From assembly GCF_011947195.1 (NCBI RefSeq), contig NZ_JAATVY010000006.1, forward strand, positions 1 to 64,000: a DNA stretch of 64,000 nt, read 5' to 3'. The notes under the pieces were generated by a model. The model had not been told where the DNA came from, did no database searches, and worked only from the letters and a program-made list of their open reading frames with translations. Position 1 is the stretch's first letter. Each line of letters begins with the position of its first letter. This DNA comes from Planosporangium thailandense. GTDB taxonomy: Bacteria > Actinomycetota > Actinomycetes > Mycobacteriales > Micromonosporaceae. Of this stretch, positions 1-64,000 are shown one piece after another. The position numbers were made by a program, and so were the translations under genes.

Positions 1-11
1 TACGACCCCCG

Positions 12-1184
12 CTATGCCGCACATTTGCGCTCCCAAAGTTCGGTGTAGACGGCGAGATGCCGGTTGATCATGTTGTCCAGGGTCGCGTTGGCACGGATCC
101 AGTCCTGCGCGGCGGCGGCCAGCGCGTCGGCGTACGCCGGGTCGGCGAGCAGTCGCTCGAGCCCGTCGGCGAGCGCCGCGGCGTCGCCGGGCGGGACCAG
201 GACGCCGCGCCCACGCAGCAGCTCGCCGGTGCCGCCGACGTCGGTGGCGACCACCGGACGGCCGGCGGCCATGGCCTCCATGACGGCGTTGGGCAGCCCT
301 TCGCTCAACGACGGCAGTACGAAGACGTCGGCGTCGGCCAGCAGCCGGGGCACGTCGGTGCGGGCGCCGAGGAAGCGCGCATCGACGCCGTGCCGGGCGG
401 CCAGCTCCTCCAGGGCGGGACGCTCGGGGCCGTCGCCGGCCAGGGCGAGGGTGAAGTCCAGGCCGCGCCCGCGCAGCGCCGCGGCCGCCTCGATCAGGTA
501 CGGGTGGCCCTTCCCGGACCTGAGGTTGGCCACGCACAGCACGACCGGACGGTCGGCGGTGCGGGTACGGCCGACGTCGGTGAAGGCGGCGTCGGGCAGT
601 CCGTTGTAGATCACGACGACCTTGTCGGCGGCCACCCCTTCGTCGTCACGCGCGTCCGCGGCGACCGCCTCGGCGTTGGCGATCAGCAGGTCGGTCACCG
701 AGGTCGCCGCGCGCTCGAGCGCGTAGACCCAGCGCCGCCCGCGCTTGAAGTGGCCGAGGCTGCGCCGGCCGGCGATGAAGACCGGTACCCGCGCCAGCCG
801 GGCGGCCGGCGCGGCCAGGACGTAGCTGTGGAACAGGAACGCGTGCAGCACGCCCACGCGCTTGCGGCGCAGATGCCCGACAAGCCGCCCGAACGCCCGC
901 AAGTTGCCCCACAGCATGGCCGGGGTGAACGGCCGGCGACGGAATCCTAGGTGGACAACGGGAACGCCGGCTGATCTAAGCTCCTCTTCGCGCTCGCCAC
1001 CGTCGAACATGACGAGCACCGTCGTGTCGACGCCGCGCCGGTGCAGCCCCTCGGCGAGCAGGACCACCTGCTTCTCGGCTCCCCCGAGCCCGAGCCGGCC
1101 GATGAACAGGCTGACCGGGGCGGCCAGCGTGCCGGGCGCGGCGCCTGAGGGCGAGGTAGTCGAGCCACGCGGATTGGGAGACAT
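12..1184 (-). CDS. Glycosyltransferase family 4 (GT-B fold)
   Basis: A 390-residue GT4 enzyme predicted to transfer a sugar from a nucleotide donor to a membrane-linked or polysaccharide acceptor in the cytoplasm. The N-terminal Rossmann domain opens with the glycine-rich loop RLGLGGAEKQ, and the C-terminal domain holds the GT4 E-x7-E element (SEGLPNAVMEAMAAGRPVVATD) that binds the donor. The start at ATG 1184 is chosen because the family fold begins shortly after it and an AT-rich gap lies just upstream; a longer frame exists but reads back through the divergent GT gene. It lies head to head with a second GT4 gene and near an epimerase and a UDP-sugar dehydrogenase, which suggests surface-glycan assembly. 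The locus probably continues to the left. Substrate is unknown. Confidence 0.85.
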   Translation of the reverse strand: MSPNPRGSTTSPSGAAPGTLAAPVSLFIGRLGLGGAEKQVVLLAEGLHRRGVDTTVLVMFDGGEREEELRSAGVPVVHLGFRRRPFTPAMLWGNLRAFGRLVGHLRRKRVGVLHAFLFHSYVLAAPAARLARVPVFIAGRRSLGHFKRGRRWVYALERAATSVTDLLIANAEAVAADARDDEGVAADKVVVIYNGLPDAAFTDVGRTRTADRPVVLCVANLRSGKGHPYLIEAAAALRGRGLDFTLALAGDGPERPALEELAARHGVDARFLGARTDVPRLLADADVFVLPSLSEGLPNAVMEAMAAGRPVVATDVGGTGELLRGRGVLVPPGDAAALADGLERLLADPAYADALAAAAQDWIRANATLDNMINRHLAVYTELWERKCAA

Positions 1185-1224
1185 GTCGCAGATAATACCT
1201 TTTAGACCTGTATCGTCCGTTGAT
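1185..1224. promoter_or_regulatory. AT-rich divergent promoter gap between two GT4 genes
   Basis: About 40 bp with far lower GC than its surroundings separate the two starts. On the minus strand TATTAT (1191-1196) lies 7 bases before ATG 1184, a good -10 hexamer that would place the transcript start at or next to the start codon. On the plus strand TATCGT lies about 8 bases before ATG 1225. No Shine-Dalgarno sequence is visible on either side, so leaderless transcripts are likely. No clear -35 boxes were seen. Confidence 0.4.
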
Positions 1225-2406
1225 ATGGAATTCGACGCGCGAGCCGCCGCCGACGGCGTCCGTGACCAGCGCCTGCGGGTGATGCGCGTGATCGCCCGGA
1301 TGAACGTCGGCGGTCCGGCGCTGCAGGTTACCGCACTCATGCGGTCTCTTGATCCCGACCGCTTCGAACAGCGGCTATACGCGGGGGCGGTCGGCGCGGA
1401 CGAAGCCGACTACCTGCGGCTGCGCGCTCCGGACCTCTCGGTGCACCACGTGCCCGGGCTGGGCCGGTCGGTACGCCCGGGTGACGACGTGCGCGCGCTC
1501 GCCCACCTCGTCAGTGAGATGCGCCGGTTCCGGCCGCACATCGTGCACACCCACACCGCCAAGGCCGGCACCCTCGGGCGGGTCGCGGCCTCGATCGCGC
1601 GGGTGCCGGCCCGGGTGCACACCTTCCACGGCCACCTGCTGCACGGGTACTTCTCCCCCGCCGTGACCAGGATGGTCGTCCGTACCGAGCGGGCCCTCGC
1701 CCGGCGCACCGACCGCCTGGTGGCCGTCGGTTCCCAGGTGCGCGACGACCTGCTCGCCGCCGGGATCGGCCGGCCCGACCAGTACGTGGTCGTCCCGCCC
1801 GGCACCGTCCTGCCGCCGGCGCCGCCGCGCGAACAGGCGCGCGCCGAGCTCGGCCTGCCGGCGGACGGGCCGGTCATCGCCTACGTCGGCCGAATTACCG
1901 GTATCAAACGGCCCGACCGGTTCGTAGAGGTTGTCCGTACGGTGCGGGCCAGCATCCCGGAGGCCACATTTGCCGTTTGTGGAGAAGGCGATCTGCTCGG
2001 TGACCTGGTCGAGGCGACCGCCGACCTCGGCGACACCGTCCGGATCCTCGGCTGGCGCGGCGACGTCGAGACGGTGTACGCCGCGTCGGACGTCACGCTT
2101 CTGACGTCCGACAACGAAGGTATGCCAGTATCTCTGATCGAATCGGGACTGGCCGGGGTGCCCGCGGTCGCCACGAACGTCGGCAGCGTCGCCGAGGTCG
2201 TGGTCGACGGCGAGACCGGGCTGCTCGCCGGGTGCGACGGCGAACAGTTGGCCACGCAGGTGATCCGCCTGCTCACCGACGACGACCTGCGGCTGCTTAT
2301 GAGCAAGCAGGCGCGGGAAGTGACGGTCGACCGGTTCGCCGCACAACGCCTGGTCGCCGACACCGACGGGCTGTACACCCGGATCGCGCACGAGCGGGGC
2401 TGGTAG
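1225..2406 (+). CDS. Glycosyltransferase family 4
   Basis: A 393-residue GT4 glycosyltransferase. The N-terminal strand-loop RVIARMNVGGPALQVTAL is typical of enzymes that glycosylate lipid-linked sugars. The acceptor domain carries HTHTAKAGTLGR and HTFHGHLLHGYFS, both common in this subgroup, and the donor domain has the E-x7-E element DNEGMPVSLIESGLAGVPAVATN. ATG 1225 follows the AT-rich gap; an in-frame ATG at 1183 would overlap the start codon of the divergent gene (sharing CATG) and is less likely. The epimerase follows 32 bp downstream on the same strand, so the two are probably co-transcribed. Likely role is building a repeat unit of an exopolysaccharide; the sugar cannot be read from sequence. 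Confidence 0.85.
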   Translation: MEFDARAAADGVRDQRLRVMRVIARMNVGGPALQVTALMRSLDPDRFEQRLYAGAVGADEADYLRLRAPDLSVHHVPGLGRSVRPGDDVRALAHLVSEMRRFRPHIVHTHTAKAGTLGRVAASIARVPARVHTFHGHLLHGYFSPAVTRMVVRTERALARRTDRLVAVGSQVRDDLLAAGIGRPDQYVVVPPGTVLPPAPPREQARAELGLPADGPVIAYVGRITGIKRPDRFVEVVRTVRASIPEATFAVCGEGDLLGDLVEATADLGDTVRILGWRGDVETVYAASDVTLLTSDNEGMPVSLIESGLAGVPAVATNVGSVAEVVVDGETGLLAGCDGEQLATQVIRLLTDDDLRLLMSKQAREVTVDRFAAQRLVADTDGLYTRIAHERGW

Positions 2407-2438
2407 ATGCCGACCCGGACGAGAGAGGACACAAACCC

Positions 2439-3404
2439 ATGAAGGTCGTCGTGACCGGTGGTGCCGGATTCATCGGCGCGAACCTGTGCCGCGAGCTTGC
2501 GAGCCGGCCGGGCGTCAGCCAGGTCGTGGCGCTCGACAACCTGAGCACCGGCAGCGCCGACAACCTCACCGGCGTGTCGGCCGAACTGGTCGAAGGCAGC
2601 ATCCTGGACCGGTCGCTGCTCAGCGACGTGGTCAGCGGCGCCGACGCGGTCGTGCACCTCGCCGCCCGCCCGTCCGTGCCCCGGTCGGTGGCCGACCCTG
2701 TCGCCAGCCACGAGGCCAACGCGACCGGCACCCTGTACGTCCTGGAAGCCTGCCGGCAGGCGGGGGCGTACGCGGTGGTCGCGTCGTCGTCGTCGGTGTA
2801 CGGGTCGATCGCCGAACTGCCCAAGCACGAGGACCTCGCCACCCGGCCGCTGAGCCCGTACGCGGTCAGCAAGCTCGCCACCGAGGGGTACGCCCTGGCG
2901 TACGCCGCGTCGTACGGCATGCCGACGCTGGCCCTGCGGTTCTTCAACGTGTACGGGCCGCTGCAGGCTGCCGGGCACGCCTACGCCGCGGTCATCCCGG
3001 CCTTCATCGATGCGGCGCTGCGCGGCGAGCCGCTGCGGGTGCAGGGCGACGGCAAGCAGACCCGCGACTTCACCTACGTGGGAACGGTCGCGCGGGTACT
3101 CGCCGACGCCGCGATCGGGCGGGTCTGCTCGGATACGCCGGTCAACCTGGCCTTCGGCACCCGGACCTCGCTGCTGGAACTGATCGACAAGCTGTCGGCG
3201 CTGCTCGGCCGGCCGCTGGAGGTCGATCACGTCGCGCCGCGACCGGGCGACGTGCGTGACTCGCAGGCCGCCAACGCGCGGCTGCGTGCGCTGTTCCCGG
3301 GCATCACCACCGAGCCGCTCGAGTTCGGGCTGGAGCGGACGCTCGAGTGGTTCCGCACCCTGCCGGGTTACGGCAACGACCTGGCCCGGGCCGCCAGCGT
3401 CTGA
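2439..3404 (+). CDS. NAD-dependent nucleotide-sugar epimerase/dehydratase
   Basis: A 321-residue extended short-chain dehydrogenase of the UDP-glucose 4-epimerase type. The NAD-binding loop TGGAGFIG sits at the N terminus, SSSSVYG supplies the active-site Ser, and Y141-x3-K145 (SPYAVSKLA) is the catalytic pair. RFFNVYGP and the TRDFTYV motif are typical of enzymes acting on UDP-hexoses. ATG 2439 is preceded by a GAGAGAGGA Shine-Dalgarno sequence. It follows the GT4 gene by 32 bp and probably supplies its donor sugar. The 3' end overlaps the convergent membrane-protein gene by 37 bp. Gal, GalNAc or another 4-epimer product cannot be told apart here. Confidence 0.88.
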   Translation: MKVVVTGGAGFIGANLCRELASRPGVSQVVALDNLSTGSADNLTGVSAELVEGSILDRSLLSDVVSGADAVVHLAARPSVPRSVADPVASHEANATGTLYVLEACRQAGAYAVVASSSSVYGSIAELPKHEDLATRPLSPYAVSKLATEGYALAYAASYGMPTLALRFFNVYGPLQAAGHAYAAVIPAFIDAALRGEPLRVQGDGKQTRDFTYVGTVARVLADAAIGRVCSDTPVNLAFGTRTSLLELIDKLSALLGRPLEVDHVAPRPGDVRDSQAANARLRALFPGITTEPLEFGLERTLEWFRTLPGYGNDLARAASV

Positions 3405-4111
3405 GACACCGGCTCGACCAGGTCTGCTCCGTCCACGCCCCGACCCGCGGCCGCGCCGCGGGTCGGCCGGCTCACGGCGACCCGGCCGGCCGCGCAGAGC
3501 GCGCCGACCACCGCGCCGAGCAGATGCTCGCGCTGCGACAGTCCGTTGAACACGGTGAGCTCGATCGCGTCGTAGGCGACGAGGACCCCCACCAGCCAGC
3601 CGGCGCAGCGGGTGACCGCGACGTACGCGATGACGGTCACGACCGCCACCGACGGCCCGGCGTCGCCGAAGTGGTCGTACCCGTGCCCGACGCCCAGCGG
3701 GCGACCGAGCAGGATCCACAGGTGCGCCGAACAGGTGGCGAGCGTGTGCCCGACCGCGGCCACCAGAACGGTCCGCCACCAGCCCAGAACCGCCTGCGCC
3801 GCCCCGTACACCACGGCTACCTGCACCACCGCGAACCAGAACGGCAGCAGCGCGGCCGGCGCGAACATCGACAGGGGCAGCCGCAGCGCCACGGTGGCCC
3901 ACCCGTCGGCGGGCCGGGTGATGGCGTACGCCTCGACGAACGCGTGGCCGCCGGGCGTCCGGAAGGCGCACCCGAGCCCGGTCACCAGCAGCGCGGAGAA
4001 CGCGGCCAGCGCGAACCGGTGCCATTGCCGGCGCCTCAGCGCCTCGGCAGCGGGCCAGCACACCTTGTGGAGCTCCCTGCGCAGCCAGCGCAGCGCCGCC
4101 CGGATGGCCAC
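3368..4111 (-). CDS. Rhomboid-like polytopic membrane protein
   Basis: A 247-residue protein with about six hydrophobic segments (near residues 30-50, 70-98, 100-120, 140-160, 165-185 and 190-210). The order of small motifs recalls rhomboid intramembrane proteases: GHTLATCSAHLW, then GDAGPSVAV where a rhomboid has its GxSG nucleophile loop, and finally EHLLGAVVGAL resembling the HxxGxxxG helix. The GxSG serine is not in canonical form, so proteolysis is unproven and rhomboid-like is only a fold suggestion. GTG 4111 is used as start; a G-rich stretch lies 8 bases upstream. It converges on and overlaps the epimerase gene by 37 bp, an unusually deep overlap for this window. Confidence 0.6.
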   Translation of the reverse strand: MAIRAALRWLRRELHKVCWPAAEALRRRQWHRFALAAFSALLVTGLGCAFRTPGGHAFVEAYAITRPADGWATVALRLPLSMFAPAALLPFWFAVVQVAVVYGAAQAVLGWWRTVLVAAVGHTLATCSAHLWILLGRPLGVGHGYDHFGDAGPSVAVVTVIAYVAVTRCAGWLVGVLVAYDAIELTVFNGLSQREHLLGAVVGALCAAGRVAVSRPTRGAAAGRGVDGADLVEPVSQTLAARARSLP

Positions 4112-4204
4112 CGCGTCACCCCCGCCTTCGGTCCGTCGTCGGCGCGTCCCTTCCCATGCTCGGCGTAAATATGCGCATCGACGGCGGACATTCGCAGCAG
4201 CCGG

Positions 4205-4290
4205 CGATCGGTCCGCGGTTGCGGCGGTCAGTCCGTGTTCGGGGCGATCAGTCCGTGCTCGGGGAGGTCAGTCCGCGATCGCGGCGGCCA
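4205..4290 (-). repeat. About four imperfect 20-bp repeats across the MFS stop codon
   Basis: The block GRTCAGTCCGYGNTCGSGG recurs about every 20 bp (three clear copies from 4225 to 4284, plus a weaker one before). The copy at 4265-4284 holds the real TGA stop of the MFS gene (tca at 4268-4270), and the other clear copies each repeat that tca further downstream. This is one of six places in the window where a gene end with its stop codon is tandemly duplicated. Confidence 0.6.
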
Positions 4291-5593
4291 GCCCGCCCCG
4301 GCGCAGCGCGGCGAACCCCTCGGGGTCGCGCTCGGCCAAGGCCCGGCGCGCGGCGTTGCGGTACCGCACGACCTGCACCGCTCCGATCCCCCACACCACG
4401 TACTGCACCGCGAACGCCCAGCGGAACGCGGTCAGGGAGTAGTGGTTGCCGGCGGAGCCCGGGGTGAGGACATCGAGGACCACGCCGATCCCCACGATCG
4501 ACACGATCGCGGCGACGAACCCGCCGACGTTGACGATGCCGGTCGCCCCGCCGATGCGGTGGGCCGGGTTGAAGGTGCGCGCGTAGTCGAACCCGATCAT
4601 CGCGCCGGGGCCGGTGACCGCGAGCACCACGGTGAGCAGGGCGAGCAGCCACAGCGGGGCGTGGCCCGGCCACAGCAGCACCGCGCCCCACGCCGCGGCC
4701 GTGCCGGCGGAGATGCCGAGCACCATGCGGGAGCGGTGGTAGGGAACGCGGCCGCAGAAGTTGGCGATCAGCGGGCCGAAAACGATGCCCCCGACGGTCA
4801 GCACCGACAGCAGCAGCGCGGCGGTCGCCGGCGCCACCCCTTCGCCGGTGACCAGGAACGGGTACCCCCACAGCAGGGCGAACACCGTGCCGGGGAACTG
4901 GGTGACGAAGTGCGTCCACAGGCCGAGCCGGGTCCCGGGCTCCGACCAGGCGGCGCGCAGCCCGGCCTGTGCGGCGACACGGGAGGGCGGCGCCGCCGTC
5001 GGCTCGCCGGTGTACGGCCGGTCGCGCAGCGCGACGACGACGAGCACGACCGCGACGACGCCCAGCCCGGCCGCCATGAGGAAGGTCGCCGTCCAGCCCG
5101 CGCGGTGCAGGAGCACGACCAGGGGTACGGCCGACGCCAGCGAGCCGAGCTGGCCGACGACGCCGGTGAGCTGGACCATCAGCGGGTTGCGGCGCGGCGG
5201 GAACCACAGGGCGACCACCCGGATCACGCTGATGAACGTCGTCGCGTCGCCGAGCCCGATGAGCACCCGGGCGGCGATGGCCAGGCGCACGTCGGAGGTG
5301 ACCGAGAACAACAGCTGGCCGGCGGCCATGAGCGTGCCGCCGACGACGAGCAGGCGCCGCGAGCCGAACCGGTCGAGCAGGATCCCGACCGGCACCTGCA
5401 TCGCCGCGTACACGACCAGCTGCCCGACCGAGAACAGGGCGAGCATCGACGCGCCGATGCCGAACCGGTCGGCGGCCTGCACGCCGGCGACGCCGAGCGA
5501 GGAGCGGTGGAAGACGGCGACCGCGTACGCGAACACGCCGGCGCCCCACACCAGGAGCGCCTTCTTCGCCGGACCGGTGATCGGTGTGCTCAC
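4268..5593 (-). CDS. Major facilitator superfamily transporter
   Basis: A 441-residue, 12-segment MFS transporter. The loop after helix 2 reads GILLDRFGSRRLLVVGG, the classic MFS signature, and a related half-motif recurs in the second half. WFPPRRNPLMVQL between helices 4 and 5 resembles anion:H+ or nitrate/nitrite-type porters, but substrate is not determinable. The GTG start (5591-5593) overlaps the TGA stop of the upstream GntR gene as GTGA, so translation should be coupled and the regulator probably controls the transporter. The 3' end carries a short tandem repeat that includes the stop. Confidence 0.85.
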   Translation of the reverse strand: MSTPITGPAKKALLVWGAGVFAYAVAVFHRSSLGVAGVQAADRFGIGASMLALFSVGQLVVYAAMQVPVGILLDRFGSRRLLVVGGTLMAAGQLLFSVTSDVRLAIAARVLIGLGDATTFISVIRVVALWFPPRRNPLMVQLTGVVGQLGSLASAVPLVVLLHRAGWTATFLMAAGLGVVAVVLVVVALRDRPYTGEPTAAPPSRVAAQAGLRAAWSEPGTRLGLWTHFVTQFPGTVFALLWGYPFLVTGEGVAPATAALLLSVLTVGGIVFGPLIANFCGRVPYHRSRMVLGISAGTAAAWGAVLLWPGHAPLWLLALLTVVLAVTGPGAMIGFDYARTFNPAHRIGGATGIVNVGGFVAAIVSIVGIGVVLDVLTPGSAGNHYSLTAFRWAFAVQYVVWGIGAVQVVRYRNAARRALAERDPEGFAALRRGGLAAAIAD

Positions 5594-6258
5594 GCCTGCG
5601 CTCCGTGGAGGTTGCCGGCGGTGGTGGCGACGTGCTCGTGCACCAGGTGGGTGAAGTGGTCGAGCGAGTCGCCACGCAGCGCGGTGAGCATGGCGCCGTG
5701 GTCGGCGAGCGCGCGGTCCATGCGGTCGGGCGACAGGCGCATCGAGGCCACGCCCATGCGCATCTGCCGGTCGCGCAGCCGGTGGTAGAGGTCGGCGAGG
5801 ATGCGGTTGCCGGCGGCCTCGACGACGGCGGCGTGGAAGGCCCGGTCGGCCTCCATGAACGCGGGGACGTCCCCGGCCGTGCGGGCGTCGCGCATCGCGC
5901 GCAGCAGGGGTTCGAGGGTGGCGACCAGTTCGGATCGCCGGGCCCAGGCCCGGGTGGCGGCGTGCCCCTCGACGAGCAGCCTGGCCTCGATGACCTCGTC
6001 GACCTCGCGGGCGGAAACCGGGAGCACGAGCGCGCCGCGCTTGGGGTACAGCGCGACGAGCCCCTCCCCCTCCAGCCGGAGCAGCGCTTCGCGCACCGGG
6101 GTACGGGAGACCCCGACCGCGTCGGCGATCTCGGCTTCGGTGAGCAGCGTGCCTCCCGGGTACAGCTGCTCGAGGATGGCGCGCTTGACGTGCTGGTACG
6201 CGCGGGTGGTTGCGGACAGTCCGGAGCTGGGTGCGGGACCCGTAGCAGATGGATACAT
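5590..6258 (-). CDS. GntR-family transcriptional regulator (FCD/FadR subgroup)
   Basis: A 222-residue regulator. The N-terminal winged helix (TEAEIADAVGVSRTPVREALLRLEGEGLV) is a textbook GntR DNA-binding domain. The helical C-terminal FCD domain has the conserved D and three His metal/ligand positions (EADRAFHAAVVEAAGN, then H in DHGAMLTALRG and LVHEHV). ATG 6258 lies inside a perfect 7-bp inverted repeat (6252-6266), which points to autoregulation by direct occlusion of the start. A frame starting upstream at 6297 exists but would run through the operator and into the dehydrogenase stop region. The MFS gene overlaps its stop by 4 bases. The effector is probably a small organic acid carried by the MFS protein; that is inference. 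Confidence 0.88.
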   Translation of the reverse strand: MYPSATGPAPSSGLSATTRAYQHVKRAILEQLYPGGTLLTEAEIADAVGVSRTPVREALLRLEGEGLVALYPKRGALVLPVSAREVDEVIEARLLVEGHAATRAWARRSELVATLEPLLRAMRDARTAGDVPAFMEADRAFHAAVVEAAGNRILADLYHRLRDRQMRMGVASMRLSPDRMDRALADHGAMLTALRGDSLDHFTHLVHEHVATTAGNLHGAQA

Positions 6259-6266
6259 GATGTATC
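6252..6266. promoter_or_regulatory. Putative GntR operator overlapping the start codon
   Basis: GATACAT-g-ATGTATC is a perfect 7-bp inverted repeat around one central base. The minus-strand ATG of the GntR gene is inside the left arm. GntR/FCD regulators typically bind short dyads with TGT/ACA cores of this shape. The lower GC of this stretch fits a promoter or operator. Confidence 0.7.
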
Positions 6267-6293
6267 TATCGTACGGGCCCCGCGCCCCGGGCG

Positions 6294-7562
6294 TCACAGC
6301 CGCTCTACGTGATCTCCACTGCAGCGGTTGCGGGTGTCGAAGACGTACGTGCCCGACGAACCGACCATCTCGTAGTCGAAGACGTCGTGGTCGGTGAGGA
6401 TCACCACGGCGTCCGCCGCGGCCACCTCCTCCGCGGTCAGCTCGACGATCGGCACACCCGCCGGCAGGTGCCCGGACTCGGCGTAGGGCTCCACCGCGCG
6501 CACGTCCGCGCCGAGCTTGCGCAGCGCCTCGGCCACCAGGATCGCCGGCGACTCCCGGCAGTCACCGACGTTCTTCTTGTACGCCAGGCCCAGCAGCAGC
6601 ATCCGGCTGCCGTTGACCGGCTTGCGCCGGGTGTTCAGGCCGGCGATCAGGCGCTGTACGACGTGCTCGGGCATCCGGTCGTTGACGTCGTTGGCCAGCT
6701 CGATGAACCGGAAGTTGTGCCCGAGCGTGCGCTTGACCTGCCAGGACAGGTACGACGGGTCGATGGGCAGGCAGTGGCCGCCCACGCCCGGGCCGGGCCG
6801 GAACGGCATGAACCCGAACGGCTTGGACGCCGCGGCGTCGATCGCCTCCCACACGTCCACCCCGAGCTGACCGGCGAAGATGGCCAGCTCGTTGACCAGG
6901 GCGATGTTGACGTGCCGGAACGTGTTCTCCAGCAGCTTGGTCAGCTCCGCGGTGCGCGTGCTCGTGACCGGGACGGTGCGCTCGACGAGCTTGCCGTAGA
7001 AGCCCTGCACCCGCTCCAGCGAGGCCTGGTCCAGGCCGGAGACGACCTTCGGGGTGTTCTCGAGGTGGAACTTCGGGTTACCGGGGTCGATGCGCTCCGG
7101 CGAGTACCCGAGGTGGTAGTCCTCCGGCGCCCGCAGACCGGTGCGGCTGGCGATGAGCGGCTCCAGCAGCTCGTCGGTCGTTCCGGGGTAGGTCGTCGAC
7201 TCGAGGATCACCGTGCATCCGGGGCGCACGTGATCGGCGATGGCCCGACCCGCGTCCTCGATGTAGCTCAGGTCGGGAATGCCCTCGCGCAGCGGGGTCG
7301 GCACGGTGATGACGCAGAAGTCGAAGCCGACGGCGTCGGCGTAGTCCTGGCTGGCACGGTAGCGGCCGGTCCCCAGCGCGGCGGCGAGCCGCTCGCTCGT
7401 GATGTCCTCCACGAAGGACTCACCAGCATTGAGCTTCTTCACCCGGGTCGCGTCCAGGTCGATACCGACCACGTCGAAACCCGCCTCAACCGCCGCCATC
7501 GCGAGAGGCAGTCCGACGTAGCCCTGCCCGACTAGGACGACTTTCTGAGGATCCGTATTCAT
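6294..7562 (-). CDS. Nucleotide-sugar 6-dehydrogenase (WecC/WbpA type)
   Basis: A 422-residue UDP-sugar dehydrogenase that oxidises C6 of a UDP-hexose or UDP-HexNAc to the uronic acid with two NAD+. The N-terminal Rossmann loop VVLVGQGYVGLPLA, the central TVPTP and SPERIDPGN motifs, and the catalytic cysteine near residue 263 in GPGVGGHCLPIDP are all present. SPERIDPGN and GHCLPIDP favour the UDP-ManNAc/GlcNAc branch over UDP-glucose dehydrogenase. The C-terminal domain carries GLAYKKNVGDCRESPA. It faces the GT/epimerase block across the GntR-MFS pair and likely supplies an acidic sugar to the same glycan. It is divergent from the secreted glucosaminidase; the shared gap is AT-rich. Confidence 0.88.
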   Translation of the reverse strand: MNTDPQKVVLVGQGYVGLPLAMAAVEAGFDVVGIDLDATRVKKLNAGESFVEDITSERLAAALGTGRYRASQDYADAVGFDFCVITVPTPLREGIPDLSYIEDAGRAIADHVRPGCTVILESTTYPGTTDELLEPLIASRTGLRAPEDYHLGYSPERIDPGNPKFHLENTPKVVSGLDQASLERVQGFYGKLVERTVPVTSTRTAELTKLLENTFRHVNIALVNELAIFAGQLGVDVWEAIDAAASKPFGFMPFRPGPGVGGHCLPIDPSYLSWQVKRTLGHNFRFIELANDVNDRMPEHVVQRLIAGLNTRRKPVNGSRMLLLGLAYKKNVGDCRESPAILVAEALRKLGADVRAVEPYAESGHLPAGVPIVELTAEEVAAADAVVILTDHDVFDYEMVGSSGTYVFDTRNRCSGDHVERL

Positions 7563-7649
7563 TTCTCTCCCTGAACTTTTGGTTGTACCAGCGGTTTAAA
7601 CGATGCATCGAAACTTCCGCTATGCAACTAACCGGCAACCTTTCGCCAA

Positions 7650-7692
7650 CCGGTTCGACAACCGCCTCAGCCGAACGTCGATATCGAACCGG
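7650..7692 (+). promoter_or_regulatory. Inverted repeat in the 5' leader of the SH3b-glucosaminidase
   Basis: CCGGTTCGA (7650-7658) and TCGAACCGG (7684-7692) are perfect 9-bp arms with a 25-nt loop, ending 20 bases before the start codon. A further AACCGG copy (7630-7635) could pair in the alternative. The short palindrome CGATGCATCG lies at 7601-7610. No match to a c-di-AMP riboswitch, which often controls actinobacterial wall hydrolases, could be seen. Confidence 0.4.
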
Positions 7693-7712
7693 CACGAAAG
7701 GCCCTTCTTCTC

Positions 7713-9422
7713 ATGAACCCGAACCTCCGACGGCTGCTGTTGGGGGCGCTCGTCGCGACCACGACAACCGGTACCGCGCTCGGCACCAACGTGGCAGCCG
7801 CCGCAGCCTCGTCCGGCGTGAGCGCGACAGTACGGACGGCCGGCGGGCCGCTCAACGTACGCGTCGGACCCTCGACACAGACCGCCGTCGCCGACCGGGT
7901 CGGCAACGGCGCCGTGGTCTCCCTCGCCTGCCAGACATCCGGACAGTACATCTCGGGCGCGGTCCGGAGCACCGCGCAGTGGGACCGCCTCACCAACGGC
8001 CGCTGGGTGTCGCACGCCTACGTCCAGACCGGAGCTTCCCTGCCGTCATGCGCGTCGCTGGACGCCGCGGCGACCAGCCCCACCGGCGCGAACGTGCGTA
8101 CCGAGGGCGGCCCGCTCAACGTCCGCAGTGCCCCCAGCGCGCGGTCCGCGCTGACCGCGACCCTCGCCAACGGCTCCGCGCTCACCCTGACCTGCCAAGT
8201 CGGTGGCGACTACATCAGCGGCGCGGTCCGCGCCAGCAGTCAGTGGGACAAGCTCGCCACCGGGGGCTACGTCTCGCACGCCTACGTACAGACCGCCCAG
8301 ACGCTGCCGGCATGCGACAGCACGACGCCGGTGTCCAGCACGACACCGGTGTCCAGCCCGACGCCGGTGTCCAGCCCGGCCCCGACGCAGCCGGCCGGTC
8401 ACACCGCCACCGCGCACACCGAGGGCGGCCCGCTCAACGTCCGCACCGGCCCGACCACCGGCGCCAGCGTCGCCGGCCAGGTCGCCAACGGCGGCTCCCT
8501 CACCCTGACCTGCCAGGTCGGCGGCGACTACGTCCGCGGCGCCGTCCGCGCCAGCAGCCAGTGGGACAAGCTCGCCACCGGCGGCTACGTCTCGCACGCC
8601 TACGTACAGACCGACCAGACGCTGCCGGCGTGCGACAGCACGACGCCGGCGTCCAGCCCGACCCCGGCTACCTACCCCGCAACGGCACACACCGAGGGCG
8701 GCCCGCTCAACGTCCGTACCGGCCCGAGCACCGGCGCGAGCCGCGCCGGCCAGGTCGCCAACGGCGGCTCCCTCACCCTGACCTGCGCCGTCGGCGGCGA
8801 CTACGTCAGCGGCGCGGTCCGCGCGAGCAGCCAGTGGGACAAGCTCACCAGCGGCAACTACGTCTCCCACGCGTACGTGCAGACCACGGCCAGCCTGCCC
8901 ACCTGCGCCGGCGGCGCCCCTGTCGCGGGCGGCACCGGCCCGGTCGGCAGCATGACCAACGCGCAGTACATTGCGGCCTCGGTCGCCCCCGCCCAGGCCG
9001 GCTACCGTGAGTTCGGTGTCCCCGCCTCGGTCACCATCGCGCAGTCGATCCTGGAGAGCGGCTGGGGCCGCAGCGGTCTGGCGGCCAAGGATCGCAACTT
9101 CTTCGGGATCAAGTGCTTCGGGGGCAGCCCCGGCCCGATCGCCAACGGCTGCCACACCTACGCCACCTACGAGTGCACCCCGAACTGCTACCCGACCTAC
9201 GCCAGCTTCCGCACGTACGCGTCGGCCGCCGACTCGTTCCGCGACCACGGCCTGTTCCTGACCACGAACAGCCGATACAAGCCGGCGTTCAGCCACAGCA
9301 ACGACGCCGACCAGTTCCTCTACCAGATCTGGAAGGCCGGCTACGCCACCGACGGGAGCTATGTGGCCAAGGTGCAGGCGCTCATGCGCGATTACAACCT
9401 GTACCAGTACGACCGTCTCTGA
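7713..9422 (+). CDS. Secreted SH3b-repeat N-acetylglucosaminidase (wall hydrolase)
   Basis: A 569-residue exported protein. A signal peptide (RRLLLGALVATTTTGTALG, cleavage likely after AAAA near residue 35) is followed by four bacterial SH3 domains (about 38-113, 126-200, 230-307, 323-399), each with GGPLNVR and QWDKL...YVSHAYVQT, and a glucosaminidase domain (about 413-569) with catalytic Glu in ILESGWG and NFFGIKC. Six Cys in the last domain suggest disulfides. It should cleave the glycan strand of peptidoglycan while the SH3b array anchors it to the wall. A Thr/Ser/Pro linker after repeat 2 contains PVSSTTPVSSPTPVSS. Repeats 2-4 are very alike at DNA level. GAAAGG at 7697-7702 is the likely ribosome binding site. 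It is a single-gene unit, closed by a strong hairpin terminator. Confidence 0.9.
   Translation: MNPNLRRLLLGALVATTTTGTALGTNVAAAAASSGVSATVRTAGGPLNVRVGPSTQTAVADRVGNGAVVSLACQTSGQYISGAVRSTAQWDRLTNGRWVSHAYVQTGASLPSCASLDAAATSPTGANVRTEGGPLNVRSAPSARSALTATLANGSALTLTCQVGGDYISGAVRASSQWDKLATGGYVSHAYVQTAQTLPACDSTTPVSSTTPVSSPTPVSSPAPTQPAGHTATAHTEGGPLNVRTGPTTGASVAGQVANGGSLTLTCQVGGDYVRGAVRASSQWDKLATGGYVSHAYVQTDQTLPACDSTTPASSPTPATYPATAHTEGGPLNVRTGPSTGASRAGQVANGGSLTLTCAVGGDYVSGAVRASSQWDKLTSGNYVSHAYVQTTASLPTCAGGAPVAGGTGPVGSMTNAQYIAASVAPAQAGYREFGVPASVTIAQSILESGWGRSGLAAKDRNFFGIKCFGGSPGPIANGCHTYATYECTPNCYPTYASFRTYASAADSFRDHGLFLTTNSRYKPAFSHSNDADQFLYQIWKAGYATDGSYVAKVQALMRDYNLYQYDRL
8088..8910 (+). repeat. Three near-identical SH3b-coding repeats
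   Basis: Segments at about 8088-8325, 8400-8640 and 8680-8910 code for SH3b domains 2, 3 and 4 and share long identical DNA runs (for example the blocks encoding EGGPLNVR and GAVRASSQWDKL). The first domain (about 7820-8050) is clearly more diverged. This fits recent unequal recombination, and the copy number may vary between strains. Confidence 0.85.
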
Positions 9423-9437
9423 TCGACATGCGCGGTA

Positions 9438-9481
9438 CCGGAGGGTGCCACGGCTCGGGACGCAGCCGTGGCACCCTCCGG
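9438..9481. terminator. Strong hairpin terminator
   Basis: Perfect 18-bp arms (9438-9455 and 9464-9481, CCGGAGGGTGCCACGGCT and its complement) flank an 8-nt loop, 15 bases after the glucosaminidase stop. No T-tract follows, as is usual in high-GC Actinobacteria. Confidence 0.9.
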
Positions 9482-9510
9482 CGTATGAGCGCACGTGAGA
9501 AGGTGTAGCG

Positions 9511-10131
9511 GTGACCGTCGCCCACGCGCCCGGCAGGCCCCGCGACCCCGGCGTCGACCGCCGGGTCGCGCACGCCGCGCTCGAACTGTTCGGCGAGGTG
9601 GGCTGGGCCGGCTTCAGCATGGAGGCGGTCGCCCGGCGGGCCGGGGTCGGCAAGGCCTCGCTGTATCTGCGCTGGAGCGGCAAGGAAGCGCTGCTCAGCG
9701 AAGCTCTCACCGTCGGCCTGGCACGCGTGAGCGACGTCGACACCGGCACCCTGCGCGGCGACCTGATCCAGCTCGCACAGCAGACGCTGGAGAGCTACGC
9801 CGGTGACACCGGTCGCGCCGCGCTCCGGCTGATGCTCGAGGGCGGCGCCATCCCCGGCGTGGCGGAGCACTACGAACGGGTCCGGCAGTCGCAGGTACTG
9901 GCCGCCCGCGGGATCGTGCGTCGCGGCATCGACCGGGGCGAGCTTCCCGGCACGACGTCGGTGACCCTCCTGCTGGACACCCTCGTGGGCGGCGCGATGA
10001 CCCATGCGCTCACCACGCCGGCCGACCGGCGGGCACAGCTCGCGACCCACCCCGAGCGGTACGCGCTCCGGCTCGTCGACTTCGTGCTACGGGCCGTCGT
10101 GGCGCCGGACGCCGGCGGCACGGAGGCCTGA
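9511..10131 (+). CDS. TetR-family transcriptional regulator
   Basis: A 206-residue TetR-type repressor. The N-terminal helix-turn-helix (residues about 15-60) reads AALELFGEVGWAGFSMEAVARRAGVGKASLYLRWSGKEALL, a full match to the family signature. The C-terminal half is the variable ligand-binding dimer domain. GTG 9511 follows GAGAAGG at a good distance. It lies 84 bp upstream of and in line with a metallo-beta-lactamase-fold hydrolase, which may be its target. Ligand unknown. Confidence 0.88.
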   Translation: MTVAHAPGRPRDPGVDRRVAHAALELFGEVGWAGFSMEAVARRAGVGKASLYLRWSGKEALLSEALTVGLARVSDVDTGTLRGDLIQLAQQTLESYAGDTGRAALRLMLEGGAIPGVAEHYERVRQSQVLAARGIVRRGIDRGELPGTTSVTLLLDTLVGGAMTHALTTPADRRAQLATHPERYALRLVDFVLRAVVAPDAGGTEA

Positions 10132-10215
10132 GCACCCGTACCCCGGCGCCGCCCGCGTCGCGCCTCCAGTTTCGGACGGGTATCGTTCAGAAAAATTCCG
10201 TTCGGATCAATCGCA

Positions 10216-11277
10216 GTGACCGAGGACGACATAGTGCTGGTAACCGGTGTGACGCAACGCGACGCCTGGCGGACGAAGACCCTCCCGCCCGTGGAGCGGG
10301 TCCGACCCGGCCTGTGGTCGGTACCGGTGCCCATCCCGGACAATCCCCTGCGTTACACCCTCTGCTACCTGTTCGTCGACGACGCGGGGGTGGTGGCCGT
10401 CGATCCCGGCTGGGACTCCGACGCGGGCCGCGACGCCGTCCTGGCGGGGCTGGCGGCGGCGGGCGCCGGCACCGGCGACGTGACGGGAGTCGTGGTCACC
10501 CACGTCCACCCCGACCACCACGGGCTCAGCGGCTGGCTGCGCGAGACCAGCGGCGCCTGGGTCGCCATGCACCCCGCCGAGCGGGACACCCTGCCCGCAC
10601 GGCTGTGGGGTGGCGCGGGCACCGCGGCCGACCGCGAGTGGCTGCGCGCAGGCGGCGTACCCGAGAGCGAGATCCCCGACGTCCGCCTCGACCCGGACCG
10701 CATGGCCCCGCACCTGGCCATGGCCGAACCGGACCGGCTGGTCAACGACGGTGAGAAGCTGCCCGTCCCCGGCCGCACGGTCCGGGCGGTCTGGACCCCC
10801 GGCCATACGCCCGGACACCTGTGCCTGCACGACCGCGAGGCCGGCGTGCTGCTGACCGGCGACCACCTGCTACCGCGGATCAGCCCGAACATCGGGGTGC
10901 ACGGCCCGCACGAGAACGACCCGCTCTCGGACTACCTGCGCTCGCTGGAGCAGGTCGCGACCTACGCCGACTGCGAGGCGCTGCCCGCGCACGAGTACCG
11001 GTTCCGCCAGCTCGACACCCGCGCCCGGTTCCTGATCGGACACCACCGGGAACGCTGCGACGAGATCGTCAAGGCGCTCGACGGGCTCGGCGACGCCACC
11101 GCATGGCAGGTCGCCGCGCAGCTCACCTGGTCACGCGGGTGGGCCGGGCTGAGCGGGATGCTACGCCGGATGGCGCTCGCCGAAACGGTCGCGCACCTGC
11201 ACCACCTCCGGACGACCGGCGAGGTGACCGGCGACGACGAATTGCCCGTACGGTGGCGCCGGGTGTACTCCGCCTGA
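10216..11277 (+). CDS. MBL-fold metallohydrolase with C-terminal helical domain
   Basis: A 353-residue metallo-beta-lactamase-fold hydrolase. All metal ligands are visible: HVHPDHHG (HxHxDH), GHTPGH for the third His, TGDHLL for the bridging Asp, and a late His in PAHEYRF. After the fold, a helical C-terminal region (about 270-353) resembles the winged-helix tail of LACTB2-like and other multidomain MBL hydrolases. Cytoplasmic, no signal peptide. GTG 10216 is the first start in the frame; a start at 10234 or 10249 is possible and leaves the fold intact. An AT-rich spot (GAAAAATTCCG, 10190-10200) upstream could be promoter. Substrate unknown, perhaps a thioester or nucleic acid. Confidence 0.82.
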   Translation: MTEDDIVLVTGVTQRDAWRTKTLPPVERVRPGLWSVPVPIPDNPLRYTLCYLFVDDAGVVAVDPGWDSDAGRDAVLAGLAAAGAGTGDVTGVVVTHVHPDHHGLSGWLRETSGAWVAMHPAERDTLPARLWGGAGTAADREWLRAGGVPESEIPDVRLDPDRMAPHLAMAEPDRLVNDGEKLPVPGRTVRAVWTPGHTPGHLCLHDREAGVLLTGDHLLPRISPNIGVHGPHENDPLSDYLRSLEQVATYADCEALPAHEYRFRQLDTRARFLIGHHRERCDEIVKALDGLGDATAWQVAAQLTWSRGWAGLSGMLRRMALAETVAHLHHLRTTGEVTGDDELPVRWRRVYSA

Positions 11278-11289
11278 CCGCGGCGCGCC

Positions 11290-11457
11290 TCAGTCCGGCG
11301 GCTCCGGCAGGCCGGCCTCCTCGCTGACGTCCTCGTCCGGGCTGTCCCGACGCGGCGGCTCGTCGACCCTCAGCTCGGGCACCTCCACCGGGCCGCCCGG
11401 CGGCTCCGGCAGCTCCCGGCTCAGCGGACGCTCGTACGGTGGCTGTTCCTTGTCCAT
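11290..11457 (-). CDS. Small acidic proline-rich protein (55 aa)
   Basis: A short frame reading MDKEQPPYERPLSRELPEPP and ending EEAGLPEPPD, 55 residues, rich in Pro, Glu and Asp with no hydrophobic segment. It starts at ATG 11457 and stops at TGA 11290, 12 bp past the convergent MBL gene. The codon pattern has high third-position GC, and the protein looks like the disordered acidic mini-proteins common beside housekeeping genes in actinomycetes. No function can be assigned. A longer frame over the same bases in another phase is Arg/Gly-rich and judged a shadow. Confidence 0.55.
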   Translation of the reverse strand: MDKEQPPYERPLSRELPEPPGGPVEVPELRVDEPPRRDSPDEDVSEEAGLPEPPD

Positions 11458-11615
11458 CGCCCATCCCGCGGTGCAGTTGTCGCTGGTGTCGACGCCGGGC
11501 CGGTCAGTGCGTTGGCAGCTTCAGCGGTGCCCAACGGCGCTCCCAGCGACACGGCGTCCACGGGCTGTGTACCCGTCGAAGCACGATCTACCACCGCACG
11601 GCGACCGCGACAACG

Positions 11616-11718
11616 TCACAGCGCGCCGCCCGGCGCCGGGTGCGCTGCGCTGTGATGTACCCCAGCGTTGGGCTAGCGACGTTATGAGGCGCTGAATACG
11701 TCGCTAGCGCAACGCTGG
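11616..11718. repeat. Two adjacent inverted repeats
   Basis: TCACAGCGC (11616-11624) pairs with GCGCTGTGA (11647-11655), enclosing the palindrome CCCGGCGCCGGG (11629-11640). Immediately after, 11662-11682 pairs with 11698-11718: 21-bp arms with a single mismatch around a 15-nt loop, both arms containing CTAGCG. The second hairpin is too long and well kept for chance. Confidence 0.75.
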
Positions 11719-11831
11719 CGCTGATCGCCGCGCCTGCCGCCCATGCGCACGCGGGGAAATCCTCAACCGACACCTGCGCCTGCCGACGGTACTGATGAAC
11801 CGCGCGACTCCCCCATGGGGACCTGGGGAGC

Positions 11832-11882
11832 GGCCGTCGTGCGGGGCGCCGACCGGGGTCACCCGGGCCCCGCACGACGGCC
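11832..11882. repeat. Perfect 15-bp hairpin with nested stem
   Basis: GGCCGTCGTGCGGGG (11832-11846) is the exact complement of 11868-11882. The 21-nt loop itself contains ACCGGGG/CCCGG pairing potential. It does not follow any recognised gene, so a plain terminator role is unsupported. Confidence 0.7.
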
Positions 11883-11960
11883 ACATCAGTCTCGGCGCGA
11901 CGTTTTCGACAAGCCCGTGGAGCCCGCGGACACCGCCTTGCCGGCTGCCGCGTTGGACGG

Positions 11961-12035
11961 GACGCCGCCGGCCCCCGCATCACGCCGCCGGCCCCTGGTC
12001 TTGCCGCCGGCCCCGGATCACGCCGCCGGCCCCCG
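11961..12035. repeat. Four imperfect copies of CGCCGCCGGCCCC
   Basis: The 13-mer, with minor changes, begins at about 11963, 11983, 12003 and 12021, a period near 20 bp. It translates to a Pro/Ala-rich repeat in the plus frame, but no gene signals surround it. Confidence 0.6.
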
Positions 12036-12139
12036 TTCCGCAAATGACCGACCGCGTCCGGCCGCTCCGCGCTGCCCGGGGCCGGGCCTCTTCCGGCGCT
12101 ATCCGCGTTCAGTGGCGGGCGCCACATCGCGTAGGCCAT

Positions 12140-12153
12140 CCTAGGATGCTAGG
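12140..12153. promoter_or_regulatory. CCTAG-N4-CTAGG dyad
   Basis: CCTAG-gatg-CTAGG is a perfect inverted repeat that overlaps a 12-bp palindrome CATCCTAGGATG (12137-12148). It is embedded in a relatively AT-rich spot. It looks like an operator but lies downstream of the only neighbouring gene, so its target is unclear. Confidence 0.35.
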
Positions 12154-12199
12154 TTATCGGCGGAGCGCGGAACGGTGCAGGCAGTACGCCGAGTGCCGC

Positions 12200-12514
12200 C
12201 TAGCTGGCGTCGGCGGGACCGCTCCTCTGCACGACCTCGAACTCGAGCAGCGTCGCGCCGGTCGCGACCGGCCGCTCCCGCTGCCCGGCGTGCGCCTCCT
12301 TGGCCCCACTGCTGGCCCAGGCCTGGAAGGCCTCCTCGCTCTCCCAGCGGGTGTAGACGAAGTAGCGGTTCTCGCCCTTCACGGGCCGCAGCAGCTCGAA
12401 GCCGAGAAACCCGGGTGCGCCCTCGACCGCCCGGTGCCGCGCCGCGAACCGGCTCTCCAGCTCCGGACCGGCACCCTCCGGCACCTCTATCGCGTTGATC
12501 TTCACAACCGCCAT
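12200..12514 (-). CDS. mhuD: MhuD-like heme-degrading monooxygenase
   Basis: A 104-residue ferredoxin-like (ABM fold) protein that closely resembles mycobacterial MhuD (Rv3592): VVKINAIEVPEG, GAPGFLGFELLRPVKGE and VATGATLLEFEVV are near-identical blocks as I recall that sequence. The three residues required for heme cleavage in MhuD, Asn7, Trp66 and His75, are all in place here (N7, W66, H75 from ATG 12514). The protein should bind heme as a dimer and open the porphyrin ring to release iron without CO. A longer frame to 12562 adds an unlikely N-terminal extension. No heme-uptake gene is nearby; it is divergent from a membrane protease across 113 bp. Confidence 0.88.
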   Translation of the reverse strand: MAVVKINAIEVPEGAGPELESRFAARHRAVEGAPGFLGFELLRPVKGENRYFVYTRWESEEAFQAWASSGAKEAHAGQRERPVATGATLLEFEVVQRSGPADAS

Positions 12515-12627
12515 GGGTCCACCGTAACCGGCGCCGGGTGGCAACGGCGGAGCCGTGGCCACGCAGTCTCAGCCACCTCCCAGCCCGACGTCAGCACGCG
12601 CAAAGCTCACCGCGCGACGCTGGATCT

Positions 12628-13599
<972 letters not shown>

Positions 13600-13659
13600 C
13601 CCCTGCCGGACGGCCTCCCGGCACACGATCCGACCGGCACGAGCCGACCGGCGCCAGGC

Positions 13660-14244
13660 TCAGCGGTCCCCGGTCTGCGAGCTCACCGTGCCCTGCCAGA
13701 CCACCCGCGCACCGCTGTCACCCACCCGGTACACCTGCACGAGGGTGGCCACGGCGATCACCACCGCCAGCACCGCGACGACGATCGCGACCGGCGACCG
13801 GGTCGGGGCTGCCGGCGTCTCCGCCGGTGCCGCCGGCGCACCGGACGCGGCGGACGTGGTGACCGGTGACCCCACCGTCGCGGGCGCGGCGACCGGCGCG
13901 CTCGCCGGAGCGGACACGACGGCCCGCGCGGTACGCCGGTGCAGCAGGACCAGCGCCACGGACACCACCAGCAGCGGCAGCGCGAACCAGATGAGGCTGT
14001 CGCCGAGCTCGGCGTGCTCCCCCGGGTTGCCGACCCGGCGCTCCAGGTTCTCGCCGCTGCTGGTCGCGACCGGAATGGCCGCCGTGGCCACCGCCGTCAG
14101 CAGCACGACCAGCGCGCCGTACCTGGCTCGCCAGGCACCGCGCAGCGCGACGGCGATGACACCCAGGCAGGCCAACGGCAGCAGTACGACGACAGCGTGG
14201 ACGACGAGCGGGTGCAGGGGTAACCCGTTGACAGTGTCGGGCAC
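13660..14244 (-). CDS. DUF2231 membrane protein
   Basis: A 194-residue protein starting VNGLPLHPLVVHAVVVLLPLA, the hallmark of DUF2231. Four hydrophobic segments are visible (about 14-32, 40-60, 82-100, 153-172); an Ala/Pro/Thr-rich linker (105-150) separates the third and fourth. Members are inner-membrane proteins; some have been proposed to bind heme through the conserved His residues, here HPLVVH, but the role is not settled. GTG 14244 follows CAGGAGG at ideal spacing. Divergent from a STAS gene and convergent with the protease gene. Confidence 0.8.
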   Translation of the reverse strand: MPDTVNGLPLHPLVVHAVVVLLPLACLGVIAVALRGAWRARYGALVVLLTAVATAAIPVATSSGENLERRVGNPGEHAELGDSLIWFALPLLVVSVALVLLHRRTARAVVSAPASAPVAAPATVGSPVTTSAASGAPAAPAETPAAPTRSPVAIVVAVLAVVIAVATLVQVYRVGDSGARVVWQGTVSSQTGDR

Positions 14245-14431
14245 ACTGGCCTCCTGTCGGAGTGGCTGACGGTTCCCGCCATCCTTGCGCCCGTTCCTTG
14301 GAAAAGCCTAGGAGTCGCGCAACGTTCCACGGGCAGGTGGGCGTCACCTATGCGACACGGCAGGAAATGCGGACCGGCCGAGCGTAGCGAACAATATGGA
14401 TGCCGACAATCAGCGTCGATTGGGGAGGCAG

Positions 14432-14800
14432 ATGACGTTCATCTACACCGTTGACAGGGTGGGCCGGAGCGTTTCGGTGGTAACCGCGGGCGAGATGGAC
14501 GTCTCCGCCGCCGGTCCGTTCGGCACCATGCTGTGCCGGCTGGCCGAGTCGGAGCCGACCGGGCTGATCGAGGTTGACCTCGCGAGCCTGCAGTTCATCG
14601 ACTCCACCGGGGTCGCCGCCCTCAACCGGGCGTACCGCACGACCAGCCGTAACGGCTGCGTACTCATGGTGACGAACGCGACCGGGCTCGTCCGGCGGGT
14701 GCTCGAACTGACCGGAGCGCTCGCGCACCTCGCGCCCGACGCTGGGGCCGGCGACGGCCGCCGGTCGGTGGTGAGCGACACCGGCAGGCCGTCGGCGTAG
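14432..14800 (+). CDS. STAS-domain anti-sigma factor antagonist
   Basis: A 122-residue SpoIIAA/RsbV-like STAS protein. The phosphorylatable serine is in the conserved loop FIDSTGVAALNRA; AGEMDVSAAGPF is the first strand-helix. Such proteins bind and titrate an anti-sigma kinase (RsbW/SpoIIAB type) when dephosphorylated. ATG 14432 follows GGGGAGG by three bases, slightly close; an in-frame ATG at 14396 has no ribosome binding site. Alone rather than beside its kinase, it may feed into the sigma factor at 56.1-56.9 kb or another one. The C-terminal 20 residues are disordered. Confidence 0.85.
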   Translation: MTFIYTVDRVGRSVSVVTAGEMDVSAAGPFGTMLCRLAESEPTGLIEVDLASLQFIDSTGVAALNRAYRTTSRNGCVLMVTNATGLVRRVLELTGALAHLAPDAGAGDGRRSVVSDTGRPSA

Positions 14801-14830
14801 CGACCGCTCCGAGCGGGTACGCCCGTAGAT

Positions 14831-15616
14831 GTGATTCTGGTGGGAACCTCCGGCTGGCAGTACCGCGACTGGCGCGGCCGGCTGTACCCGCGCGACCTGC
14901 CGCAGCGGCAGTGGCTGGAGCGGTACGCGGCCGCCTTCGCGACCGTCGAGGTCAACAACGCGTTCTACCGCCTGCCGGAGCGCAGCACGTTCGCCGACTG
15001 GCGTGCGCGCACGCCCGACGACTTCGTGGTGGCGGTGAAGATGAGCCGCTACCTCACTCACATCAAGCGCCTGCGCGATCCCCAGGAGCCGGTGGCCCGG
15101 TTCCTGGACCGCGCGGCCGGCCTGGGGTCCAAGCTCGGCCCCGTCCTGCTGCAGCTACCACCGAACCTGCGCGCCGACGCGGGCCTCCTCGACGCCGCCC
15201 TCGCGGAGTTCCCGCCGCACGTCAAGGTGGCCGTCGAGCCGCGCCACGAATCCTGGTGGACGCCGGCGATCAGGGACACGCTGACCCGCCGCGGCGCGGC
15301 GCTGTGCTGGGCCGACCGGCTGGGACGGCCGGTCACGCCACTTTGGCGCACAGCGGACTGGGGCTACCTGCGCCTGCACGAGGGGCGGGCCCAGCCGCGC
15401 CCGGGGTACGGGCGGGCGGCGCTGGGCACCTGGCTCGACCGGATCGCCGCCACGTTCGACGCCGACGGCGAGGTGTACGTGTACTTCAACAACGACCCCG
15501 GCGGTGCCGCCGTGCGCGACGCGGTCACCCTCGCCGGACTGGCCCGGCAGCGGGGGCTGCCGGTGACCCGCGCCGCGTACGACCCTCGCCACGAGACGGC
15601 GCCGGGGGCGGCGTGA
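14831..15616 (+). CDS. DUF72 domain protein (TIM-barrel like)
   Basis: A 261-residue DUF72 protein. The start IVGTSGWQYRDW-type strand (here LVGTSGWQYRDWRGRLYP), EVNNAFYRLPE, FVVAVKMSRYLTHIKRL and VEPRHESWW are the recognised blocks of the family. DUF72 proteins form a TIM-like barrel of unknown catalytic activity and are widespread in Actinobacteria. GTG 14831 comes 31 bp after the STAS stop. A weak GCGT-N16-GGGTA element ends 12 bases before the start, possible stress control. The zinc dehydrogenase promoter begins only 19 bp after its stop. Confidence 0.82.
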   Translation: MILVGTSGWQYRDWRGRLYPRDLPQRQWLERYAAAFATVEVNNAFYRLPERSTFADWRARTPDDFVVAVKMSRYLTHIKRLRDPQEPVARFLDRAAGLGSKLGPVLLQLPPNLRADAGLLDAALAEFPPHVKVAVEPRHESWWTPAIRDTLTRRGAALCWADRLGRPVTPLWRTADWGYLRLHEGRAQPRPGYGRAALGTWLDRIAATFDADGEVYVYFNNDPGGAAVRDAVTLAGLARQRGLPVTRAAYDPRHETAPGAA

Positions 15617-15634
15617 TCATGGAGCAGCTGCCCG

Positions 15635-15658
15635 GTTTCGCCTGATCCCATGCGGGTA
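15635..15658 (+). promoter_or_regulatory. SigB/SigF-type promoter, GTTT-N15-GGGTA
   Basis: GTTT (15635-15638), a 15-nt spacer and GGGTA (15654-15658) match the GNNT-N14-16-GGGTAY form reported for Streptomyces SigB-type promoters. The element lies 98 bp upstream of the zinc dehydrogenase ATG. Confidence 0.65.
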
Positions 15659-15755
15659 GCCGCCCGCAGAGACCGAGAGGACTGCGGGCGCGGTCGGACG
15701 CCGCCCGACGGGGAGGTCGGTGCCGCCGCCCGATCAGACCGGGAGGGAAGCGGCG

Positions 15756-16943
15756 ATGAAGGCAGTCACCTGGCACGGCAAGCGGGACGTACGTGTCGAC
15801 ACGGTCCCCGATCCGGCCATCCTGGAGCCGGAGGACGCCATCATCCAGGTCACGTCGGCCGGCATCTGCGGTTCGGACCTGCACCTGTACGAGATGCTGG
15901 GCGAGTACATGTCCGAGGGCGACATCCTCGGCCACGAGGCGATGGGTGAGGTGCTGGAGGTCGGCCCCGGGGTCAACACGCTCAAGACCGGCGACCGCGT
16001 GGTCGTCCCGTTCCAGATCGCGTGCGGGCACTGCTTCATGTGCCTGGAGGGCCTGCCGACGCAGTGCGAGACCACCCAGGTCCGCGAGTACAACATGGGC
16101 GCGGCGCTGTTCGGCTACACCAAGCTGTACGGGCAGGTGCCGGGCTCGCAGGCCGAGCTGGTGCGGGTGCCGTACGCGGAGTTCGGGCCGATCAAGGTGC
16201 CCGACGGCCCGCCGGACGACCGGTTCGTGTACCTGTCGGACGTGCTGCCCACTGCCTGGCAGGCCGTCGAGTACGCGGCCATCCCGCCCGGCGGCAGCGT
16301 GGTCGTCTTCGGGCTGGGGCCGATCGGTGACATGTGCACCCGGATCGCGATGCACCGGGGCGCGGCCCGGGTGATCGGCGTCGACCTGGTCCCGGAGCGG
16401 TTGGACCGGGCCCGGGACAACGGCGTGGAGACGTTGAACCTCAACGACCACGACGACATCGTCGCCACCATCCGGGAGATGACGTCGGGACGCGGGCCGG
16501 ACTCGGTGATCGACGCGGTCGGCATGGAGGCGCACGGCTCGCCGCGCACCAAACTCGGCGAGAAGCTCGGCGCGGGTCCGGTCGACTCGATGGTCGCCAA
16601 GCTGGCGGAGAAGACGGGTGTGGACCGGCTGGCGGCGCTGTACACCGCCGTCGACACGGTACGCCGGGGCGGCACGGTCTCCGTCATCGGCGTGTACGGC
16701 GGCCTGGCCGACCCGCTGCCCATGCTGGAGATCTTCGACAAGCAGGTCGAGGTGCGCATGGGGCAGGCCAACGTGCGGACCTGGGTCGACGACATCATGC
16801 CGCTGCTGACCGACGAGGACCCGCTCGGCGTGGACCACTTCGCGACCCACCACATGTCGCTCGACCAGGCGCCCAAGGCGTACGAGAACTTCCAGCAGAA
16901 GCGGGAGGGCACCGTCAAGGTTCTGCTCAAGCCCAGGGCGTAG
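15756..16943 (+). CDS. Zinc-dependent alcohol/formaldehyde dehydrogenase family
   Basis: A 395-residue medium-chain dehydrogenase. Catalytic zinc ligands are visible (C in AGICGSDLH, then GHEAMGEV), and the structural-zinc lobe is CGHCFMCLEGLPTQCETT. The NAD-binding loop is VFGLGPIGDMC with Asp in GVDLVPER. The length and inserted SMVAKLAEKTGVDRL segment are typical of the glutathione-independent formaldehyde-dehydrogenase-like branch. ATG 15756 follows GGGAGGGA. A SigB-type promoter lies upstream and a hairpin terminator closes the unit, so it is monocistronic and probably stress induced. Substrate unproven. Confidence 0.85.
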   Translation: MKAVTWHGKRDVRVDTVPDPAILEPEDAIIQVTSAGICGSDLHLYEMLGEYMSEGDILGHEAMGEVLEVGPGVNTLKTGDRVVVPFQIACGHCFMCLEGLPTQCETTQVREYNMGAALFGYTKLYGQVPGSQAELVRVPYAEFGPIKVPDGPPDDRFVYLSDVLPTAWQAVEYAAIPPGGSVVVFGLGPIGDMCTRIAMHRGAARVIGVDLVPERLDRARDNGVETLNLNDHDDIVATIREMTSGRGPDSVIDAVGMEAHGSPRTKLGEKLGAGPVDSMVAKLAEKTGVDRLAALYTAVDTVRRGGTVSVIGVYGGLADPLPMLEIFDKQVEVRMGQANVRTWVDDIMPLLTDEDPLGVDHFATHHMSLDQAPKAYENFQQKREGTVKVLLKPRA

Positions 16944-16949
16944 CGGACG

Positions 16950-16980
16950 GGTGGCCGCCGTGCCCGGCACGCCGGCCACC
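16950..16980. terminator. Hairpin terminator after the zinc dehydrogenase
   Basis: GGTGGCCG (16950-16957) pairs with CGGCCACC (16973-16980), with an inner CGTGCC/GGCACG stem separated by one mismatch. It begins 7 bases after the stop. Confidence 0.75.
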
Positions 16981-17083
16981 TCCGACAGCCACCGCGACAC
17001 CGCGCCGTCGGCCCGGTGAGACCCACACCGACGGGTGCGGTCCACTCCCCCTGCGCGCTACGCGCGGGTGCGACCATTGACGC

Positions 17084-17209
17084 ATGGCTCTGACTCCGCT
17101 CGCGTCCCCCGAAACCGCGGCGATCGGCGGTATGCGGCTGCTCGGGATCGTCGTCGGCACGGTGTTGATTCTGGCCGCGATGCGGGCGATGTTCGGCCGC
17201 CGCAAATAG
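17084..17209 (+). CDS. Small single-pass membrane protein (41 aa)
   Basis: A short frame from ATG 17084 to TAG 17209 encodes MALTPLASPETAAIGGMRLL followed by the hydrophobic run GIVVGTVLILAAMRAMFG and a basic end RRK. That is a clean N-out/C-in type single helix with a positive C terminus. GC-rich third positions fit a real gene. A 10-bp duplication of the stop region follows. Function unknown; similar tiny membrane proteins often modulate larger envelope partners. Confidence 0.55.
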   Translation: MALTPLASPETAAIGGMRLLGIVVGTVLILAAMRAMFGRRK

Positions 17210-17220
17210 CCGCAAGTAGC
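17201..17220 (+). repeat. 10-bp tandem duplication of the stop region
   Basis: CGCAAATAGC (17201-17210) is followed at once by CGCAAGTAGC (17211-17220); the first copy holds the TAG stop of the 41-aa gene. Confidence 0.6.
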
Positions 17221-17285
17221 TGGGCGCCCTGGACTCACCGCGACCGGGCTCACCGTCACAGTGGGCGCGGGTCCGTGGCTGGCCG

Positions 17286-18500
17286 TCACGGGATGACGCC
17301 GGCCCGGTCGGCGAGCCGGCGCAGCAGCAGCGCGGCCTCCCCGGAGCTGACGCTGAGCAGCCGGCGGATCAGCGTGTGGGTGGAGGGGCGCCGGCGTACC
17401 TCGTCGGGCGCGATCTGCTCGGCCCGCAGTACGGCGGCGGTGGCTTCCGAGTAGTGCCGGCACTGCCGGTGCGCCTCCGCCATGTCGAGCAGGTACGCCG
17501 CCTTGCGCTCGCGCGGCAGCCGGACCAGCGACTGAGGCTCGATCGTACGGGCGAACGCCACCGCCCGGCCGCCCTCCTCCATGCGTACGAGGGCGGCGAG
17601 CCGGTGCAGGGCGACGTTGGTGACCCCGAACGCCGTGACCGGATCACAGTAGCCGGGCGTCAGGCGGTGGGCGACCTGGTCGGCCCGGCGGTGCATGGTC
17701 AGCGCGGTGTCGGCGTCGCCGTTCTGCGCGGCGACGATCTCGGCGGGCAGCAGCAGCATCCCGTACAACGACAGCAGGTTCGGGTCGGGTCTGGCGAGCG
17801 CGGACTCCATCCGGTCGGCCATGGCGATGAGCGCGTCCAGGGCTTCCCGGGGTTGCCCGAGGCAGGCCATGGCGCGGGCGGCGCTGCGGGTCGCGCGAGC
17901 CAGGCACACGGGGTCGTCGGTGCAGCGGGCGGCCAGCATGGCCCGGTCGGCGGCCAGCCAGGCCAGCTCGGGCGCCTCCAGTTTGAGCAGCGTCGACGAG
18001 GCGAGCCGGTAGCTCATCACCAGACAGCGCGTGGCTTCCAGCCGTTCGTCCCCGCTCAGCGTGGCGACGGCCCGCTGGGAGGCCGTGATGATCCCTGGCA
18101 GCACCCGGCCCAGAGTCCCGAAGTGCGACGACAGCCAGGCCGCGCAGGCGTAGTCGACCTGGCCACGCAGCTTGACCAGGTCGGGCGGCGCGTCCGCGCC
18201 GCCGAGGATCACCGTGTACGACGACAGCGCCGCCCGGATCGCGCGCACCTCCACCGAATCCGGGCGCGTGACGGCCCGGTGAGCCGCGTCGTCGTCGGTC
18301 AGCGCCGCGACGTCGATCTGGAGCGCGTCGGCGACGGCTTCGAGCATCGGCAGGCGCACCAGCCCACGCTGGCCGCTCTCCACTTTGTCCACCCAGCTCA
18401 TGGACCGACCGACCAGGTCGGCGAACTGCTGTCGGGTCAGTCCCCGGCGGGAACGCCAGTAACTGACCCGACGACCGATGTCGCGGTTACGAACCTCCAT
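17286..18500 (-). CDS. XRE-family regulator with TPR-like sensor domain
   Basis: A 404-residue regulator: an N-terminal helix-turn-helix (about 8-65, RRGLTRQQFADLVGRSMSWVDKVESGQRGL) followed by a long all-helical region with TPR-like pairs (about 140-395, for example LARATRSAARAMACLGQPREALDALIAMADRME). This architecture resembles peptide- or metabolite-sensing regulators common in actinomycetes. ATG 18500 is preferred over the in-frame GTG 18512 because a GGGGGG stretch sits at correct spacing. Two dyads lie in its upstream region (18531-18562). No partner gene is adjacent. Confidence 0.85.
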   Translation of the reverse strand: MEVRNRDIGRRVSYWRSRRGLTRQQFADLVGRSMSWVDKVESGQRGLVRLPMLEAVADALQIDVAALTDDDAAHRAVTRPDSVEVRAIRAALSSYTVILGGADAPPDLVKLRGQVDYACAAWLSSHFGTLGRVLPGIITASQRAVATLSGDERLEATRCLVMSYRLASSTLLKLEAPELAWLAADRAMLAARCTDDPVCLARATRSAARAMACLGQPREALDALIAMADRMESALARPDPNLLSLYGMLLLPAEIVAAQNGDADTALTMHRRADQVAHRLTPGYCDPVTAFGVTNVALHRLAALVRMEEGGRAVAFARTIEPQSLVRLPRERKAAYLLDMAEAHRQCRHYSEATAAVLRAEQIAPDEVRRRPSTHTLIRRLLSVSSGEAALLLRRLADRAGVIP

Positions 18501-18530
18501 GTGGCCCCCCACGATCGGTCAGGGTAGTGA

Positions 18531-18562
18531 CAGCCGTACGGCTGGTTTGCACAAAATGTGCA
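18531..18562. promoter_or_regulatory. Two dyads upstream of the XRE-TPR gene
   Basis: CAGCCGTACGGCTG (18531-18544) is a perfect 14-bp palindrome and TGCACA-aaa-TGTGCA (18548-18562) a perfect 6-bp inverted repeat, 31-62 bp upstream of ATG 18500. They are plausible autoregulatory operators. Confidence 0.5.
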
Positions 18563-19029
18563 GCCCACCTGGGCCGCCCTGAGCCGTTGCCCGCGGGATA
18601 GCGTTTGACCTGCTCCTTCGCCCACCCGTCAGGGAATCCCCTACGCGACATTTAGGGTGCGTTTAATCCACTTCGCGATTGCGCACGGTCCCGCCGTCGC
18701 CGTCGCATCGGTGACCTCGCACAGTGCGGAACCTACGCCCGGGGTCAGACCGTCGGGAGTGGACTATCGGTGGACTCCGGTCCCCGGACGGACCACGTGA
18801 CGGGTACGCATGTACCACCGTCGGTGGCGTGGTCCGCGGGTGCCACCGGTCCAGTCCGCATGCCGTATCGGCACTACATCGATGAAGATCAGGTTCGAGA
18901 GCCACCCCGACCATGGTCGAGAACATCAAGGATCTCAGGCCGGCCGTCCTCCCTGGACACGGACGCGACCGGCGGCGTTCCTCATTGTCTCGCCGTCCGC
19001 TGACGGCTCCGTGCCCTTGTCCGAAACCA
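18563..19029. other. Gap without a supported gene
   Basis: About 470 bp of somewhat lower GC. Short frames on both strands (for example a 77-residue plus-strand frame at 18770-19003) lack ribosome binding sites and family features. The stretch lies between the XRE-TPR promoter and a DUF397 remnant and may be the decayed rest of a lost XRE-DUF397 pair; this is inference. Confidence 0.4.
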
Positions 19030-19062
19030 CGAAAGGCGGCCCCTGACTGGGATCGCCTTTCG
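19030..19062. terminator. Hairpin next to the DUF397 remnant
   Basis: CGAAAGGCG (19030-19038) pairs perfectly with CGCCTTTCG (19054-19062) around 15 nt. It occupies the same place relative to the remnant as the strong hairpin at 20235-20280 does to the intact DUF397 gene. Confidence 0.6.
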
Positions 19063-19080
19063 CTCCATCGGGATGTTCCG

Positions 19081-19188
19081 TCAGGACTGGTCAAACGTTC
19101 CTGCCTTGGCGACCTCGACGAAGGCGCTCCACTCATGAGGAGTGAAGACCAGCACCGTCCCGGCCTTGCCCTTCGAATCCCTTGCCAT
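19081..19188 (-). pseudogene. DUF397 gene remnant (C-terminal half)
   Basis: The minus strand from 19188 to TGA 19081 reads RDSKGKAGTVLVFTPHEWSA and then FVEVAKAGTFDQS. The intact DUF397 protein at 20296-20493 ends RDSKDKAGPVLVFTPDEWSA then FVEGAKAGEFDRS, so this is the last ~33 residues of a paralogue without its N-terminal WRKSSRS half. It overlaps, in another frame, the 3' end of the isomerase-like gene (19133-19852), whose tail now reads through it. Confidence 0.85.
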
Positions 19189-19852
19189 CCATGGGAGCAT
19201 CAGTGGCGCCGATGCGTTCCCGAAGCGCTTCGAGGCCTGGGCCGGACAACTCGGACAACGCTTCCTTGCGGCCGCCCGCGGCCATCATGATCGCTTCGAA
19301 GGGCCCCTGCACAACGGGGCCGCTGCCGACGCTGCGACCGAGGTCGGTTGCCCGCAGGGTCAGCCCGGCGACCACGGCCTTGGTGCCGGTGGCGCCGGCC
19401 GTGACGGGGATGAGGTCGAACAAGGTTTCCTTCAGCTCTCGTGGGATCTCGCCACGGTCGCCGACCGAACGTCGCAGATCCTGCAGGTGAATGGCGGCGT
19501 CGAGCACGCCGTGCTTCACGTCCGAAATCCTGACGAACAGGTTCGCAGGCTTGTCCGCGTGGCCGCGACGGAACTCCGCGACGACCTCGGCCCGGCTCAT
19601 TGAGTTGCCCATGTCCAGCGCCATGTGATGTCCGACTTTGGCCGGCTCGCGGTAGCGCAGCAGGTATCCGAGAATTTTCAGGAACGAATAGGTCGTCCCG
19701 CTCGCCTGATGAGCCACGAGGTGCTTGACTTTCCACCCGGCGCAGTTGCTCGGCGCCTCCCACTGCGCGTCGGTGAGCCCGTCACAGATGCGGGCCGACT
19801 CGGCTCCAATCTGCGCAAACAGCGCGAAGTCAACTTTGGCGGGCGCAGTCAT
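19133..19852 (-). CDS. Maleylpyruvate isomerase-like (mycothiol-dependent, DinB fold)
   Basis: A 239-residue member of the actinobacterial TIGR03083 / mycothiol-dependent isomerase family. Typical features are the N-terminal helix bundle with WEAPSNCAGWKVKHLVAH, whose His is a metal ligand position in DinB-like proteins, and DVKHGVLDAAIHLQDLRRSV holding two more His. The last ~17 residues (GKGFEGQGRDGAGLHSS) are not family sequence: they are the DUF397 remnant read in the wrong frame, so the native stop was lost by recombination or deletion. ATG 19852 follows a GAGGA motif. Enzymatic activity is unproven; most family members are of unknown function. Confidence 0.75.
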   Translation of the reverse strand: MTAPAKVDFALFAQIGAESARICDGLTDAQWEAPSNCAGWKVKHLVAHQASGTTYSFLKILGYLLRYREPAKVGHHMALDMGNSMSRAEVVAEFRRGHADKPANLFVRISDVKHGVLDAAIHLQDLRRSVGDRGEIPRELKETLFDLIPVTAGATGTKAVVAGLTLRATDLGRSVGSGPVVQGPFEAIMMAAGGRKEALSELSGPGLEALRERIGATDAPMDGKGFEGQGRDGAGLHSS

Positions 19853-20234
19853 AACGTGTCCTCGTCTCTAGGGCAGCCGTGCTAACGGTGGTGGGGGGCG
19901 GTCGCAGATGGTGTCGGCGCGACACCCCGGTCACAGCGTTGATGCCACCGGCGACGAACATTCAGATCGAGAGCACGATCGCAGGACCCGCGGACGCCAC
20001 GTCGGGACTCCGGGCAATCGGTCCCATGGGAACATCGGCCACCGAGATCAGTATCACCGGCAAGATCAAGGTCGTCACTACAACGATCGGCCACTCCAGT
20101 GCACTGGTCGGCGGATAGCGTCGACGCCTACCGGCAGCATCGACGTGCCCGCCTCTGCTCCATGAGTCCGCCCACGTCGCTTCCGATCACATGCCGCAAT
20201 CAGGCGCGAAGCACACCCGTCCCGAACGCTACTC
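19853..20234. other. Gap without a supported gene
   Basis: About 380 bp. A 58-residue plus-strand frame beginning MPPATNIQIESTIAGPADAT (from about 19941 to 20118) has a protein-like composition but no ribosome binding site and reduced third-position GC; it may be a gene remnant. The perfect palindrome CCAGTGCACTGG lies at 20096-20107. Confidence 0.35.
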
Positions 20235-20280
20235 AGACATCGCGAGGGCGACCCCGGTTGGAGTCGCCCTCGCGATGTCT
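20235..20280. terminator. Strong hairpin terminator of the XRE-DUF397 operon
   Basis: AGACATCGCGAGGGCGAC (20235-20252) is the exact complement of 20263-20280, an 18-bp stem with a 10-nt loop, 16 bases beyond the DUF397 stop. Confidence 0.9.
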
Positions 20281-20295
20281 GATCCGGATGTCCCG

Positions 20296-20493
20296 TCAGG
20301 ACCGGTCGAACTCGCCGGCCTTGGCTCCCTCGACAAAGGCGCTCCACTCGTCAGGAGTGAAGACCAGCACCGGTCCGGCCTTGTCCTTCGAGTCCCGTAC
20401 CGCTACGGCCTCGCCGAGGTCGGCCACCTCGACGCACTGACCGTTGCCCTGACTCCTGCTGCTCTTGCGCCATACGGCGCGAGACAGGTCCAC
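20296..20493 (-). CDS. DUF397 protein (Scr1/BldB-neighbour type)
   Basis: A 65-residue DUF397 protein: VWRKSSRSQGNGQCVEVADL, VAVRDSKDKAGPVLVFTPDEW and a FVEGAKAGEF end match the family well. GTG 20493 has GGAGGAGG upstream. It follows an XRE-DUF5753 regulator by 18 bp, the recurring pair of Streptomyces and Micromonospora genomes (the whiJ and Scr1/Scr2 loci are known examples) in which the small protein antagonises its cognate DNA-binding partner, affecting development or secondary metabolism. Toxin-antitoxin labels exist in databases, but toxicity is not established for most pairs. Confidence 0.88.
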   Translation of the reverse strand: MDLSRAVWRKSSRSQGNGQCVEVADLGEAVAVRDSKDKAGPVLVFTPDEWSAFVEGAKAGEFDRS

Positions 20494-20511
20494 GCCGCGC
20501 CTCCTCCGCTG

Positions 20512-21378
20512 CTACGCCAGTTCTTTAGCGATGCCGGCGATCAGCTCACGAGACTTCGATGGACTGAGCGCCGCGCAGTGCATGTGGGTATAGGTCAGCG
20601 TAACGCGACGGAGGTCAGCATCGGATTCCAGATAGACGTCACCTGCATACGTCTCGATGTAGGCAACCGGAGAGTGCACGTCTTCTGGGAATTCGAGGAT
20701 GGCGATGGAGCCGAGGGTGCCAGGGTGCGCCCCTTCACTGAACGGCAGCACCTGCACCGTTACGTTCGGCTGCTTGCCCACGTCGAGCAAGTGGGCGAGC
20801 TGACCGCGCATTACCTCGGACCCGCCGATCCGGCGTCGAAGCGCGGCCTCGTCGATGATGGTCCAGAAGGTCAGCTTAGGCTCCTCAACGAGACACGACT
20901 GCCGTGCTATCCGAACCTGGACACGACGGTCGATCTCCTCAAGATCGTCGTGGGAGCACGTAGCGCTGATGACTGCCCGGGCGTACGCCTCGGTCTGCAA
21001 GAGGCCCGGAACGACGGCCAGCTCGAAGTTCCTGACAGCGGTCGCGGCCGACTCCAGCCCGATGTACATCGAGTACGGGTTGGGGAGCTGCCCGAACTTG
21101 GCCCACCAGCCGCGTTCCTTGCCCTGCTTCTGCCAGTCCAACAGGGTCGCACGCACCTCGTCGTCGGCGCCTTGCCTAAGGCCGTACCGATCAAGCATCA
21201 CCAGCAGATCCGACCGACCCAGTCCCACGTCGCCGGACTCGATCTTGTAGATCTTCGACTCCGAACAGCCCAGCTCCTCGGCGATCTCGCGGTGCGTGAT
21301 CCCGGCCGCCTCACGGAGGCGGCGTAGCTCTCGGGCGAGCTGCCACCGAGCGATGGTCGGACCTGTGGGCCTGGGCAC
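20512..21378 (-). CDS. XRE regulator with DUF5753 domain
   Basis: A 288-residue regulator. The helix-turn-helix (about 8-65) reads LARELRRLREAAGITHREIAEELGCSESKIYKIESG; the DUF5753 domain follows (about 95-275) with YIGLESAATAVRNFELAVVPGLLQTEAYARAV and VQVLPFSEGAHPG. Start is GTG 21378, preceded by GGGAGG at five bases; the much longer open frame upstream is not coding. With DUF397 it forms an intact two-gene operon. It is divergent from two small Cys-motif genes, a neighbourhood seen repeatedly in this family. Probably autoregulated through repeats in the upstream region. Confidence 0.88.
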   Translation of the reverse strand: MPRPTGPTIARWQLARELRRLREAAGITHREIAEELGCSESKIYKIESGDVGLGRSDLLVMLDRYGLRQGADDEVRATLLDWQKQGKERGWWAKFGQLPNPYSMYIGLESAATAVRNFELAVVPGLLQTEAYARAVISATCSHDDLEEIDRRVQVRIARQSCLVEEPKLTFWTIIDEAALRRRIGGSEVMRGQLAHLLDVGKQPNVTVQVLPFSEGAHPGTLGSIAILEFPEDVHSPVAYIETYAGDVYLESDADLRRVTLTYTHMHCAALSPSKSRELIAGIAKELA

Positions 21379-21760
21379 GTCAACCTCCCGACTGATGAGC
21401 GTGCTCAGTGTTCCTACCTCAGCGCCAGGGAGCAAGAACGTAACTTCCACGTTTGCGCTTCCGTGCAGAACTTCCATGGAACGTTGTTTCTGTAAGCACG
21501 GTCCTGCCAACCTGATTCCCCGCCACCGTCGCTGTACCGCTGTCGAGAGCTGCGGCGACGGTCGGAGCGCAAGACCCCCGGCGGGGAGGAACCGTGCATG
21601 TGGGTCATGTCGCGCCACTCCTCGCCGGGCCATCGGCTGGTGCCCTCGTCCTGACAGGGCTTCGGGCTCCAGGTACCGGAGCGCGGCGGCAACGGATTCG
21701 TTCCTTCCTCCCTTCCCGTGGTCGCCGCACTCCTCCGGGTCAGTACAGGAGGTCACACCG
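21379..21760. promoter_or_regulatory. Divergent control region of XRE-DUF5753 and the small Cys gene
   Basis: About 380 bp without a supported gene. In the direction of the XRE gene the 8-mer TGGAAGTT occurs twice, complementing 21432-21439 and 21469-21476 approximately, 37 bp apart, and the palindrome TTCCATGGAA lies at 21472-21481. These are candidate operator half sites for the XRE protein 55-100 bp from its start. Confidence 0.45.
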
Positions 21761-21925
21761 ATGCCGACGCGCAACACCGACGAGTACCGGGATGCGCTCC
21801 GCAGTCGACATGTGCGGAGGTGGTCGTGGCGGAGACTTCGCCCGATGTGCCGGTGCGGCGACGCCTGGCCGTGCCCGACCCTGAGAGCCCTTATCGCCGA
21901 CTCCCCCGGGCACTGGCCGGCATGA
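21761..21925 (+). CDS. Small Cys/Trp-rich protein (54 aa)
   Basis: A 54-residue protein from ATG 21761 with an excellent AGGAGG (21747-21752) eight bases upstream. The basic N-terminal half (RSRHVRRWSWRRLRPM) leads into CRCGDAWPCPTLRALIAD, a CxCG-x4-C motif suited to metal binding or redox. The next gene repeats the same CG-xPWPC theme and overlaps it by ATGA, so both are likely products of one transcript. Function unknown; the position opposite an XRE-DUF397 pair suggests membership in that module. Confidence 0.7.
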   Translation: MPTRNTDEYRDALRSRHVRRWSWRRLRPMCRCGDAWPCPTLRALIADSPGHWPA

Positions 21926-22174
21926 ACATCCACGTTCCCGTCCGGCCGCACTGGACCTGCGCCGGCTGCGGCACACCGTGGCCTTGTCGGACGCGCCGCC
22001 GTCAACTGCTCGCCGAGTTCGACCGGACGCCCGTGTCGCTCCGGGGCGATCCTGGGCGGCCACTTCGTGGACTGTTGCGCGGACCTGCCGAACCGCGAGG
22101 TGGGCGTCCTGTACGAGCGCTTCCTCGGCTGGCTCAAGGAGCAGCCGGAACCGTACGACGACCAGGAACCGTAG
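21922..22174 (+). pseudogene. Frameshifted small Cys-motif gene
   Basis: ATG 21922 overlaps the preceding stop. The first frame reads MNIHVPVRPHWTCAGCGTPW then PCRTRRRQLLAEFDRTPVSL and there loses sense; the next phase continues LGGHFVDCCADLPNREVGVL, YERFLGWLKEQPEPYDDQEP and a stop at 22174. The total length is 84 codons plus one base, so one extra base near 22041-22050 (within ctccggggcg) splits the gene. Intact relatives of this type are ~84-residue proteins beside XRE-DUF397 pairs, sometimes mislabelled flavin reductase. A sequencing error in the G/C run is an alternative. Confidence 0.75.
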
Positions 22175-22319
22175 CGCGAACCGGGTGACCCAGCGTGTCG
22201 CGCCCCGCGTGCTCCATGAGGTTTGGCGGCGTTACCGCAGGGAAGCGGCATCCGGTCCCCACGTTGGTGCGAGAGGCGTCGGCAGCGGACGCCACCGGTA
22301 CCGGATAGAGGTGCTGGCC

Positions 22320-22670
22320 ATGGACTTCAACGAACGTCAGCAGGCGGACTTCAACGGAGTGCAGCCGGCAGGCGGGCCTTATTTCCTGGCACCGAACACC
22401 CCGATCATTCTCGAGGTGTGGTTCGGCGATCCCGGTGAAGATCACGGCGCGCAGTGGATTATGGCCCACCCGCTGGCCGGCGAGGCGCCGACCAAACTTG
22501 TGGTCTCCAATCACTACAAGAGCCTCGACTACAGCGTCGGCTGCGTCGAGCAGAACGGTCCTCCCATCCCGTGTCCGGGCCAGGGGCCCTATTACCGGTA
22601 CGGGGTGACGATAACCAACGCGGGACTCAGCGCGGTCCACTTCAACCTTCAAGGCGGCGGCAACACGTGA
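22320..22670 (+). CDS. Hypothetical protein (116 aa)
   Basis: A 116-residue cytosolic protein, not recognised. It begins MDFNERQQADFNGVQPAGGP and is rich in Gly, Pro, Tyr and Asn, with predicted beta-strand stretches (FLAPNTPIILEVWFGD, YRYGVTITNAGLSAVHFNLQG) that suggest a small beta-sandwich. Two Cys occur close together (GCVEQNGPPIPC). AGAGGTG lies 9 bases before ATG 22320. It ends 16 bp before the next gene, probably one operon. Lower third-position GC than flanking genes hints at acquisition. No function can be given. Confidence 0.55.
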   Translation: MDFNERQQADFNGVQPAGGPYFLAPNTPIILEVWFGDPGEDHGAQWIMAHPLAGEAPTKLVVSNHYKSLDYSVGCVEQNGPPIPCPGQGPYYRYGVTITNAGLSAVHFNLQGGGNT

Positions 22671-22686
22671 ACCCGGGGGTACGACG

Positions 22687-22968
22687 ATGAGTGAGTCACG
22701 AGTTCCGTCACGCACGATGCTTTTCGTCACCGACCCGCACGGCAATGTTGTCGCAGCGGCCCACACCGGCGAGAGTGCGGTGGCCGGCATGAACGTTGCC
22801 ATCGTGCCGTTCCCCGGCCAGACGCTTCAGAAGGTTGAAGTCCCCGAGCTGGTGACCCAGATGAACGGTAGAGACTTCCACTTCTTCCTGTCGCACGCAC
22901 GCCGCGATGTCGAAACCGGGAGGCTGATCCTCCCGGAGTTCCGGATCAGACGCCCCGGCGAGAGGTAG
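22687..22968 (+). CDS. Hypothetical protein (93 aa)
   Basis: A 93-residue soluble protein, not recognised. The N-terminal half (MLFVTDPHGNVVAAAHTGES) and PFPGQTLQKVEVPELVTQMN look like a small alpha/beta fold; the end is basic. ATG 22687 follows a GGGGG stretch at about nine bases. It is likely co-transcribed with the 116-residue gene upstream and faces the convergent DUF1905 gene across 17 bp. Confidence 0.55.
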   Translation: MSESRVPSRTMLFVTDPHGNVVAAAHTGESAVAGMNVAIVPFPGQTLQKVEVPELVTQMNGRDFHFFLSHARRDVETGRLILPEFRIRRPGER

Positions 22969-22985
22969 TACCGTCGCCGACAGGA

Positions 22986-23252
22986 TCAGTTGAGCCGCTC
23001 CTCGAGGTTGACGTCGACGCTCTCGCCGGCCTCCTTCCCGATCGCGCGGCGGAGGTCGGCGTTCACCGGCAGCTTGTGTGTGCCGTCGCCCATCGCCATG
23101 AAGGAGCTCCGAAACGGGTGGCCGTCGATCGTCCCTCGAACCTTGACGGGGCCCCTGGTCCCGAAGAACTCGACCGAGTCGGGCATGACCACGTAGGTCC
23201 AGCCACCCTTGTTCGGACTCCTGGTCAGCCTCGCCGTGAACCGCTTGTTCAA
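22986..23252 (-). CDS. DUF1905 domain protein
   Basis: An 88-residue protein of the DUF1905 beta-barrel family: [40 protein letters not shown] and [20 protein letters not shown] are the family blocks. No ATG or GTG is available upstream of the conserved core; TTG 23252 overlaps the stop of the VOC pseudogene as TTGA, so it was probably translated by coupling to that gene. Its current expression may therefore be impaired by the upstream frameshifts. Function of the family is unknown. Confidence 0.75.
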
Positions 23253-23606
23253 CGCGGTCGTCGTGACTCGACGATCACGAGCCGGTTGCCGTCCCGGTCC
23301 CGGAACGCGAACATGCCGGTACGCCCTCCCACCGCAGCAAGTCGCCCACGTCGACCCCGCGCGCGAGCAGGTCGGCATGCAGGGCCGCGGCGTCCGTGGC
23401 CGTCAGGCGGATGCCGGTGTCGCCGCCCGTAGCGCCGCCTGCGGGTACGAGCGCGAGCGTCGTCGTACCCCCTGACGGCGCGACCTCGATCCAGCGCCCG
23501 CCGAGCTGGTCGACCGGGGCGTCGAGCCGCTTCTCGAAGCCCAGCGTGTGACGTAGAAGTCCACCGCCGCGTCCTGGTCGGCGACGGGGACAGCCACCGT
23601 CCGCAC
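23249..23606 (-). pseudogene. VOC/glyoxalase-family gene with two frameshifts
   Basis: Reading from GTG 23606, the first segment is VRTVAVPVADQDAAVDFYVT; after a one-base loss near 23545 the next phase continues LGFEKRLDAPVDQLGGRWIE, VAPSGGTTTLALVPAGG and [20 protein letters not shown]; after a second one-base loss near 23315 it ends [21 protein letters not shown]. Together these make a normal ~120-residue vicinal-oxygen-chelate protein with the C-terminal metal Glu of [13 protein letters not shown]. As given, no functional product is possible. Either real decay or two indel errors. Confidence 0.8.
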
Positions 23607-23642
23607 GTCATCGGAGACTCTGCCGCCACTGCAAGGCCAACG

Positions 23643-23659
23643 CAATGTGACACACATTG
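23643..23659. promoter_or_regulatory. CAATGT-N5-ACATTG dyad
   Basis: A perfect 6-bp inverted repeat 37 bp upstream of the VOC pseudogene start; ACATTG recurs at 23695-23700. The spot is AT-rich for this genome. Likely an operator for the VOC-DUF1905 unit. Confidence 0.45.
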
Positions 23660-23802
23660 CTGTCTCCCGCCGTCGGATAGCAGCAGTATGTGCAACATTG
23701 TCGAGAGCTTGGCACGGGCGGGGCGCGAATCGCGCAAGCCCGTTTCACGTTGTCGTGCGAGTGGCGCACAACGAACTTACATAGACCTTTACCATTGTTA
23801 CG

Positions 23803-23848
23803 CTCCGGTTTCCGAATGATTTTCACATCGCTCATTCGGAGACCGGAG
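23803..23848 (+). promoter_or_regulatory. Hairpin sequestering the acylase ribosome binding site
   Basis: CTCCGGTTTCCGAATGA (23803-23819) pairs with TCATTCGGAGACCGGAG (23832-23848): 17 consecutive pairs with one G-U, 12-nt loop. The 3' arm contains the first bases of the Shine-Dalgarno GGAGGA (23845-23850) of the acylase gene (ATG 23857), so the folded leader would block initiation. Confidence 0.65.
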
Positions 23849-23856
23849 GAGCCGCC

Positions 23857-26667
23857 ATGCGTCCACACCTCACCCACAGACGACGGGCCTTCCGCCTCGC
23901 CGTGGTCACCGCCGCCCTGGCCACCGCCCTCGCCGTCGGCTCGCCACCCGTGCCGGCGATCGGGTCGACAACCACCGCCGCCACCGACGACTACTGCCTC
24001 GGCCAGTGCGGCGACATCCTGCCGCCCGGCGAGAACGGCAACGCCACCCTCATCGAGATCCTCGCCCACAAGACGCTCGGCACCAGGCCACCACACTCGG
24101 GCGACCAGCTCGACCGGTACGCGAACCTGGTCTACAACTACGCCGGGCTCACCGACGACCAGCTCTCGCGCTTCTTCGACGACGCCGCGCTGGGCGTGCC
24201 GGCGGGCCAGGTGGAGCGCACCGAACGGCCCCGCTCGGACGTGACGATCGTGCGGGACAGGGCGACCGGGGTCCCCCACATCACCGGCACCACCCGCGCC
24301 GGCACGATGTACGGGGCCGGGTACGCCGGAGCCGAGGACCGCCTGTTCGTCATGGACCTCATGCGCCACCTGGGGCGCGGCCAGCTCACCTCGTTCGCCG
24401 GCGGCGCCCCCGGCAACCAGGCCCTCGAGCAGAGCGTCTGGCGCAACTCCCCCTACACCGAGGCCGACCTGCAGGCCCAGGTGGACCGGCTGCGCACGCA
24501 GGGCACCCGGGGCGCGCAGCTCTACGACGACGTGGCCAGCTACGTGGCCGGAGTCAACCGGTACATCGCCGACTGCATGGCCGGCCGCTACTGCCCCGGC
24601 GAGTACGTGCTCTCCGGGCACCTCGACGCCATCACCAACGCCGGCGGCCCGCAGCCGTTCGCGCCGACCGACCTGATCGCGATCGCCGGGGTCGTCGGCG
24701 GCCTGTTCGGCGGCGGGGGCGGCGGCGAGATGCAGTCGGCGCTGGTACGGATCGCCGCCCGGGCCCGCTACGGCGCCGCGGAAGGCGACCGGGTGTGGAC
24801 CGCCTTCCGCGCGCAGAACGATCCCGAGACCGTGCTGACGCTGCACGACGGGCAGAGCTTCCCGTACGGCGCGGCGCCGGCGGACACCTCCGGGGTCGCG
24901 CTGCCGGACGCCGGCTCGGTCAACGCCGAACCCGTCGTGTACGACCGCACCGGATCGGCGGGGGCCACCGCCGGCGCCCAGGGGGTGCTGCCCGGGCTGC
25001 ACATCGGCGCCGACCACCAGGGCATGTCCAACGCCGTCGTCATCTCGGCCGCGAAGTCGGCCACCGGGCACCCGATCGCGGTGTTCGGCCCGCAGACCGG
25101 CTACTTCTCCCCGCAACTGCTCATGGTGCAGGAGCTACGCGGGCCGGGCATCGCCGCGCGGGGCATCGCGTTCGCCGGGCTCAACCTGTACGTCCTGATC
25201 GGCCGGGGGCTGGACTACTCGTGGAGCGCCACGTCGGCCGAGCAGGACATCACCGACACGTACGCCGTGCCGCTGTGCGAACCGGACGGCAGGCCGGCGA
25301 CGGTGCGCTCGACCGCGTACCGGTGGCACGGGCAGTGCCTGCCGATGGAGGTCCTCGAACGGCGCAACGCATGGAAGCCGACGCTCGCCGACGGCACCGC
25401 GGCCGGCTCGTACCGGCTGCAGGCGCTGCGGACGAAGTACGGCCTCGTGGCGTGGCGCGGCACGGTCGGCGGCGCGCCGGTGGCGTTCACCAGCCTGCGG
25501 TCGACGTACCGGCACGAGGCGGACTCGGCGATCGGGTTCCAGATGTTCAACGAGCCCGACGCGATGGCGACCGTGGACGGCTTCCAGCGGGCGGCGGGCG
25601 CGATCGGGTACGCGTTCAACTGGTTCTACGTCAACTCCCGCGACACCGGCTACTTCAACTCCGGCCTCGACCCGGTCCGCGCGTCCGGCGCCGACCCCAA
25701 CCTGCCGGTACGCGCCGACACGGCGTACGAGTGGCGCGATTTCGACCCGGACGCGAACACGGCGGCGTACCTGTCTCCCGCCCAGCACCCGCACGGCGTC
25801 AACCAGGACTACTTCATCAGCTGGAACAACAAGCAGGCCAAGGACTACTCGGCCGCCGACGGCAACTTCAGCTTCGGCCCGGTGCAGCGCGCCGACCTGC
25901 TCGACGTACGGGTGCGGGCCGCGCTCGCGGGCGGCGGCCGGCTCGACCGGGCGGGCACCGTACGCGTCGCCGAGGACGCCGCCGTCACCGACCTGCGCGG
26001 CGAGAAGGTCCTTGGCAGCCTCCTGCGCGTGCTCGGCAGCCAGCCGGTGACCGACCCCGCGCTGGCGGCGGCCGTCACCGAGTTGACCGCCTGGCGGGAC
26101 GCGGGCGCGAAGCGGATCGAGACGGCCCCCGGGTCGAAGGTCTACCGGCACGCCGACGCGATCCGCGTCTTCGACGCGTGGTGGCCGCTGCTCGTGGCCG
26201 CGGCGTTCAACGCGGACCTGGGCGACGGACTGTACGCGTCCCTGGTCGGCGCCATGCAGGTCAACGAGTCCCCGTCAGGTGGCCAGCAGGGCGACTCCGG
26301 CGGCGGCGCGTCCCCCAACGAGGCGCAGCCGCACAAGGGCTCGTCGTTCCAGTACGGCTGGTGGGGCTATGTGGACAAGGATCTGCGATCGGTCCTCGGC
26401 GATCCGGTCGCACAGCCGCTGCCCCGGCGCTTCTGCGGCGGTGGCGACCCGGCGGCCTGCCGGCAGGTGCTGCTGTCCACCCTGGGCCGGGCGGCCGCGC
26501 AGCCGGCGACTCAGGTGTACCCGGCTGACGCCACCTGCGCGGCCGGCGACCAGTGGTGCGCCGACGCCATCGCCCAGTCGCCGCTCGGCGGCATCACGCA
26601 ACCGCTGATCGCGTGGCAGAACCGGCCCACGTACCAGCAGGTGGTCTCGTTCCCGGCCGGACGCTGA
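23857..26667 (+). CDS. Secreted penicillin-acylase-family Ntn hydrolase
   Basis: A 936-residue precursor. A signal peptide (RRAFRLAVVTAALATALAVG) exports it. The alpha-chain region contains VTIVRDRATGVPHITGTTRA and GYAGAEDRLFVMDLMRHLGRG. Self-cleavage should occur before Ser391 in HQGMSNAVVISAAKSATG, making Ser391 the N-terminal nucleophile of the beta chain; GPQTGYFSPQ and the later Asn in FISWNNKQ fit the oxyanion and catalytic sites. It likely hydrolyses amide bonds of acylated amines such as lipopeptides, acyl-homoserine lactones or beta-lactams (aculeacin-acylase-like proteins are relatives). Ribosome binding site GGAGGA sits inside a hairpin. Stand-alone gene with its own terminator. 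Confidence 0.85.
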   Translation: MRPHLTHRRRAFRLAVVTAALATALAVGSPPVPAIGSTTTAATDDYCLGQCGDILPPGENGNATLIEILAHKTLGTRPPHSGDQLDRYANLVYNYAGLTDDQLSRFFDDAALGVPAGQVERTERPRSDVTIVRDRATGVPHITGTTRAGTMYGAGYAGAEDRLFVMDLMRHLGRGQLTSFAGGAPGNQALEQSVWRNSPYTEADLQAQVDRLRTQGTRGAQLYDDVASYVAGVNRYIADCMAGRYCPGEYVLSGHLDAITNAGGPQPFAPTDLIAIAGVVGGLFGGGGGGEMQSALVRIAARARYGAAEGDRVWTAFRAQNDPETVLTLHDGQSFPYGAAPADTSGVALPDAGSVNAEPVVYDRTGSAGATAGAQGVLPGLHIGADHQGMSNAVVISAAKSATGHPIAVFGPQTGYFSPQLLMVQELRGPGIAARGIAFAGLNLYVLIGRGLDYSWSATSAEQDITDTYAVPLCEPDGRPATVRSTAYRWHGQCLPMEVLERRNAWKPTLADGTAAGSYRLQALRTKYGLVAWRGTVGGAPVAFTSLRSTYRHEADSAIGFQMFNEPDAMATVDGFQRAAGAIGYAFNWFYVNSRDTGYFNSGLDPVRASGADPNLPVRADTAYEWRDFDPDANTAAYLSPAQHPHGVNQDYFISWNNKQAKDYSAADGNFSFGPVQRADLLDVRVRAALAGGGRLDRAGTVRVAEDAAVTDLRGEKVLGSLLRVLGSQPVTDPALAAAVTELTAWRDAGAKRIETAPGSKVYRHADAIRVFDAWWPLLVAAAFNADLGDGLYASLVGAMQVNESPSGGQQGDSGGGASPNEAQPHKGSSFQYGWWGYVDKDLRSVLGDPVAQPLPRRFCGGGDPAACRQVLLSTLGRAAAQPATQVYPADATCAAGDQWCADAIAQSPLGGITQPLIAWQNRPTYQQVVSFPAGR

Positions 26668-26678
26668 CCAGGTGCGAC

Positions 26679-26705
26679 ACGGATTGTCGTATTCAATCAA
26701 TCCGT
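26679..26705. terminator. Hairpin terminator after the acylase
   Basis: ACGGATTG (26679-26686) pairs with CAATCCGT (26698-26705) around 11 nt, followed by CCGGTTTT, in an AT-rich gap 12 bases past the stop. Confidence 0.7.
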
Positions 26706-26743
26706 CCGGTTTTGCCCCCAAATGATGTTAGCGTGACGCTTCG

Positions 26744-27850
26744 ATGTCCAGCAACGCACGCCGCCAGTCCCCGACGACGAGGAGCGCGGCAGCCGGCAGC
26801 GCCCGCCGCTCGGCACGGCCTGCCCGGACGGTGCCGGCGCGCGAGACGAGAACCGCCCGCACCCGCGCCGACGTCAGGAGGGCGACACCCCGCGCGGCGT
26901 ACGCCGAGCCCAGGGAGGCCTCGCCCCGCACCACCGGTGGCGGGGCGAGGCCCACCAAGCCAGCGGGCCTCGCCCTCAGCCTGACCCTGCTCGCGACGCT
27001 CGTCGTCGGCGGCTTCGTCGGGCGCCACGCCTCCGGCGGGACCGAGGCGACCAGGCCGTCGGGTGCGACCATGGCTGTCCCCAGCGGCACGCCTGCGACC
27101 GGGCGGTCCGCGTCCGCGCCCCGGAGCGACGCACCCCTCCCGGCGCCGCTGCTGAAGCTGAGCCCGTCATCGTCACCGTCGCCGTCCCCGTCGGGGGCGA
27201 AGACGGTGACGATCGACCAGGCGGACGGCGAGTGGGACAGCTGGGCGCTGCTCAACCGCACCACCGGCGCCATCGTCACCGGCGGCGACGACGGCACCAA
27301 CTCGACGGAGTCGATGATCAAGGCCTGGATCGCGGCCGACTACCTGAACGGCCTCCACGGAGCGCAGCCGAGCGCGGCCGACACCGACCTGCTCCGCCGG
27401 ATGATCCGGGACAGTGACAACGACGCCGCCGAGACGCTGTACCTGCGCCGCGGCAACGACGCGGTCATCGACCGGCTGGTCTCCACCTGCGGCCTCACCG
27501 ACACCACCGTGCACCACGGGTGGTGGAGCCTGACCCAGACCTCCGCCCGCGACGCGGTGCGCATGGGCGACTGCATCGCCGACGGCAAGGCCACCAACCC
27601 GAAGTGGACGGCGTGGCTGCTGAACGAGATGCGCCAGGTCGAGGGCGAGGGCAACTTCGGCATCGTCGAGGTACGGCCGGGCGTGGCCATCAAGAACGGC
27701 TGGACGGACTGGGGCGGCTACTGGCACGTCAACTGCCTCGCCGTCACCGACGGGTGGAGCCTGTCGGTGCTCACCCGCTACCCGGACAGCCTCGGCCTCG
27801 ACCATGGGGCCGCCGTGTGCCGCTCGGTCACCCAGCAGCTCAGCCCTTAA
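26744..27850 (+). CDS. Membrane-anchored serine hydrolase (beta-lactamase/DD-peptidase fold)
   Basis: A 368-residue protein. A long Arg/Ala-rich cytoplasmic N terminus (about 1-72) precedes one transmembrane helix (LALSLTLLATLVVGGFVG, about 75-92), a Ser/Pro/Thr stalk (100-150) and an extracytoplasmic serine hydrolase domain (155-368). Class A beta-lactamase-like elements are present: SMIK as SxxK, SDN in RDSDNDAAE, and KNGW replacing the KTG triad. The unusual basic tail is not typical of beta-lactamases, so wall remodelling is more likely than resistance. ATG 26744 lacks a clear ribosome binding site; a later start before the helix is possible. Confidence 0.78.
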   Translation: MSSNARRQSPTTRSAAAGSARRSARPARTVPARETRTARTRADVRRATPRAAYAEPREASPRTTGGGARPTKPAGLALSLTLLATLVVGGFVGRHASGGTEATRPSGATMAVPSGTPATGRSASAPRSDAPLPAPLLKLSPSSSPSPSPSGAKTVTIDQADGEWDSWALLNRTTGAIVTGGDDGTNSTESMIKAWIAADYLNGLHGAQPSAADTDLLRRMIRDSDNDAAETLYLRRGNDAVIDRLVSTCGLTDTTVHHGWWSLTQTSARDAVRMGDCIADGKATNPKWTAWLLNEMRQVEGEGNFGIVEVRPGVAIKNGWTDWGGYWHVNCLAVTDGWSLSVLTRYPDSLGLDHGAAVCRSVTQQLSP

Positions 27851-27852
27851 CT

Positions 27853-27898
27853 ATCTTGGACACTTGCGCCGGTTATGGGTGGCCCAAGTGTCCAAGAT
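27853..27898. terminator. Bidirectional terminator hairpin
   Basis: ATCTTGGACACTTG (27853-27866) is the exact complement of 27885-27898; the loop is 18 nt. It lies between the convergent serine hydrolase and MBL genes. Confidence 0.85.
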
Positions 27899-27933
27899 CG
27901 CCAACCACGCAGTCGGCCGGACGCGCGCTCGCG

Positions 27934-28752
27934 CTAACGCTGCGGCTGCGTCACGGCCGCCTCCAGGTCCATCGTCTCCCCGCGCACGATCGAGCGGACC
28001 AGATGGTCGAGGTGGCGGCGCCGCACCGCGGACTGGAAGTCACTGAGCGGGGACCGGAACACCGTGTAGTCGTCGTAGTGGATCGGCACCGCGAGCCCCG
28101 GCTCGATCAGGTCGACCAGGCTGGCGCCCTGCTCGCCGTCCATCGTCAGCAGCAGGCCCAGGACCCGGGTGCCGCCGAGGTGCACGAGCATGACGTCGAT
28201 GCCGGGCAGCCGCTCCGGGATCTCGCGCAACCACCACCGGTACAGCGTGTCGCCGGTCTGGTACAGGCGCAGCCGCCGCTCGCCGGCCACCTCCCAGTCG
28301 ATCACGCTGCCCATGGTCTCGGGCATCAGCAGGTGAAGGCCGGTCGGCCCGTGCTGGGCGGGCACGGCGGTCACCCGTACCGTCTGGTCGCCCTTGCGGA
28401 ACTCCACGTGCGACCAGGTGCGCAGCCCGATCGTGTCGCGGAATCGCCAGGTCGCCGCCAGCCGGCGCGCGGCCGACGGCGTGGTGGCGATCGGCAGCCC
28501 CCGGGGCAGCCGGGCCTTCGCGACCCGGTCGAAGTGGTCGCCGTGCAGATGGGAGAGCACGACCGCGTCCAGCTCCGGCAGCTCGTCGATGTCCATCGCG
28601 GGCTGCGTGCGGCGGCGGCTCCACAGCCCGTACCCGAAGTAGGCGGCCTCCCCGACGTGCAGGAAGTTCGGGTCGGTCAGGAGCGTGAACTCCCCCAGGC
28701 GCAGCAGCGTGGTCGCGGTGCCCACGAAGGTGACAGAGGCGTCCTGTGGCAT
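27934..28752 (-). CDS. MBL-fold hydrolase (UlaG-like)
   Basis: A 272-residue metallo-beta-lactamase-fold protein with HLHGDHFD as HxHxDH, PAQHGP as the next His and TGDTLY for the Asp ligand; FVGTATTLLRLGEFTLLTDPNF at the start is typical of the UlaG/L-ascorbate lactonase-like branch. ATG 28752 follows GGGGAGG. A longer frame to 28797 has no start signal. Cytoplasmic; no signal peptide. The substrate is unknown. It converges on the serine hydrolase gene and is divergent from a 121-residue DUF6401-like gene. Confidence 0.82.
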   Translation of the reverse strand: MPQDASVTFVGTATTLLRLGEFTLLTDPNFLHVGEAAYFGYGLWSRRRTQPAMDIDELPELDAVVLSHLHGDHFDRVAKARLPRGLPIATTPSAARRLAATWRFRDTIGLRTWSHVEFRKGDQTVRVTAVPAQHGPTGLHLLMPETMGSVIDWEVAGERRLRLYQTGDTLYRWWLREIPERLPGIDVMLVHLGGTRVLGLLLTMDGEQGASLVDLIEPGLAVPIHYDDYTVFRSPLSDFQSAVRRRHLDHLVRSIVRGETMDLEAAVTQPQR

Positions 28753-28846
28753 GGCGGTTACCTCCCCGCACCCGGTACCCCATGGGTCGGCCATCATGTG
28801 CCGGGTGCCGCTTGGTTTGTTTCAGGTCACATAGGTTCACCCGGGG

Positions 28847-29212
28847 GTGGGATCGGCCGAACAGACCCGCATGCACGAGGGATCTGCGATACCAGGACGA
28901 CTGAGCGCCTCACGGGAACTGCTGCGCCTGCTCATAGAGGAGGTGGGCGCGCCGGGCTTCGCCGCGATGCGACGGCGGCCCGGGCTGGTGGCCGAGGTCG
29001 ACCAGCACGCCGCCGAGGTGCGTGACTCGCTCGGCGACGGTCGCGGCTCCCCCAGCACGGTGGCTCTCGCGGGGTACACCGAGGGCCTCATCCACGCCGC
29101 GGAGGAGGCCGGCTGGGAGTTCCCGGCCGAGATCGACTGGGCCGCCGGCGACTGGCGCGTGATCCGCCTGCTCGCGATCTGCGTGCTCGCCTCGGACGGC
29201 CGTGAACTCTGA
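28847..29212 (+). CDS. Small helical protein, possibly DUF6401 family
   Basis: A 121-residue helical protein. ASRELLRLLIEEVGAPGFAA, PGLVAEVDQHAAEVRDSL and ALAGYTEGLIHAAEEAGWEF resemble, from memory, the DUF6401 proteins associated with natural-product clusters; this is a weak assignment. GTG 28847 and ATG 28871 are both possible starts, neither with a strong ribosome binding site, and the conserved part begins at about residue 20. A 33-bp tandem duplication copies its last eleven codons and stop. Confidence 0.55.
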   Translation: MGSAEQTRMHEGSAIPGRLSASRELLRLLIEEVGAPGFAAMRRRPGLVAEVDQHAAEVRDSLGDGRGSPSTVALAGYTEGLIHAAEEAGWEFPAEIDWAAGDWRVIRLLAICVLASDGREL

Positions 29213-29247
29213 CTCGTGCTCGCCTCAGACGGCCGTGAACTCTGACT
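29182..29247 (+). repeat. 33-bp tandem duplication including the stop codon
   Basis: 29182-29214 and 29215-29247 are identical apart from one base. The first copy encodes VLASDGREL and the TGA stop; the second is in frame, so stop readthrough would add the same peptide again. Confidence 0.9.
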
Positions 29248-29380
29248 CTTGACCGGCCCCGGAGCGGGTACCGGTGACCGGGTGAGCCGGTGCGGCGCGA
29301 CAGCCGGTGAGCCCGTGAGGCGCGCCACACCGGTAGCCGCGCGGGCATCGCGGCCCGGGCGTCGCGAGTTGGGGGCATTC

Positions 29381-30313
29381 ATGAGAGCTGTTGCGCAGAC
29401 CGAATTCGGCGACGCGGACGTCCTGCGTCCGCAGGAGTTGCCCGACCCGGTCGCGGGCCCGGACGGGGTCGTGATCCGGGTACGTGCCGCCGGGATCAAC
29501 CCGGTCGACTACAAGATCCGCGCCGGTTACCTGCAGGGAGCGTTCCCGTACCACTTCCCCCTGGTCCCGGGCTGGGACGTGGCGGGCGAGGTGGTCGAGG
29601 TCGGCCCGGCGGTGACGCGATTCTCCGTCGGCGACGCCGTCATGGCGTACGCCCGCAAGGACCACATCCAGTGGGGCACCTACGCGGAGCTGGTCCGGGT
29701 CCGGGAGGAGGCGTGCGCCCTCAAGCCGGACGCGTTGAGCTTCGCCGAAGCCGGCGCCCTCCCCCTCGCCGGCCTCACCGCGCTCCAGTCGCTGTCCGCG
29801 GTCGACGTCGGCCCCGGCGACGTGGTGCTGGTACACGCCGCCGCGGGCGGAGTCGGCCATTTCGCCGTCCAGATCGCGCGGGCGCTCGGCGCGGCCAGGG
29901 TGATCGGCACCGCCTCGCCGCGAAACCACGATTTCATCCGCGCACTGGGCGCGGAGCCCATCGAGTACGGCGACGACCTGCCGGAGCGCCTCACCAAGGT
30001 CGTCGGCGGCGACGGCAAGGTCGACGCGGTCGCCGACTACGTCGGCGGGAAGGCGCTCGAACAGTCCCCGGCCCTGGTCCGAGCCGCCGCGCGGCACGTC
30101 TCCGTGGTCGACCCCAAGGTCAAGGAGCAGGGCGGCCGGTACGTGTTCGTGCGCCCCAACGGCGGCCAGCTCAAGGCGCTGGGCGACCTGGCCACCGACG
30201 GGCGGCTGCGGGCCGAGATCGCCCGCGAGTTCCCCCTCGACCAGGCCGCGGACGCACAGCGGCTGCTGGAGAGCGGGCACGTCCGTGGCAAGATCGTCCT
30301 GACCGTCGCGTAA
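29381..30313 (+). CDS. NADP-dependent quinone-oxidoreductase-like protein (MDR family)
   Basis: A 310-residue zinc-free medium-chain reductase. RAAGINPVDYKIRAGY, VPGWDVAGEVVEVG and the NADPH loop VHAAAGGVGHFAVQIARALGA are the quinone oxidoreductase signature; no structural-zinc Cys cluster exists. It should reduce quinones or enones with NADPH. ATG 29381 with GGGGG ten bases upstream is chosen over a long in-frame N-terminal extension of low complexity. The 3' end shows an 18-bp tandem duplication with the stop. No regulator adjoins it. Confidence 0.87.
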   Translation: MRAVAQTEFGDADVLRPQELPDPVAGPDGVVIRVRAAGINPVDYKIRAGYLQGAFPYHFPLVPGWDVAGEVVEVGPAVTRFSVGDAVMAYARKDHIQWGTYAELVRVREEACALKPDALSFAEAGALPLAGLTALQSLSAVDVGPGDVVLVHAAAGGVGHFAVQIARALGAARVIGTASPRNHDFIRALGAEPIEYGDDLPERLTKVVGGDGKVDAVADYVGGKALEQSPALVRAAARHVSVVDPKVKEQGGRYVFVRPNGGQLKALGDLATDGRLRAEIAREFPLDQAADAQRLLESGHVRGKIVLTVA

Positions 30314-30347
30314 CAACGCACCGTCGCGTAACAACGCACCGTCGCGT
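30302..30347 (+). repeat. 18-bp tandem duplication including the stop codon
   Basis: ACCGTCGCGTAACAACGC occurs at 30302-30319 and 30320-30337, with a partial third copy to about 30347. The first copy contains the TAA stop of the reductase; the second copy is in frame. Confidence 0.9.
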
Positions 30348-30451
30348 CGCCGCCGTCCCCGTACGTCGATGCCCGTGCCCGCTGCGGGCGCGGGCATCGA
30401 CGCGTCACAGGGGAGCCGACGCGCGTGGCGCGTGCCAGAGGGAAGGCTGCC

Positions 30452-31099
30452 GTGCCCATCCGACCCGTTTCCCCCGAGGCCCTCGTCGACGAGCTGGCCG
30501 CTCTCGTCGACGCCGCCCGGTACCGCCGCTGGCTGCGCGTCGCGATCGACGGCGCTCCGCCCGCCGCACCCCACGAGCTCGCCGACGCGCTGGTCGCGCC
30601 GCTGCGCGTACGGGGACGACCGGTCCAGCGGGTGCGCGCCGACGACTTCCTACGCCCCGCCTCCCTGCGCCTGGAGCGCGGCCGGACCAATCCGGACGCC
30701 TTCTACGAAGACTGGCTCGACGTGCGCGGCCTCACCCGCGAGGTCCTCGACCCCCTCGGCGACGACGGGAGCGGCCGGATCCTGCCCACCCTCTGGGACA
30801 CCACCAGGGATCGGGCGACCCGGGCGGCGTACGTCACCGTTCCGGCGGGCGGCGTCCTGCTGCTGAGCGGTGCGCTGCTGCTCGGTGCCGGGCTGGCGTT
30901 CGACCTGGTCGTCCACCTGTCGATGTCACCGGGCGCGCTGGCCCGCCGTACCGCCGACGCCGACCGGTGGACCCTGCCGGCCTACCGCCGCTACGCCGAC
31001 GAGGTCGACCCGGCGCAGTTCGCCGACGTCGTCGTCCGGGTCGACGACCCCCGGCACCCGGCCCTGGTCACGGCGTGCGGCGATCCATCGACGCAGTGA
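30452..31099 (+). CDS. Uridine-kinase-like P-loop protein with degenerate Walker A
   Basis: A 215-residue protein of the uridine/phosphoribulokinase-like group. RVRADDFLRPASLRLERGRT, DAFYEDWLDVRGLTREVLDP and PAGGVLLLSGALLLG align with the usual substrate and lid segments. The P-loop, normally GxxxxGKT/S, here reads AIDGAPPAAPHELAD and has no Lys, so nucleotide binding is likely altered or lost. GTG 30452 follows GAGGGAAGG; the frame open to 30425 is less well supported. Cytoplasmic; neighbours give no clue. Confidence 0.75.
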   Translation: MPIRPVSPEALVDELAALVDAARYRRWLRVAIDGAPPAAPHELADALVAPLRVRGRPVQRVRADDFLRPASLRLERGRTNPDAFYEDWLDVRGLTREVLDPLGDDGSGRILPTLWDTTRDRATRAAYVTVPAGGVLLLSGALLLGAGLAFDLVVHLSMSPGALARRTADADRWTLPAYRRYADEVDPAQFADVVVRVDDPRHPALVTACGDPSTQ

Positions 31100-31253
31100 C
31101 GTCTTTCGACCTCGCGTTAACCTTTCAACTGGTGCACATCGCGCCCGATCGGCGCCCGCGCGGACACCCGTTGCGGTGATGGTTGAACGTCAGGCGATCG
31201 GGGTCACGTAAGGCATAGAGAAGCCACGAGCGTCGAACTCACAGGAGGTTCGG

Positions 31254-32420
31254 GTGGGCCCGACCACGACAGGCCGGACGCGGCGCGACCGGGCGGGGCA
31301 GCGCTCCCCGCTGTGGGCGCGGATCGCGATCGGCGTCGGCGCGCTGCTCATGGTGCTCAGCGGCGGCTCGCTCATCACGGGCAAGCTCCTGCTGGTCCGC
31401 TACGCCGACGGGCTGACCCGCGACGGCGGCCTGGGCACCGCAGCGACCGGCCACGCCTCCATCAAGGGCCCGATCAACCTGCTGCTGGTCGGCATCGACG
31501 AAGGTTCGGGCCGGACCGACGAGCCCCGCGCCGACTCGATCATCGTCGCGCACATCCCGGCCAGCCATGACGCGGTCTACCTCGCGTCGGTCCCCCGCGA
31601 CAGCCTCGTGGACATCCCGCCCGACAGCGCGACCGGGTACTCCGGCGGCAAAGACAAGATCAACGCCGCTTTCCAGGCCGGTTTCCACGGCAAGGGCGGC
31701 CGCGACGGCGGGCTCGCACTGCTCGCCGAGACCATCAGTAACCTGACCGGCGGCAGCCTCAAGTTCAACGGCGCGGCGATCGTCAACTTCGACGGGTTCA
31801 AGGACCTGGTCAAGGCGATCGGCGGCGTACGGATGTACGTCGACGAGAAGGTGACCTCGGTCCACATCGGCACCAACGTCAGGACCGGCAAGTTCGAGTC
31901 GCCCTTCGTCCTCCACCCGGACGGCACCGTCGCGTACCAGAAGCCGAACGTGCGGCCCCAGGTGTACAACGTGGGCTGGCACGACTTGAACGACTGGCAG
32001 GCCCTCGACTACGTGCGGCAGCGCGACCTGCTCGCCAACGGCGACTCCGACTACGGTCGCCAGCGCCACCAGCAGCAGTTTCTGAAGGCGGTACTCCAGA
32101 AGACGGCGAGCACGGGCGTGATCACCAACCCGATCACGGTCAACAAGGTGCTGAAGTCGGTCGGTAAGGCCGTCACGTTCTACAACAACGGCGTCAGCGT
32201 CGCCGACTGGATCTTCACGCTCAAGAACATCCGCCCCGACGACATGACGATGATCCGCACGAACGGCGGGTCGTTCAACTCGATCAACATCGACGGCGTG
32301 GCGTACGAGCAACTCCTGCCCGACAGCGTACGACTGCTGCGGGACATGGCCGCCGACGACGTGCCGTCCTTCGTCAGCAGCCATCAGAGCTGGATCAGCA
32401 CCGACACCGGTCCGAGCTGA
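31254..32420 (+). CDS. LytR-CpsA-Psr (LCP) family glycopolymer transferase
   Basis: A 388-residue membrane-anchored protein: a short basic cytoplasmic tail, one helix (about 23-45, LWARIAIGVGALLMVLSGGSL) and an extracytoplasmic LCP domain. The conserved Asp and Arg residues that hold the polyprenyl pyrophosphate are seen in NLLLVGIDE, RADSIIVAHI, SVPRDSLVDIP and ALDYVRQRD with RQRHQQQFLK. LCP enzymes attach wall teichoic acids, capsule or arabinogalactan to peptidoglycan. GTG 31254 follows an excellent AGGAGG. It may finish the glycan made by the left-hand locus, though that is speculative. Confidence 0.9.
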   Translation: MGPTTTGRTRRDRAGQRSPLWARIAIGVGALLMVLSGGSLITGKLLLVRYADGLTRDGGLGTAATGHASIKGPINLLLVGIDEGSGRTDEPRADSIIVAHIPASHDAVYLASVPRDSLVDIPPDSATGYSGGKDKINAAFQAGFHGKGGRDGGLALLAETISNLTGGSLKFNGAAIVNFDGFKDLVKAIGGVRMYVDEKVTSVHIGTNVRTGKFESPFVLHPDGTVAYQKPNVRPQVYNVGWHDLNDWQALDYVRQRDLLANGDSDYGRQRHQQQFLKAVLQKTASTGVITNPITVNKVLKSVGKAVTFYNNGVSVADWIFTLKNIRPDDMTMIRTNGGSFNSINIDGVAYEQLLPDSVRLLRDMAADDVPSFVSSHQSWISTDTGPS

Positions 32421-32454
32421 CGCGCGCCGCGGCGAGCCCGCCGGTGGGCGGTCG

Positions 32455-33051
32455 TCAGTTCGCCCGGGCCGCGGCGCCGGCGGCGGAGGCCTTCGAGGTC
32501 CCGGCCTTCGAGGTCCCGGCCGTCGACGTGCCGGTCGTCGCCGGCGGCTGCGTCGCCGGTGCCGACGTGCTCGAGCCGGACGACGAGGTCGACGACGACG
32601 GGTCCGTCGGGGCCGAGGTCGACGACGAGGTCGTGGGCGCCGGGGCGGGGTCCGCGGTGCGCGACAGCTGCGTGGCGGGTGGGTTCGGGTGGGTCGGCGG
32701 TCTGCGGGCGGGCACCCGGTGCCGGGTGGCGGCCCCCGGCTGCGGCGCGGCGCCGGCGTCGGCGGCCGGGGCGAGCGACGGCGACGGTGACGGTGACGGC
32801 ACAGCCGACGGGCTCGCCGACGGCTCGGACGACTGGGCCGCCGAGACCGTCGGCATCGGCTCGCCCACGAAGGTGCTCTCCGGCAGCGGACTCGGCGAAT
32901 CCGTCGCGGTGTCCGGACCGGACATCGCGGCGGCGGCGGGGATGAAGCCGGCGGCGGCGCCGCCGCCGGCGAACAGCACGCCGGCGGTCGTGACCGTCAC
33001 GAGGAGCGCGCGGCGCCTTGGCCTGCGGTGCCTCCCAACCGGCATGTCCAT
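32455..33051 (-). CDS. Secreted low-complexity Ser/Thr/Pro/Ala-rich protein
   Basis: A 198-residue protein. A basic start and hydrophobic stretch (RRPRRRALLVTVTTAGVLFAGGG) form a signal peptide, with cleavage likely after the AAAA around residue 42. The rest is Ser, Thr, Pro and Ala, with short runs such as SPSPSPSLAP and TSTAGTSKAGTSKAS, and no folded domain. Such chains are often O-mannosylated stalks at the actinomycete surface. ATG 33051 follows GGAGGG. It converges on the LCP gene at 34 bp. Confidence 0.65.
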   Translation of the reverse strand: MDMPVGRHRRPRRRALLVTVTTAGVLFAGGGAAAGFIPAAAAMSGPDTATDSPSPLPESTFVGEPMPTVSAAQSSEPSASPSAVPSPSPSPSLAPAADAGAAPQPGAATRHRVPARRPPTHPNPPATQLSRTADPAPAPTTSSSTSAPTDPSSSTSSSGSSTSAPATQPPATTGTSTAGTSKAGTSKASAAGAAARAN

Positions 33052-33334
33052 CCCTCCGAAGGCGCGGACCGTCCCCGCGTGCGACCGCGGCTTGCCCCAC
33101 GTCACCGCGGGCGGTAGCTGACCAATCCCCACCCGCCGAGCCGCCCGTCCACGACGGGCGAGGTCCGGGATGTGGCAATTGAGATCATTTTGCCCTACGC
33201 GTACCGGGGACGTGGCCACGGCGCGCCGTGTCACCCGATCAGTCGACGGCCGCCGGCCCGACCGGGCCGGCGATGGGGCACAATCACCACGACCCGGACC
33301 GGCCGTGCGCGAAGTGAGGAGAGGCCTGAACACC

Positions 33335-34153
33335 ATGGGCCGAGAGATCACGAAGGACACCGTGCTGTGCATGTCGCTGGCCGCGCGCCCGAGCAACCAC
33401 GGCACCCGGTTCCACAACTTCCTGTACGACGAGCTCGGCCTCGACTACGTCTACAAGGCCTTCACGACCACCGACCTGGCCGCCGCGATCGGCGGCATCC
33501 GGGCCCTCGGCATCCGCGGCTGCGGCGTCTCCATGCCGTTCAAGGAGGCGTGCATCGAGTACGTGAACGCCATGGACTCCTCGGCCGCCCGGATCCGGTC
33601 GGTGAACACGATCGTGAACACCGACGGCCACCTGCGCGCCTACAACACCGACTACCTGGCGGTCGCGCGGCTCCTGGCCGACCACCGGGTCGCCCCGGAC
33701 CACACCTTCGCGGTGCTCGGCAGCGGAGGCATGGCCAAGGCCGTCGTCGCGGCACTGCGCGACGCCGGCTTCGAATCGGGCACCGTCGTGGCGCGTAACG
33801 AGCGGACCGGCGCGGCGCTGGCCGAGCAGTACGGGTACGCCTGGCGCTCGGAACTGGGCGCCGACCGACCCCGGCTGCTGGTCAACGCCACCCCGGTCGG
33901 CATGGCGGGCGGGCCGGCCGCCGACGACCTGCCGGTGGCCCCCGAGGCGGTCGACGCCGCCGAGACCGTCTTCGACGTCGTCGCGCTCCCCTCGCTGACC
34001 CCGCTGGTGCGCCGGGCCCAGGCGGGCGGCAAGCGGGTGATCCTGGGCAGCGAGGTCAGCGCCCTCCAGGCCGCCGAGCAGTTCGCCCTGTACACGGGGG
34101 TGCGCCCGACCGCCGACCAGGTACGGCGGGCGTCGGAGTACGCGCGCGGCTAG
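33335..34153 (+). CDS. Shikimate-dehydrogenase-like oxidoreductase (divergent)
   Basis: A 272-residue AroE-fold protein. The catalytic Lys is in VSMPFKEA, VNTIVN and AYNTDYLA supply the family Asn/Asp positions, and LGSGGMAKAVVAAL is the nucleotide loop. The N-terminal shikimate-binding SxS motif is replaced by ARPSNHGTRFHNFLYDE, so the substrate is probably not shikimate itself; quinate/shikimate-like or aminoshikimate enzymes are alternatives. ATG 33335 follows GAGGAGAGG. The last four bases overlap the convergent monooxygenase gene. No other aromatic pathway gene is in the window. Confidence 0.78.
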   Translation: MGREITKDTVLCMSLAARPSNHGTRFHNFLYDELGLDYVYKAFTTTDLAAAIGGIRALGIRGCGVSMPFKEACIEYVNAMDSSAARIRSVNTIVNTDGHLRAYNTDYLAVARLLADHRVAPDHTFAVLGSGGMAKAVVAALRDAGFESGTVVARNERTGAALAEQYGYAWRSELGADRPRLLVNATPVGMAGGPAADDLPVAPEAVDAAETVFDVVALPSLTPLVRRAQAGGKRVILGSEVSALQAAEQFALYTGVRPTADQVRRASEYARG

Positions 34154-35349
34154 CCGCCGCCCACGTGTTCGGGCCGCAGCCCGACCCCGACGACCCGGGC
34201 GGCGGCCGCCCGCAGCGCCGGCACCCGCGCCTGGATCCGCATCGGCAGCGGGGCCGTGACCGGCCCGACCGAGCCGAGCACGCGGCCAATCACGAGGCGC
34301 GCGACGGCACGCTGCAGCGCCTGCGTGGCGATCGTCGGGAAGGCCCGCCGGGCCTGCACCCGGGCCAGGTCACGCTCATCCAGGCCGCCGTCGAGCAGCC
34401 GGCCGGTGAGCAGGCGGGCGGCGGCCACGGCGTCCTGGACGGCGAGGTTGATGCCGACCCCGCCGACCGGTGACATGGCATGGGCGGCATCGCCGATCAG
34501 CAGCACCCCCGGGGCGTACCACCGCCGTAACCGGTCGATCCGCACCGTCAGCGTCCGCACGTCGTCCCAGCTGGCGATCTCGGCGACCCGGTCGGCCAGG
34601 TGCGGCGCCAGGGCGGCGACCGCCGCCCGGAAGTCGTCGAGTCCGGCGGCGACGACGGCGTCGTGCCCGCCTTTCGGGATGAGGTACGCGACCTGCCAGT
34701 ACGGCCCCCGGTCGATGCCGAGCAGCATGCGACCCGTGCCGATCCGCGCGTTGATGCCCTCGCCGTCCTCCGGCCGGCGGCTGATCCGGAACCACAGCAC
34801 GTCCATGGGCGCGCCGAACTCACGCGGCACGAGCCCCAGGCGGTCGCGCACGGTCGAGTGGCGGCCGTCGGCGGCGACGGTGAGCCGGGCCCGCACCTCG
34901 ACGGGGCCGTCCGGACCGCGCGCCGCGACGCCTCGTACGGTGCCGGCGTCCCGCAGCACGTCGACGACCTCGTGCGAGCGCAGCAGCGTGAACGCGGGGC
35001 TGCGGGCGGCCTCGGCGGCGAGCATCTCGAGCAGGTCCCACTGCGGGAGGAACACCAGGTAGGGGTGGGCGACCTTGAGCCGGCTGAAATCGACGACCGG
35101 GTAGCTGCCGTCGGCGAAGGTGAACCGCAGCCGACGGACCTTGCGATGGGGCAGCTCGGCGACCCGGTCGCCGAGCCCCAGTTCGTCGAGCACGTCGAGG
35201 GTCGACGGGTGGACGGTGTCACCGCGGAAGTCCCGCAGGAAGTCCGCGTGTTTCTCCAGCACCGTGGTCCGGACGCCCTGCCGGGCGAGGATCAGGGCGA
35301 GCATCAGACCGGCCGGGCCGCCCCCGACGACGCAGACGTCGGCGTCCAT
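34150..35349 (-). CDS. FAD-dependent monooxygenase (PHBH-type)
   Basis: A 399-residue class A flavin monooxygenase: VCVVGGGPAGLMLALILARQG (GxGxxG), GDTVHPSTLDVLDELGLG, AADGRHSTVRDRLGL (DG motif) and LIGDAAHAMSPVGGVGINLA (GD motif). These hydroxylate or epoxidise aromatic or polyketide substrates with NAD(P)H and oxygen. ATG 35349. It converges on the shikimate-dehydrogenase-like gene with a 4-bp overlap and has no visible cluster partners, so a housekeeping catabolic function is more likely than antibiotic tailoring. Confidence 0.87.
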   Translation of the reverse strand: MDADVCVVGGGPAGLMLALILARQGVRTTVLEKHADFLRDFRGDTVHPSTLDVLDELGLGDRVAELPHRKVRRLRFTFADGSYPVVDFSRLKVAHPYLVFLPQWDLLEMLAAEAARSPAFTLLRSHEVVDVLRDAGTVRGVAARGPDGPVEVRARLTVAADGRHSTVRDRLGLVPREFGAPMDVLWFRISRRPEDGEGINARIGTGRMLLGIDRGPYWQVAYLIPKGGHDAVVAAGLDDFRAAVAALAPHLADRVAEIASWDDVRTLTVRIDRLRRWYAPGVLLIGDAAHAMSPVGGVGINLAVQDAVAAARLLTGRLLDGGLDERDLARVQARRAFPTIATQALQRAVARLVIGRVLGSVGPVTAPLPMRIQARVPALRAAAARVVGVGLRPEHVGGG

Positions 35350-35531
35350 CGCGCCTCCCCTAATTCACCACGTAATGAAATCGTAGCCGGAACGGTCCCC
35401 GCACGGAAGCGCCCGGCCGCTCACCCGCACCGCGGGGCCCGCTGGCCACCGGCAACCGCTCGGGCGAAACCCTCATGCCCCCGCCGTGATCGCCGATAGC
35501 CGAATAGCTCGTCCGGGAGCCGTCGATACGT

Positions 35532-37550
35532 TTGGGGGACGCCTTGTTGGCTGGGGCTCACGACCTGGCACCGCCCGCCGTTGCCGCGTGGCGGGCCAGG
35601 CGTGCCCGCCCACGGCGGGTGAAGCCCCGCCGGATCGCCGTCGCCGGACTGGTCATCGTCGTCCTGGCGCTGAGCGCCGTCGCACTGTGGGCCGCCCGGA
35701 CCAGCGCCCAGGCCGCGAGCGACGCCGCCGCCGCGAACCGGCTCGCCGCCTACTACCTCGAGGCGTCCCAGGCGGTGAGCGAAGAGAAGTCGCTGGAGCG
35801 CAAGTACCGCATCGATCCGCTGCCGGCGAACCGGGCCGCGCACACCGCCGCGGCGCACCGCTTCGTCAACGCAATCGCCCGCATCAAGGCCGAGGGTGAC
35901 GCCAACGACCGGGCCGCGGTCGAGGCGATCATGCCGATGCACAACAACTTCCTCACCTCCACCGACAACATGTACTCGGCGATCGACCGCGGCGACTCGA
36001 CCCTGGCCGCCTGGATCGAGCTCAGCCAGGCCGATCCGCTGCTGAACATCCAGTTCGAGATCGACCGCGGCGCGGCCGCGCACCGCCGGCAGGCGCTCGA
36101 CCAGCTCGCCACGATGGGCCGGATCAGCAACGCGATGGCCTGGGGTGTGCCGCTCGTGTTCGGCTTCGGGCTCGTCACCGCCGCGGTGTTCTCCGTGATG
36201 CTGCGCCGCTACCGGCGCGACCTCGACATCCAACGGGCCCAGGCACTGCACGACTCGCTACACGACAACGTGACCGGCCTGCCCAACCGGGCGCTGCTGG
36301 CCACCCGCCTGCACGACGCGGTGCGGACCGCCACCCAGACCGGCGAACGGGTCGGGCTCGTCCTGCTCGACCTCGACCGGTTCAAGGAGATCAACGACGC
36401 GCTCGGGCACCGGTACGGCGACGAGCTGCTCACCCAGGTCGGCCCCCGCCTGGCCGCCACCGTACGGGAGACCGACACCGTCGCCCGGCTCGGTGGCGAC
36501 GAGTTCGCCGTCCTGCTGCCCGACGTCACCAGCCTCGACGACGTGCTCGGCGTCGTCGAGAAGCTACGCGCGGCCATCGAGGCGCCGATCCAGATCGCCG
36601 GCGTGGACCTCAGCGTGGAAGCGAGCCTGGGTGTGGTCGTCTCCGGCGAGCACGGCGACGACACGCAGACGCTGCTCCGCCGGGCCGAGGTGGCGATGTA
36701 CGTGGCCAAGGCACGCAACCGGGGCGTCGCGGTGTACGACCCGAGCGAGGACGCCCACGACCCGGGCCGGCTGGCGCTGCTGTCCGAACTGCGCCGGGCG
36801 ATCGACCAGCGCGAACTGGTGCTGCACTACCAGCCCAAGGTGTCGCTGTCGACCGGCGACGTGTGCGGCGCGGAGGCCCTGGTGCGCTGGAACCATCCGC
36901 AGCGCGGCATGGTGCCGCCGGACCGGTTCATCCCGCTGGCCGAGCACACCGGCCTGATCGGGCCGCTGACCCGGTACGTGCTGGACATGGCGCTGCGCGA
37001 GGCCCGCCGCTGGGCCGACGAGGGCCACCCGCTCCAGATCGCGGTGAACCTCGCCGCGCGCAACCTCACCGACCCCGACCTGGTCGACGACGTGCTGCGC
37101 CTGCTCGAGGCCCACCAGGTACCGGCGCACCTGCTGTGCCTGGAGCTCACCGAGAGCGCCATCACCACCGAGCCGGAGCACGCGCTGCGGCTGCTGACCC
37201 AGCTCCGGGCCGCCGGTATCTCGCTGGCCGTCGACGACTTCGGCGCCGGCTACACCAGCCTGGCGCAGCTGAAGAACCTGCCGATCACCGAGCTCAAGAT
37301 CGACCGCAGCTTCGTGGCCACCATGACCACGGAGCGCAGCAACGGGCTGATCGTGCGAAGCATCGTCGACCTGGCCCGCAACCTCGGCCTGACCACCGTC
37401 GCCGAGGGCGTCGAGGACGCCGAGATCGTCGACGCCCTGGCCGCCGACGGCTGCTCCGTGGCGCAGGGCTACCACCTGTCCCGCCCGCTGCCGGCGGTCG
37501 ACTTCGACCGCTGGTACGCCGCGAACCGCGCCCTGTCCCGCCTGGCCTGA
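35532..37550 (+). CDS. Membrane GGDEF-EAL cyclic-di-GMP protein
   Basis: A 672-residue bifunctional protein. Two transmembrane helices (about 36-58 and 205-227) flank an extracytoplasmic helical sensor (60-200). The GGDEF domain (about 240-410) has LVLLDLDRFKEIND and the intact motif RLGGDEFAVLL; the EAL domain (420-660) has AEALVRWNHP, ELTESAITTE and DDFGAGYTSLAQLK. Both active sites look complete, so it may make or degrade c-di-GMP. The frame opens at TTG 35532 with no good ribosome binding site; GTG 35619, just before the first helix, is a reasonable alternative. Two more c-di-GMP genes follow within 11 kb. Confidence 0.87.
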   Translation: MGDALLAGAHDLAPPAVAAWRARRARPRRVKPRRIAVAGLVIVVLALSAVALWAARTSAQAASDAAAANRLAAYYLEASQAVSEEKSLERKYRIDPLPANRAAHTAAAHRFVNAIARIKAEGDANDRAAVEAIMPMHNNFLTSTDNMYSAIDRGDSTLAAWIELSQADPLLNIQFEIDRGAAAHRRQALDQLATMGRISNAMAWGVPLVFGFGLVTAAVFSVMLRRYRRDLDIQRAQALHDSLHDNVTGLPNRALLATRLHDAVRTATQTGERVGLVLLDLDRFKEINDALGHRYGDELLTQVGPRLAATVRETDTVARLGGDEFAVLLPDVTSLDDVLGVVEKLRAAIEAPIQIAGVDLSVEASLGVVVSGEHGDDTQTLLRRAEVAMYVAKARNRGVAVYDPSEDAHDPGRLALLSELRRAIDQRELVLHYQPKVSLSTGDVCGAEALVRWNHPQRGMVPPDRFIPLAEHTGLIGPLTRYVLDMALREARRWADEGHPLQIAVNLAARNLTDPDLVDDVLRLLEAHQVPAHLLCLELTESAITTEPEHALRLLTQLRAAGISLAVDDFGAGYTSLAQLKNLPITELKIDRSFVATMTTERSNGLIVRSIVDLARNLGLTTVAEGVEDAEIVDALAADGCSVAQGYHLSRPLPAVDFDRWYAANRALSRLA

Positions 37551-37559
37551 GCCGCCGGC

Positions 37560-38180
37560 CTACCACTCGGCCAGGTCGGCCAGTCCGAGCTCGTCGATCG
37601 GCATGCCGGGCGCGTCGCCGATGGGCACCCAGCGGCCGAACTCGCCGTGGGCGTACAGCAACGGGTCGCCACCGGGACCGTTGTGCTCGACGTCGACCAC
37701 CTCGCCGAGAACGATGAAGTGATCGCCTACGGGCACCGCCTCGCGCCGGGCGCAGACCATCCGGACGGTCGCGTCGGCGAGCAGCGGCACGCCGCCACGG
37801 CCGGGGCGCCACCGCGTCGGCGGCGCGAACTTGTCCACGCCCGGGCGGGCGAACAGCGCGGCGAGCTCGCGGTGCGCGGCGCCCAGCAGGTGCACGCCGA
37901 CGTAGTCGGCCGCCCTGATCGCCGGCCAGCTACCGGAGTCGGCGTTGAGGTAGAACGACAGCAGCGGCGGGTGCAGGCTGGCCGCGGTCAGCGAGGTGAC
38001 CGTGAAGCCGCGCGGGCCCTCCGGGCCCGCCACCGTCACGACCGCCACCCCACCGGCGTGATGACGCAACGCGGCGCGGAACGCGGCGCCCTCCACCGCG
38101 GCGCTCGCCCCGACGGTCACCGGCCCCTCGCCGTCCCGTGGCCCGGGCACCGCAGCTTCGCCGTCTCGCGCGTCGCTCAC
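37560..38180 (-). CDS. Flavin reductase family protein
   Basis: A 206-residue FMN-binding split-barrel protein of the flavin-reductase/NADH-FMN oxidoreductase group: FRAALRHHAGGVAVVTVAGP, GFTVTSLTAASLHPPLLSFYL and HFIVLGEVVDVE. It supplies reduced flavin to two-component monooxygenases. The first ~33 residues are a disordered acidic extension. GTG 38180 is the only reasonable start. It is convergent with the GGDEF-EAL gene at 9 bp. No two-component oxygenase is adjacent. Confidence 0.83.
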   Translation of the reverse strand: MSDARDGEAAVPGPRDGEGPVTVGASAAVEGAAFRAALRHHAGGVAVVTVAGPEGPRGFTVTSLTAASLHPPLLSFYLNADSGSWPAIRAADYVGVHLLGAAHRELAALFARPGVDKFAPPTRWRPGRGGVPLLADATVRMVCARREAVPVGDHFIVLGEVVDVEHNGPGGDPLLYAHGEFGRWVPIGDAPGMPIDELGLADLAEW

Positions 38181-38330
38181 GTTCGAACGCCTCCCGTCGT
38201 GCCGTCTTCACGCGTTAGGGTAGTTCGTCCGTTTCGGGCGGCGCTCCGGCCGCCGGCCGTGTGACCCGCAAGGGTGATCGACGTCTCACCCGCCGGTCGG
38301 CGTACGGATCGACCGCGCGGCGGGCGTCGG

Positions 38331-40565
38331 TCAACGGCCCCGCAGCAGCCCTTCGATCTGCTGCGCCGCGGCCGGGCGGGCGAACAGGTAGCCCTGGCCG
38401 TACGTGCAGCCCAGCGCCTCGAGCTGGGAGGACTGGTCGGTGGACTCGATGCCCTCGGCCAGGGTCTGCAGGTTCAGCGTCCGCCCCAGCTGCACGATCG
38501 TCTGCGCCAGCACCGCGTCCTCGTGGCTGGTGGCGACTCCGTCCACGAACGACTTGTCGATCTTGATGATGTCGACCGGGAACTGCCGGAGGTAGCCGAG
38601 CGCGGAGTACCCGGTGCCGAAGTCGTCGACGGCGAGCTTCACCCCGAGGGCCTTCAGCGCGGCGAGCGCCTCGACGGTCGCCACCGTGTCCCGCATGAGC
38701 AGCGTCTCGGTCAGCTCCAACGTCAGCCTGCCGGCCGGGATCCCGGCCGCCGCGATCGCGGCGGCGACGTCCTCGACCAGCCCCGGCGCCTGGAACTGGC
38801 GAGCCGACAGGTTGACGCTCATGTAGACGTCCGTGGCGCTCGGGTACGCGGCGCGCCACCGCGCCAACTGCCGGCACGCCTGCTCCAGCACCCAGCGCCC
38901 GAGCGGGACGATCAGGCCGGTGGCCTCGGCCAGCGGGATGAACGCGTCCGGGCCGATCACCCCCCGCTCCGGGTGGTCCCAGCGCACCAGCGCCTCGACG
39001 CCGACCAGGCGGGTGCTGCTCAGCTCCACGATCGGCTGGTAGTACACCACGAACTGGCCCTCGGCGAGAGCCCGCTCCAGCTCGTAGCGCTGCTGCGCCT
39101 CCGCGAGCAGGTCGGCGTGCATCGCCGGATCGAAGATCGCGTACCGGTTGCCGCCGGCCGCCTTGGCCGCGTACATCGCGAGGTCCGCGTCGCGCAGCAG
39201 CTCGTCGGCGTCGGAGTCCACGGACCGGTCGGCGCCCTGCACCTTCAGGATCGACACGCCGACGCTCGCCGAGGGCAGCGACTCCTGGCCGTCGATGTCG
39301 ACCGGCGCCCTGACCGCGGCCACCAGCCGCTCGGCGACACTCGCCGCCGACAGCTCGGTGACCTCGTCCTCGACGAGCACGGCGAACTCGTCACCGCCCA
39401 GGCGGGCGACCGTGTCGCTCGGACGCAGCTCGTCGCGCAGCCGCTGGGCGATGACGGCCAGCAGCCGGTCGCCGACCGCGTGCCCGAGCCCGTCGTTGAC
39501 CAGCTTGAAGTTGTCGAGATCGACCAGGAACAGCGCGATCGGGCTGCCGGTGCGCTGGCCCCGGGCGATCGCGTGATCGACCCGGTTACGGAAGAGGGCG
39601 CGGTTGGCCAGGCCGGTCAGCGGATCGTGGAACGTCGAGTGGGTGAGCTGCTCTTCGAGCGCCTTGCGCTCGGTGACATCGTGGGCGCTCAGGACCAGAC
39701 CGCGCAGGTCCGCGTCGTGCAGCAGGTTGGCGCCGGTCAGCTCGACATGGCGCCAGCCGCCCCGGGCATCGCGCAGCCGCAGGTCCAGGCGTGCCACGGC
39801 GCCCGGCGTCGAGCGGCTCACCTGCCCGAACCAGGCGTGGGTCTGCGCGGCGTCGTCCGGGTGCACCAGGGAGATGGAGTTGCGGCCGACCAGCTCGTCG
39901 GGGGCGTGGCCGAAGATGCGGCACATCGCCTGGCTCTGGTACGTGATCACGCCGGCGGCGTCGACGACCACGACCGCGTCGGAGGCGTGGTTGACCAGGG
40001 CCAGCCCCCGCTTGTCCACCTTCCGCCGGTCGGCGTCGCGGGCCTCCCGGTCGGCGGCCAGCGCCACCGACAGCACGGACAGCACCACCAGCGAGCCCGT
40101 GTCGCCGATGACCGCTCCGGTGTCCCGCATGCCCCAACTGACCGCCAGGGCGATGAAGCCCAGCACGCAGAGAGCACCGAACGCCGCGACCACCCGGGCC
40201 GCGTAGCCGACACAGGCGTACAGCAGGACGACCCCGTACGCGGCGGCGTAGAACACCGGGCCGGCCGGGTCGGTCGCGGCGAACGCCGTGATGCCGGCCC
40301 ACTGCAGCAGCGACAGCGCGTACGCGCTCGACGCGCCGAGCGCGTGCCGGCGCCACCGGCGCCACGGCAGGCGGATCGCAAGGGGAAGCAGGGTGCCGCC
40401 GGCGACCGTCGCGGTGACCCACGGCGGCACCTGCGGGAAGGTGCCGGTGAGGACGACCACCAGGCCGAGCGCGCCGAGGGCACCGCAGATCGCCAGGCCG
40501 AGGCGGACGTGCCGTACCCACGCCTCGACCTGGTGCTCGTCCACCACCGCGGTGCTGTTGCCCAC
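38331..40565 (-). CDS. Membrane PAS-GGDEF-EAL cyclic-di-GMP protein
   Basis: A 744-residue protein. About five to six hydrophobic helices (residues 20-180) form a membrane sensor, then a PAS domain (about 200-310, NHASDAVVVVDAAGVITYQS and VELTGANLLHD), GGDEF (315-480, RLGGDEFAVLV near 388) and EAL (495-740, VEALVRWDHPERG, ELTETLLMRD, DDFGTGYSALGYLRQFPVDIIKIDKSFV). Both catalytic motifs are intact. GTG 40565 is chosen because the longer frame to 41417 reads antisense through the catalase gene. A gas, redox or lipid signal may be sensed by the membrane part. Confidence 0.88.
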   Translation of the reverse strand: MGNSTAVVDEHQVEAWVRHVRLGLAICGALGALGLVVVLTGTFPQVPPWVTATVAGGTLLPLAIRLPWRRWRRHALGASSAYALSLLQWAGITAFAATDPAGPVFYAAAYGVVLLYACVGYAARVVAAFGALCVLGFIALAVSWGMRDTGAVIGDTGSLVVLSVLSVALAADREARDADRRKVDKRGLALVNHASDAVVVVDAAGVITYQSQAMCRIFGHAPDELVGRNSISLVHPDDAAQTHAWFGQVSRSTPGAVARLDLRLRDARGGWRHVELTGANLLHDADLRGLVLSAHDVTERKALEEQLTHSTFHDPLTGLANRALFRNRVDHAIARGQRTGSPIALFLVDLDNFKLVNDGLGHAVGDRLLAVIAQRLRDELRPSDTVARLGGDEFAVLVEDEVTELSAASVAERLVAAVRAPVDIDGQESLPSASVGVSILKVQGADRSVDSDADELLRDADLAMYAAKAAGGNRYAIFDPAMHADLLAEAQQRYELERALAEGQFVVYYQPIVELSSTRLVGVEALVRWDHPERGVIGPDAFIPLAEATGLIVPLGRWVLEQACRQLARWRAAYPSATDVYMSVNLSARQFQAPGLVEDVAAAIAAAGIPAGRLTLELTETLLMRDTVATVEALAALKALGVKLAVDDFGTGYSALGYLRQFPVDIIKIDKSFVDGVATSHEDAVLAQTIVQLGRTLNLQTLAEGIESTDQSSQLEALGCTYGQGYLFARPAAAQQIEGLLRGR

Positions 40566-40711
40566 GTCTCGCCATCGGAATGTAAGGGGCGAACCTGAGC
40601 GGAACTCCGCAGGTGATGCGAGCGCGCCGGGGCCGCCGGCGACAGGCACGGACGCGTGTCGCCGGCGGCGGGCGCGGAGCCCGCCGCCGGCGGCGCGGAG
40701 CTGTCCGGCGA

Positions 40712-42199
40712 TCAGGCCCGGACGGCCGCGTAGTCGAGGCCGAGGCCCTCGGCGACGCGGCGGCCGTAGTCGGCGTCGCATTGCGAGAGGTGCCAGACCA
40801 TCTTCTCCTGGATGTGCTTGTCGCACTGCTGCAGGTTGGTGACCAGATTGAGGATCAGGTCGTCCCGCTCGACGTCGGTGAACGACCGGAACGTCTCGCC
40901 GGCCTGCTTGTAGTTGTTCTGCCGCTCCATCGGGGCCCGCATGACCTGACCCGACACGAACGGGCGGTACTCCTTGTAGGACTCGTCGGCTTCGCGCAGC
41001 CCGGCCAGCGCCGAGGGCTCGTAGTTGACGTGCGGGTTGGCGCCCCGGTTGTCCACGCCGTACGACATCTGCCCGCCGCCCTGGTTGGTGCTGACCACCA
41101 CGTCCTCGCGCGGCCGGTTGATCGGCAACTGGAGGTAGTTGGGGCCGACCCGGTAGCGCTGGGTGTCCGAGTACGAGAAGGTGCGGCCGATCAGCATCTT
41201 GTCGTCGGAGAAGTCGATGCCGTCGACCAGTACGCCGGTGCCGAACGCGGCCTGCTCGTTCTCGTTGTGGTGGTCGGTGATGTTGCGGTTGAGGGTCATC
41301 ATGCCGACCGGCAGGTAGGGGAACTGCTCCCGCGGCCAGATCTTGGTGTCGTCGAGCGGGTCGAAGTCCAGCTCCGGGTGCTCGTCGTCGCTCATGATCT
41401 GCACGTTGAGCTCCCACCGGGGGTAGTCGCCGCGCTCGATCGCCTCGTACAGGTCCTTGGAGGCGTGGCCAAGGTCGGTGGCCTGGATCGCGTTGGCCTG
41501 CTCCTGGGTGAGGTTGTGCTCGCCCTGCTGGCTGAGCCAGTGGAACTTGACCAGCACGCCCTCGCCCCGGGCGTTGACGAAGCGGTAGGTGTTCACGCCC
41601 GACCCGCGCATGGTCCGGTAGTTGGCCGGGATGCCGTACGGGGAGAACAGCCAGGTCAGCATGTGCATGCTCTCCGGCGTGTTCGACATGAAGTCGAAGA
41701 TCCGGTTGGGCTCCTGGCGGAACGTGACGGGGTCGGGCTTCAGGGCGTGGATCACGTCCGGGAACTTGATCGCGTCCCGGATGAAGAAGACCTGGAGGTT
41801 GTTGCCGACCATGTCCCAGTTGCCGTCCTCGGTGCGGAACTTCACCGCGAAGCCGCGCGGGTCACGCGCCGCCTCCGAGGAGTCCCGACCGCCGATGACG
41901 GTGGAGAACCGGATGGTGACGGGGGTCTTCTTGCCCTTGGCCTGCAACAGCTTGGCCCGGGTGTACGTGCTGGCCGGCTCGTCGCCGATCGTGCCGTACG
42001 CCTCGAACTCGCCGTGCGCGACGAAGCCGCGGGCGTGCACCACGCGCTCCGGGATCCGCTCGCGGTCGAAGTGGCTGATCTTCTCGATGAACTGGTAATT
42101 CTCCAGCGTCGCCGGTCCCCGGCTACCCACGGTGCGCTGCTGCTGGTTGTTGAAGACCGGGTGGCCCTGTCGGGTGGTCAGTACCGGCTTGTCAGACAT
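40712..42199 (-). CDS. katA: Monofunctional heme catalase (small-subunit, clade 3 type)
   Basis: A 495-residue catalase. The distal-site signature [15 protein letters not shown] gives catalytic His55, Asn is in [13 protein letters not shown], and the heme ligand Tyr is in [17 protein letters not shown]. Length fits the small-subunit class. It disproportionates hydrogen peroxide in the cytoplasm. ATG 42199 has a GGAG ten bases upstream; the longer open frame is not coding. Upstream, TTGACT with 17-nt spacing to TGTGGT is a possible housekeeping promoter; no CatR/FurA regulator gene adjoins, so control must be from elsewhere. Confidence 0.93.
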
Positions 42200-42454
42200 G
42201 AAGACCGTCTCCTGCCCTTTCTCGTCGTCGCCGCGGTCGGCGGGCGCACGATCCACGCGGAGGCCAGGGGAGGCACGCGCGAACGGCCCGGGCCACGGAC
42301 GGGCGGTGTGTACCTGCAGGTCCACCCACCACATCGCGTTTTCTGGAATCAGTCAAGACTAGACGCGTGGCGACACGCCCGGCGAACGCATCATCATTTC
42401 GAGATCGCGCAGCCGGCTCGCGATCGAACGCGGGCCGCCACCCGGGACGGGGAT

Positions 42455-42703
42455 CTACTCGCGGTTCTCCCGGCTACCCGGGGCCTCCAGGCTGCGCACC
42501 ACCAGACCCAGACCGTGCAGCGCGTCCTGGCGCTGCTTGTACTGCAACTCCTCGCGGCCCAGCAGCGCCGCGTACTCGGCCTCCTGCTCGGGCGTGGGAA
42601 CCGCCGAGGTCCGGTCGAGGAACTCGACCATCTCCCGCGCCACCGCCGCGTACCTGCGCGCGGCCTCCCGCGCCTGGTGCAGGGCATCGACCTCGTCGAC
42701 CAT
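42455..42703 (-). CDS. Small coiled-coil protein (82 aa)
   Basis: An 82-residue acidic, highly helical protein: MVDEVDALHQAREAARRYAA then VAREMVEFLDRTSAVPTPEQ and EYAALLGREELQYKQRQDAL. Heptad-like spacing suggests one or two coiled coils. ATG 42703 follows GGGAGG at about nine bases. A GGTT-N15-GGGTA element lies 41 bp upstream inside the end of the GT2 gene, so it may be stress induced. No known family recognised. Confidence 0.65.
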   Translation of the reverse strand: MVDEVDALHQAREAARRYAAVAREMVEFLDRTSAVPTPEQEAEYAALLGREELQYKQRQDALHGLGLVVRSLEAPGSRENRE

Positions 42704-42742
42704 CCGCGTCCAACCTCCCGGCTTGAGATCCGTGCCGGTGAT

Positions 42743-43693
42743 TTACCCGCCGGCGCCCCGGCCAACCCCGCCGGCCGCCGTCGATGCCGGCGCTCCCGCC
42801 GCGCCGGCGGCGTCCGGCGAGTACCCGTGCCGCGCCTCAGCCGCCACCAGCCGTGCCAGCGCCGCCTCGACCGCCGGGTCCGCCGCCCGCCGGCCGCGCA
42901 GCGCGCGGGGCAGCCGCACGGCGAACTGGCCCAGCGCCGTGCGCGCGACCGGATCCGTCACCGCGTTGCGCAGCAGCGGCGCCGTCTCGGCGAGCGCGAC
43001 CCGCAGCGGTCGGCGCATCCACGCCGTCAGAGCCCGGTTACGGGCGGCGAGCGCCCGCTTGCGCCCGCGGTCACCACCGGGCTGCGGATGGTGGTGCGCC
43101 ACCACGTCGGCGCAGTACGCCAGCCCCCAGCCGGCTGCGGCCAGGTCGTACGCCAGCCGGGCCTCCTCCCCCATGAAGAACACAACCGGGTCGAACCCCC
43201 CGACGGCCAGGTACGCCTCCCGCCGCACCACCGCCGCGCACGCCAGGAAACCCAGCACGCTCGGGCCGGGCAGGTCGTCGGCGCCCTCCAGTGGCGCCGC
43301 CGCCATGAACGCCGCCATGGGGTCGAGCCGCTCGGACGGCCCGACCAGGGTGCGGGCCGCGATCAGCGCCAGCCGGGGGTACGCGTCCAGCAGCGCCTCG
43401 GCGCGCGCCAGCGCCCCGTCGGCCCACCACGAGTCGTCGTCGGCGAACGCGACGTACGGGGTGTCGGCCGCGGCCACGCCCACGTTGCGCGCCACCGCGC
43501 CGAGATTGCGCTCCAGCGGGATCACCCGTACCTCGGGGAACGCCCGGGCGAGCCGCTCCCGCGTGCCGTCGGTCGAGCCGTTGTCGACGACGATCACGGA
43601 CGGCCGCTCGGACAACGCGCGCAGCCGCGCGAGCGTGCGCTCCAGCCCGACAGCGCGGTCACGGCTGGCGATCACGACGGTGACACGACCCAT
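42743..43693 (-). CDS. Glycosyltransferase family 2
   Basis: A 316-residue GT-A enzyme. VTVVIASRDRAVGLERTLAR, IVVDNGSTDGTRE and the metal-binding AFADDDSWW (DxD region) are the GT2 hallmarks, with LGAVARNVGVAAADTPYVAFAD between. GFDPVVFFMGEEARLAYDLAAAGW is the acceptor segment of rhamnosyl- or similar transferases. ATG 43693 is used; upstream codons are not conserved. The protein is cytoplasmic with an Ala/Gly-rich end. It is not in a glycan operon here; its product may be a glycolipid or surface polymer. Confidence 0.85.
   Translation of the reverse strand: MGRVTVVIASRDRAVGLERTLARLRALSERPSVIVVDNGSTDGTRERLARAFPEVRVIPLERNLGAVARNVGVAAADTPYVAFADDDSWWADGALARAEALLDAYPRLALIAARTLVGPSERLDPMAAFMAAAPLEGADDLPGPSVLGFLACAAVVRREAYLAVGGFDPVVFFMGEEARLAYDLAAAGWGLAYCADVVAHHHPQPGGDRGRKRALAARNRALTAWMRRPLRVALAETAPLLRNAVTDPVARTALGQFAVRLPRALRGRRAADPAVEAALARLVAAEARHGYSPDAAGAAGAPASTAAGGVGRGAGG
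42744..42767 (-). promoter_or_regulatory. SigB/SigF-type promoter, GGTT-N15-GGGTA
   Basis: On the minus strand GGTT (42767-42764), 15 nt, then GGGTA (42748-42744), 41 bp before the coiled-coil gene start and overlapping the last codons of the GT2 gene. Confidence 0.5.
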
Positions 43694-43764
43694 GATCACG
43701 AGGTTTGCCGCCAGCGACCGACTCAAACGTCTGGATCCCTACCCGGACCGGTCCGGGCCGAGGA

Positions 43765-44136
43765 TCAGTCGACCGCCGGCCCGGCTTGCACCGCCGGCCC
43801 GTCGTCGGCGGCGCGGACCACGAACACCCGGTTGAGGCCGGTGATCGTCAGCAGGTGCTGCACCCGCTGAACCGGGGCGTACAGCTCCAGCCCGCCCCCC
43901 GCCGCCATCAGGCGCTTGTGGAAGCCGACCAGCAACGCGAGGCCCGTGGAGTCGCAGAACGTCACCTGCGACAGGTCCAGCACGAGCCGGCCGCCAGCGG
44001 ACAGGTACGGCGCGGCGGCCCGGCGCAACTGGTCGGCGGTGCTGATGTCCAGCTCGCCGACAATGCGCAGCACGGTGCCACCATTCGGCTCGCCGGACCG
44101 CTCCTCGACCAGCAGCTCGGCACGGGGGATCGCCAT
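43765..44136 (-). CDS. STAS-domain anti-sigma factor antagonist
   Basis: A 123-residue STAS protein: LRIVGELDISTADQLRRAAA, LVLDLSQVTFCDSTGLALLV (phospho-acceptor Ser in CDSTGL) and a C-terminal hydrophobic LLTITGLNRVFVV. ATG 44136 has GGGAG five bases upstream. A second STAS gene follows on the same strand upstream by 85 bp. Paired antagonists without their kinase suggest a partner-switching cascade in trans, perhaps acting on the sigma factor at 56 kb. Confidence 0.85.
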   Translation of the reverse strand: MAIPRAELLVEERSGEPNGGTVLRIVGELDISTADQLRRAAAPYLSAGGRLVLDLSQVTFCDSTGLALLVGFHKRLMAAGGGLELYAPVQRVQHLLTITGLNRVFVVRAADDGPAVQAGPAVD

Positions 44137-44221
44137 CACCACTCCCAACGGACCGCTTCCGCTCGCACCCATGATGTCAGCGTCGGCGCGTCGCGCCACC
44201 CCTGCCCCGCGCGGCGACCGG

Positions 44222-44542
44222 TCACCCTTCCACGCCGAAGGTGTCCGTCAGCCCCATCATCCGCAGCTGCTGCCGGACAAAGGGTGCCGGATTGGTCACC
44301 GCGAACCCCACCCCGACCGAACGCGCGGCGTTCTGACCGGCCGCCAACGCTCCGATACCGCTGGAGTCGATGAACGTCACGTGCATCAGGTCCACCACGA
44401 TGCGCACCGGCCGCACGGCGGTCGCGGTCGCGACGAGTTGGCTGCGGAGCTGGTCGGCGTGGGCGACGTCGATCTCGCCGCGAATCTCGATGACGACCGT
44501 GCCGTCCGCGAGGCGGCGCTGGTTCATCATCCATTCGGCCAC
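44222..44542 (-). CDS. STAS-domain anti-sigma factor antagonist
   Basis: A 106-residue STAS protein with VVIEIRGEIDVAHADQLRSQ, RIVVDLMHVTFIDSSGIGAL (Ser pair DSSG) and VTNPAPFVRQQLRMMGLTDTF. Start GTG 44542 has GGAG six bases upstream and is preferred over TTG 44554. It is probably co-transcribed with the STAS gene at 43765-44136. The two share little beyond the family motifs, so they are ancient paralogues with separate partners. Confidence 0.84.
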   Translation of the reverse strand: MAEWMMNQRRLADGTVVIEIRGEIDVAHADQLRSQLVATATAVRPVRIVVDLMHVTFIDSSGIGALAAGQNAARSVGVGFAVTNPAPFVRQQLRMMGLTDTFGVEG

Positions 44543-44637
44543 ACGCCGCTCCAAACTTCAGGCAGATCGTCGCAGACTTTTGTACCTTACGGCGCGCCCA
44601 CCACCGTCGTCGGGTGCGCGGCGGCGTCGGCCCCCGC

Positions 44638-44661
44638 GCTTCACCGCCGCACATTCGGGTA
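44638..44661 (+). promoter_or_regulatory. SigB/SigF-type promoter, GCTT-N15-GGGTA
   Basis: GCTT (44638-44641), 15 nt, GGGTA (44657-44661), 12 bases before the HAD gene ATG, which would give an almost leaderless transcript. Confidence 0.45.
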
Positions 44662-44672
44662 ACGGTCGGTCC

Positions 44673-45350
44673 ATGAACGAATCCACTCGCGGCGTGCTCT
44701 TCGATGTCGACGGCACCCTGGTCGACACCAACTACCTGCACACCGTCACCTGGTGGGAAGCGCTCCGGCAGGCCGGACACCGAGTCCCGATGGCGCGGAT
44801 ACACCGCGCGATCGGCATGGGCTCGGACAAGCTGCTCGACCATCTGCTCGGACCCGACCACGACCGGTCGGCCGACTCCACGATGCGGGACGCCCATCTC
44901 GCGCTGTACACCACGTACTGGGAGCGGCTGAGCCCGCTACCCGGCGCGGCCGCCCTGCTGCGCGCCTGTGCGTCCCGTGGCCTGCGGGTGGCTCTGGCCT
45001 CCTCGGCGTCGGAGAAGGAGCTGTCCGCCCTGCGACGGGCGCTCGACGCCGACGCTGTCATCCACACGGCGACCAGCAAGGACGACGCCGGGTCGAGCAA
45101 GCCCGACCCGGACATCCTTACGGTGGCGCTGCGCAAGGCCGGCCTGTCGCCCGACCACGCCCTGCTGGTCGGCGACTCGGTGTGGGACGTCGTGGCTGCC
45201 GACCGCGCCGGCCTGCGGTGCATCGGCGTCACCTGCGGCGGCACGAGCGCCGCCGAGCTACGCGACGCCGGCGCGATCGAGACCTACGACGACCCGGAGG
45301 CGCTGTGCGCGAGCCTCGACGCCTCGGCGATCGCGAAGATGGCCGGCTAG
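44673..45350 (+). CDS. HAD-superfamily phosphatase (beta-phosphoglucomutase/phosphatase-like)
   Basis: A 225-residue HAD hydrolase. Motif I is GVLFDVDGTLVDT, motif II VALASSASEK, motif III K in GSSKPDPDI, and motif IV GDSVWDVVAADRAG. The helical cap between residues 20 and 85 is the C1 type of beta-phosphoglucomutase and phosphoglycolate phosphatase relatives. ATG 44673. It should dephosphorylate a small metabolite. It is divergent from the STAS genes and convergent with a GGDEF gene. Confidence 0.87.
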   Translation: MNESTRGVLFDVDGTLVDTNYLHTVTWWEALRQAGHRVPMARIHRAIGMGSDKLLDHLLGPDHDRSADSTMRDAHLALYTTYWERLSPLPGAAALLRACASRGLRVALASSASEKELSALRRALDADAVIHTATSKDDAGSSKPDPDILTVALRKAGLSPDHALLVGDSVWDVVAADRAGLRCIGVTCGGTSAAELRDAGAIETYDDPEALCASLDASAIAKMAG

Positions 45351-45356
45351 GACCTG

Positions 45357-45412
45357 CGCTGGACTACGCCGGGTCCGCGACCGCCGCTGGACTACGCCGG
45401 GTCCGCGACCGC
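45357..45412 (-). repeat. 28-bp perfect tandem duplication including the stop codon
   Basis: 45357-45384 and 45385-45412 are identical. On the minus strand the unit ends the GGDEF gene (AVADPA and TAG) and is repeated directly after it, out of frame. Confidence 0.92.
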
Positions 45413-46867
45413 GCTGTCGACCACCGCGACGTCGCCGACCAGGGTGTCGGCCACCACGGTCCGGTCCCGGCCGCCGCGCTTCGCCGCGTACAGCGCCGCG
45501 TCGGCCCGCGTGATGATCTCGTCGGAGGTCTCCCGGCCGTCCCAGGTCGCCAGGCCGGCCGAGAACGTCTGGCCGAGCGGGGTGACCGCGCGCAGCCGCT
45601 CGACGACCTGGAGCGCGCCCTCCGTGTCGGTGTCGGCGAGCAGCACGATGAACTCCTCGCCGCCGTACCGGGCCAGGTGGTCGACCGCGCGCATCTGCCC
45701 CGACCAGGCCGCGGCCGACTCCTTGAGGAGCCGGTCCCCGGCCGGGTGCCCGTAGGAGTCGTTGAACTGCTTGAAGTGGTCGAGGTCGAGCATGGTGATC
45801 GTCAGGGGCAGGCCGGCGCGCCGCGCCCGCTCCATCGCACGCGGCAGCTCCGCCGTCCAGGCCCGCCGGTTCGGCAGGCCGGTCAGCTCGTCGGTGCGCG
45901 ACAGCTCCCGCACCTTGGCCGCCTGCTGCTCCACCTCCCGCAGCAGCTGGGCCATCCGGGTCAGCACCAGCCCGAACAGCGCCACACAGCCGAGGGCGAT
46001 TGCCATGCCGTCGGTGACCTGCCGGCGGAGAACCTGGATGGCGAGCACGCCGGGCGCGATCCACGCCGCGAGCGTGAGCGTCGCCAGCATGGGGCGGCTC
46101 AGCCCGCGCGGCCCGTCCTCCACCCGCTGGCCGACCGTCCGCGCGGACGGGTGCAGCGCCGCGGCCCCGAACAGCGTGTACGCGGCGAGGAAGAACGCGG
46201 ACAGCGACCGCTCGGCGGCCCCGGCCGGCTCCCAGGCCAGCTGATTGGCGACCGCCCACGCGGCGTCCCCGGCGAGGAAGGTCACCAGCGAGGCGACGAC
46301 GAGCCAGTACGACGGGTTCCGGCCGCCCCGGCCGAACCCCAGCCGGGCCGCCATCGCGACCAGGACGACGTCGCCGACGGGGTACGTGACGCTGACGATG
46401 TGCCCGAGGACGCTCAACGTCTCGTCGGACGCCGCGGGGTGAATCATGAAGACCCACGCCAGCAGGCCGAACCCGGTCGTCACGGTCGTCGCATCGACAA
46501 GGACGCCCCGGTCGCGGTGGCCCGAGCGCCGGCGGATCAGGATCGCGAGGCCGACCGCGACCGCCGGGTACAGCGCGAGGTAGAACCCGTCGGCCACCGA
46601 CGGAAAGTTCTCGCCGTGCAGTACCGCGTCCACCTGCTCGACGAGGATGCCGGTGGTGTTGGCGAACACGCCGAGCGCGAAGCACCACCACACGAGCCGG
46701 CCGGCGGGTCCGTCCCGGCGGGGGCCGGCCAGCAGCGCCGCGACAGCGGCGTACCCGACGACCACCTGCCACCCGACCTGCGCCCAGCCGCTCACGGGGA
46801 AGGCCAGAAATGCCAGCAGCGCGGCCGTCACCGCCGCCAGGTACAACTTCCACACCTGTCCCCGCAT
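45392..46867 (-). CDS. Membrane GGDEF diguanylate cyclase
   Basis: A 491-residue protein. Roughly eight to nine hydrophobic helices (residues 8-300) form a large membrane sensor, followed by a short coiled coil (LLREVEQQAAKVRELSRTDE) and one GGDEF domain (about 325-470) with TGLPNRRAW, MLDLDHFKQFNDSYGH and the intact RYGGEEFIVLL near 399. It should make c-di-GMP from two GTP. No EAL domain. ATG 46867 follows GGGAGGG. The long frame extending to 47668 reads antisense through DUF5709. Third c-di-GMP gene of this block. Confidence 0.88.
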   Translation of the reverse strand: MRGQVWKLYLAAVTAALLAFLAFPVSGWAQVGWQVVVGYAAVAALLAGPRRDGPAGRLVWWCFALGVFANTTGILVEQVDAVLHGENFPSVADGFYLALYPAVAVGLAILIRRRSGHRDRGVLVDATTVTTGFGLLAWVFMIHPAASDETLSVLGHIVSVTYPVGDVVLVAMAARLGFGRGGRNPSYWLVVASLVTFLAGDAAWAVANQLAWEPAGAAERSLSAFFLAAYTLFGAAALHPSARTVGQRVEDGPRGLSRPMLATLTLAAWIAPGVLAIQVLRRQVTDGMAIALGCVALFGLVLTRMAQLLREVEQQAAKVRELSRTDELTGLPNRRAWTAELPRAMERARRAGLPLTITMLDLDHFKQFNDSYGHPAGDRLLKESAAAWSGQMRAVDHLARYGGEEFIVLLADTDTEGALQVVERLRAVTPLGQTFSAGLATWDGRETSDEIITRADAALYAAKRGGRDRTVVADTLVGDVAVVDSAVADPA

Positions 46868-47001
46868 GGGGCCCTCCCGTAACCACGTTCGCCCGGCCGG
46901 TCGGATGGACCGGGCAGCCCAAGCGCACCACCCGGCGGTTGCGCGTGAGGAGCCCGACGGGTGTCGTTGCGGATCAGCGGGGCGGCCGCGGGGCGCGGCA
47001 G

Positions 47002-47025
47002 GTGTCAGAAACGGGCCGATGGGTA
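47002..47025 (+). promoter_or_regulatory. Possible SigB/SigF-type promoter, GTGT-N15-GGGTA
   Basis: GTGT (47002-47005), 15 nt, GGGTA (47021-47025), ten bases before ATG 47036. One mismatch from GTTT but still GNNT. Confidence 0.4.
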
Positions 47026-47035
47026 GATCTGTCGT

Positions 47036-47629
47036 ATGCGACGCCTGGACAACTACCCCGAGCCCATTTCCGATCCGGAGTCCGAGGGCCTGCCGGAGGT
47101 CGCCGACGACGACCACATCTCCATGGAGGAGAACCGCGCGGAGTCGCCGCGCGAGGCGGACGGCCCCGATCCGGCGCCCCTGCCCGGCCGCGCGCCGATG
47201 GCCATCGACCGGTACGGGGTGACGCCCGAGGAGGCCCGGATCGGCGAGTCGCTGGACTACAAACTGGCCCAGGAGGAGCCGCTCGAGGAGGGCGGCGGCG
47301 TGGCCAGCCCGACGGCGAGCGCACAGGCGGACCTCGTCGACAACCTCCCCGGTGACAACGTCGACCTGGGCAACGACCAGGTGGATCGGCCGGCCCCGGA
47401 AGCCGGCCTGGCCGACGACGCGCCGCTGGAGCCGGACGACTCGCCGGTTTCGCTGTACGACCGGCCCGGCGTGATCCCCGGCGACGACCGGCCGGTGGGA
47501 CGGCTGGTCCAGCCCGACGAAGGCGCGCACGAGGACCGGGAGAAGGACGCGGTCGCCTGGGACGCGGGCCCGGACGGCGGCGGGCCGACCGCCGAGGAGA
47601 TGGCGATCCACGAGGTCTCCGAGCCGTAA
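47036..47629 (+). CDS. DUF5709 family acidic protein
   Basis: A 197-residue, highly acidic and probably disordered protein matching DUF5709: RYGVTPEEARIGESLDYKLAQEEP, then GRLVQPDEGAHEDREKDAVAWDAG and GPTAEEMAIHEV are the family blocks as remembered. No hydrophobic segment. ATG 47036. The family is confined to Actinobacteria and of unknown function; membership in stress regulons is suggested here only by the GGGTA element upstream. A perfect palindrome terminator follows. Confidence 0.8.
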   Translation: MRRLDNYPEPISDPESEGLPEVADDDHISMEENRAESPREADGPDPAPLPGRAPMAIDRYGVTPEEARIGESLDYKLAQEEPLEEGGGVASPTASAQADLVDNLPGDNVDLGNDQVDRPAPEAGLADDAPLEPDDSPVSLYDRPGVIPGDDRPVGRLVQPDEGAHEDREKDAVAWDAGPDGGGPTAEEMAIHEVSEP

Positions 47630-47643
47630 CCGGGGCAACGAAC

Positions 47644-47679
47644 ACGAAGGGTTCGTGGTCATGACCACGAACCCTTCGT
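47644..47679. terminator. 36-bp perfect palindrome, bidirectional terminator
   Basis: ACGAAGGGTTCGTGGTCA followed directly by its complement, with no unpaired spacer in the DNA, lies between the convergent DUF5709 and SDR genes. A few central pairs would open to form the loop. Confidence 0.9.
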
Positions 47680-47693
47680 CGTGTCGCCGCCCG

Positions 47694-48707
47694 TCACCGC
47701 CGCAGCAGCCGGGCGGCCGTCATCACCCCCGCGGCCGCGACCGCCGCCCCGCTCAGCAGCGCGGTGTGGTGCTGCGACGCCCATACCTGGGCCGAGCGGG
47801 TGTGCGCCCGGTCGTCGAAGTCCCCGTGGGCGCCGTAGTCGACGTTCTCGTCGGCCGGCTCCCACAGGTTCGCCGGCTGGTGCGGATCGCGGGGCTGGCT
47901 CGTCTGCTGGGACGTGAAGCCGGTCCGCGCCAGGTACCGGTCGAGCAGGCCCGGCGCGACCGCGTTCGCGATCAACGTCGCCGCCGTCGAGGCGCCCACC
48001 CAGTACTCCCGCCGGCCCGGATGGTCGGCCGCGTACACGATGGCCTTCGCCGCGACCTCCGGCTGGTAGATCGGCGGCACCGGCTGGGCGTGGCGGCGCA
48101 GCCGGGACAGCACCCAGTCGAACTGCGGAGTGTTGACCGCCGGTAGCTGCACCATCGTCGTACGCACGTGGCTGCGGTTGTGCAGCAGTTCGCAGCGCAG
48201 CGCCTCGTTGAAGCCCTGGACCGCGTGCTTGGCCCCGCAGTACGCCGACTGCAACGGAATCCCCCGGTAGGCCAGCGCCGACCCCACCTGCACGATCGTG
48301 CCGTGGTCACGCGGCAGCATCCGCGACAGCGCCGCCTTCGTGCCGTACACGTACCCCAGGTAGGTCACCTCCGTGACCCGCCTGAACTCCTTCGGCTCGA
48401 TCTCGGTGAACGGCGCGAACACCGACGTGAACGCATCGTTGACCCACACGTCGATCGGCCCCAACTCCCGCTCCACCCGCGCCGCCGCCGCGTCCACCTC
48501 GTCGAACTCCGCGACGTCCACCGGCACCGCCAGCGCGGTGCCACCGGCGCGCCGGACCTCCTCGGCCGCCGCGGCCAAGCCCGCCTCGCCGCGGGCGAGC
48601 AGCGCCACCCGAGCCCCTCGGACACCGTACCGGCGGGCCACGGCCCGCCCCACGCCACCGCTGGCACCGGTAATCACTACGACCTGATCTCGTGCACGTG
48701 TACCCAT
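47694..48707 (-). CDS. Short-chain dehydrogenase/reductase with membrane tail
   Basis: A 337-residue SDR. VVVITGASGGVGRAVARRYG is the nucleotide loop, VWVNDAF takes the NNAG place, and YCGAK gives the catalytic Tyr-x3-Lys. The C terminus extends ~80 residues beyond the usual fold and ends with a hydrophobic stretch (ALLSGAAVAAAGVMTAARLLRR), possibly a tail anchor. ATG 48707 is supported by the family start. It is divergent from an SRPBCC gene across 97 bp, a pairing frequent in actinobacterial lipid-stress genes. Substrate unknown. Confidence 0.85.
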   Translation of the reverse strand: MGTRARDQVVVITGASGGVGRAVARRYGVRGARVALLARGEAGLAAAAEEVRRAGGTALAVPVDVAEFDEVDAAAARVERELGPIDVWVNDAFTSVFAPFTEIEPKEFRRVTEVTYLGYVYGTKAALSRMLPRDHGTIVQVGSALAYRGIPLQSAYCGAKHAVQGFNEALRCELLHNRSHVRTTMVQLPAVNTPQFDWVLSRLRRHAQPVPPIYQPEVAAKAIVYAADHPGRREYWVGASTAATLIANAVAPGLLDRYLARTGFTSQQTSQPRDPHQPANLWEPADENVDYGAHGDFDDRAHTRSAQVWASQHHTALLSGAAVAAAGVMTAARLLRR

Positions 48708-48804
48708 GTCCCTGATTTGCCCACGGCGCGTGCCACCCAATCGGCGGGGTTCGAACAGTGTGATCGCGGCGGTTAGCGGCGCACCGGTCGGGCATCACAG
48801 GGGC

Positions 48805-49257
48805 GTGGCCACCACTGAATGCGTGATAAACGCGACCCCGGACCAGGTGTTCGCCGTGCTCGCCGACGGCTGGACGTACAGCGACTGGGTGGTCGGCACG
48901 GCGCACATCCGTGACGTCGACCGCGACTACCCCATGCCCGGCACGATGATTCATCACAAGGCCGGCCCGTGGCCGTTCGCCATCAAACACGTATCGACCG
49001 TGCTCGACTGCGAGCAGGACAGGATGCTGCTGCTGCGGGTCGGGCTGTGGCCGCTGGGTGAAGCGATGGTCCGCCTGGACCTCACCCCGATCGGCACCTC
49101 CGCCACCCGGGTCACGATGCGCGAGCACTTCACCCAAGGACCGTCGCACTGGCTGCAGAACAAGGCCACCGACCTCGTCGTGCACCAGCGCAACAAGGAG
49201 TCGCTGCGCCGCCTGGGCGACCTCGCCACCCGCCGGGCGTCCGTCCATCATGGATAG
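48805..49257 (+). CDS. SRPBCC family protein
   Basis: A 150-residue START/polyketide-cyclase-like fold protein: CVINATPDQVFAVLADGWTYSDWVVGTAHIRDVD, FAIKHVSTVLDCEQDRMLLLRV and TRVTMREHFTQGP. It binds a hydrophobic ligand or acts as a small cyclase/hydrolase. GTG 48805 follows CAGGGG. It is divergent from the SDR and converges on the FAD oxidoreductase gene, stops two bases apart. Confidence 0.82.
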   Translation: MATTECVINATPDQVFAVLADGWTYSDWVVGTAHIRDVDRDYPMPGTMIHHKAGPWPFAIKHVSTVLDCEQDRMLLLRVGLWPLGEAMVRLDLTPIGTSATRVTMREHFTQGPSHWLQNKATDLVVHQRNKESLRRLGDLATRRASVHHG

Positions 49258-49259
49258 GG

Positions 49260-50855
49260 TCACCGGTAGAGTGTGCGCTGAGCGGCCCTGACCCCGGCCC
49301 CGTACAGGCCGCCGACCAGCGCACGGTCGCGGGCCAGCGCGGCCCGTGCCGCGTTCGCGCCGGGCGCGCCGTGCACTCCCCCACCGGGATGGGCGCTGGA
49401 GCTGGCCAGGTAGAGCCGGTCCACCGGGGTGTCCGCCCGGCCCAGCCCCGGCACGGGCCGGAAGACGAGCTGCTGGTACGGCGCGGACGTACCGCCGTTG
49501 ATGGCGCCGCCGACCAGGCTCGGGTCCGTCGCCTCCAGCCGGTCGGGCCCCGCCACGTACCGGCCCACGATCAGGTCGCGGAAGCCGGGCGCGGCATCCT
49601 CCAGCACCCGCTCCATCCGGTCGACGTGCGCGTCGACCTCGGCGGCCGGCCACTTCTGACGTCGCGGCAGGTGGGTGTACGCCCACATCGCCTCGGTACC
49701 GGCCGGCGACCGGGTCGGGTCCGACGTGGTCATCTGGCCGGCGAGCATGAACGGCTGCCGCGGGACCCGCCCGGCGTTGAGGTCGGCGGCGAACTCGACC
49801 AGGCCGGCCGTGTCGGCCCGCAGATGCACCGTACCCGCGCCGCGCGCCGCCCCGCCGCGCCAGGGCACCGGCCCCGACAGCGCCCAGTCCACTTTGACCG
49901 TGGCGTAGTCCCACCGGAAGCGCTCCAGGTCGGCGACGAACCGGGCGGGCAGGTGGTTGGCGCCCACGAGGTCGCAGAAGAGGATCGGCGCCGGCACGTC
50001 GGCGAGCACCGCCCGCCGGGCCCGCCAGTGCCGGCCGTCCGCGCCGCGCACGCCGAGCGCCCGGCCCGCGCCGACGATCACCCGGGTCACCGGCGTGTCG
50101 AGCACGACCTCACCGCCCCGCGCGCGTAGCCGCTCGGCCAGCGCGTCCACCAGGCGGGCGGCGCCGCCGACCGGCACCGGGAAGCCGTACTGCTGGCCGA
50201 GCATGGCCAGCAGCCACGCGTACACGCCGCTGCCGCTCTCGGCCGGCGACAGGTCGGTGTGCAGCGCCATCCCGGCCAGCAGCACCCGGCCGCCCTCACC
50301 GGCGAACGTCTCCTGCCCGAGCACGCGCGCCGGCAGCAGCAGCCGGCGGGCCAGCCGCAGCAGTCCGGCGGCCCGCAGCCGGCGGTACAGGTCCAGCCCC
50401 GGGCGTACCGGTGGGAACGGGTTCAGCACGGCCGCGAGCAGCGCGTCGCCGATCTCGCGCCACCGCTCGTACTCGGCGCGCCAACGCCGCCCGTCGCCGG
50501 GCGCGAACTCGTCCAGCGACGCGGCCGTCACGTCGACGTCGCGGTCGAGGACGACCGCTCGCCCGTCGGGCAACAGGTGGGCCAGTACGTGCGGGGCGTT
50601 GGTCCAGCGCAGCCCGTACCCGGTCAGGTCCAGAGAGGACAGTACCGGCGAGGCGTAGCCGAGCGGATAGAACGCGCTGCACACGTCGGCCTCGAAGCCG
50701 GGCGCGGCCAGCGGCGCCGACCGGACCGCGCCGCCGAGACGGTCGGTGGCCTCGATGACCACCACGTCCCAGCCGGCGTCGGCCAGCAGGTTCGCCGCCA
50801 CCAGACCGTTGTGGCCACCGCCGACCACCACCGCGTCGACGGTCTCGCCCGCCAT
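49260..50855 (-). CDS. NAD(P)/FAD-dependent oxidoreductase, phytoene-desaturase-like
   Basis: A 531-residue FAD enzyme of the phytoene desaturase/CrtI-like family. VDAVVVGGGHNGLVAANLLADAGWDVVVIEATDRLGGAVRS is the FAD loop, and LYLASSSAHPGGGVHGAPGANAA the C-terminal FAD contact. No carotenoid partner genes are near, so the substrate may be another isoprenoid or retinol-like lipid. ATG 50855 overlaps the TGA of the radical SAM gene by one base (TGATG), so translation is coupled and the two proteins are likely made together. The pair is led by a SigB-type promoter. Confidence 0.85.
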   Translation of the reverse strand: MAGETVDAVVVGGGHNGLVAANLLADAGWDVVVIEATDRLGGAVRSAPLAAPGFEADVCSAFYPLGYASPVLSSLDLTGYGLRWTNAPHVLAHLLPDGRAVVLDRDVDVTAASLDEFAPGDGRRWRAEYERWREIGDALLAAVLNPFPPVRPGLDLYRRLRAAGLLRLARRLLLPARVLGQETFAGEGGRVLLAGMALHTDLSPAESGSGVYAWLLAMLGQQYGFPVPVGGAARLVDALAERLRARGGEVVLDTPVTRVIVGAGRALGVRGADGRHWRARRAVLADVPAPILFCDLVGANHLPARFVADLERFRWDYATVKVDWALSGPVPWRGGAARGAGTVHLRADTAGLVEFAADLNAGRVPRQPFMLAGQMTTSDPTRSPAGTEAMWAYTHLPRRQKWPAAEVDAHVDRMERVLEDAAPGFRDLIVGRYVAGPDRLEATDPSLVGGAINGGTSAPYQQLVFRPVPGLGRADTPVDRLYLASSSAHPGGGVHGAPGANAARAALARDRALVGGLYGAGVRAAQRTLYR

Positions 50856-51883
50856 CAGAACGTCCGCTGGTACAGCGCGCAGCCGCGGCACACCTCCGGC
50901 GGGTCGTCCGCGGCGAGCCGGCGGCGGAACTCCCGGTACGCCGGAGAGTGCCAGATCTCGGTGAAGCTGAACTCGGTCAGCCGGCCCAGCGACACCCGGT
51001 CGTCGCCCATCACCATGCAGCACGGCTGCACCACGCCCTGGCTGGTGATGTAGACCGACTCCCAGGGCCAGGTGCAGCCGGGTCGGCCGGGCTCGGGCGG
51101 TACCGCCTCCAGCCGGGGCAGCCGCAGCGTGAGGCCGTGCTCGTCGGCCACCCGCGTGGCCGCGTCGAACGCCGCGCGCGCCGACGCTGCCGACTCCGGC
51201 GTGGTCCACAGCCCTTCGGCGGCCGCGAACTCCCGGATGCCGGCGTACCGGCCGGACGGGTCGGTGTCGGAGAAGTCGTGACTGAGGTTCTGCACCCGTA
51301 GCTCGTCGACGCCGATGCTCGCCAGCAGCCGGACCAGGGCGGGCAGTTCGCCGACGTTGCGGCGCATCGCGACGAAGACCACGCGGATCCAGGGGGTGTC
51401 GCTGCCGGCGGCGCGCTTCGCGGCGACCAGGCCGGCGAGGTTGGCGACGACGGTGTCGAAGGTGGCGCCCTGCCGGATGCTCTCGTACGTGGTGGCCGCC
51501 GCCCCGTCGAGCGAGACGTGCAGCCAGTCGAGGCCGGCCGCGACGAGCGCGTCGGCGCGCCGCCGGTTGAGCAGCGTGGCGTTGGAGTTGAAGCCCACGG
51601 TCAATCCGCGCGCCTTCGCCCGCCGCACCTGGTCGATCAGGTACGGCGACAGCAGCGGCTCGCCGAGCCCCTGCATGGTGAGCCGGCGCAGCGTGGGCAC
51701 CCCGTCCAGGATCCGCTCGAACAGCTCCGGAGTCATCGCGCCGGCCAGCTTGTTCACCGGAGGCTTGTAGCTGACCAGGCACATGGTGCACCGCAGGTTG
51801 CACGCCGACGTGATCTCCACCTGAAGCTCGGCGGGGAGCGGTGGCGCATCGATCCACGGTGGTGCCGTCTCCACTACGGTCAT
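50855..51883 (-). CDS. Radical SAM protein with SPASM-like C terminus
   Basis: A 342-residue radical SAM enzyme. The [4Fe-4S]/SAM motif is CNLRCTMC (residues ~29-36), GLGEPLL is the SAM-binding GGE-like segment, and NSNATLL and SLDGAAATTYESIR follow. The C-terminal Cys cluster (GCTWPWESVYITSQGVVQPCC and VCRGCALY) is SPASM/twitch-like and would hold extra Fe-S. Such enzymes modify peptides, sugars or alkyl chains. ATG 51883 follows AAAGGAG. No precursor peptide gene was seen nearby, which argues against a RiPP and for a small-molecule or lipid substrate together with the coupled FAD oxidoreductase. Confidence 0.87.
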   Translation of the reverse strand: MTVVETAPPWIDAPPLPAELQVEITSACNLRCTMCLVSYKPPVNKLAGAMTPELFERILDGVPTLRRLTMQGLGEPLLSPYLIDQVRRAKARGLTVGFNSNATLLNRRRADALVAAGLDWLHVSLDGAAATTYESIRQGATFDTVVANLAGLVAAKRAAGSDTPWIRVVFVAMRRNVGELPALVRLLASIGVDELRVQNLSHDFSDTDPSGRYAGIREFAAAEGLWTTPESAASARAAFDAATRVADEHGLTLRLPRLEAVPPEPGRPGCTWPWESVYITSQGVVQPCCMVMGDDRVSLGRLTEFSFTEIWHSPAYREFRRRLAADDPPEVCRGCALYQRTF

Positions 51884-51918
51884 GCCCGCTCCTTTCGTCG
51901 CCGTCTGTTTCCCGCCTG

Positions 51919-51973
51919 TACCCAGCGAGGCGCCGGCGAACCGCCAGGGGTTTGGCGTCGGCGGCCTCGGGTA
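51919..51973. promoter_or_regulatory. Divergent pair of SigB/SigF-type promoters
   Basis: Minus strand: GGTT (51942-51939), 15 nt, GGGTA (51923-51919), 36 bp before the radical SAM start. Plus strand: GTTT (51950-51953), 15 nt, GGGTA (51969-51973), 13 bases before the recQ ATG. The two elements sit back to back in a 103-bp gap. Confidence 0.65.
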
Positions 51974-51986
51974 AGGCCGAAGGTCG

Positions 51987-53615
51987 ATGGACGTGACGGT
52001 GGCGCTGCGCTCGGCGGCTCGGGAGCGCTTCGGGTGGCAGGAACTGCGCCCCGAGCAGGAGATCGCGATGCGGGCGCTGATGGCCGGTCGGGACGCCCTC
52101 GTTGTCGCGCCGACCGGCGGCGGCAAGTCGGCGATCTACCAGGTACCCGGGACGCTGCTCGACGGTCCGACGATCGTGATCTCTCCGCTGCTGGCGCTGC
52201 AGGCCGACCAGATCGCGGGGCTGGCCCGCCGCGACGACGAGGCCCTCGCCGCCGCCCGGCTCAGCTCGGCGGAGAGCGCGTCCGAGCAGCGCGAGGTGCT
52301 CGAGGAGGCGTCTGGCGGGGAGGTCGAGTACATCTTCGTCACCCCCGAACAGCTCGCCGACCCGCGGCGGCTCGCGGCGATCCGCGCCGCCCGGCCCAGC
52401 CTCGTCGCGGTCGACGAGGCGCACTGCATCTCCGCCTGGGGGTACGACTTCCGCCCCGACTACCTTCAGCTCGGGCGTGCGGTGGCAGAGCTGGGCCACC
52501 CGCCGGTGGTCGCGCTCACCGCCACCGCCTCCCCGCCCGTACGCGAGGACATCCTCGACCGGCTGGGCCTGCGCGACCCCGAGGTGGTGATCACCGGGCT
52601 GGACCGGCCGAACATCTTCCTGGAGGCGGTCCAGTGCGTCGACGAGGAGCAGCGGTGGCAGCGCCTGCTCGATCGCCTCCAGCAGTCGACCCCGCCCGGC
52701 ATCGTGTACGTGTCCACCCGGCGCGCCGCCGAGGAGCTGGCGGAGTGGCTGACCGGCGCCGGCCAGCCTTCGACCGCGTACCACGGCGGGATGGCGCTAC
52801 GCGAGCGCCGCCGGCGCCACCGGGCGTTCCTGGCCGACGAGATACCGGTGATGGTGGCCACCAGCGCCTTCGGGATGGGCATCGACAAGCGCAACATCCG
52901 GTGGGTCAACCACGTCGCCCTGCCCGACTCCCCCGACAGCTACCTGCAGGAGATCGGCCGCGCCGGCCGAGACGGCGAGCCGGCGCAGGCGCTGCTGCTG
53001 TTCCGCACCGAGGACACCGGCCTGCGCAAGTTCTTCACCGGCGGTCTCCCAGCCCACTCCGAGCTCGTCCGGCTCGCCGCGGCGGTACGCTCCGGCCCGC
53101 TGTCCCGCGCGGAGCTGCGCGAGCGGACCGGGCTGGGGCCTCGCAAGCTCGGCGAGCTGCTCGTCCTGCTGGAGGAGGTCGGCGCCGCGGTGCCCGGCCG
53201 CCGTGGCCGGTGGCGCGCGCCGGCCTACGCCCCCGAGCCCGATCAGGCGGCCCACGCGGCGCGCGCCCAGGCCGAGCGGCGGCAGACCGTGCAGCGTTCC
53301 CGGCTGGAGATGATGCGCAACCTGGCCGAGACGACCGCCTGCCGGGGCCAGACGTTGCTCGCCTACTTCGGCGAGCAGTTGGAGCACCCGTGCGGGCACT
53401 GCGACAACTGCCTGTCCGGCGCGGCCCGGGAGGTGGCCGACGCCGGCGCCGGCGGGCCCTTCCCGGTGCACAGCCGGGTCTCGCACGCCGAGTGGGGTGA
53501 CGGCACGGTGCTGCGCTACGAGGGCGATCACATGACGGTGCTCTTCGACGAGGTCGGCTACAAGACGCTGTCCGTACCGGTCGTGGAAGAGCAGGAGCTA
53601 CTGAGCTTGAGCTAG
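51987..53615 (+). CDS. recQ: RecQ-type ATP-dependent DNA helicase with DUF3553 tail
   Basis: A 542-residue 3'-5' helicase. Walker A APTGGGKS (41-48), DEAH box (143-146) in AVDEAHCISAWG, ALTATASPPVR and GRAGRDG form the RecA-like core. The zinc-binding domain shows the four Cys in TACRGQTLLAYFGEQ and CGHCDNC. Instead of an HRDC domain the chain ends with HSRVSHAEWGDGTVLRYEGD, matching DUF3553, a small SH3-like DNA-binding module known from actinobacterial helicases. It unwinds recombination and replication intermediates. A GTTT-N15-GGGTA element directly upstream predicts stress-sigma control. The LLM gene follows 15 bp later. Confidence 0.9.
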   Translation: MDVTVALRSAARERFGWQELRPEQEIAMRALMAGRDALVVAPTGGGKSAIYQVPGTLLDGPTIVISPLLALQADQIAGLARRDDEALAAARLSSAESASEQREVLEEASGGEVEYIFVTPEQLADPRRLAAIRAARPSLVAVDEAHCISAWGYDFRPDYLQLGRAVAELGHPPVVALTATASPPVREDILDRLGLRDPEVVITGLDRPNIFLEAVQCVDEEQRWQRLLDRLQQSTPPGIVYVSTRRAAEELAEWLTGAGQPSTAYHGGMALRERRRRHRAFLADEIPVMVATSAFGMGIDKRNIRWVNHVALPDSPDSYLQEIGRAGRDGEPAQALLLFRTEDTGLRKFFTGGLPAHSELVRLAAAVRSGPLSRAELRERTGLGPRKLGELLVLLEEVGAAVPGRRGRWRAPAYAPEPDQAAHAARAQAERRQTVQRSRLEMMRNLAETTACRGQTLLAYFGEQLEHPCGHCDNCLSGAAREVADAGAGGPFPVHSRVSHAEWGDGTVLRYEGDHMTVLFDEVGYKTLSVPVVEEQELLSLS

Positions 53616-53630
53616 TCGGGAGGATCTCTG

Positions 53631-54593
53631 GTGGTGAGCTTCGGCTACACGCTGATGTGCGAACAGGCGGGTCCGGTCCAGCTGGTCGACGACGCGGTCC
53701 GCGCCGAGCGGGCCGGCTTCGACTTCGCGGTCATCTCCGACCACTACTACCCGTGGTTGGCCGAGCAGGGGCATGCCCCGTACGCCTGGTCGGTGCTGGG
53801 CGCGGTCGCGTACGCGACCTCCCAGCTGGACCTGATGTCGTTCGTGACCAGTCCGATCCGCCGCTACCACCCGGCGGTGGTGGCGCAGAAGGCCGCGACG
53901 ATCGGCGTGATGTCCGGTGGCCGGTTCACCCTCGGCCTGGGCGCCGGGGAAAACCTCAACGAGCACGTGGTGGGCGCGTGGCCGCACGTGGCGCAGCGCC
54001 ACGACATGCTCGTGGAGGCGCTCGACATCATCCGGCCGCTGCTCGCCGGCGAGACCGTGCACCACGGCGGCGAGTACTTCGAGGTGCCCGAGGCGAAGCT
54101 GTGGGATCTGCCGGAGAACGGGGTGCCGATCGGGCTCGCGGTGTCCGGCCGGTCGTCGTGCGAGGTCGCCGGCGAGTACGCCGACGTCATGATCGCGGTC
54201 GAGCCGAAGCGGGAGCTGTGCGACCTGTTCGACGCGGCAGGCGGCGGCGAGAAGCCACGGTACGGGCAGGTCGCGATCTGTTACGGCCCGGACGAGGAGC
54301 AGTGCCGCAAGATCGCGTACGAGCAGTTCCGGTGGTTCGGGCTGGGCTGGCCGGTCAACGCCGAGCTGCCCAATCCCCGGTCTTTCGCGCACGCCAGCGC
54401 CTCGGTGCGGGAGGAGGACGTGGCGGCCGGGATTCCCTGCGGTCCCGACCTCGACAAGCACGTGCAGGCCGTGCGCAGGTTCGTCGACGCCGGATTCACC
54501 CACGTCGCGCTGGTACAGGTGGGCGCCGAAGGTCAGGCGGGCTTCCTGGACTTCGCCGAGCGGCAGCTCCTGCCGGCGCTGCGGCAGCTCTGA
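53631..54593 (+). CDS. LLM-class F420-dependent oxidoreductase
   Basis: A 320-residue luciferase-like TIM-barrel enzyme of the F420 group (TIGR03557-like): FGYTLMCEQAGPVQLVDDAV, FDFAVISDHYYPWLAEQGH, GRFTLGLGAGENLNEHVVG and FTHVALVQVGAE. F420-linked dehydrogenases act on sugars, alcohols or xenobiotics in actinomycetes. GTG 53631 has GGGAGG upstream. The 15-bp distance implies co-transcription with recQ, an odd but possible stress-regulon pairing. A bulged hairpin terminator follows. Confidence 0.88.
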   Translation: MVSFGYTLMCEQAGPVQLVDDAVRAERAGFDFAVISDHYYPWLAEQGHAPYAWSVLGAVAYATSQLDLMSFVTSPIRRYHPAVVAQKAATIGVMSGGRFTLGLGAGENLNEHVVGAWPHVAQRHDMLVEALDIIRPLLAGETVHHGGEYFEVPEAKLWDLPENGVPIGLAVSGRSSCEVAGEYADVMIAVEPKRELCDLFDAAGGGEKPRYGQVAICYGPDEEQCRKIAYEQFRWFGLGWPVNAELPNPRSFAHASASVREEDVAAGIPCGPDLDKHVQAVRRFVDAGFTHVALVQVGAEGQAGFLDFAERQLLPALRQL

Positions 54594-54618
54594 GCCCGAT
54601 TCCGATCAGCGGCGAAAT

Positions 54619-54667
54619 GCCGGAGAGGTCGCGACCGCGGCGGCGCCGCGTATCACGACCTCTCGGC
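54619..54667. terminator. Bidirectional hairpin terminator with one bulge
   Basis: GCCGGAGAGGTCG (54619-54631) pairs with CGACCTCTCGGC (54656-54667) leaving one bulged G, with GCGGCGGCGCCGC inside. It lies between the convergent LLM and DUF2795 genes. Confidence 0.75.
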
Positions 54668-54683
54668 TTGAGTCCGCATCAGA

Positions 54684-55094
54684 TCAGGTACGTCGCTCCT
54701 CGTTGTGGCCGCCGAGCGCGGCCCACACCTGATTGATCGTCTCGAACTCCTTGTCGGCTGGCAGAGCGGCAAGCCGGTCGATGACGTCGTCCGGCGCATC
54801 CATCTCCTCGGCGGCCGCGAGCAGATCGTCGCGATCGCCAGGCAGAGCGGACAGGGGAATGAAGCGTCCGATCCGGCTGCGCTGATCGACCTCCTCCGGG
54901 GTCATGCCGGGAGGGGCGCCGGCCCGCTCGTACCCGACGGGCGTACGCGTCGGGTTCGGCTGGTCCTCGCCGGCTGGCTCGGGATCGCGCCACTCCTCAA
55001 CGCGGGTGTCGACCCCGCCTTGAAGCATGCCGCGAACCTCGTGCTCCATCTCGTCGTCGAGCCGTGGCCCGTGCTTCGAATTGCCGCGTTCCAT
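54684..55094 (-). CDS. DUF2795 family protein
   Basis: A 136-residue soluble protein. The C-terminal half (IGRFIPLSALPGDRDDLLAA then DDVIDRLAALPADKEFETIN and VWAALGG) is a clear DUF2795 domain; the N-terminal half is charged and Pro-rich. ATG 55094 is ten bases from a GTTT-N16-GGGTA promoter, so the transcript is almost leaderless. The family is frequent in actinobacterial stress regulons, with no proven activity. It is divergent from a membrane protein gene and convergent with the LLM gene. Confidence 0.82.
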   Translation of the reverse strand: MERGNSKHGPRLDDEMEHEVRGMLQGGVDTRVEEWRDPEPAGEDQPNPTRTPVGYERAGAPPGMTPEEVDQRSRIGRFIPLSALPGDRDDLLAAAEEMDAPDDVIDRLAALPADKEFETINQVWAALGGHNEERRT

Positions 55095-55104
55095 GGGACG
55101 TGGG

Positions 55105-55129
55105 TACCCGCCACCCCACCGGGGCAAAC
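55105..55129 (-). promoter_or_regulatory. SigB/SigF-type promoter, GTTT-N16-GGGTA
   Basis: On the minus strand GTTT (55129-55126), 16 nt, GGGTA (55109-55105), ten bases before the DUF2795 ATG. Confidence 0.6.
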
Positions 55130-55254
55130 CATGGCACAAACGGGCCAAGTGGTCGGTGTACCTGGCGAACCAGGTGGGTACTTCATCAATGTCCCGCCCG
55201 TGGCGCGCCCGCACGCGCGCCGTCGACAGACGGGCGGCCCATAGGAGGTGTGCG

Positions 55255-56067
55255 ATGGCCACTGACCTTTCCCGCCGGCAGGCCGCGGACGAGCGGGCCG
55301 CCGACGACACCACGATGCGTGCCGGCTCCACCACCGGCGATGTGACCCGGGCCGACCGGGAACGGGACGGGCTCGGCGACCCGACGGTCCGCCTGGCGCG
55401 CGTGCCGTCCCAGCCGGTACCGCCCGGCGGCGCGGTGGCGCCCATGCCTCCGGGTGGTCGCCCGGTGCCGCCGGGCGGCGCGGTCGAGCCCCCGCCGGAC
55501 GCCACCCGGCCCCTCGGCACCGGGCCGGCCCCCGCGCCCGGCCCGCGACACGGCGTGGACGCCGAGGCCGACCGCGACAGCGCCGAGGCCGAGCGGGACC
55601 ACGCCGAGGCCGAGCGGGACCACGCCGCAGCGGTGCGGGCCCGTGCCGAGACCGACCGCCTCGACGCCGACCGCGCCGAACGCGCCGACGTGACCGACGC
55701 CGACGCCGACACCGCCGAGCCGGTCCGCCCGGCGCGCTGGGCGCACACCAGCTTCACGGCCACGCTGAGCCTGATCGTCGGGGTGTGCGCCACGCTCGGG
55801 GCGCTCAGCGGCCGGCTGGCCCCACTCGGCGTCGTCGCCGGCGCGGTCGGCCTGCTGCTGGCCGCGATCGGCCTGGCCGCGGTGTCCCGCCGGCACGTCA
55901 CCGGCCACCACGTCGCGCTGCTGGGGCTCGTGTTCAGCATCGCCGGCGTCGTCCTCGGCATCCTCGCCATGACCAAGTCGCTGCCGTGGCTCGACAGCGG
56001 CGCCGACAACGTCGCGCGGCTGCGCGGCTGGCTCGACGCCCACTGGTCCTGGATGCGTCGCTGGTAA
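55255..56067 (+). CDS. Two-helix membrane protein with charged repeats
   Basis: A 270-residue protein. The long N-terminal half is charged and disordered, with Pro/Gly runs (PPGGAVAPMPPGGRPVPPGG) and an Asp/Glu/Arg/Ala repeat (DRDSAEAERDHAEAERDHAA) likely to form a coiled coil. Two or three hydrophobic helices follow (about 165-250), the last in HHVALLGLVFSIAGVVLGILAMT, recalling DUF4190-type segments. ATG 55255 follows AGGAGG at six bases. The stop region is triplicated. Function unknown; it sits next to the stress sigma gene, convergent with it. Confidence 0.7.
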   Translation: MATDLSRRQAADERAADDTTMRAGSTTGDVTRADRERDGLGDPTVRLARVPSQPVPPGGAVAPMPPGGRPVPPGGAVEPPPDATRPLGTGPAPAPGPRHGVDAEADRDSAEAERDHAEAERDHAAAVRARAETDRLDADRAERADVTDADADTAEPVRPARWAHTSFTATLSLIVGVCATLGALSGRLAPLGVVAGAVGLLLAAIGLAAVSRRHVTGHHVALLGLVFSIAGVVLGILAMTKSLPWLDSGADNVARLRGWLDAHWSWMRRW

Positions 56068-56089
56068 GTCGCTGGTAAGTCGCTGGTAA
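56057..56089 (+). repeat. 11-bp triplication including the stop codon
   Basis: GTCGCTGGTAA occurs three times in a row (56057-56067, 56068-56078, 56079-56089); the first copy contains the TAA stop of the membrane protein gene. Confidence 0.93.
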
Positions 56090-56092
56090 CCG

Positions 56093-56140
56093 GATCGTGG
56101 GGAGGTCGGCGCCGCAGCGGGCGCCGACCTCCCCACGATC
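56093..56140. terminator. Strong bidirectional hairpin terminator
   Basis: GATCGTGGGGAGGTCGGCGC (56093-56112) is the exact complement of 56121-56140; the loop is 8 nt. It separates the convergent membrane protein and sigma factor genes. Confidence 0.93.
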
Positions 56141-56148
56141 CACCCTGC

Positions 56149-56946
56149 CTAGTCCGCCAGCAGCCCCTTGCGCAGGGTCCGCAGTGATTGACCGAGCAGC
56201 CGGGACACGTGCATCTGCGAGATCCCGGTCGCGGCCGCGATCTGCGCCTGGGTCATGTTCGCGAAGAACCGCAGGTGCAGGATGCGCCGTTCACGGTCGG
56301 GCAGCTGGGCGATCAACGGCCGCAGCGCCTCCCGGTGTTCGACGCCCTCCAGCAGCGGATCGGCGGCGCCGAGCACATCCATCAGTTCGGCGCCTTCGGC
56401 TCCCGGCAGCGACACCTGAAGCGACACCGTACGGTATGCCGGGGCGCAGGCCAGCCCGGCGATGATGTCCTCCTCCCGCTCCCCCAGGTCGGCGGCGAGG
56501 TCGGCGACGGTCGGGTTGCGCCCGAGCCGCTGCGTCAACGGATCCGCCTCCCGTGAGATGCGCAGCCTCAGCTCCTGCAGGCGACGCGGTACACGTACCG
56601 CCCAGCCCCGGTCGCGAAAATGTCTCTTGATCTCACCCACGATCGTCGGTACGGCGTAGCTGCCGAACGGCACCCCCCGCCGCGGGTCGTACGCGTCGAC
56701 GGCCTTGATGAGCCCGACGGTGGCGATCTGTACCAGGTCATCGAGCGGTTCCCCCCTGTTGCGGTAGCGCCGGGCCAGGCACGCTGCCAGTGGCCGGCAC
56801 ACATTGATCAGCTGCGTACGCCGCTCGGCCCGGGCCGGATCGCCCGGCACGAGTGCGCACATGCTCTCCACCAGTGCGGAGACGCGCTCGTCGAAATCCC
56901 TGTTCAACAGGGAAGACCACTGAGCGTGGTCGAGCGCGATGGTCAT
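56149..56946 (-). CDS. RNA polymerase sigma factor, SigB/SigF/SigG group
   Basis: A 265-residue group-3 sigma factor. Region 2 is LDDLVQIATVGLIKAVDAYD and GVPFGSYAVPTIVGEIKRHF, region 3 RLGRNPTVADLAADLGERE, and region 4 LPDRERRILHLRFFANMTQAQ with the helix-turn-helix IAAATGISQMHVSRLLGQSL. This is the stress/sporulation family controlled by anti-sigma kinases and STAS antagonists; three STAS genes occur elsewhere in the window but no kinase adjoins. Start ATG 56946. A GCTT-N15-GGGTA element ~330 bp upstream (57277-57300, minus strand) might serve autoregulation. Its own target motif is the GNTT-N15-GGGTA box seen around. Confidence 0.9.
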   Translation of the reverse strand: MTIALDHAQWSSLLNRDFDERVSALVESMCALVPGDPARAERRTQLINVCRPLAACLARRYRNRGEPLDDLVQIATVGLIKAVDAYDPRRGVPFGSYAVPTIVGEIKRHFRDRGWAVRVPRRLQELRLRISREADPLTQRLGRNPTVADLAADLGEREEDIIAGLACAPAYRTVSLQVSLPGAEGAELMDVLGAADPLLEGVEHREALRPLIAQLPDRERRILHLRFFANMTQAQIAAATGISQMHVSRLLGQSLRTLRKGLLAD

Positions 56947-57281
56947 TACGGTTCGCCCCCCCTGCGCACACGAACCAGCCCGCAGGGCGGGAAGCGCGCC
57001 GGGCACAAAGTGGCGGTCCCAGACCTGGCGGACTGGTCAACTTGCACAACACGGCTTTGCCTGCGTCCGATCTGGACGCGCCCGCTGCCGGCCACCCCCT
57101 ATGCGACCTCGCCCTTTGTCAGGTGGCACCGCCTCGGGAGCGGCACCTGACCGGGGCGTGGTCGCCAGACCGGCGCAACGGCACCCATCACCGTACGCCT
57201 CCACGCGTGATCAACGAGTAAACATCTTGGATACGGGTAGTCCCCATCCGGCCGGACCGGCGGCACCAGGAGGCGGTACCC
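56947..57281. promoter_or_regulatory. Divergent control region of the sigma gene and a stress-protein gene
   Basis: About 335 bp with no supported gene. GAGT-N15-GGGTA (57216-57239) lies 42 bp before the plus-strand GTG 57282. On the minus strand, a GCTT-N15-GGGTA box starts at 57300, overlapping that gene's start. Both are weaker SigB-type candidates. Confidence 0.4.
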
Positions 57282-58001
57282 GTGACCGTTCAGCCGAAGC
57301 GCCCCACTGTCGACTTCGGCACGCGCCGCGGGTCCCGTACGGTCCTGACCGACCATGCCGGTCTGGCCGGCCGTACCCCGGTCGCCTCCTTCCCCCGGTA
57401 CGCCGACGCCGAACGCACCCTCGAACTCCTCGCCCACGCCTCCTTCCCGGTGCACCGGACGGCGCTGGTCGGCGGTGATCTGAAGCTGGTCGGCGTCACC
57501 GACACGCGCGTCACCGCGGTACGGGCGGCCGCGCTGGGCGGGTGCGGCGGCCTGTGGGTCGGCGCGATGATGGCGGTGTTCAGTGTCGTGAATGGACCGG
57601 GTACCGGTGGGCTGCTGATCCGCCTGGCGTACGGGCTCCCGCTCGGCGCGCTGTCCGGCGTGGCGGTGGGGCTGTCCGCGTACGCGATCCTCGGCGACAC
57701 GCGGGGCGGTCCGCCGCACCCGCGCCTGGTCGCGACGCGGCACGAACTCCACGTCGACGCCGAGGTCGCCGCGTCGGCCTGGCGGCTGCTGCGCAAGCTC
57801 CGGCCGTCCGGCATGACGCCGGCCGATCGCGCGCCCGCGGAGGTGGTGGCGCAGCCGACCGAGCTCGTACTGATCGAGACGTTCGAGGTGGAGGACGCCC
57901 GGGCGCAGCCGGCGGGTCGAGCCGAGCCCGGGCCGGCGGCCCGGCGGGGCGTGCGCCCCGTCGAACTTCCGGCCGGCGCGACGCTGAGACCGGCACAGTG
58001 A
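57282..58001 (+). CDS. General-stress-protein-17M-like membrane protein
   Basis: A 239-residue protein. VASFPRYADAERTLELLAHASFPVHRTALVGGDLKLV fits the YflT/general stress protein 17M domain, followed by two hydrophobic helices (about 85-105 and 110-132, LWVGAMMAVFSVVNGP and YGLPLGALSGVAVGLSAYAI), then a charged Pro/Ala-rich tail. GTG 57282. It is divergent from the sigma gene and 57 bp upstream of the hemerythrin, consistent with a stress role. Exact function unknown. Confidence 0.78.
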   Translation: MTVQPKRPTVDFGTRRGSRTVLTDHAGLAGRTPVASFPRYADAERTLELLAHASFPVHRTALVGGDLKLVGVTDTRVTAVRAAALGGCGGLWVGAMMAVFSVVNGPGTGGLLIRLAYGLPLGALSGVAVGLSAYAILGDTRGGPPHPRLVATRHELHVDAEVAASAWRLLRKLRPSGMTPADRAPAEVVAQPTELVLIETFEVEDARAQPAGRAEPGPAARRGVRPVELPAGATLRPAQ

Positions 58002-58003
58002 TC

Positions 58004-58027
58004 GTTTGGGCAGGTCATCGACGGGTA
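58004..58027 (+). promoter_or_regulatory. SigB/SigF-type promoter, GTTT-N15-GGGTA
   Basis: GTTT (58004-58007), 15 nt, GGGTA (58023-58027) followed by C, starting two bases after the previous stop and ending 31 bp before the hemerythrin ATG. It is one of the best matches in the window. Confidence 0.7.
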
Positions 58028-58058
58028 CGACGGTGACACCTGACGATCTGGAGGAGCC

Positions 58059-58664
58059 ATGGCGTCTGATGCCGTTACCTTGATCATGAACGATCACCGT
58101 GAGCTGGAGCGCTTGTTCGGCGAGGTGCAGTCGGGCAAGGGTGACCGGCGGGCCCTCGTCGAAGAGATCGCCGCTCGGCTGACCGCCCACTCGCGCGCCG
58201 AGGAGGCGAAGGTCTATCCGGCCATCAAGAAGGCCGACCCCGCCGAGTCCGGCGACGTCGACCACGCCTACCACGAGCACGACGAGGCCGAGGAGCTGCT
58301 GCAGAAGGTCGTGCGGAACGTCGACTCGCCACAGTTCACGCAGATGTTCACGGAGTTCGTCCAGGCGGTCAAGCACCACGTGGAGGAAGAGGAGTCCAAG
58401 GTGTTGCCCGCGCTGCGGGAGGCGGTCGACAAGGACACCCTCGACAAGCTGGGCGAGGCGTTCATGACGGCGCGCGCGGGCGAGCTGCGCAAGGCCGGCT
58501 TCGACGAAGAGTCCGAATACAAGGCCGCGCAGGACAAGGGCCGCGCCGACCTGGCGGACGCGACCCGCGACGAGCTGTACGAGATGGCCAGGGAGGCCGA
58601 CATCCCGGGCCGCTCCACCATGAACAAGGAAGAGCTGAGCGAGGCGGTCAGCCGGCAGGGCTGA
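58059..58664 (+). CDS. Hemerythrin-domain protein with Rho-N/SAP-like tail
   Basis: A 201-residue protein. The helical HHE domain (about 5-145) shows the iron-ligand pattern: His13 in NDHRELER, HSRAEEAKVYP, HEHDEAEE and HHVEEEESKVLP. It likely binds a di-iron site and senses or scavenges oxygen, NO or iron. The C-terminal 40 residues (TRDELYEMAREADIPGRSTM then NKEELSEAVSR) are a Rho-N/SAP-like helical hairpin that may bind nucleic acid. ATG 58059 follows GGAGGAG. SigB-type promoter directly upstream. Confidence 0.87.
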   Translation: MASDAVTLIMNDHRELERLFGEVQSGKGDRRALVEEIAARLTAHSRAEEAKVYPAIKKADPAESGDVDHAYHEHDEAEELLQKVVRNVDSPQFTQMFTEFVQAVKHHVEEEESKVLPALREAVDKDTLDKLGEAFMTARAGELRKAGFDEESEYKAAQDKGRADLADATRDELYEMAREADIPGRSTMNKEELSEAVSRQG

Positions 58665-58689
58665 CACGCCCTGGCGGGGGCGGGGGCGG

Positions 58690-58707
58690 CCCCCCCCCCC
58701 CCCCCCC
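58690..58707. repeat. Homopolymeric C tract (about 18 C)
   Basis: A run of about 18 C flanked by GGGGGCGGGGGCGG and CCGCCCCCTCCCCCG, 25 bp after the hemerythrin stop. The exact length is approximate. The flanks can pair as a G/C hairpin, and the complementary strand can form a G-quadruplex. No gene overlaps it. Confidence 0.7.
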
Positions 58708-58836
58708 GCCCCCTCCCCCGCCGATCGCACGGTTTCTATCGGACCTGCCAGGCCCGGCGCCGGTGCGCGCGTACGCCGTCGCGCCGCTCGCTCGACCTGC
58801 TCGACCCAGCCGCATCGAGTACAGTGGCGGCTGATC

Positions 58837-59724
58837 ATGGTCGATGTCCGAACGGCTTCCGTCCCCGCCGGCGCACCCGCGACCGGCCTCGAGGTGTTGA
58901 GCCTGAGCGACCTCCGTGCCCACCGGCCGGAGCACGCGTTCGGGCGACCGCTGCGCATGCCGTGCCACGTGCTCATGCTCTTCACCGTCGGGCACGGCCG
59001 GCACACCATGGACTTCGTCGCGTACGACTGCCGGCCGAGCACCCTGCTGTGGGGCCGCCCGGGACAGGTACACCAGTTCACCGGCCAGCCCGGCCTGGAC
59101 GCCAACCTGCTGCTGTTCACCCCGGAGCTGGTCCCACCGCCGGCCGCCACGGCCGACCGGCTGCGTGCCCTGCTGCACGACCCGTTCGCCCCGGCCAACT
59201 GGCTGCCCACCGGCGAGGACGAGGAAGCGATCATCACCGAGTTCACCCAGCTCGCCACCGACCACGAGCGGTGCGCGGCCGGCGACGGGGTACCGGCCGA
59301 ACTGCTGCACCACCAGCTTGCCGTCCTACTGGTACGGATAGCCGCGCTCACCGGGCCGGCGCCGCAGGTGCCCGATCGGCTCGTGACCCGTCTGCACGAG
59401 GAGCTCGCCGCGTCGATGGCCGCGACCCGTCGCGTGGAGGACTACGCCGACCGGCTCGGCGTCTCCGTGCGTACCCTCACCCGCGCCTGCCTGGTCGCGA
59501 CCGGGCGCAGCGCGAAGCAGGTCATCGACGACCGCGTCACGCTCGAGGCCAGGCGGCTGCTCGCGTGCAGCGACGAACCCGTCGCGGCGGTGGGCCGGCA
59601 GCTCGGCTTCGCCGAGCCGACGAACTTCGGCCGCTTCTTCGTCCGCGAGACCGGACTGACGCCCGGCGAGTTCCGCACCAGCCTCACCGGCACGCATTGT
59701 GAGAACGCCGTCGTCGCCGGGTAG
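58837..59724 (+). CDS. AraC-family transcriptional regulator
   Basis: A 295-residue regulator with an N-terminal cupin-like ligand domain (about 20-160, HVLMLFTVGHGRHTMDFVAYD) and a C-terminal double helix-turn-helix (about 185-285): VEDYADRLGVSVRTLTRACLVATGRSAKQVID and PVAAVGRQLGFAEPTNFGRFFVRETGLTPGEFR. ATG 58837. It precedes the TPR/FN3 gene by 33 bp but no target gene for a metabolite regulator is evident. Effector unknown. Confidence 0.88.
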   Translation: MVDVRTASVPAGAPATGLEVLSLSDLRAHRPEHAFGRPLRMPCHVLMLFTVGHGRHTMDFVAYDCRPSTLLWGRPGQVHQFTGQPGLDANLLLFTPELVPPPAATADRLRALLHDPFAPANWLPTGEDEEAIITEFTQLATDHERCAAGDGVPAELLHHQLAVLLVRIAALTGPAPQVPDRLVTRLHEELAASMAATRRVEDYADRLGVSVRTLTRACLVATGRSAKQVIDDRVTLEARRLLACSDEPVAAVGRQLGFAEPTNFGRFFVRETGLTPGEFRTSLTGTHCENAVVAG

Positions 59725-59757
59725 CGAACCGCGACGGCGGACAGGCAGCATAGCGGC

Positions 59758-60780
59758 GTGTCCGTGCCCGATCACCTCACCGCCGCCGTGCACGACGCGC
59801 GCGCCCTCGCCGCCCGCGGTGACCTGCGGGGCGCGCAGGCCCTGCTGGAGCGGGTGCTCGACCCGGCGGCCACGGTGCTCGGCCCCGACCACGCCGAGGT
59901 CCTGACCGGGACCCGCCTGCTCGCCTCGCTGCACCGCCGCCTCGGCGACCTGGCGCACGCGCGGCGGCTGCTGGAGGATGCGCTGGCCGCCGGCCACTTC
60001 ACGCTGGGCGAGGACAGCCCGCACCTGCTGCCCCTGTCGTACGACCTCGCGACGCTCGCTGACGAGCTGGGAAACCGGCACGAGGCGCGGCGCAACTTCG
60101 GCGTCCTGCTGCGGCACGGGCCCGCGGTGCTGGGGGCGGATCACGAGTACGTACGCGCCGCCCGCCGGTACCTCGACGGCGCCGCGGCGCCGGGTCCGCC
60201 GCCGCCGGCCGCGCCCCCGGCTGCGCCTTCCCCGGCCGCTCCCCCGGCTGTGCCGCCGCTCCCGTCCGCACCCGCCACCTTTCCCCCGTCCGCGCCGCCG
60301 TCCCGGGCGCAGCGCGACGACGCGCACCACCATTCCCGGGTACCGATGCTGGCGCTGGTCCTGATCGCGGCGATGGCCCTCGCGGGCGGCGGCATCGCGG
60401 CGTTCCTGGTGTTCCACGCCCCCGGCGGCGGAAGGGGTCCGGTCCCGGGCCCGAGCGCGGCCACGCCGCCCGACGCTCTGAAGCCGCCCGGTGATCTGAC
60501 GCTGCGCGACGAGGGCACATCGATCACCCTCGCCTGGACCGATCCGACACATGGCGCTGCGCCCTTTGTCATCGCTGGTGGGCGTTCAGACAACGCGCCT
60601 ATTCCGCTGGGTTCGGTCGAATCGGGAAAGAACACCTACACCCTCAGCGGAATCAACACCAGAGCCGACTATTGCTTTCTCGTCGCCGTCGTCTATTCAC
60701 CACAGCACACCGTGCCGTCGCGGTTGATCTGCACCAGGCGCGGCGCCTCTCCGAGCACGAATCGGCGACCTGCGAACTGA
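59758..60780 (+). CDS. TPR - transmembrane - FN3-like protein
   Basis: A 340-residue protein. An N-terminal helical TPR array (about 8-150, HARRLLEDALAAGHFTLGED and similar), a Pro-rich hinge (150-190), one transmembrane helix (about 198-222, LALVLIAAMALAGGGIAAFLVF) and a C-terminal extracytoplasmic FN3-like domain (about 240-330, PPGDLTLRDEGTSITLAWTD). The cytoplasmic TPR domain probably recruits a partner. GTG 59758. It runs directly into the FN3/MoxR locus, which suggests shared function. Confidence 0.78.
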   Translation: MSVPDHLTAAVHDARALAARGDLRGAQALLERVLDPAATVLGPDHAEVLTGTRLLASLHRRLGDLAHARRLLEDALAAGHFTLGEDSPHLLPLSYDLATLADELGNRHEARRNFGVLLRHGPAVLGADHEYVRAARRYLDGAAAPGPPPPAAPPAAPSPAAPPAVPPLPSAPATFPPSAPPSRAQRDDAHHHSRVPMLALVLIAAMALAGGGIAAFLVFHAPGGGRGPVPGPSAATPPDALKPPGDLTLRDEGTSITLAWTDPTHGAAPFVIAGGRSDNAPIPLGSVESGKNTYTLSGINTRADYCFLVAVVYSPQHTVPSRLICTRRGASPSTNRRPAN

Positions 60781-60865
60781 CGGTTTTCCACAAGGTGAAA
60801 ACGCAGGGTATCGACGTCGATCGCACAGCGCATAGGATGAGCGCCGGCTACGGGGAGGTGCATCC

Positions 60866-63514
60866 ATGGTCGGCGCGCGCGTGCGCGGACTGGCACGGGG
60901 CAGGGGTGGCCTGGTCACCGTCGTCACCATCGCCGCGCTGCTCGTCGGCATCGGCGCGACGCTGTTCGGTCTCGGCGCGTCGAACAACGCCATCGCCAAC
61001 TTCGACGCGGCGTCCTGGCTGTGGAGCACCAACAAGGGCGAGGTGGCGAGAGTCAACGGAGTCACCGGTCGCGTCGACACGCGGTACAAGGTGTCGGACT
61101 CGTTCGGCCACACGGTGCAGGTCAGCCAGACCGACCGGTACGTCATTCTGCGCGACGTCACCACCGGCAAGGTGAGCGTGCTCGACCTCGCCAGCCTGCA
61201 CCTGGCCGCGAGCACCCGCACCACCGCCGGCGTGGGCGTGACCGTCGCGCTGCACGGTGAGTCCGCCTTCGTCATCGACGCCGTGCAGGGCGCCGTGAGC
61301 CAGCTCGACCCGGCGACGCTCACCCCCGTCGGCGCGCCGCTGCGGTTCATGCCCGGCCTGTCCGGCGGCGCGTTCGACGCCGCGGGCCGGCTGTGGCTTC
61401 TGGTGCCGCGCGAAGGCACCGCCGTGGCCATCCAACCCACCGCGCCACCGAGCAGCCGGTCGACCCGGGGCGGCCGCGCCGGCACCGCCGCCCCGGCTGA
61501 CCCGCGGGTGGTCAAGACCGTTGCCGTGGCGGACCCGAGCCACGACCTGGCACTGTCGGTACTCGACAGCGGCGTGGCCGTGCTCGACAAGACCGCCTCC
61601 GTGCTGGCGACCCTGCGCGACGACGTCGTGCGGAAGACTCCGCTGAACCTCACCGGCCCGGGCGCACTGCCGCCGCGCACCACCGGCACCGACGTGCCGG
61701 TCACCGTCGTCGACGGCCGCACCGTCTACGTGGTCAACGGCGACCGGGTCGGCCAGTTCACCGTGCCGGGCGAGGGCGCGAAGCTCGCGCCGTGCGTGGC
61801 CTGGTCCAAGCGGCTCTACTGCGCCGACGAGACCACCGGCGACGTGTACGTGCTGGACACCGCGGGCCGGCTCGCCACCACCATCACGGTGCCCGGCGCC
61901 GCCGGCACACCTCTCGACCTCGAGGTACGCGAGGACCACCTGTTCATCAACGCCCCGGCCGGTTCCAATGCCGAGGTCGTCGACGACCAGGGCCGCGCCC
62001 GGCTGGTCGACAAGTACGCCAACAACATCCTCGGTGGCGACCCGCCCCCGCCCCCGCCGCCACCGCCGCCGCCGCAGAAGCCGCCGGTGGGCCCGCCCGG
62101 CGCGCCCGTCAACGTGCGCGCGGCCGCGGGCAACGCGCAGGCCCGGGTGAGCTGGGGCGCGGCGCCGTCCAACGGCGCGCCGGTCATGAAGTACGTCGTC
62201 GAGGGCGACGGCAAACCGCACGAGGTGGGCGCCGACCAGCGGTCGCTCGACGTCACCGGGCTGGCCAACGGCCAGACGTACACGTTCACGGTGTACGCGG
62301 TCAACGCCAAGGGAAGCGGGCCGAAACGCGCCGCCAACCCGGTCGTGCCCACCGCCGAGGTGCCCGACGCCCCGACGAGCGTGGCTGCGACCGAGAACTC
62401 CGCCGGCACCGTGGCGGTGACCTGGCCGGCCGCCAACGGGCAGGGCCGTGGCGTGGCGCGGTACGTCGTCTCGGCGATCGCGGCCGGCTCCGCACCGGTC
62501 CAGGTCGGCGACACCGACAGGACGACCCTGACTGTCCCGGCCGGCACGCAGCTCACCTACGGCACGCAGTACGCCTTCACGGTGATCGCGGTCAACGACC
62601 GGGGCGCCAACTCCAAGCCGTCGCCGCTGAGCAACACCGTCGTGCCGTACGCGGCACCGGGCCGGCCGGTCGGCCTCGACGCCCGGACCGCGACCGACCG
62701 GGCCGGCACCGTCACGGTGACGTGGCGGTCCGCGCCGGAGAACGGCCGCCCGATCAGCAGGTACGTGGTGACCGCGAACGGCCGCGGCCAGGACGTCGTG
62801 GGCGCCACCTCGACCACCCTCACCGGCTTCGGCAACGGCACGAGGGTCAACGTCGCCGTGCACGCGGTCAATGCCGCGGGCGCCGGGCCGGACGCGACCA
62901 CGACCGCGACGACGATCACCGCGCCGAAGGTCACGGTCACCGGCTCGTCGGCGGCGAGCACCACGTCCATCGCGGTCACGTTCTCCGCCGACCTGGGCGG
63001 GGCGAGCGGCGCGACGTGCACCCTGGCGGTCAGCGGTGGGCCGTCGGCGAGCAACGCGTGCCGATCCAGCGCCCTGACCGTCGGCGGCCTCGCACCCAGC
63101 CGCAGCTACGGCTTCACGGTCACGGTGACGACACCGGCGGGGTCGGCCAGCGCCACCGGCAGCCAGGCCACGGCGGACGTCTACGGCCAGGCGTACTGCC
63201 AGAACTACGTCAGCACGAGCGATCCGGCCACCCAGACCTGGTGCAACGACCAGCGAAACGCGCTCGAGGTGCAGCCCAGCCCGGCGGTGCTGCACCAGAA
63301 CACCGTCGGCAAGACCACCCACCTGGCCAGCTACAAGGCGTACTGCTGGACCACCGGCGAGAGTGTCTACGCCTACAACTACAACCACGACAAGCGGACC
63401 AACCGGTGGATCAGGATCGAGTGGAACGGCGGCCAGTACTACACGCCGCTGGCGTGGATCAACTTCGACGGCAACACCAGCAGCGACTACGTGGGCGTGC
63501 TGCCGCACTGCTAG
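60866..63514 (+). CDS. Large secreted/anchored fibronectin type III protein
   Basis: An 882-residue protein. A transmembrane helix (about 15-38) precedes an extracytoplasmic beta-propeller-like region (45-385, repeated [15 protein letters not shown]-type strands), a poly-Pro hinge (near 392-402) and three or four FN3 domains (about 412-500, 503-595, 598-690, weaker 695-775). The C-terminal 105 residues hold several Cys ([23 protein letters not shown]) and look like a separate binding domain. ATG 60866 follows GGGGAGG. The MoxR gene follows 31 bp later, the known actinobacterial order FN3 protein - MoxR - DUF58, thought to act in envelope assembly. Confidence 0.8.
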
Positions 63515-63545
63515 CCCGCCCGCACCCCACACAGAAGGCAGGTCA

Positions 63546-64000
63546 GTGACCCAAGCGCCCCTCGCCAACCCGGCCGCTCCCACCGCCGAGGACGTGCACG
63601 GCTTCGCCACCCTGTTCGCCAGGCTCGCGGCCGGCATCGAATCGGTGGTGCTCGGCAAACCCGAGGTCGTGAGGCTCGCGCTGACGGCGCTGCTCGCCGA
63701 GGGACACATCCTGCTCGAAGACGTCCCGGGCGTCGGCAAGACCACCCTCGCGCGGACCGTCGCCGCGTCCGTACAGGGCCAGTGGCGGCGCATCCAGTTC
63801 ACGCCCGACCTGCTGCCCTCCGACGTCACCGGTGTCACGATCTTCAACCAGGCCACCCGGGGCTTCGAGTTCCACCCCGGTCCGGTCTTCGCCAACATCG
63901 TCATCGCCGACGAGATCAACCGGGCGTCGCCGAAGACCCAGTCGGCGCTGCTGGAGGTCATGGAGGAGCGCACGGTCACCGTCGACGGGGTTCCGCACGC
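63546..64000 (+). CDS. MoxR-family AAA+ ATPase (partial, runs off the window)
   Basis: The first ~151 codons of a MoxR ATPase. GTG 63546 starts [20 protein letters not shown]. The Walker A is [16 protein letters not shown] and the Walker B with sensor region reads [20 protein letters not shown], followed by [13 protein letters not shown] at the window edge. MoxR proteins work as chaperones with a von Willebrand/DUF58 partner, expected just to the right. The spacing to the FN3 gene supports an operon. Confidence 0.9.

Follow-up and report, generated by a model that had tools for sequence, protein, structure and literature searches.

The GTTT-N15/16-GGGTA boxes that precede genes in a 64-kb stretch of DNA from the soil bacterium Planosporangium thailandense (NZ_JAATVY010000006.1, hereafter the window) are very probably conserved SigB/SigF-class promoters of a general-stress regulon, which would be common to several SigB-type sigma factors and form one cluster here. 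Form, position, genome-wide enrichment and conservation support the SigB/SigF-type promoter identity, and from known families we infer that SigB-type sigma factors read the boxes and that stress is the signal. Programmes of this type are familiar, but their gene content in the Micromonosporaceae, a family of antibiotic producers, and the sigma factor that reads the boxes there are only partly known.

In the mechanism we propose, each promoter would consist of a -35 element GTTT (with GNNT tolerated), a spacer of 15–16 nt and a -10 element GGGTA, and would be recognized by RNA polymerase when bound to at least one of the six SigB/SigF/SigG-type sigma factors of the genome. Stress would release the sigma factor by partner switching, in which STAS antagonists act against an anti-sigma kinase. 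The stress set here would comprise hemerythrin, probably catalase, DUF2795, a YflT-like protein, DUF5709, RecQ, a HAD hydrolase and a radical-SAM enzyme; elsewhere in the genome it would take in STAS, ChaB, DUF2267, DksA-type, rhodanese and other genes, the window being one of several regulon clusters.

Boxes and genes of the window

The original prediction listed nine boxes, all of which are present. Four are exact (15635, 51950, 55105 on the minus strand, and 58004), and a pattern scan for GTTT-N14-16-GGGTA found no other exact box in the window. The remaining five (42744, 44638, 47002, 51919 and 57216) had been described as single-base variants; all have a 15-nt spacer, but the box at 57216 begins with GAGT, two letters from GTTT. 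A tenth box, missing from that list, lies at 55156 on the plus strand and is also conserved.

15635..15658, plus strand: GTTT-N15-GGGTA box, 97 bp 5' of the zinc-dehydrogenase gene (15756-16943)
42744..42767, minus strand: GGTT-N15-GGGTA box, 40 bp 5' of a small gene (42455-42703, minus)
44638..44661, plus strand: GCTT-N15-GGGTA box, 5' of the HAD hydrolase gene (44673-45350)
47002..47025, plus strand: GTGT-N15-GGGTA box, 5' of the DUF5709 gene (47036-47629)
51919..51942, minus strand: GGTT-N15-GGGTA box, 5' of the radical-SAM/SPASM gene (50855-51883, minus)
51950..51973, plus strand: GTTT-N15-GGGTA box, 5' of recQ (51987-53615), divergent from the radical-SAM box
55105..55129, minus strand: GTTT-N16-GGGTA box, 5' of the DUF2795 gene (54684-55094, minus)
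55156..55180, plus strand: GTGT-N16-GGGTA box, 74 bp 5' of gene 55255-56067, function unassigned
57216..57239, plus strand: GAGT-N15-GGGTA box, 5' of the YflT-like stress gene (57282-58001)
58004..58027, plus strand: GTTT-N15-GGGTA box, 5' of the hemerythrin gene (58059-58664)

By our own gene calls the nine originally listed boxes lie close to start codons, as predicted: 97 bp at the zinc dehydrogenase and 10–42 bp at the other eight. The genes that bear on the regulon are as follows.

14432..14800, plus strand: STAS-domain protein, possible anti-sigma antagonist
40712-42334, minus strand: catalase gene (Pfam), with the small gene 42455-42703 upstream
43765..44136, minus strand: STAS-domain protein
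44222..44542, minus strand: STAS-domain protein
49260..50855, minus strand: FAD oxidoreductase gene, directly after the radical-SAM gene
50855..51883, minus strand: radical SAM/SPASM gene (domain matches)
51987..53615, plus strand: recQ-family helicase gene, with helicase core and RecQ zinc-binding domain
54684..55094, minus strand: DUF2795 gene (domain search)
57282..58001, plus strand: YflT-like stress-protein gene (24.5 bits, below the Pfam cut-off of 26.2)
58059..58664, plus strand: hemerythrin HHE-domain gene (domain search)

The domain search found no HRDC match in the window RecQ, and gene 55255-56067 has a DUF4190 match under the Pfam cut-off. The small gene at 42455-42703, earlier labelled "coiled coil", has no Pfam match; in P. 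mesophilum its orthologue and that of the catalase gene lie 2 kb apart. The three predicted STAS proteins (14432, 43765 and 44222) are present as candidate partner-switching parts, and a search confined to the window found no anti-sigma kinase (HATPase) among 49 of its 60 called proteins.

Conservation of the boxes in relatives

Each of the nine sites keeps a box in every readable full-length sister-species orthologue (two to three genus mates each), with spacers that have mostly drifted. Over six box genes and 16 comparisons with relatives, 144 of 144 box letters are kept, partly by construction as the boxes were found by pattern, together with 57% of spacer and 52% of flank letters.

Within the genus, the boxes at 42744 (before the small gene 5' of catalase), DUF5709 and 55156 each occur in all three readable species, as does the HAD box in one-mismatch form (GCTT-N16 and GTAT-N16 in relatives). 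The exact zinc-dehydrogenase box is found in both full-length genus orthologues and both paralogues at 72% identity and in none of four at about 40%, the partial locus L264 being left out of this count. GAGT-N15-GGGTA at 57216 is kept in all four species; 21 distant homologues outside these have no exact and four one-mismatch boxes. The hemerythrin box is exact in 4/4 genus members and in 6 of 20 aligned loci outside the genus (30 loci in all, with the four genus members counted apart and L245-L250 failing the thresholds of 30% identity and E 1e-8).

DUF2795 and recQ keep the exact box well beyond the genus, and the radical-SAM gene does so patchily. All 12 DUF2795 loci of at least 52% identity (four from the genus, eight from other genera) carry the exact box, and in 11 of these 12 close homologues it starts 35–36 bp from the start codon; among the 13 lower-identity loci of the 25 there are three exact and two one-mismatch boxes, seven loci have none and one (L295) did not align. 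The recQ box is present in 4/4 genus members; among 14 family loci from other genera it is exact in seven and absent from six. The 14 exclude the partial locus L118, order-level or lower-identity loci, and six other-genus family genomes with only distant relatives (best E 1e-11 to 3e-71). This promoter conservation across genera ties DUF2795 and the HRDC-less RecQ, both poorly understood, to what is probably the general stress response, and yields a testable list of Micromonosporaceae stress-regulon members.

The radical SAM–FAD pair had been put forward as a regulon member, which is not supported in that form. The radical-SAM box is kept in 4/4 genus members, but across the family it is exact in 6 of 30 readable loci (six other genera) and absent from 19, a sample that leaves out the cut locus L195 and 15 genomes out of 46 in which a match occurred. 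The FAD gene adjoins the radical-SAM gene in three of four genus members and in none of the 27 other-genus loci searched.

Readers of the boxes and rival explanations

The predicted sigma gene at 56149 is confirmed, its product scoring 277.2 bits against the TIGR02980 cut-off of 234.35. A palindrome lies upstream.

56149..56946, minus strand: SigB/SigF/SigG-type sigma factor gene, ATG at 56946, in-frame GTG at 57006 possible
57063..57079, no strand: palindrome GCGTCC-N5-GGACGC, candidate operator, upstream of the sigma gene

The protein contains sigma-70 regions 2, 3 and 4 in Pfam, with no region-1 match at E 0.001. It is one of six SigB/F/G-type sigma factors over the cut-off in the genome; it lacks a STAS domain, and the genome also has SigB-type sigma factors fused to such domains. 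The window sigma has the segment GISQMHVSRLL, the putative -35-reading helix, unchanged in three of its five paralogues; of the remaining two, one departs from it by a single residue and one by two. No GNNT-N14-17-GGGTA box lies within 200 bp of the sigma gene in any of four species, though a promoter further away may exist; the palindrome occurs in all four, 133–162 bp before the sigma start, and GCGTCC-N5-GGACGC has two matches in 636 kb of the genome. In a tree of 36 rows (30 fetched loci, the five own paralogues and the sigma of G024, a genome of another genus, but not every paralogue of every genome), the window sigma clade comprises the four genus members only, with 100/100 support. The G024 sigma, considered as a positional orthologue of the window sigma, was rejected, as the two do not group in the tree.

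The original prediction took the boxes for a local regulon of this neighbouring gene. That the 56149 sigma is the main or sole reader of the surrounding boxes, with gene order reflecting this, is a reading that we consider rather unlikely. In its favour, the genus has conserved the sigma gene along with the boxes and the order of genes, and G024 carries, inside 6 kb, a distant hemerythrin gene together with DUF2795, radical-SAM and SigB-type sigma genes, with boxes before hemerythrin (one-mismatch), DUF2795 (exact) and the radical-SAM gene (exact). However, the G024 sigma falls outside the window-sigma group, and the boxes do not track the window sigma gene across genomes, since other genera also have boxes before recQ and DUF2795, and in the 36-row tree the sigma clade is confined to the genus. 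The near-identical C-terminal helices of the five paralogues, the missing box at the sigma gene itself and the location of only 4 of the 54 exact genomic boxes in the window likewise speak against it, and the nine homologues of S. coelicolor cross-recognize promoters (PMC8346170). This case makes clear that proximity of a sigma gene to its presumed targets does not by itself show that it controls them. We also dropped the local density of boxes as evidence: with 53 sites placed randomly (the genome taken as one line), about 42% of 5000 simulations had some 64-kb stretch with at least four. The boxes are clustered overall, with 15 neighbour pairs under 10 kb versus 3.8 expected (a value reached in 0 of 5000 simulations); elsewhere in the genome there are two places with six exact boxes. 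We prefer a general-stress regulon that several SigB-type sigma factors would share.

A more detailed history is conceivable, although as a whole it is doubtful. An ancestral Micromonosporaceae stress core (DUF2795 and the HRDC-less RecQ, under GTTT-N15/16-GGGTA) may be older than any one sigma gene; a SigB-type sigma specific to Planosporangium may have joined this circuit later, with the conserved palindrome GCGTCC-N5-GGACGC, instead of a box, governing its gene; and the radical-SAM/FAD operon may have been recruited via the divergent promoter pair shared with recQ.

The boxes could instead be operators that bind a repressor or activator rather than sigma-borne polymerase, which we regard as very improbable. 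A dimeric factor could also bind conserved sites made of two parts with an unconstrained spacer; however, the two halves are not repeats of each other, their spacing is that of -35 and -10 elements, orientation and start distance are fixed (as in 11 of 12 cases at DUF2795), and tested promoters of this form exist in Micromonosporaceae (PMC10733313, PMC11205660).

Shuffled and intragenic controls, proposed with the original prediction, and a reversed-pattern control bear out the enrichment of the boxes. There are 54 exact boxes genome-wide versus six for the reversed pattern, a 9-fold excess, and 50 of the 54 lie outside called genes, one of them (C70:821-845) inside a 16S rRNA gene, so that 49 of 53 are intergenic without it. 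Called same-strand starts follow 34 of the 54 within 150 bp; the other 20, one being the 16S rRNA match, have no such start or lie inside a same-strand gene according to a simple gene caller. This control combined pattern counts with the flanks of box matches and an unbiased 400-kb sample of 20 systematic 20-kb stretches (coding share about 85%), in which no exact N15/16 box occurs. The boxes agree in form, position and spacing with the predicted consensus GNNT-N14-16-GGGTAY, but this loosest form alone has 52 matches in the 400 kb, of which genes contain 39; being mostly intragenic, it is of little value alone and was discarded as evidence. For 26 window genes, one to three genus mates have an orthologue, and eight of these genes have a box in all species that could be read; the corresponding number averaged 0.05 and never exceeded 1 over 284 shuffled word pairs, and was 0 for each of five wrong spacing ranges. 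Chance, whereby a short degenerate pattern would fall near starts between the genes of a genome with 72% GC, finds support in the frequency of the loose form but is refuted by the conservation test for exact and one-mismatch boxes taken together, is opposed by the excess of exact boxes and their place outside genes, and is a negligible prospect, even if single sites could be fortuitous.

Genes downstream of boxes outside the window encode three STAS proteins, hemerythrin, ChaB, DUF2267, CBS and DksA-type proteins (31 of 32 proteins scanned, L018:2839-3024 being left out), products that fit a stress regulon. In five of 25 family genomes the exact pattern fails to reach double the count of the reversed control, and in two of these five, G016 (25 vs 25) and G017 (27 vs 48), it does not exceed that control.

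Relation to known SigB and SigF regulons

Among the matches listed in our literature searches, only two Micromonosporaceae sigma regulons of this promoter type appeared, the word DUF2795 and the combination of radical SAM with GGGTA were absent, Planosporangium with sigma factor returned only a study of Ms1 RNA, and RecQ, sought in combination with SigB, Streptomyces and stress regulon, occurred only in the SIGffRid paper, which places recQ under a recA-type DNA-damage motif and not SigB (PMC2375139).

S. coelicolor has nine SigB homologues with GTTT/GNNT -35 and GGGTA-like -10 elements (PMC8346170). Several SigB paralogues are thus common to both organisms, although nine there compare with six over the cut-off here; the main text of that paper names no helicase, radical SAM or catalase.

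Sigma-SsdA of Actinoplanes missouriensis, also of the Micromonosporaceae, has the motif GnTT-n14-CGGGTA, and in vitro transcription was carried out on two promoters (PMC10733313). It carries a C-terminal antagonist domain, comparable to the STAS-fused SigB-type sigmas here but unlike the window sigma; its spacer is 14 rather than 15–16, and its role is in sporangium dehiscence (PMC10733313). For sigma-H(As) of Actinoplanes sp. SE50/110, in the same family, a similar transcriptome motif was given (-35 G/CGTTTA/C, a spacer of about 14.6 nt, -10 GGGTAN3T), with a suggested role in osmotic stress (PMC11205660). This sigma factor binds its own promoter, in contrast to the boxless window sigma gene, and the main text mentions no hemerythrin, helicase or radical SAM (PMC11205660).

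The mycobacterial consensus comes from PMC7693655, whose main text does not mention RecQ. In M. smegmatis the SigF regulon has the same GTTT-N15/16-GGGTA form and shares RecQ (MSMEG_5399), hemerythrin (MSMEG_6212 and MSMEG_2415) and catalase members with the set described here (PMC4694148). A helicase in such a regulon had been predicted to be new; MSMEG_5399 is already given as reduced in a sigF mutant, with a SigF consensus, and the novelty falls away (PMC4694148). The two proteins are matched by RecQ name, not subtype, and their arrangement differs: MSMEG_5399 is grouped with MSMEG_5400-5402 behind one consensus before MSMEG_5402 (PMC4694148), whereas recQ here has its own box, divergent from that of the radical-SAM gene.

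Promoter boxes in the genome and across the genus

Planosporangium thailandense (7.01 Mb, 114 contigs, 98.5% complete, 72% GC) is a member of the Micromonosporaceae, a family in which promoters of SigB type are established (PMC10733313; PMC11205660). Our own gene calling placed 60 genes in the window, which is 85% coding. Four exact GTTT-N15/16-GGGTA boxes (15635, 51950, 55105 on the minus strand and 58004) and five variants (42744 and 51919 on the minus strand, 44638, 47002 and 57216) were found where the original prediction placed them and as close to start codons as it described: eight of the nine gaps measure 10–42 bp, and the one before the zinc dehydrogenase 97 bp.

Across the whole genome the exact pattern occurs 54 times, versus 6 for the reversed pattern. 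Fifty of these matches lie outside called genes, three in a same-strand gene and one antisense; 34 of the 54 are within 150 bp upstream of a called same-strand start. One of the 50 sits in a 16S rRNA gene (C70:821–845, L065), and a near-identical 25-mer recurs in other genomes, making this match a standing false positive for the motif. The genome scan with controls that had been proposed for the looser GNTT-N14-16 form bore out the enrichment: 270 matches versus 110 reversed, with some sites counted twice, and, in a 400-kb sample made up of systematic 20-kb stretches (20 in all), 5 of 11 matches upstream of starts versus 0 of 6 reversed. The exact N15/16 box was absent from those 400 kb. Among 25 family genomes, 20 carry the exact pattern at no less than twice the frequency of the reversed control; G007, G016, G017, G020 and G022 fall below that ratio, with no excess in G016 and G017.

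We compared the window with a set of 40 relatives (3 of the same genus, 21 from the family's other genera and 16 from the order). Synteny with the three genus mates, P. mesophilum, P. flavigriseum and a MAG that carries the label Dactylosporangium sp. RYN_162, covers much of 33–64 kb, within reach of the compared contigs. The upstream comparison covered 26 window genes, of which 7 had an orthologue in one mate, 10 in two and 9 in all three; a box was scored when every readable species had an exact GGGTA and no more than one changed letter in GTTT. Eight genes, all with orthologues in two or three of the mates, carried such a box: a small gene upstream of catalase, HAD, DUF5709, radical SAM, recQ, DUF2795, the gene at 55255 and hemerythrin. 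With 284 sets of shuffled words the mean was 0.05 genes and the maximum 1, and five wrong spacing ranges gave no gene with a box in every readable species. For six of the eight genes (16 comparisons), identity was 57% in the spacer (139/243) and 52% in the 20 bases 5' of the box (165/320); the box letters were kept at 144/144 positions, partly by construction. The stress-gene box at 57216 begins with GAGT, two letters from GTTT, yet GAGT-N15-GGGTA is present in all four species. Of the zinc-dehydrogenase relatives, both full-length orthologues and two paralogues (72% identity) have the exact box, and four homologues at about 40% identity lack it. The genus comparison therefore upholds all nine predicted sites, and it adds a tenth conserved box at 55156.

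A further block, GTTTTCCACA...GGGTATCGACG (60783–60816), precedes a fibronectin-type-III gene (60866) and is conserved in all four species. Its 18–19 nt between GTTT and GGGTA are unsuited to SigB spacing, and it is perhaps another promoter class.

Boxes outside the genus

For DUF2795, each of the 12 loci at ≥52% identity (four in the genus, eight in other genera) carries the exact box, as do 3 of the 13 loci of lower identity. For recQ, 7 of 14 readable other-genus loci in the family (≥55% identity) have the exact box, one has a one-mismatch box and six have none. Judged by how often the exact box occurs in the genome, a 430-bp window would hold one with a chance of 0.0016, which gives binomial chances near 1e-16 for recQ (7/14) and near 5e-23 for DUF2795 (8/8 other genera), figures that treat loci as independent, as related genomes are not. 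Outside the genus, 6 of 20 aligned hemerythrin loci, many of them distant homologues, have the exact box; 21 distant YflT-like loci yielded no exact and four one-mismatch boxes.

At E 1e-60, the radical-SAM gene has a match in 46 of the family's 354 genomes, spread over 11 of its 44 genera. It had been proposed to enter the regulon as a pair with an FAD gene. The radical-SAM box stands within the genus and is patchy beyond: among 30 readable loci, the three genus members have GGTT, six loci, spread over six genera, have the exact box (58 shuffled exact word pairs: mean 0.02, maximum 1), two have a one-mismatch box 220–244 bp upstream and 19 have none. The pairing does not extend as far, as the FAD gene adjoins it in P. 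thailandense, P. flavigriseum and the MAG RYN_162, and neither in P. mesophilum nor in the 27 other-genus loci searched.

Within the literature searched, cross-genus conservation of the DUF2795 and recQ boxes and patchy radical-SAM membership are new. A helicase in such a regulon, which had been suggested as new, is not, as the Mycobacterium smegmatis SigF list already includes RecQ, together with hemerythrins and catalases (PMC4694148).

Wider gene set and clustering

Elsewhere in the genome, 32 proteins were listed downstream of exact boxes, and 26 of the 31 scanned had Pfam matches. These comprise three STAS proteins, one hemerythrin, ChaB, DUF2267, CBS, a DksA-type zinc finger, rhodanese, oxidoreductases, DXP synthase, glycosyltransferases and others, a set that resembles the stress regulons of SigF and SigB. 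Once the rRNA match is set aside, the 53 sites show clustering, with 15 neighbour pairs under 10 kb apart versus 3.8 expected; at least four sites in some 64-kb stretch are common by chance. Denser places than the window exist at C2:40–102 kb and C34:30–84 kb (six sites each, within 64 kb), and a further dense cluster lies at C24:100–109 kb (four).

A compact, parallel stress cluster in another genus (G024:C12:6462–12076, L251) packs a SigB-type sigma gene into under 6 kb with genes for DUF2795, DUF1360, radical SAM, a HATPase protein and a hemerythrin that is only distantly related (29% identity). Boxes lie upstream of its hemerythrin, DUF2795 and radical-SAM genes, the HATPase protein, which matches STAS weakly, adjoins the sigma, and that sigma falls outside the clade of the window sigma.

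Sigma factors that may read the boxes

Six SigB/F/G genes in the genome score over the cut-off, among them the window sigma (56149–56946, minus strand) and three STAS fusions.

STAS-fused SigB-type sigma genes
C2:104584–106257 (L255), STAS at the C-terminal side
C1:504669–505862 (L257), STAS at the C-terminal side
C93:49369–50520 (L256), STAS N-terminal

The C-terminal STAS order described for sigma-SsdA is shared by the first two, whereas C93 has the opposite order. The C-terminal segment GISQMHVSRLL, which we take to be the putative −35-reading helix, is identical in the window sigma, C93 and the paralogues on C104 and at C1:393k; it differs by one residue in C2 and by two in C1:504k. In a tree of 36 rows, the clade of the window sigma contains the four genus members only, with full support, and homologues outside the genus reach at most 59% identity among the matches listed. 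No GNNT-N14-17-GGGTA lies within 200 bp upstream of the window sigma gene in any of the four species. One study states the GNNT form for the SigB/L/M group and reports that SigB homologues of Streptomyces coelicolor cross-recognise promoters (PMC8346170).

Given six sigmas with nearly the same segment, a clade of genus members only and no such box within 200 bp of its gene, the window sigma may read the neighbouring boxes, yet none of these results marks it as their reader. In other genera, different sigmas presumably recognise the boxes of recQ and DUF2795. The idea of a local regulon of the neighbouring sigma gene is thus not sustained, as its clade in the tree holds the genus members only while the recQ and DUF2795 boxes cross genera, its gene has no such box in the 200 bp upstream, and sites are denser elsewhere.

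A palindrome, GCGTCC-N5-GGACGC (57063–57079), lies 133–162 bp upstream of the sigma gene and is kept in all four species. It has two matches in 636 kb of this genome and is a candidate operator.
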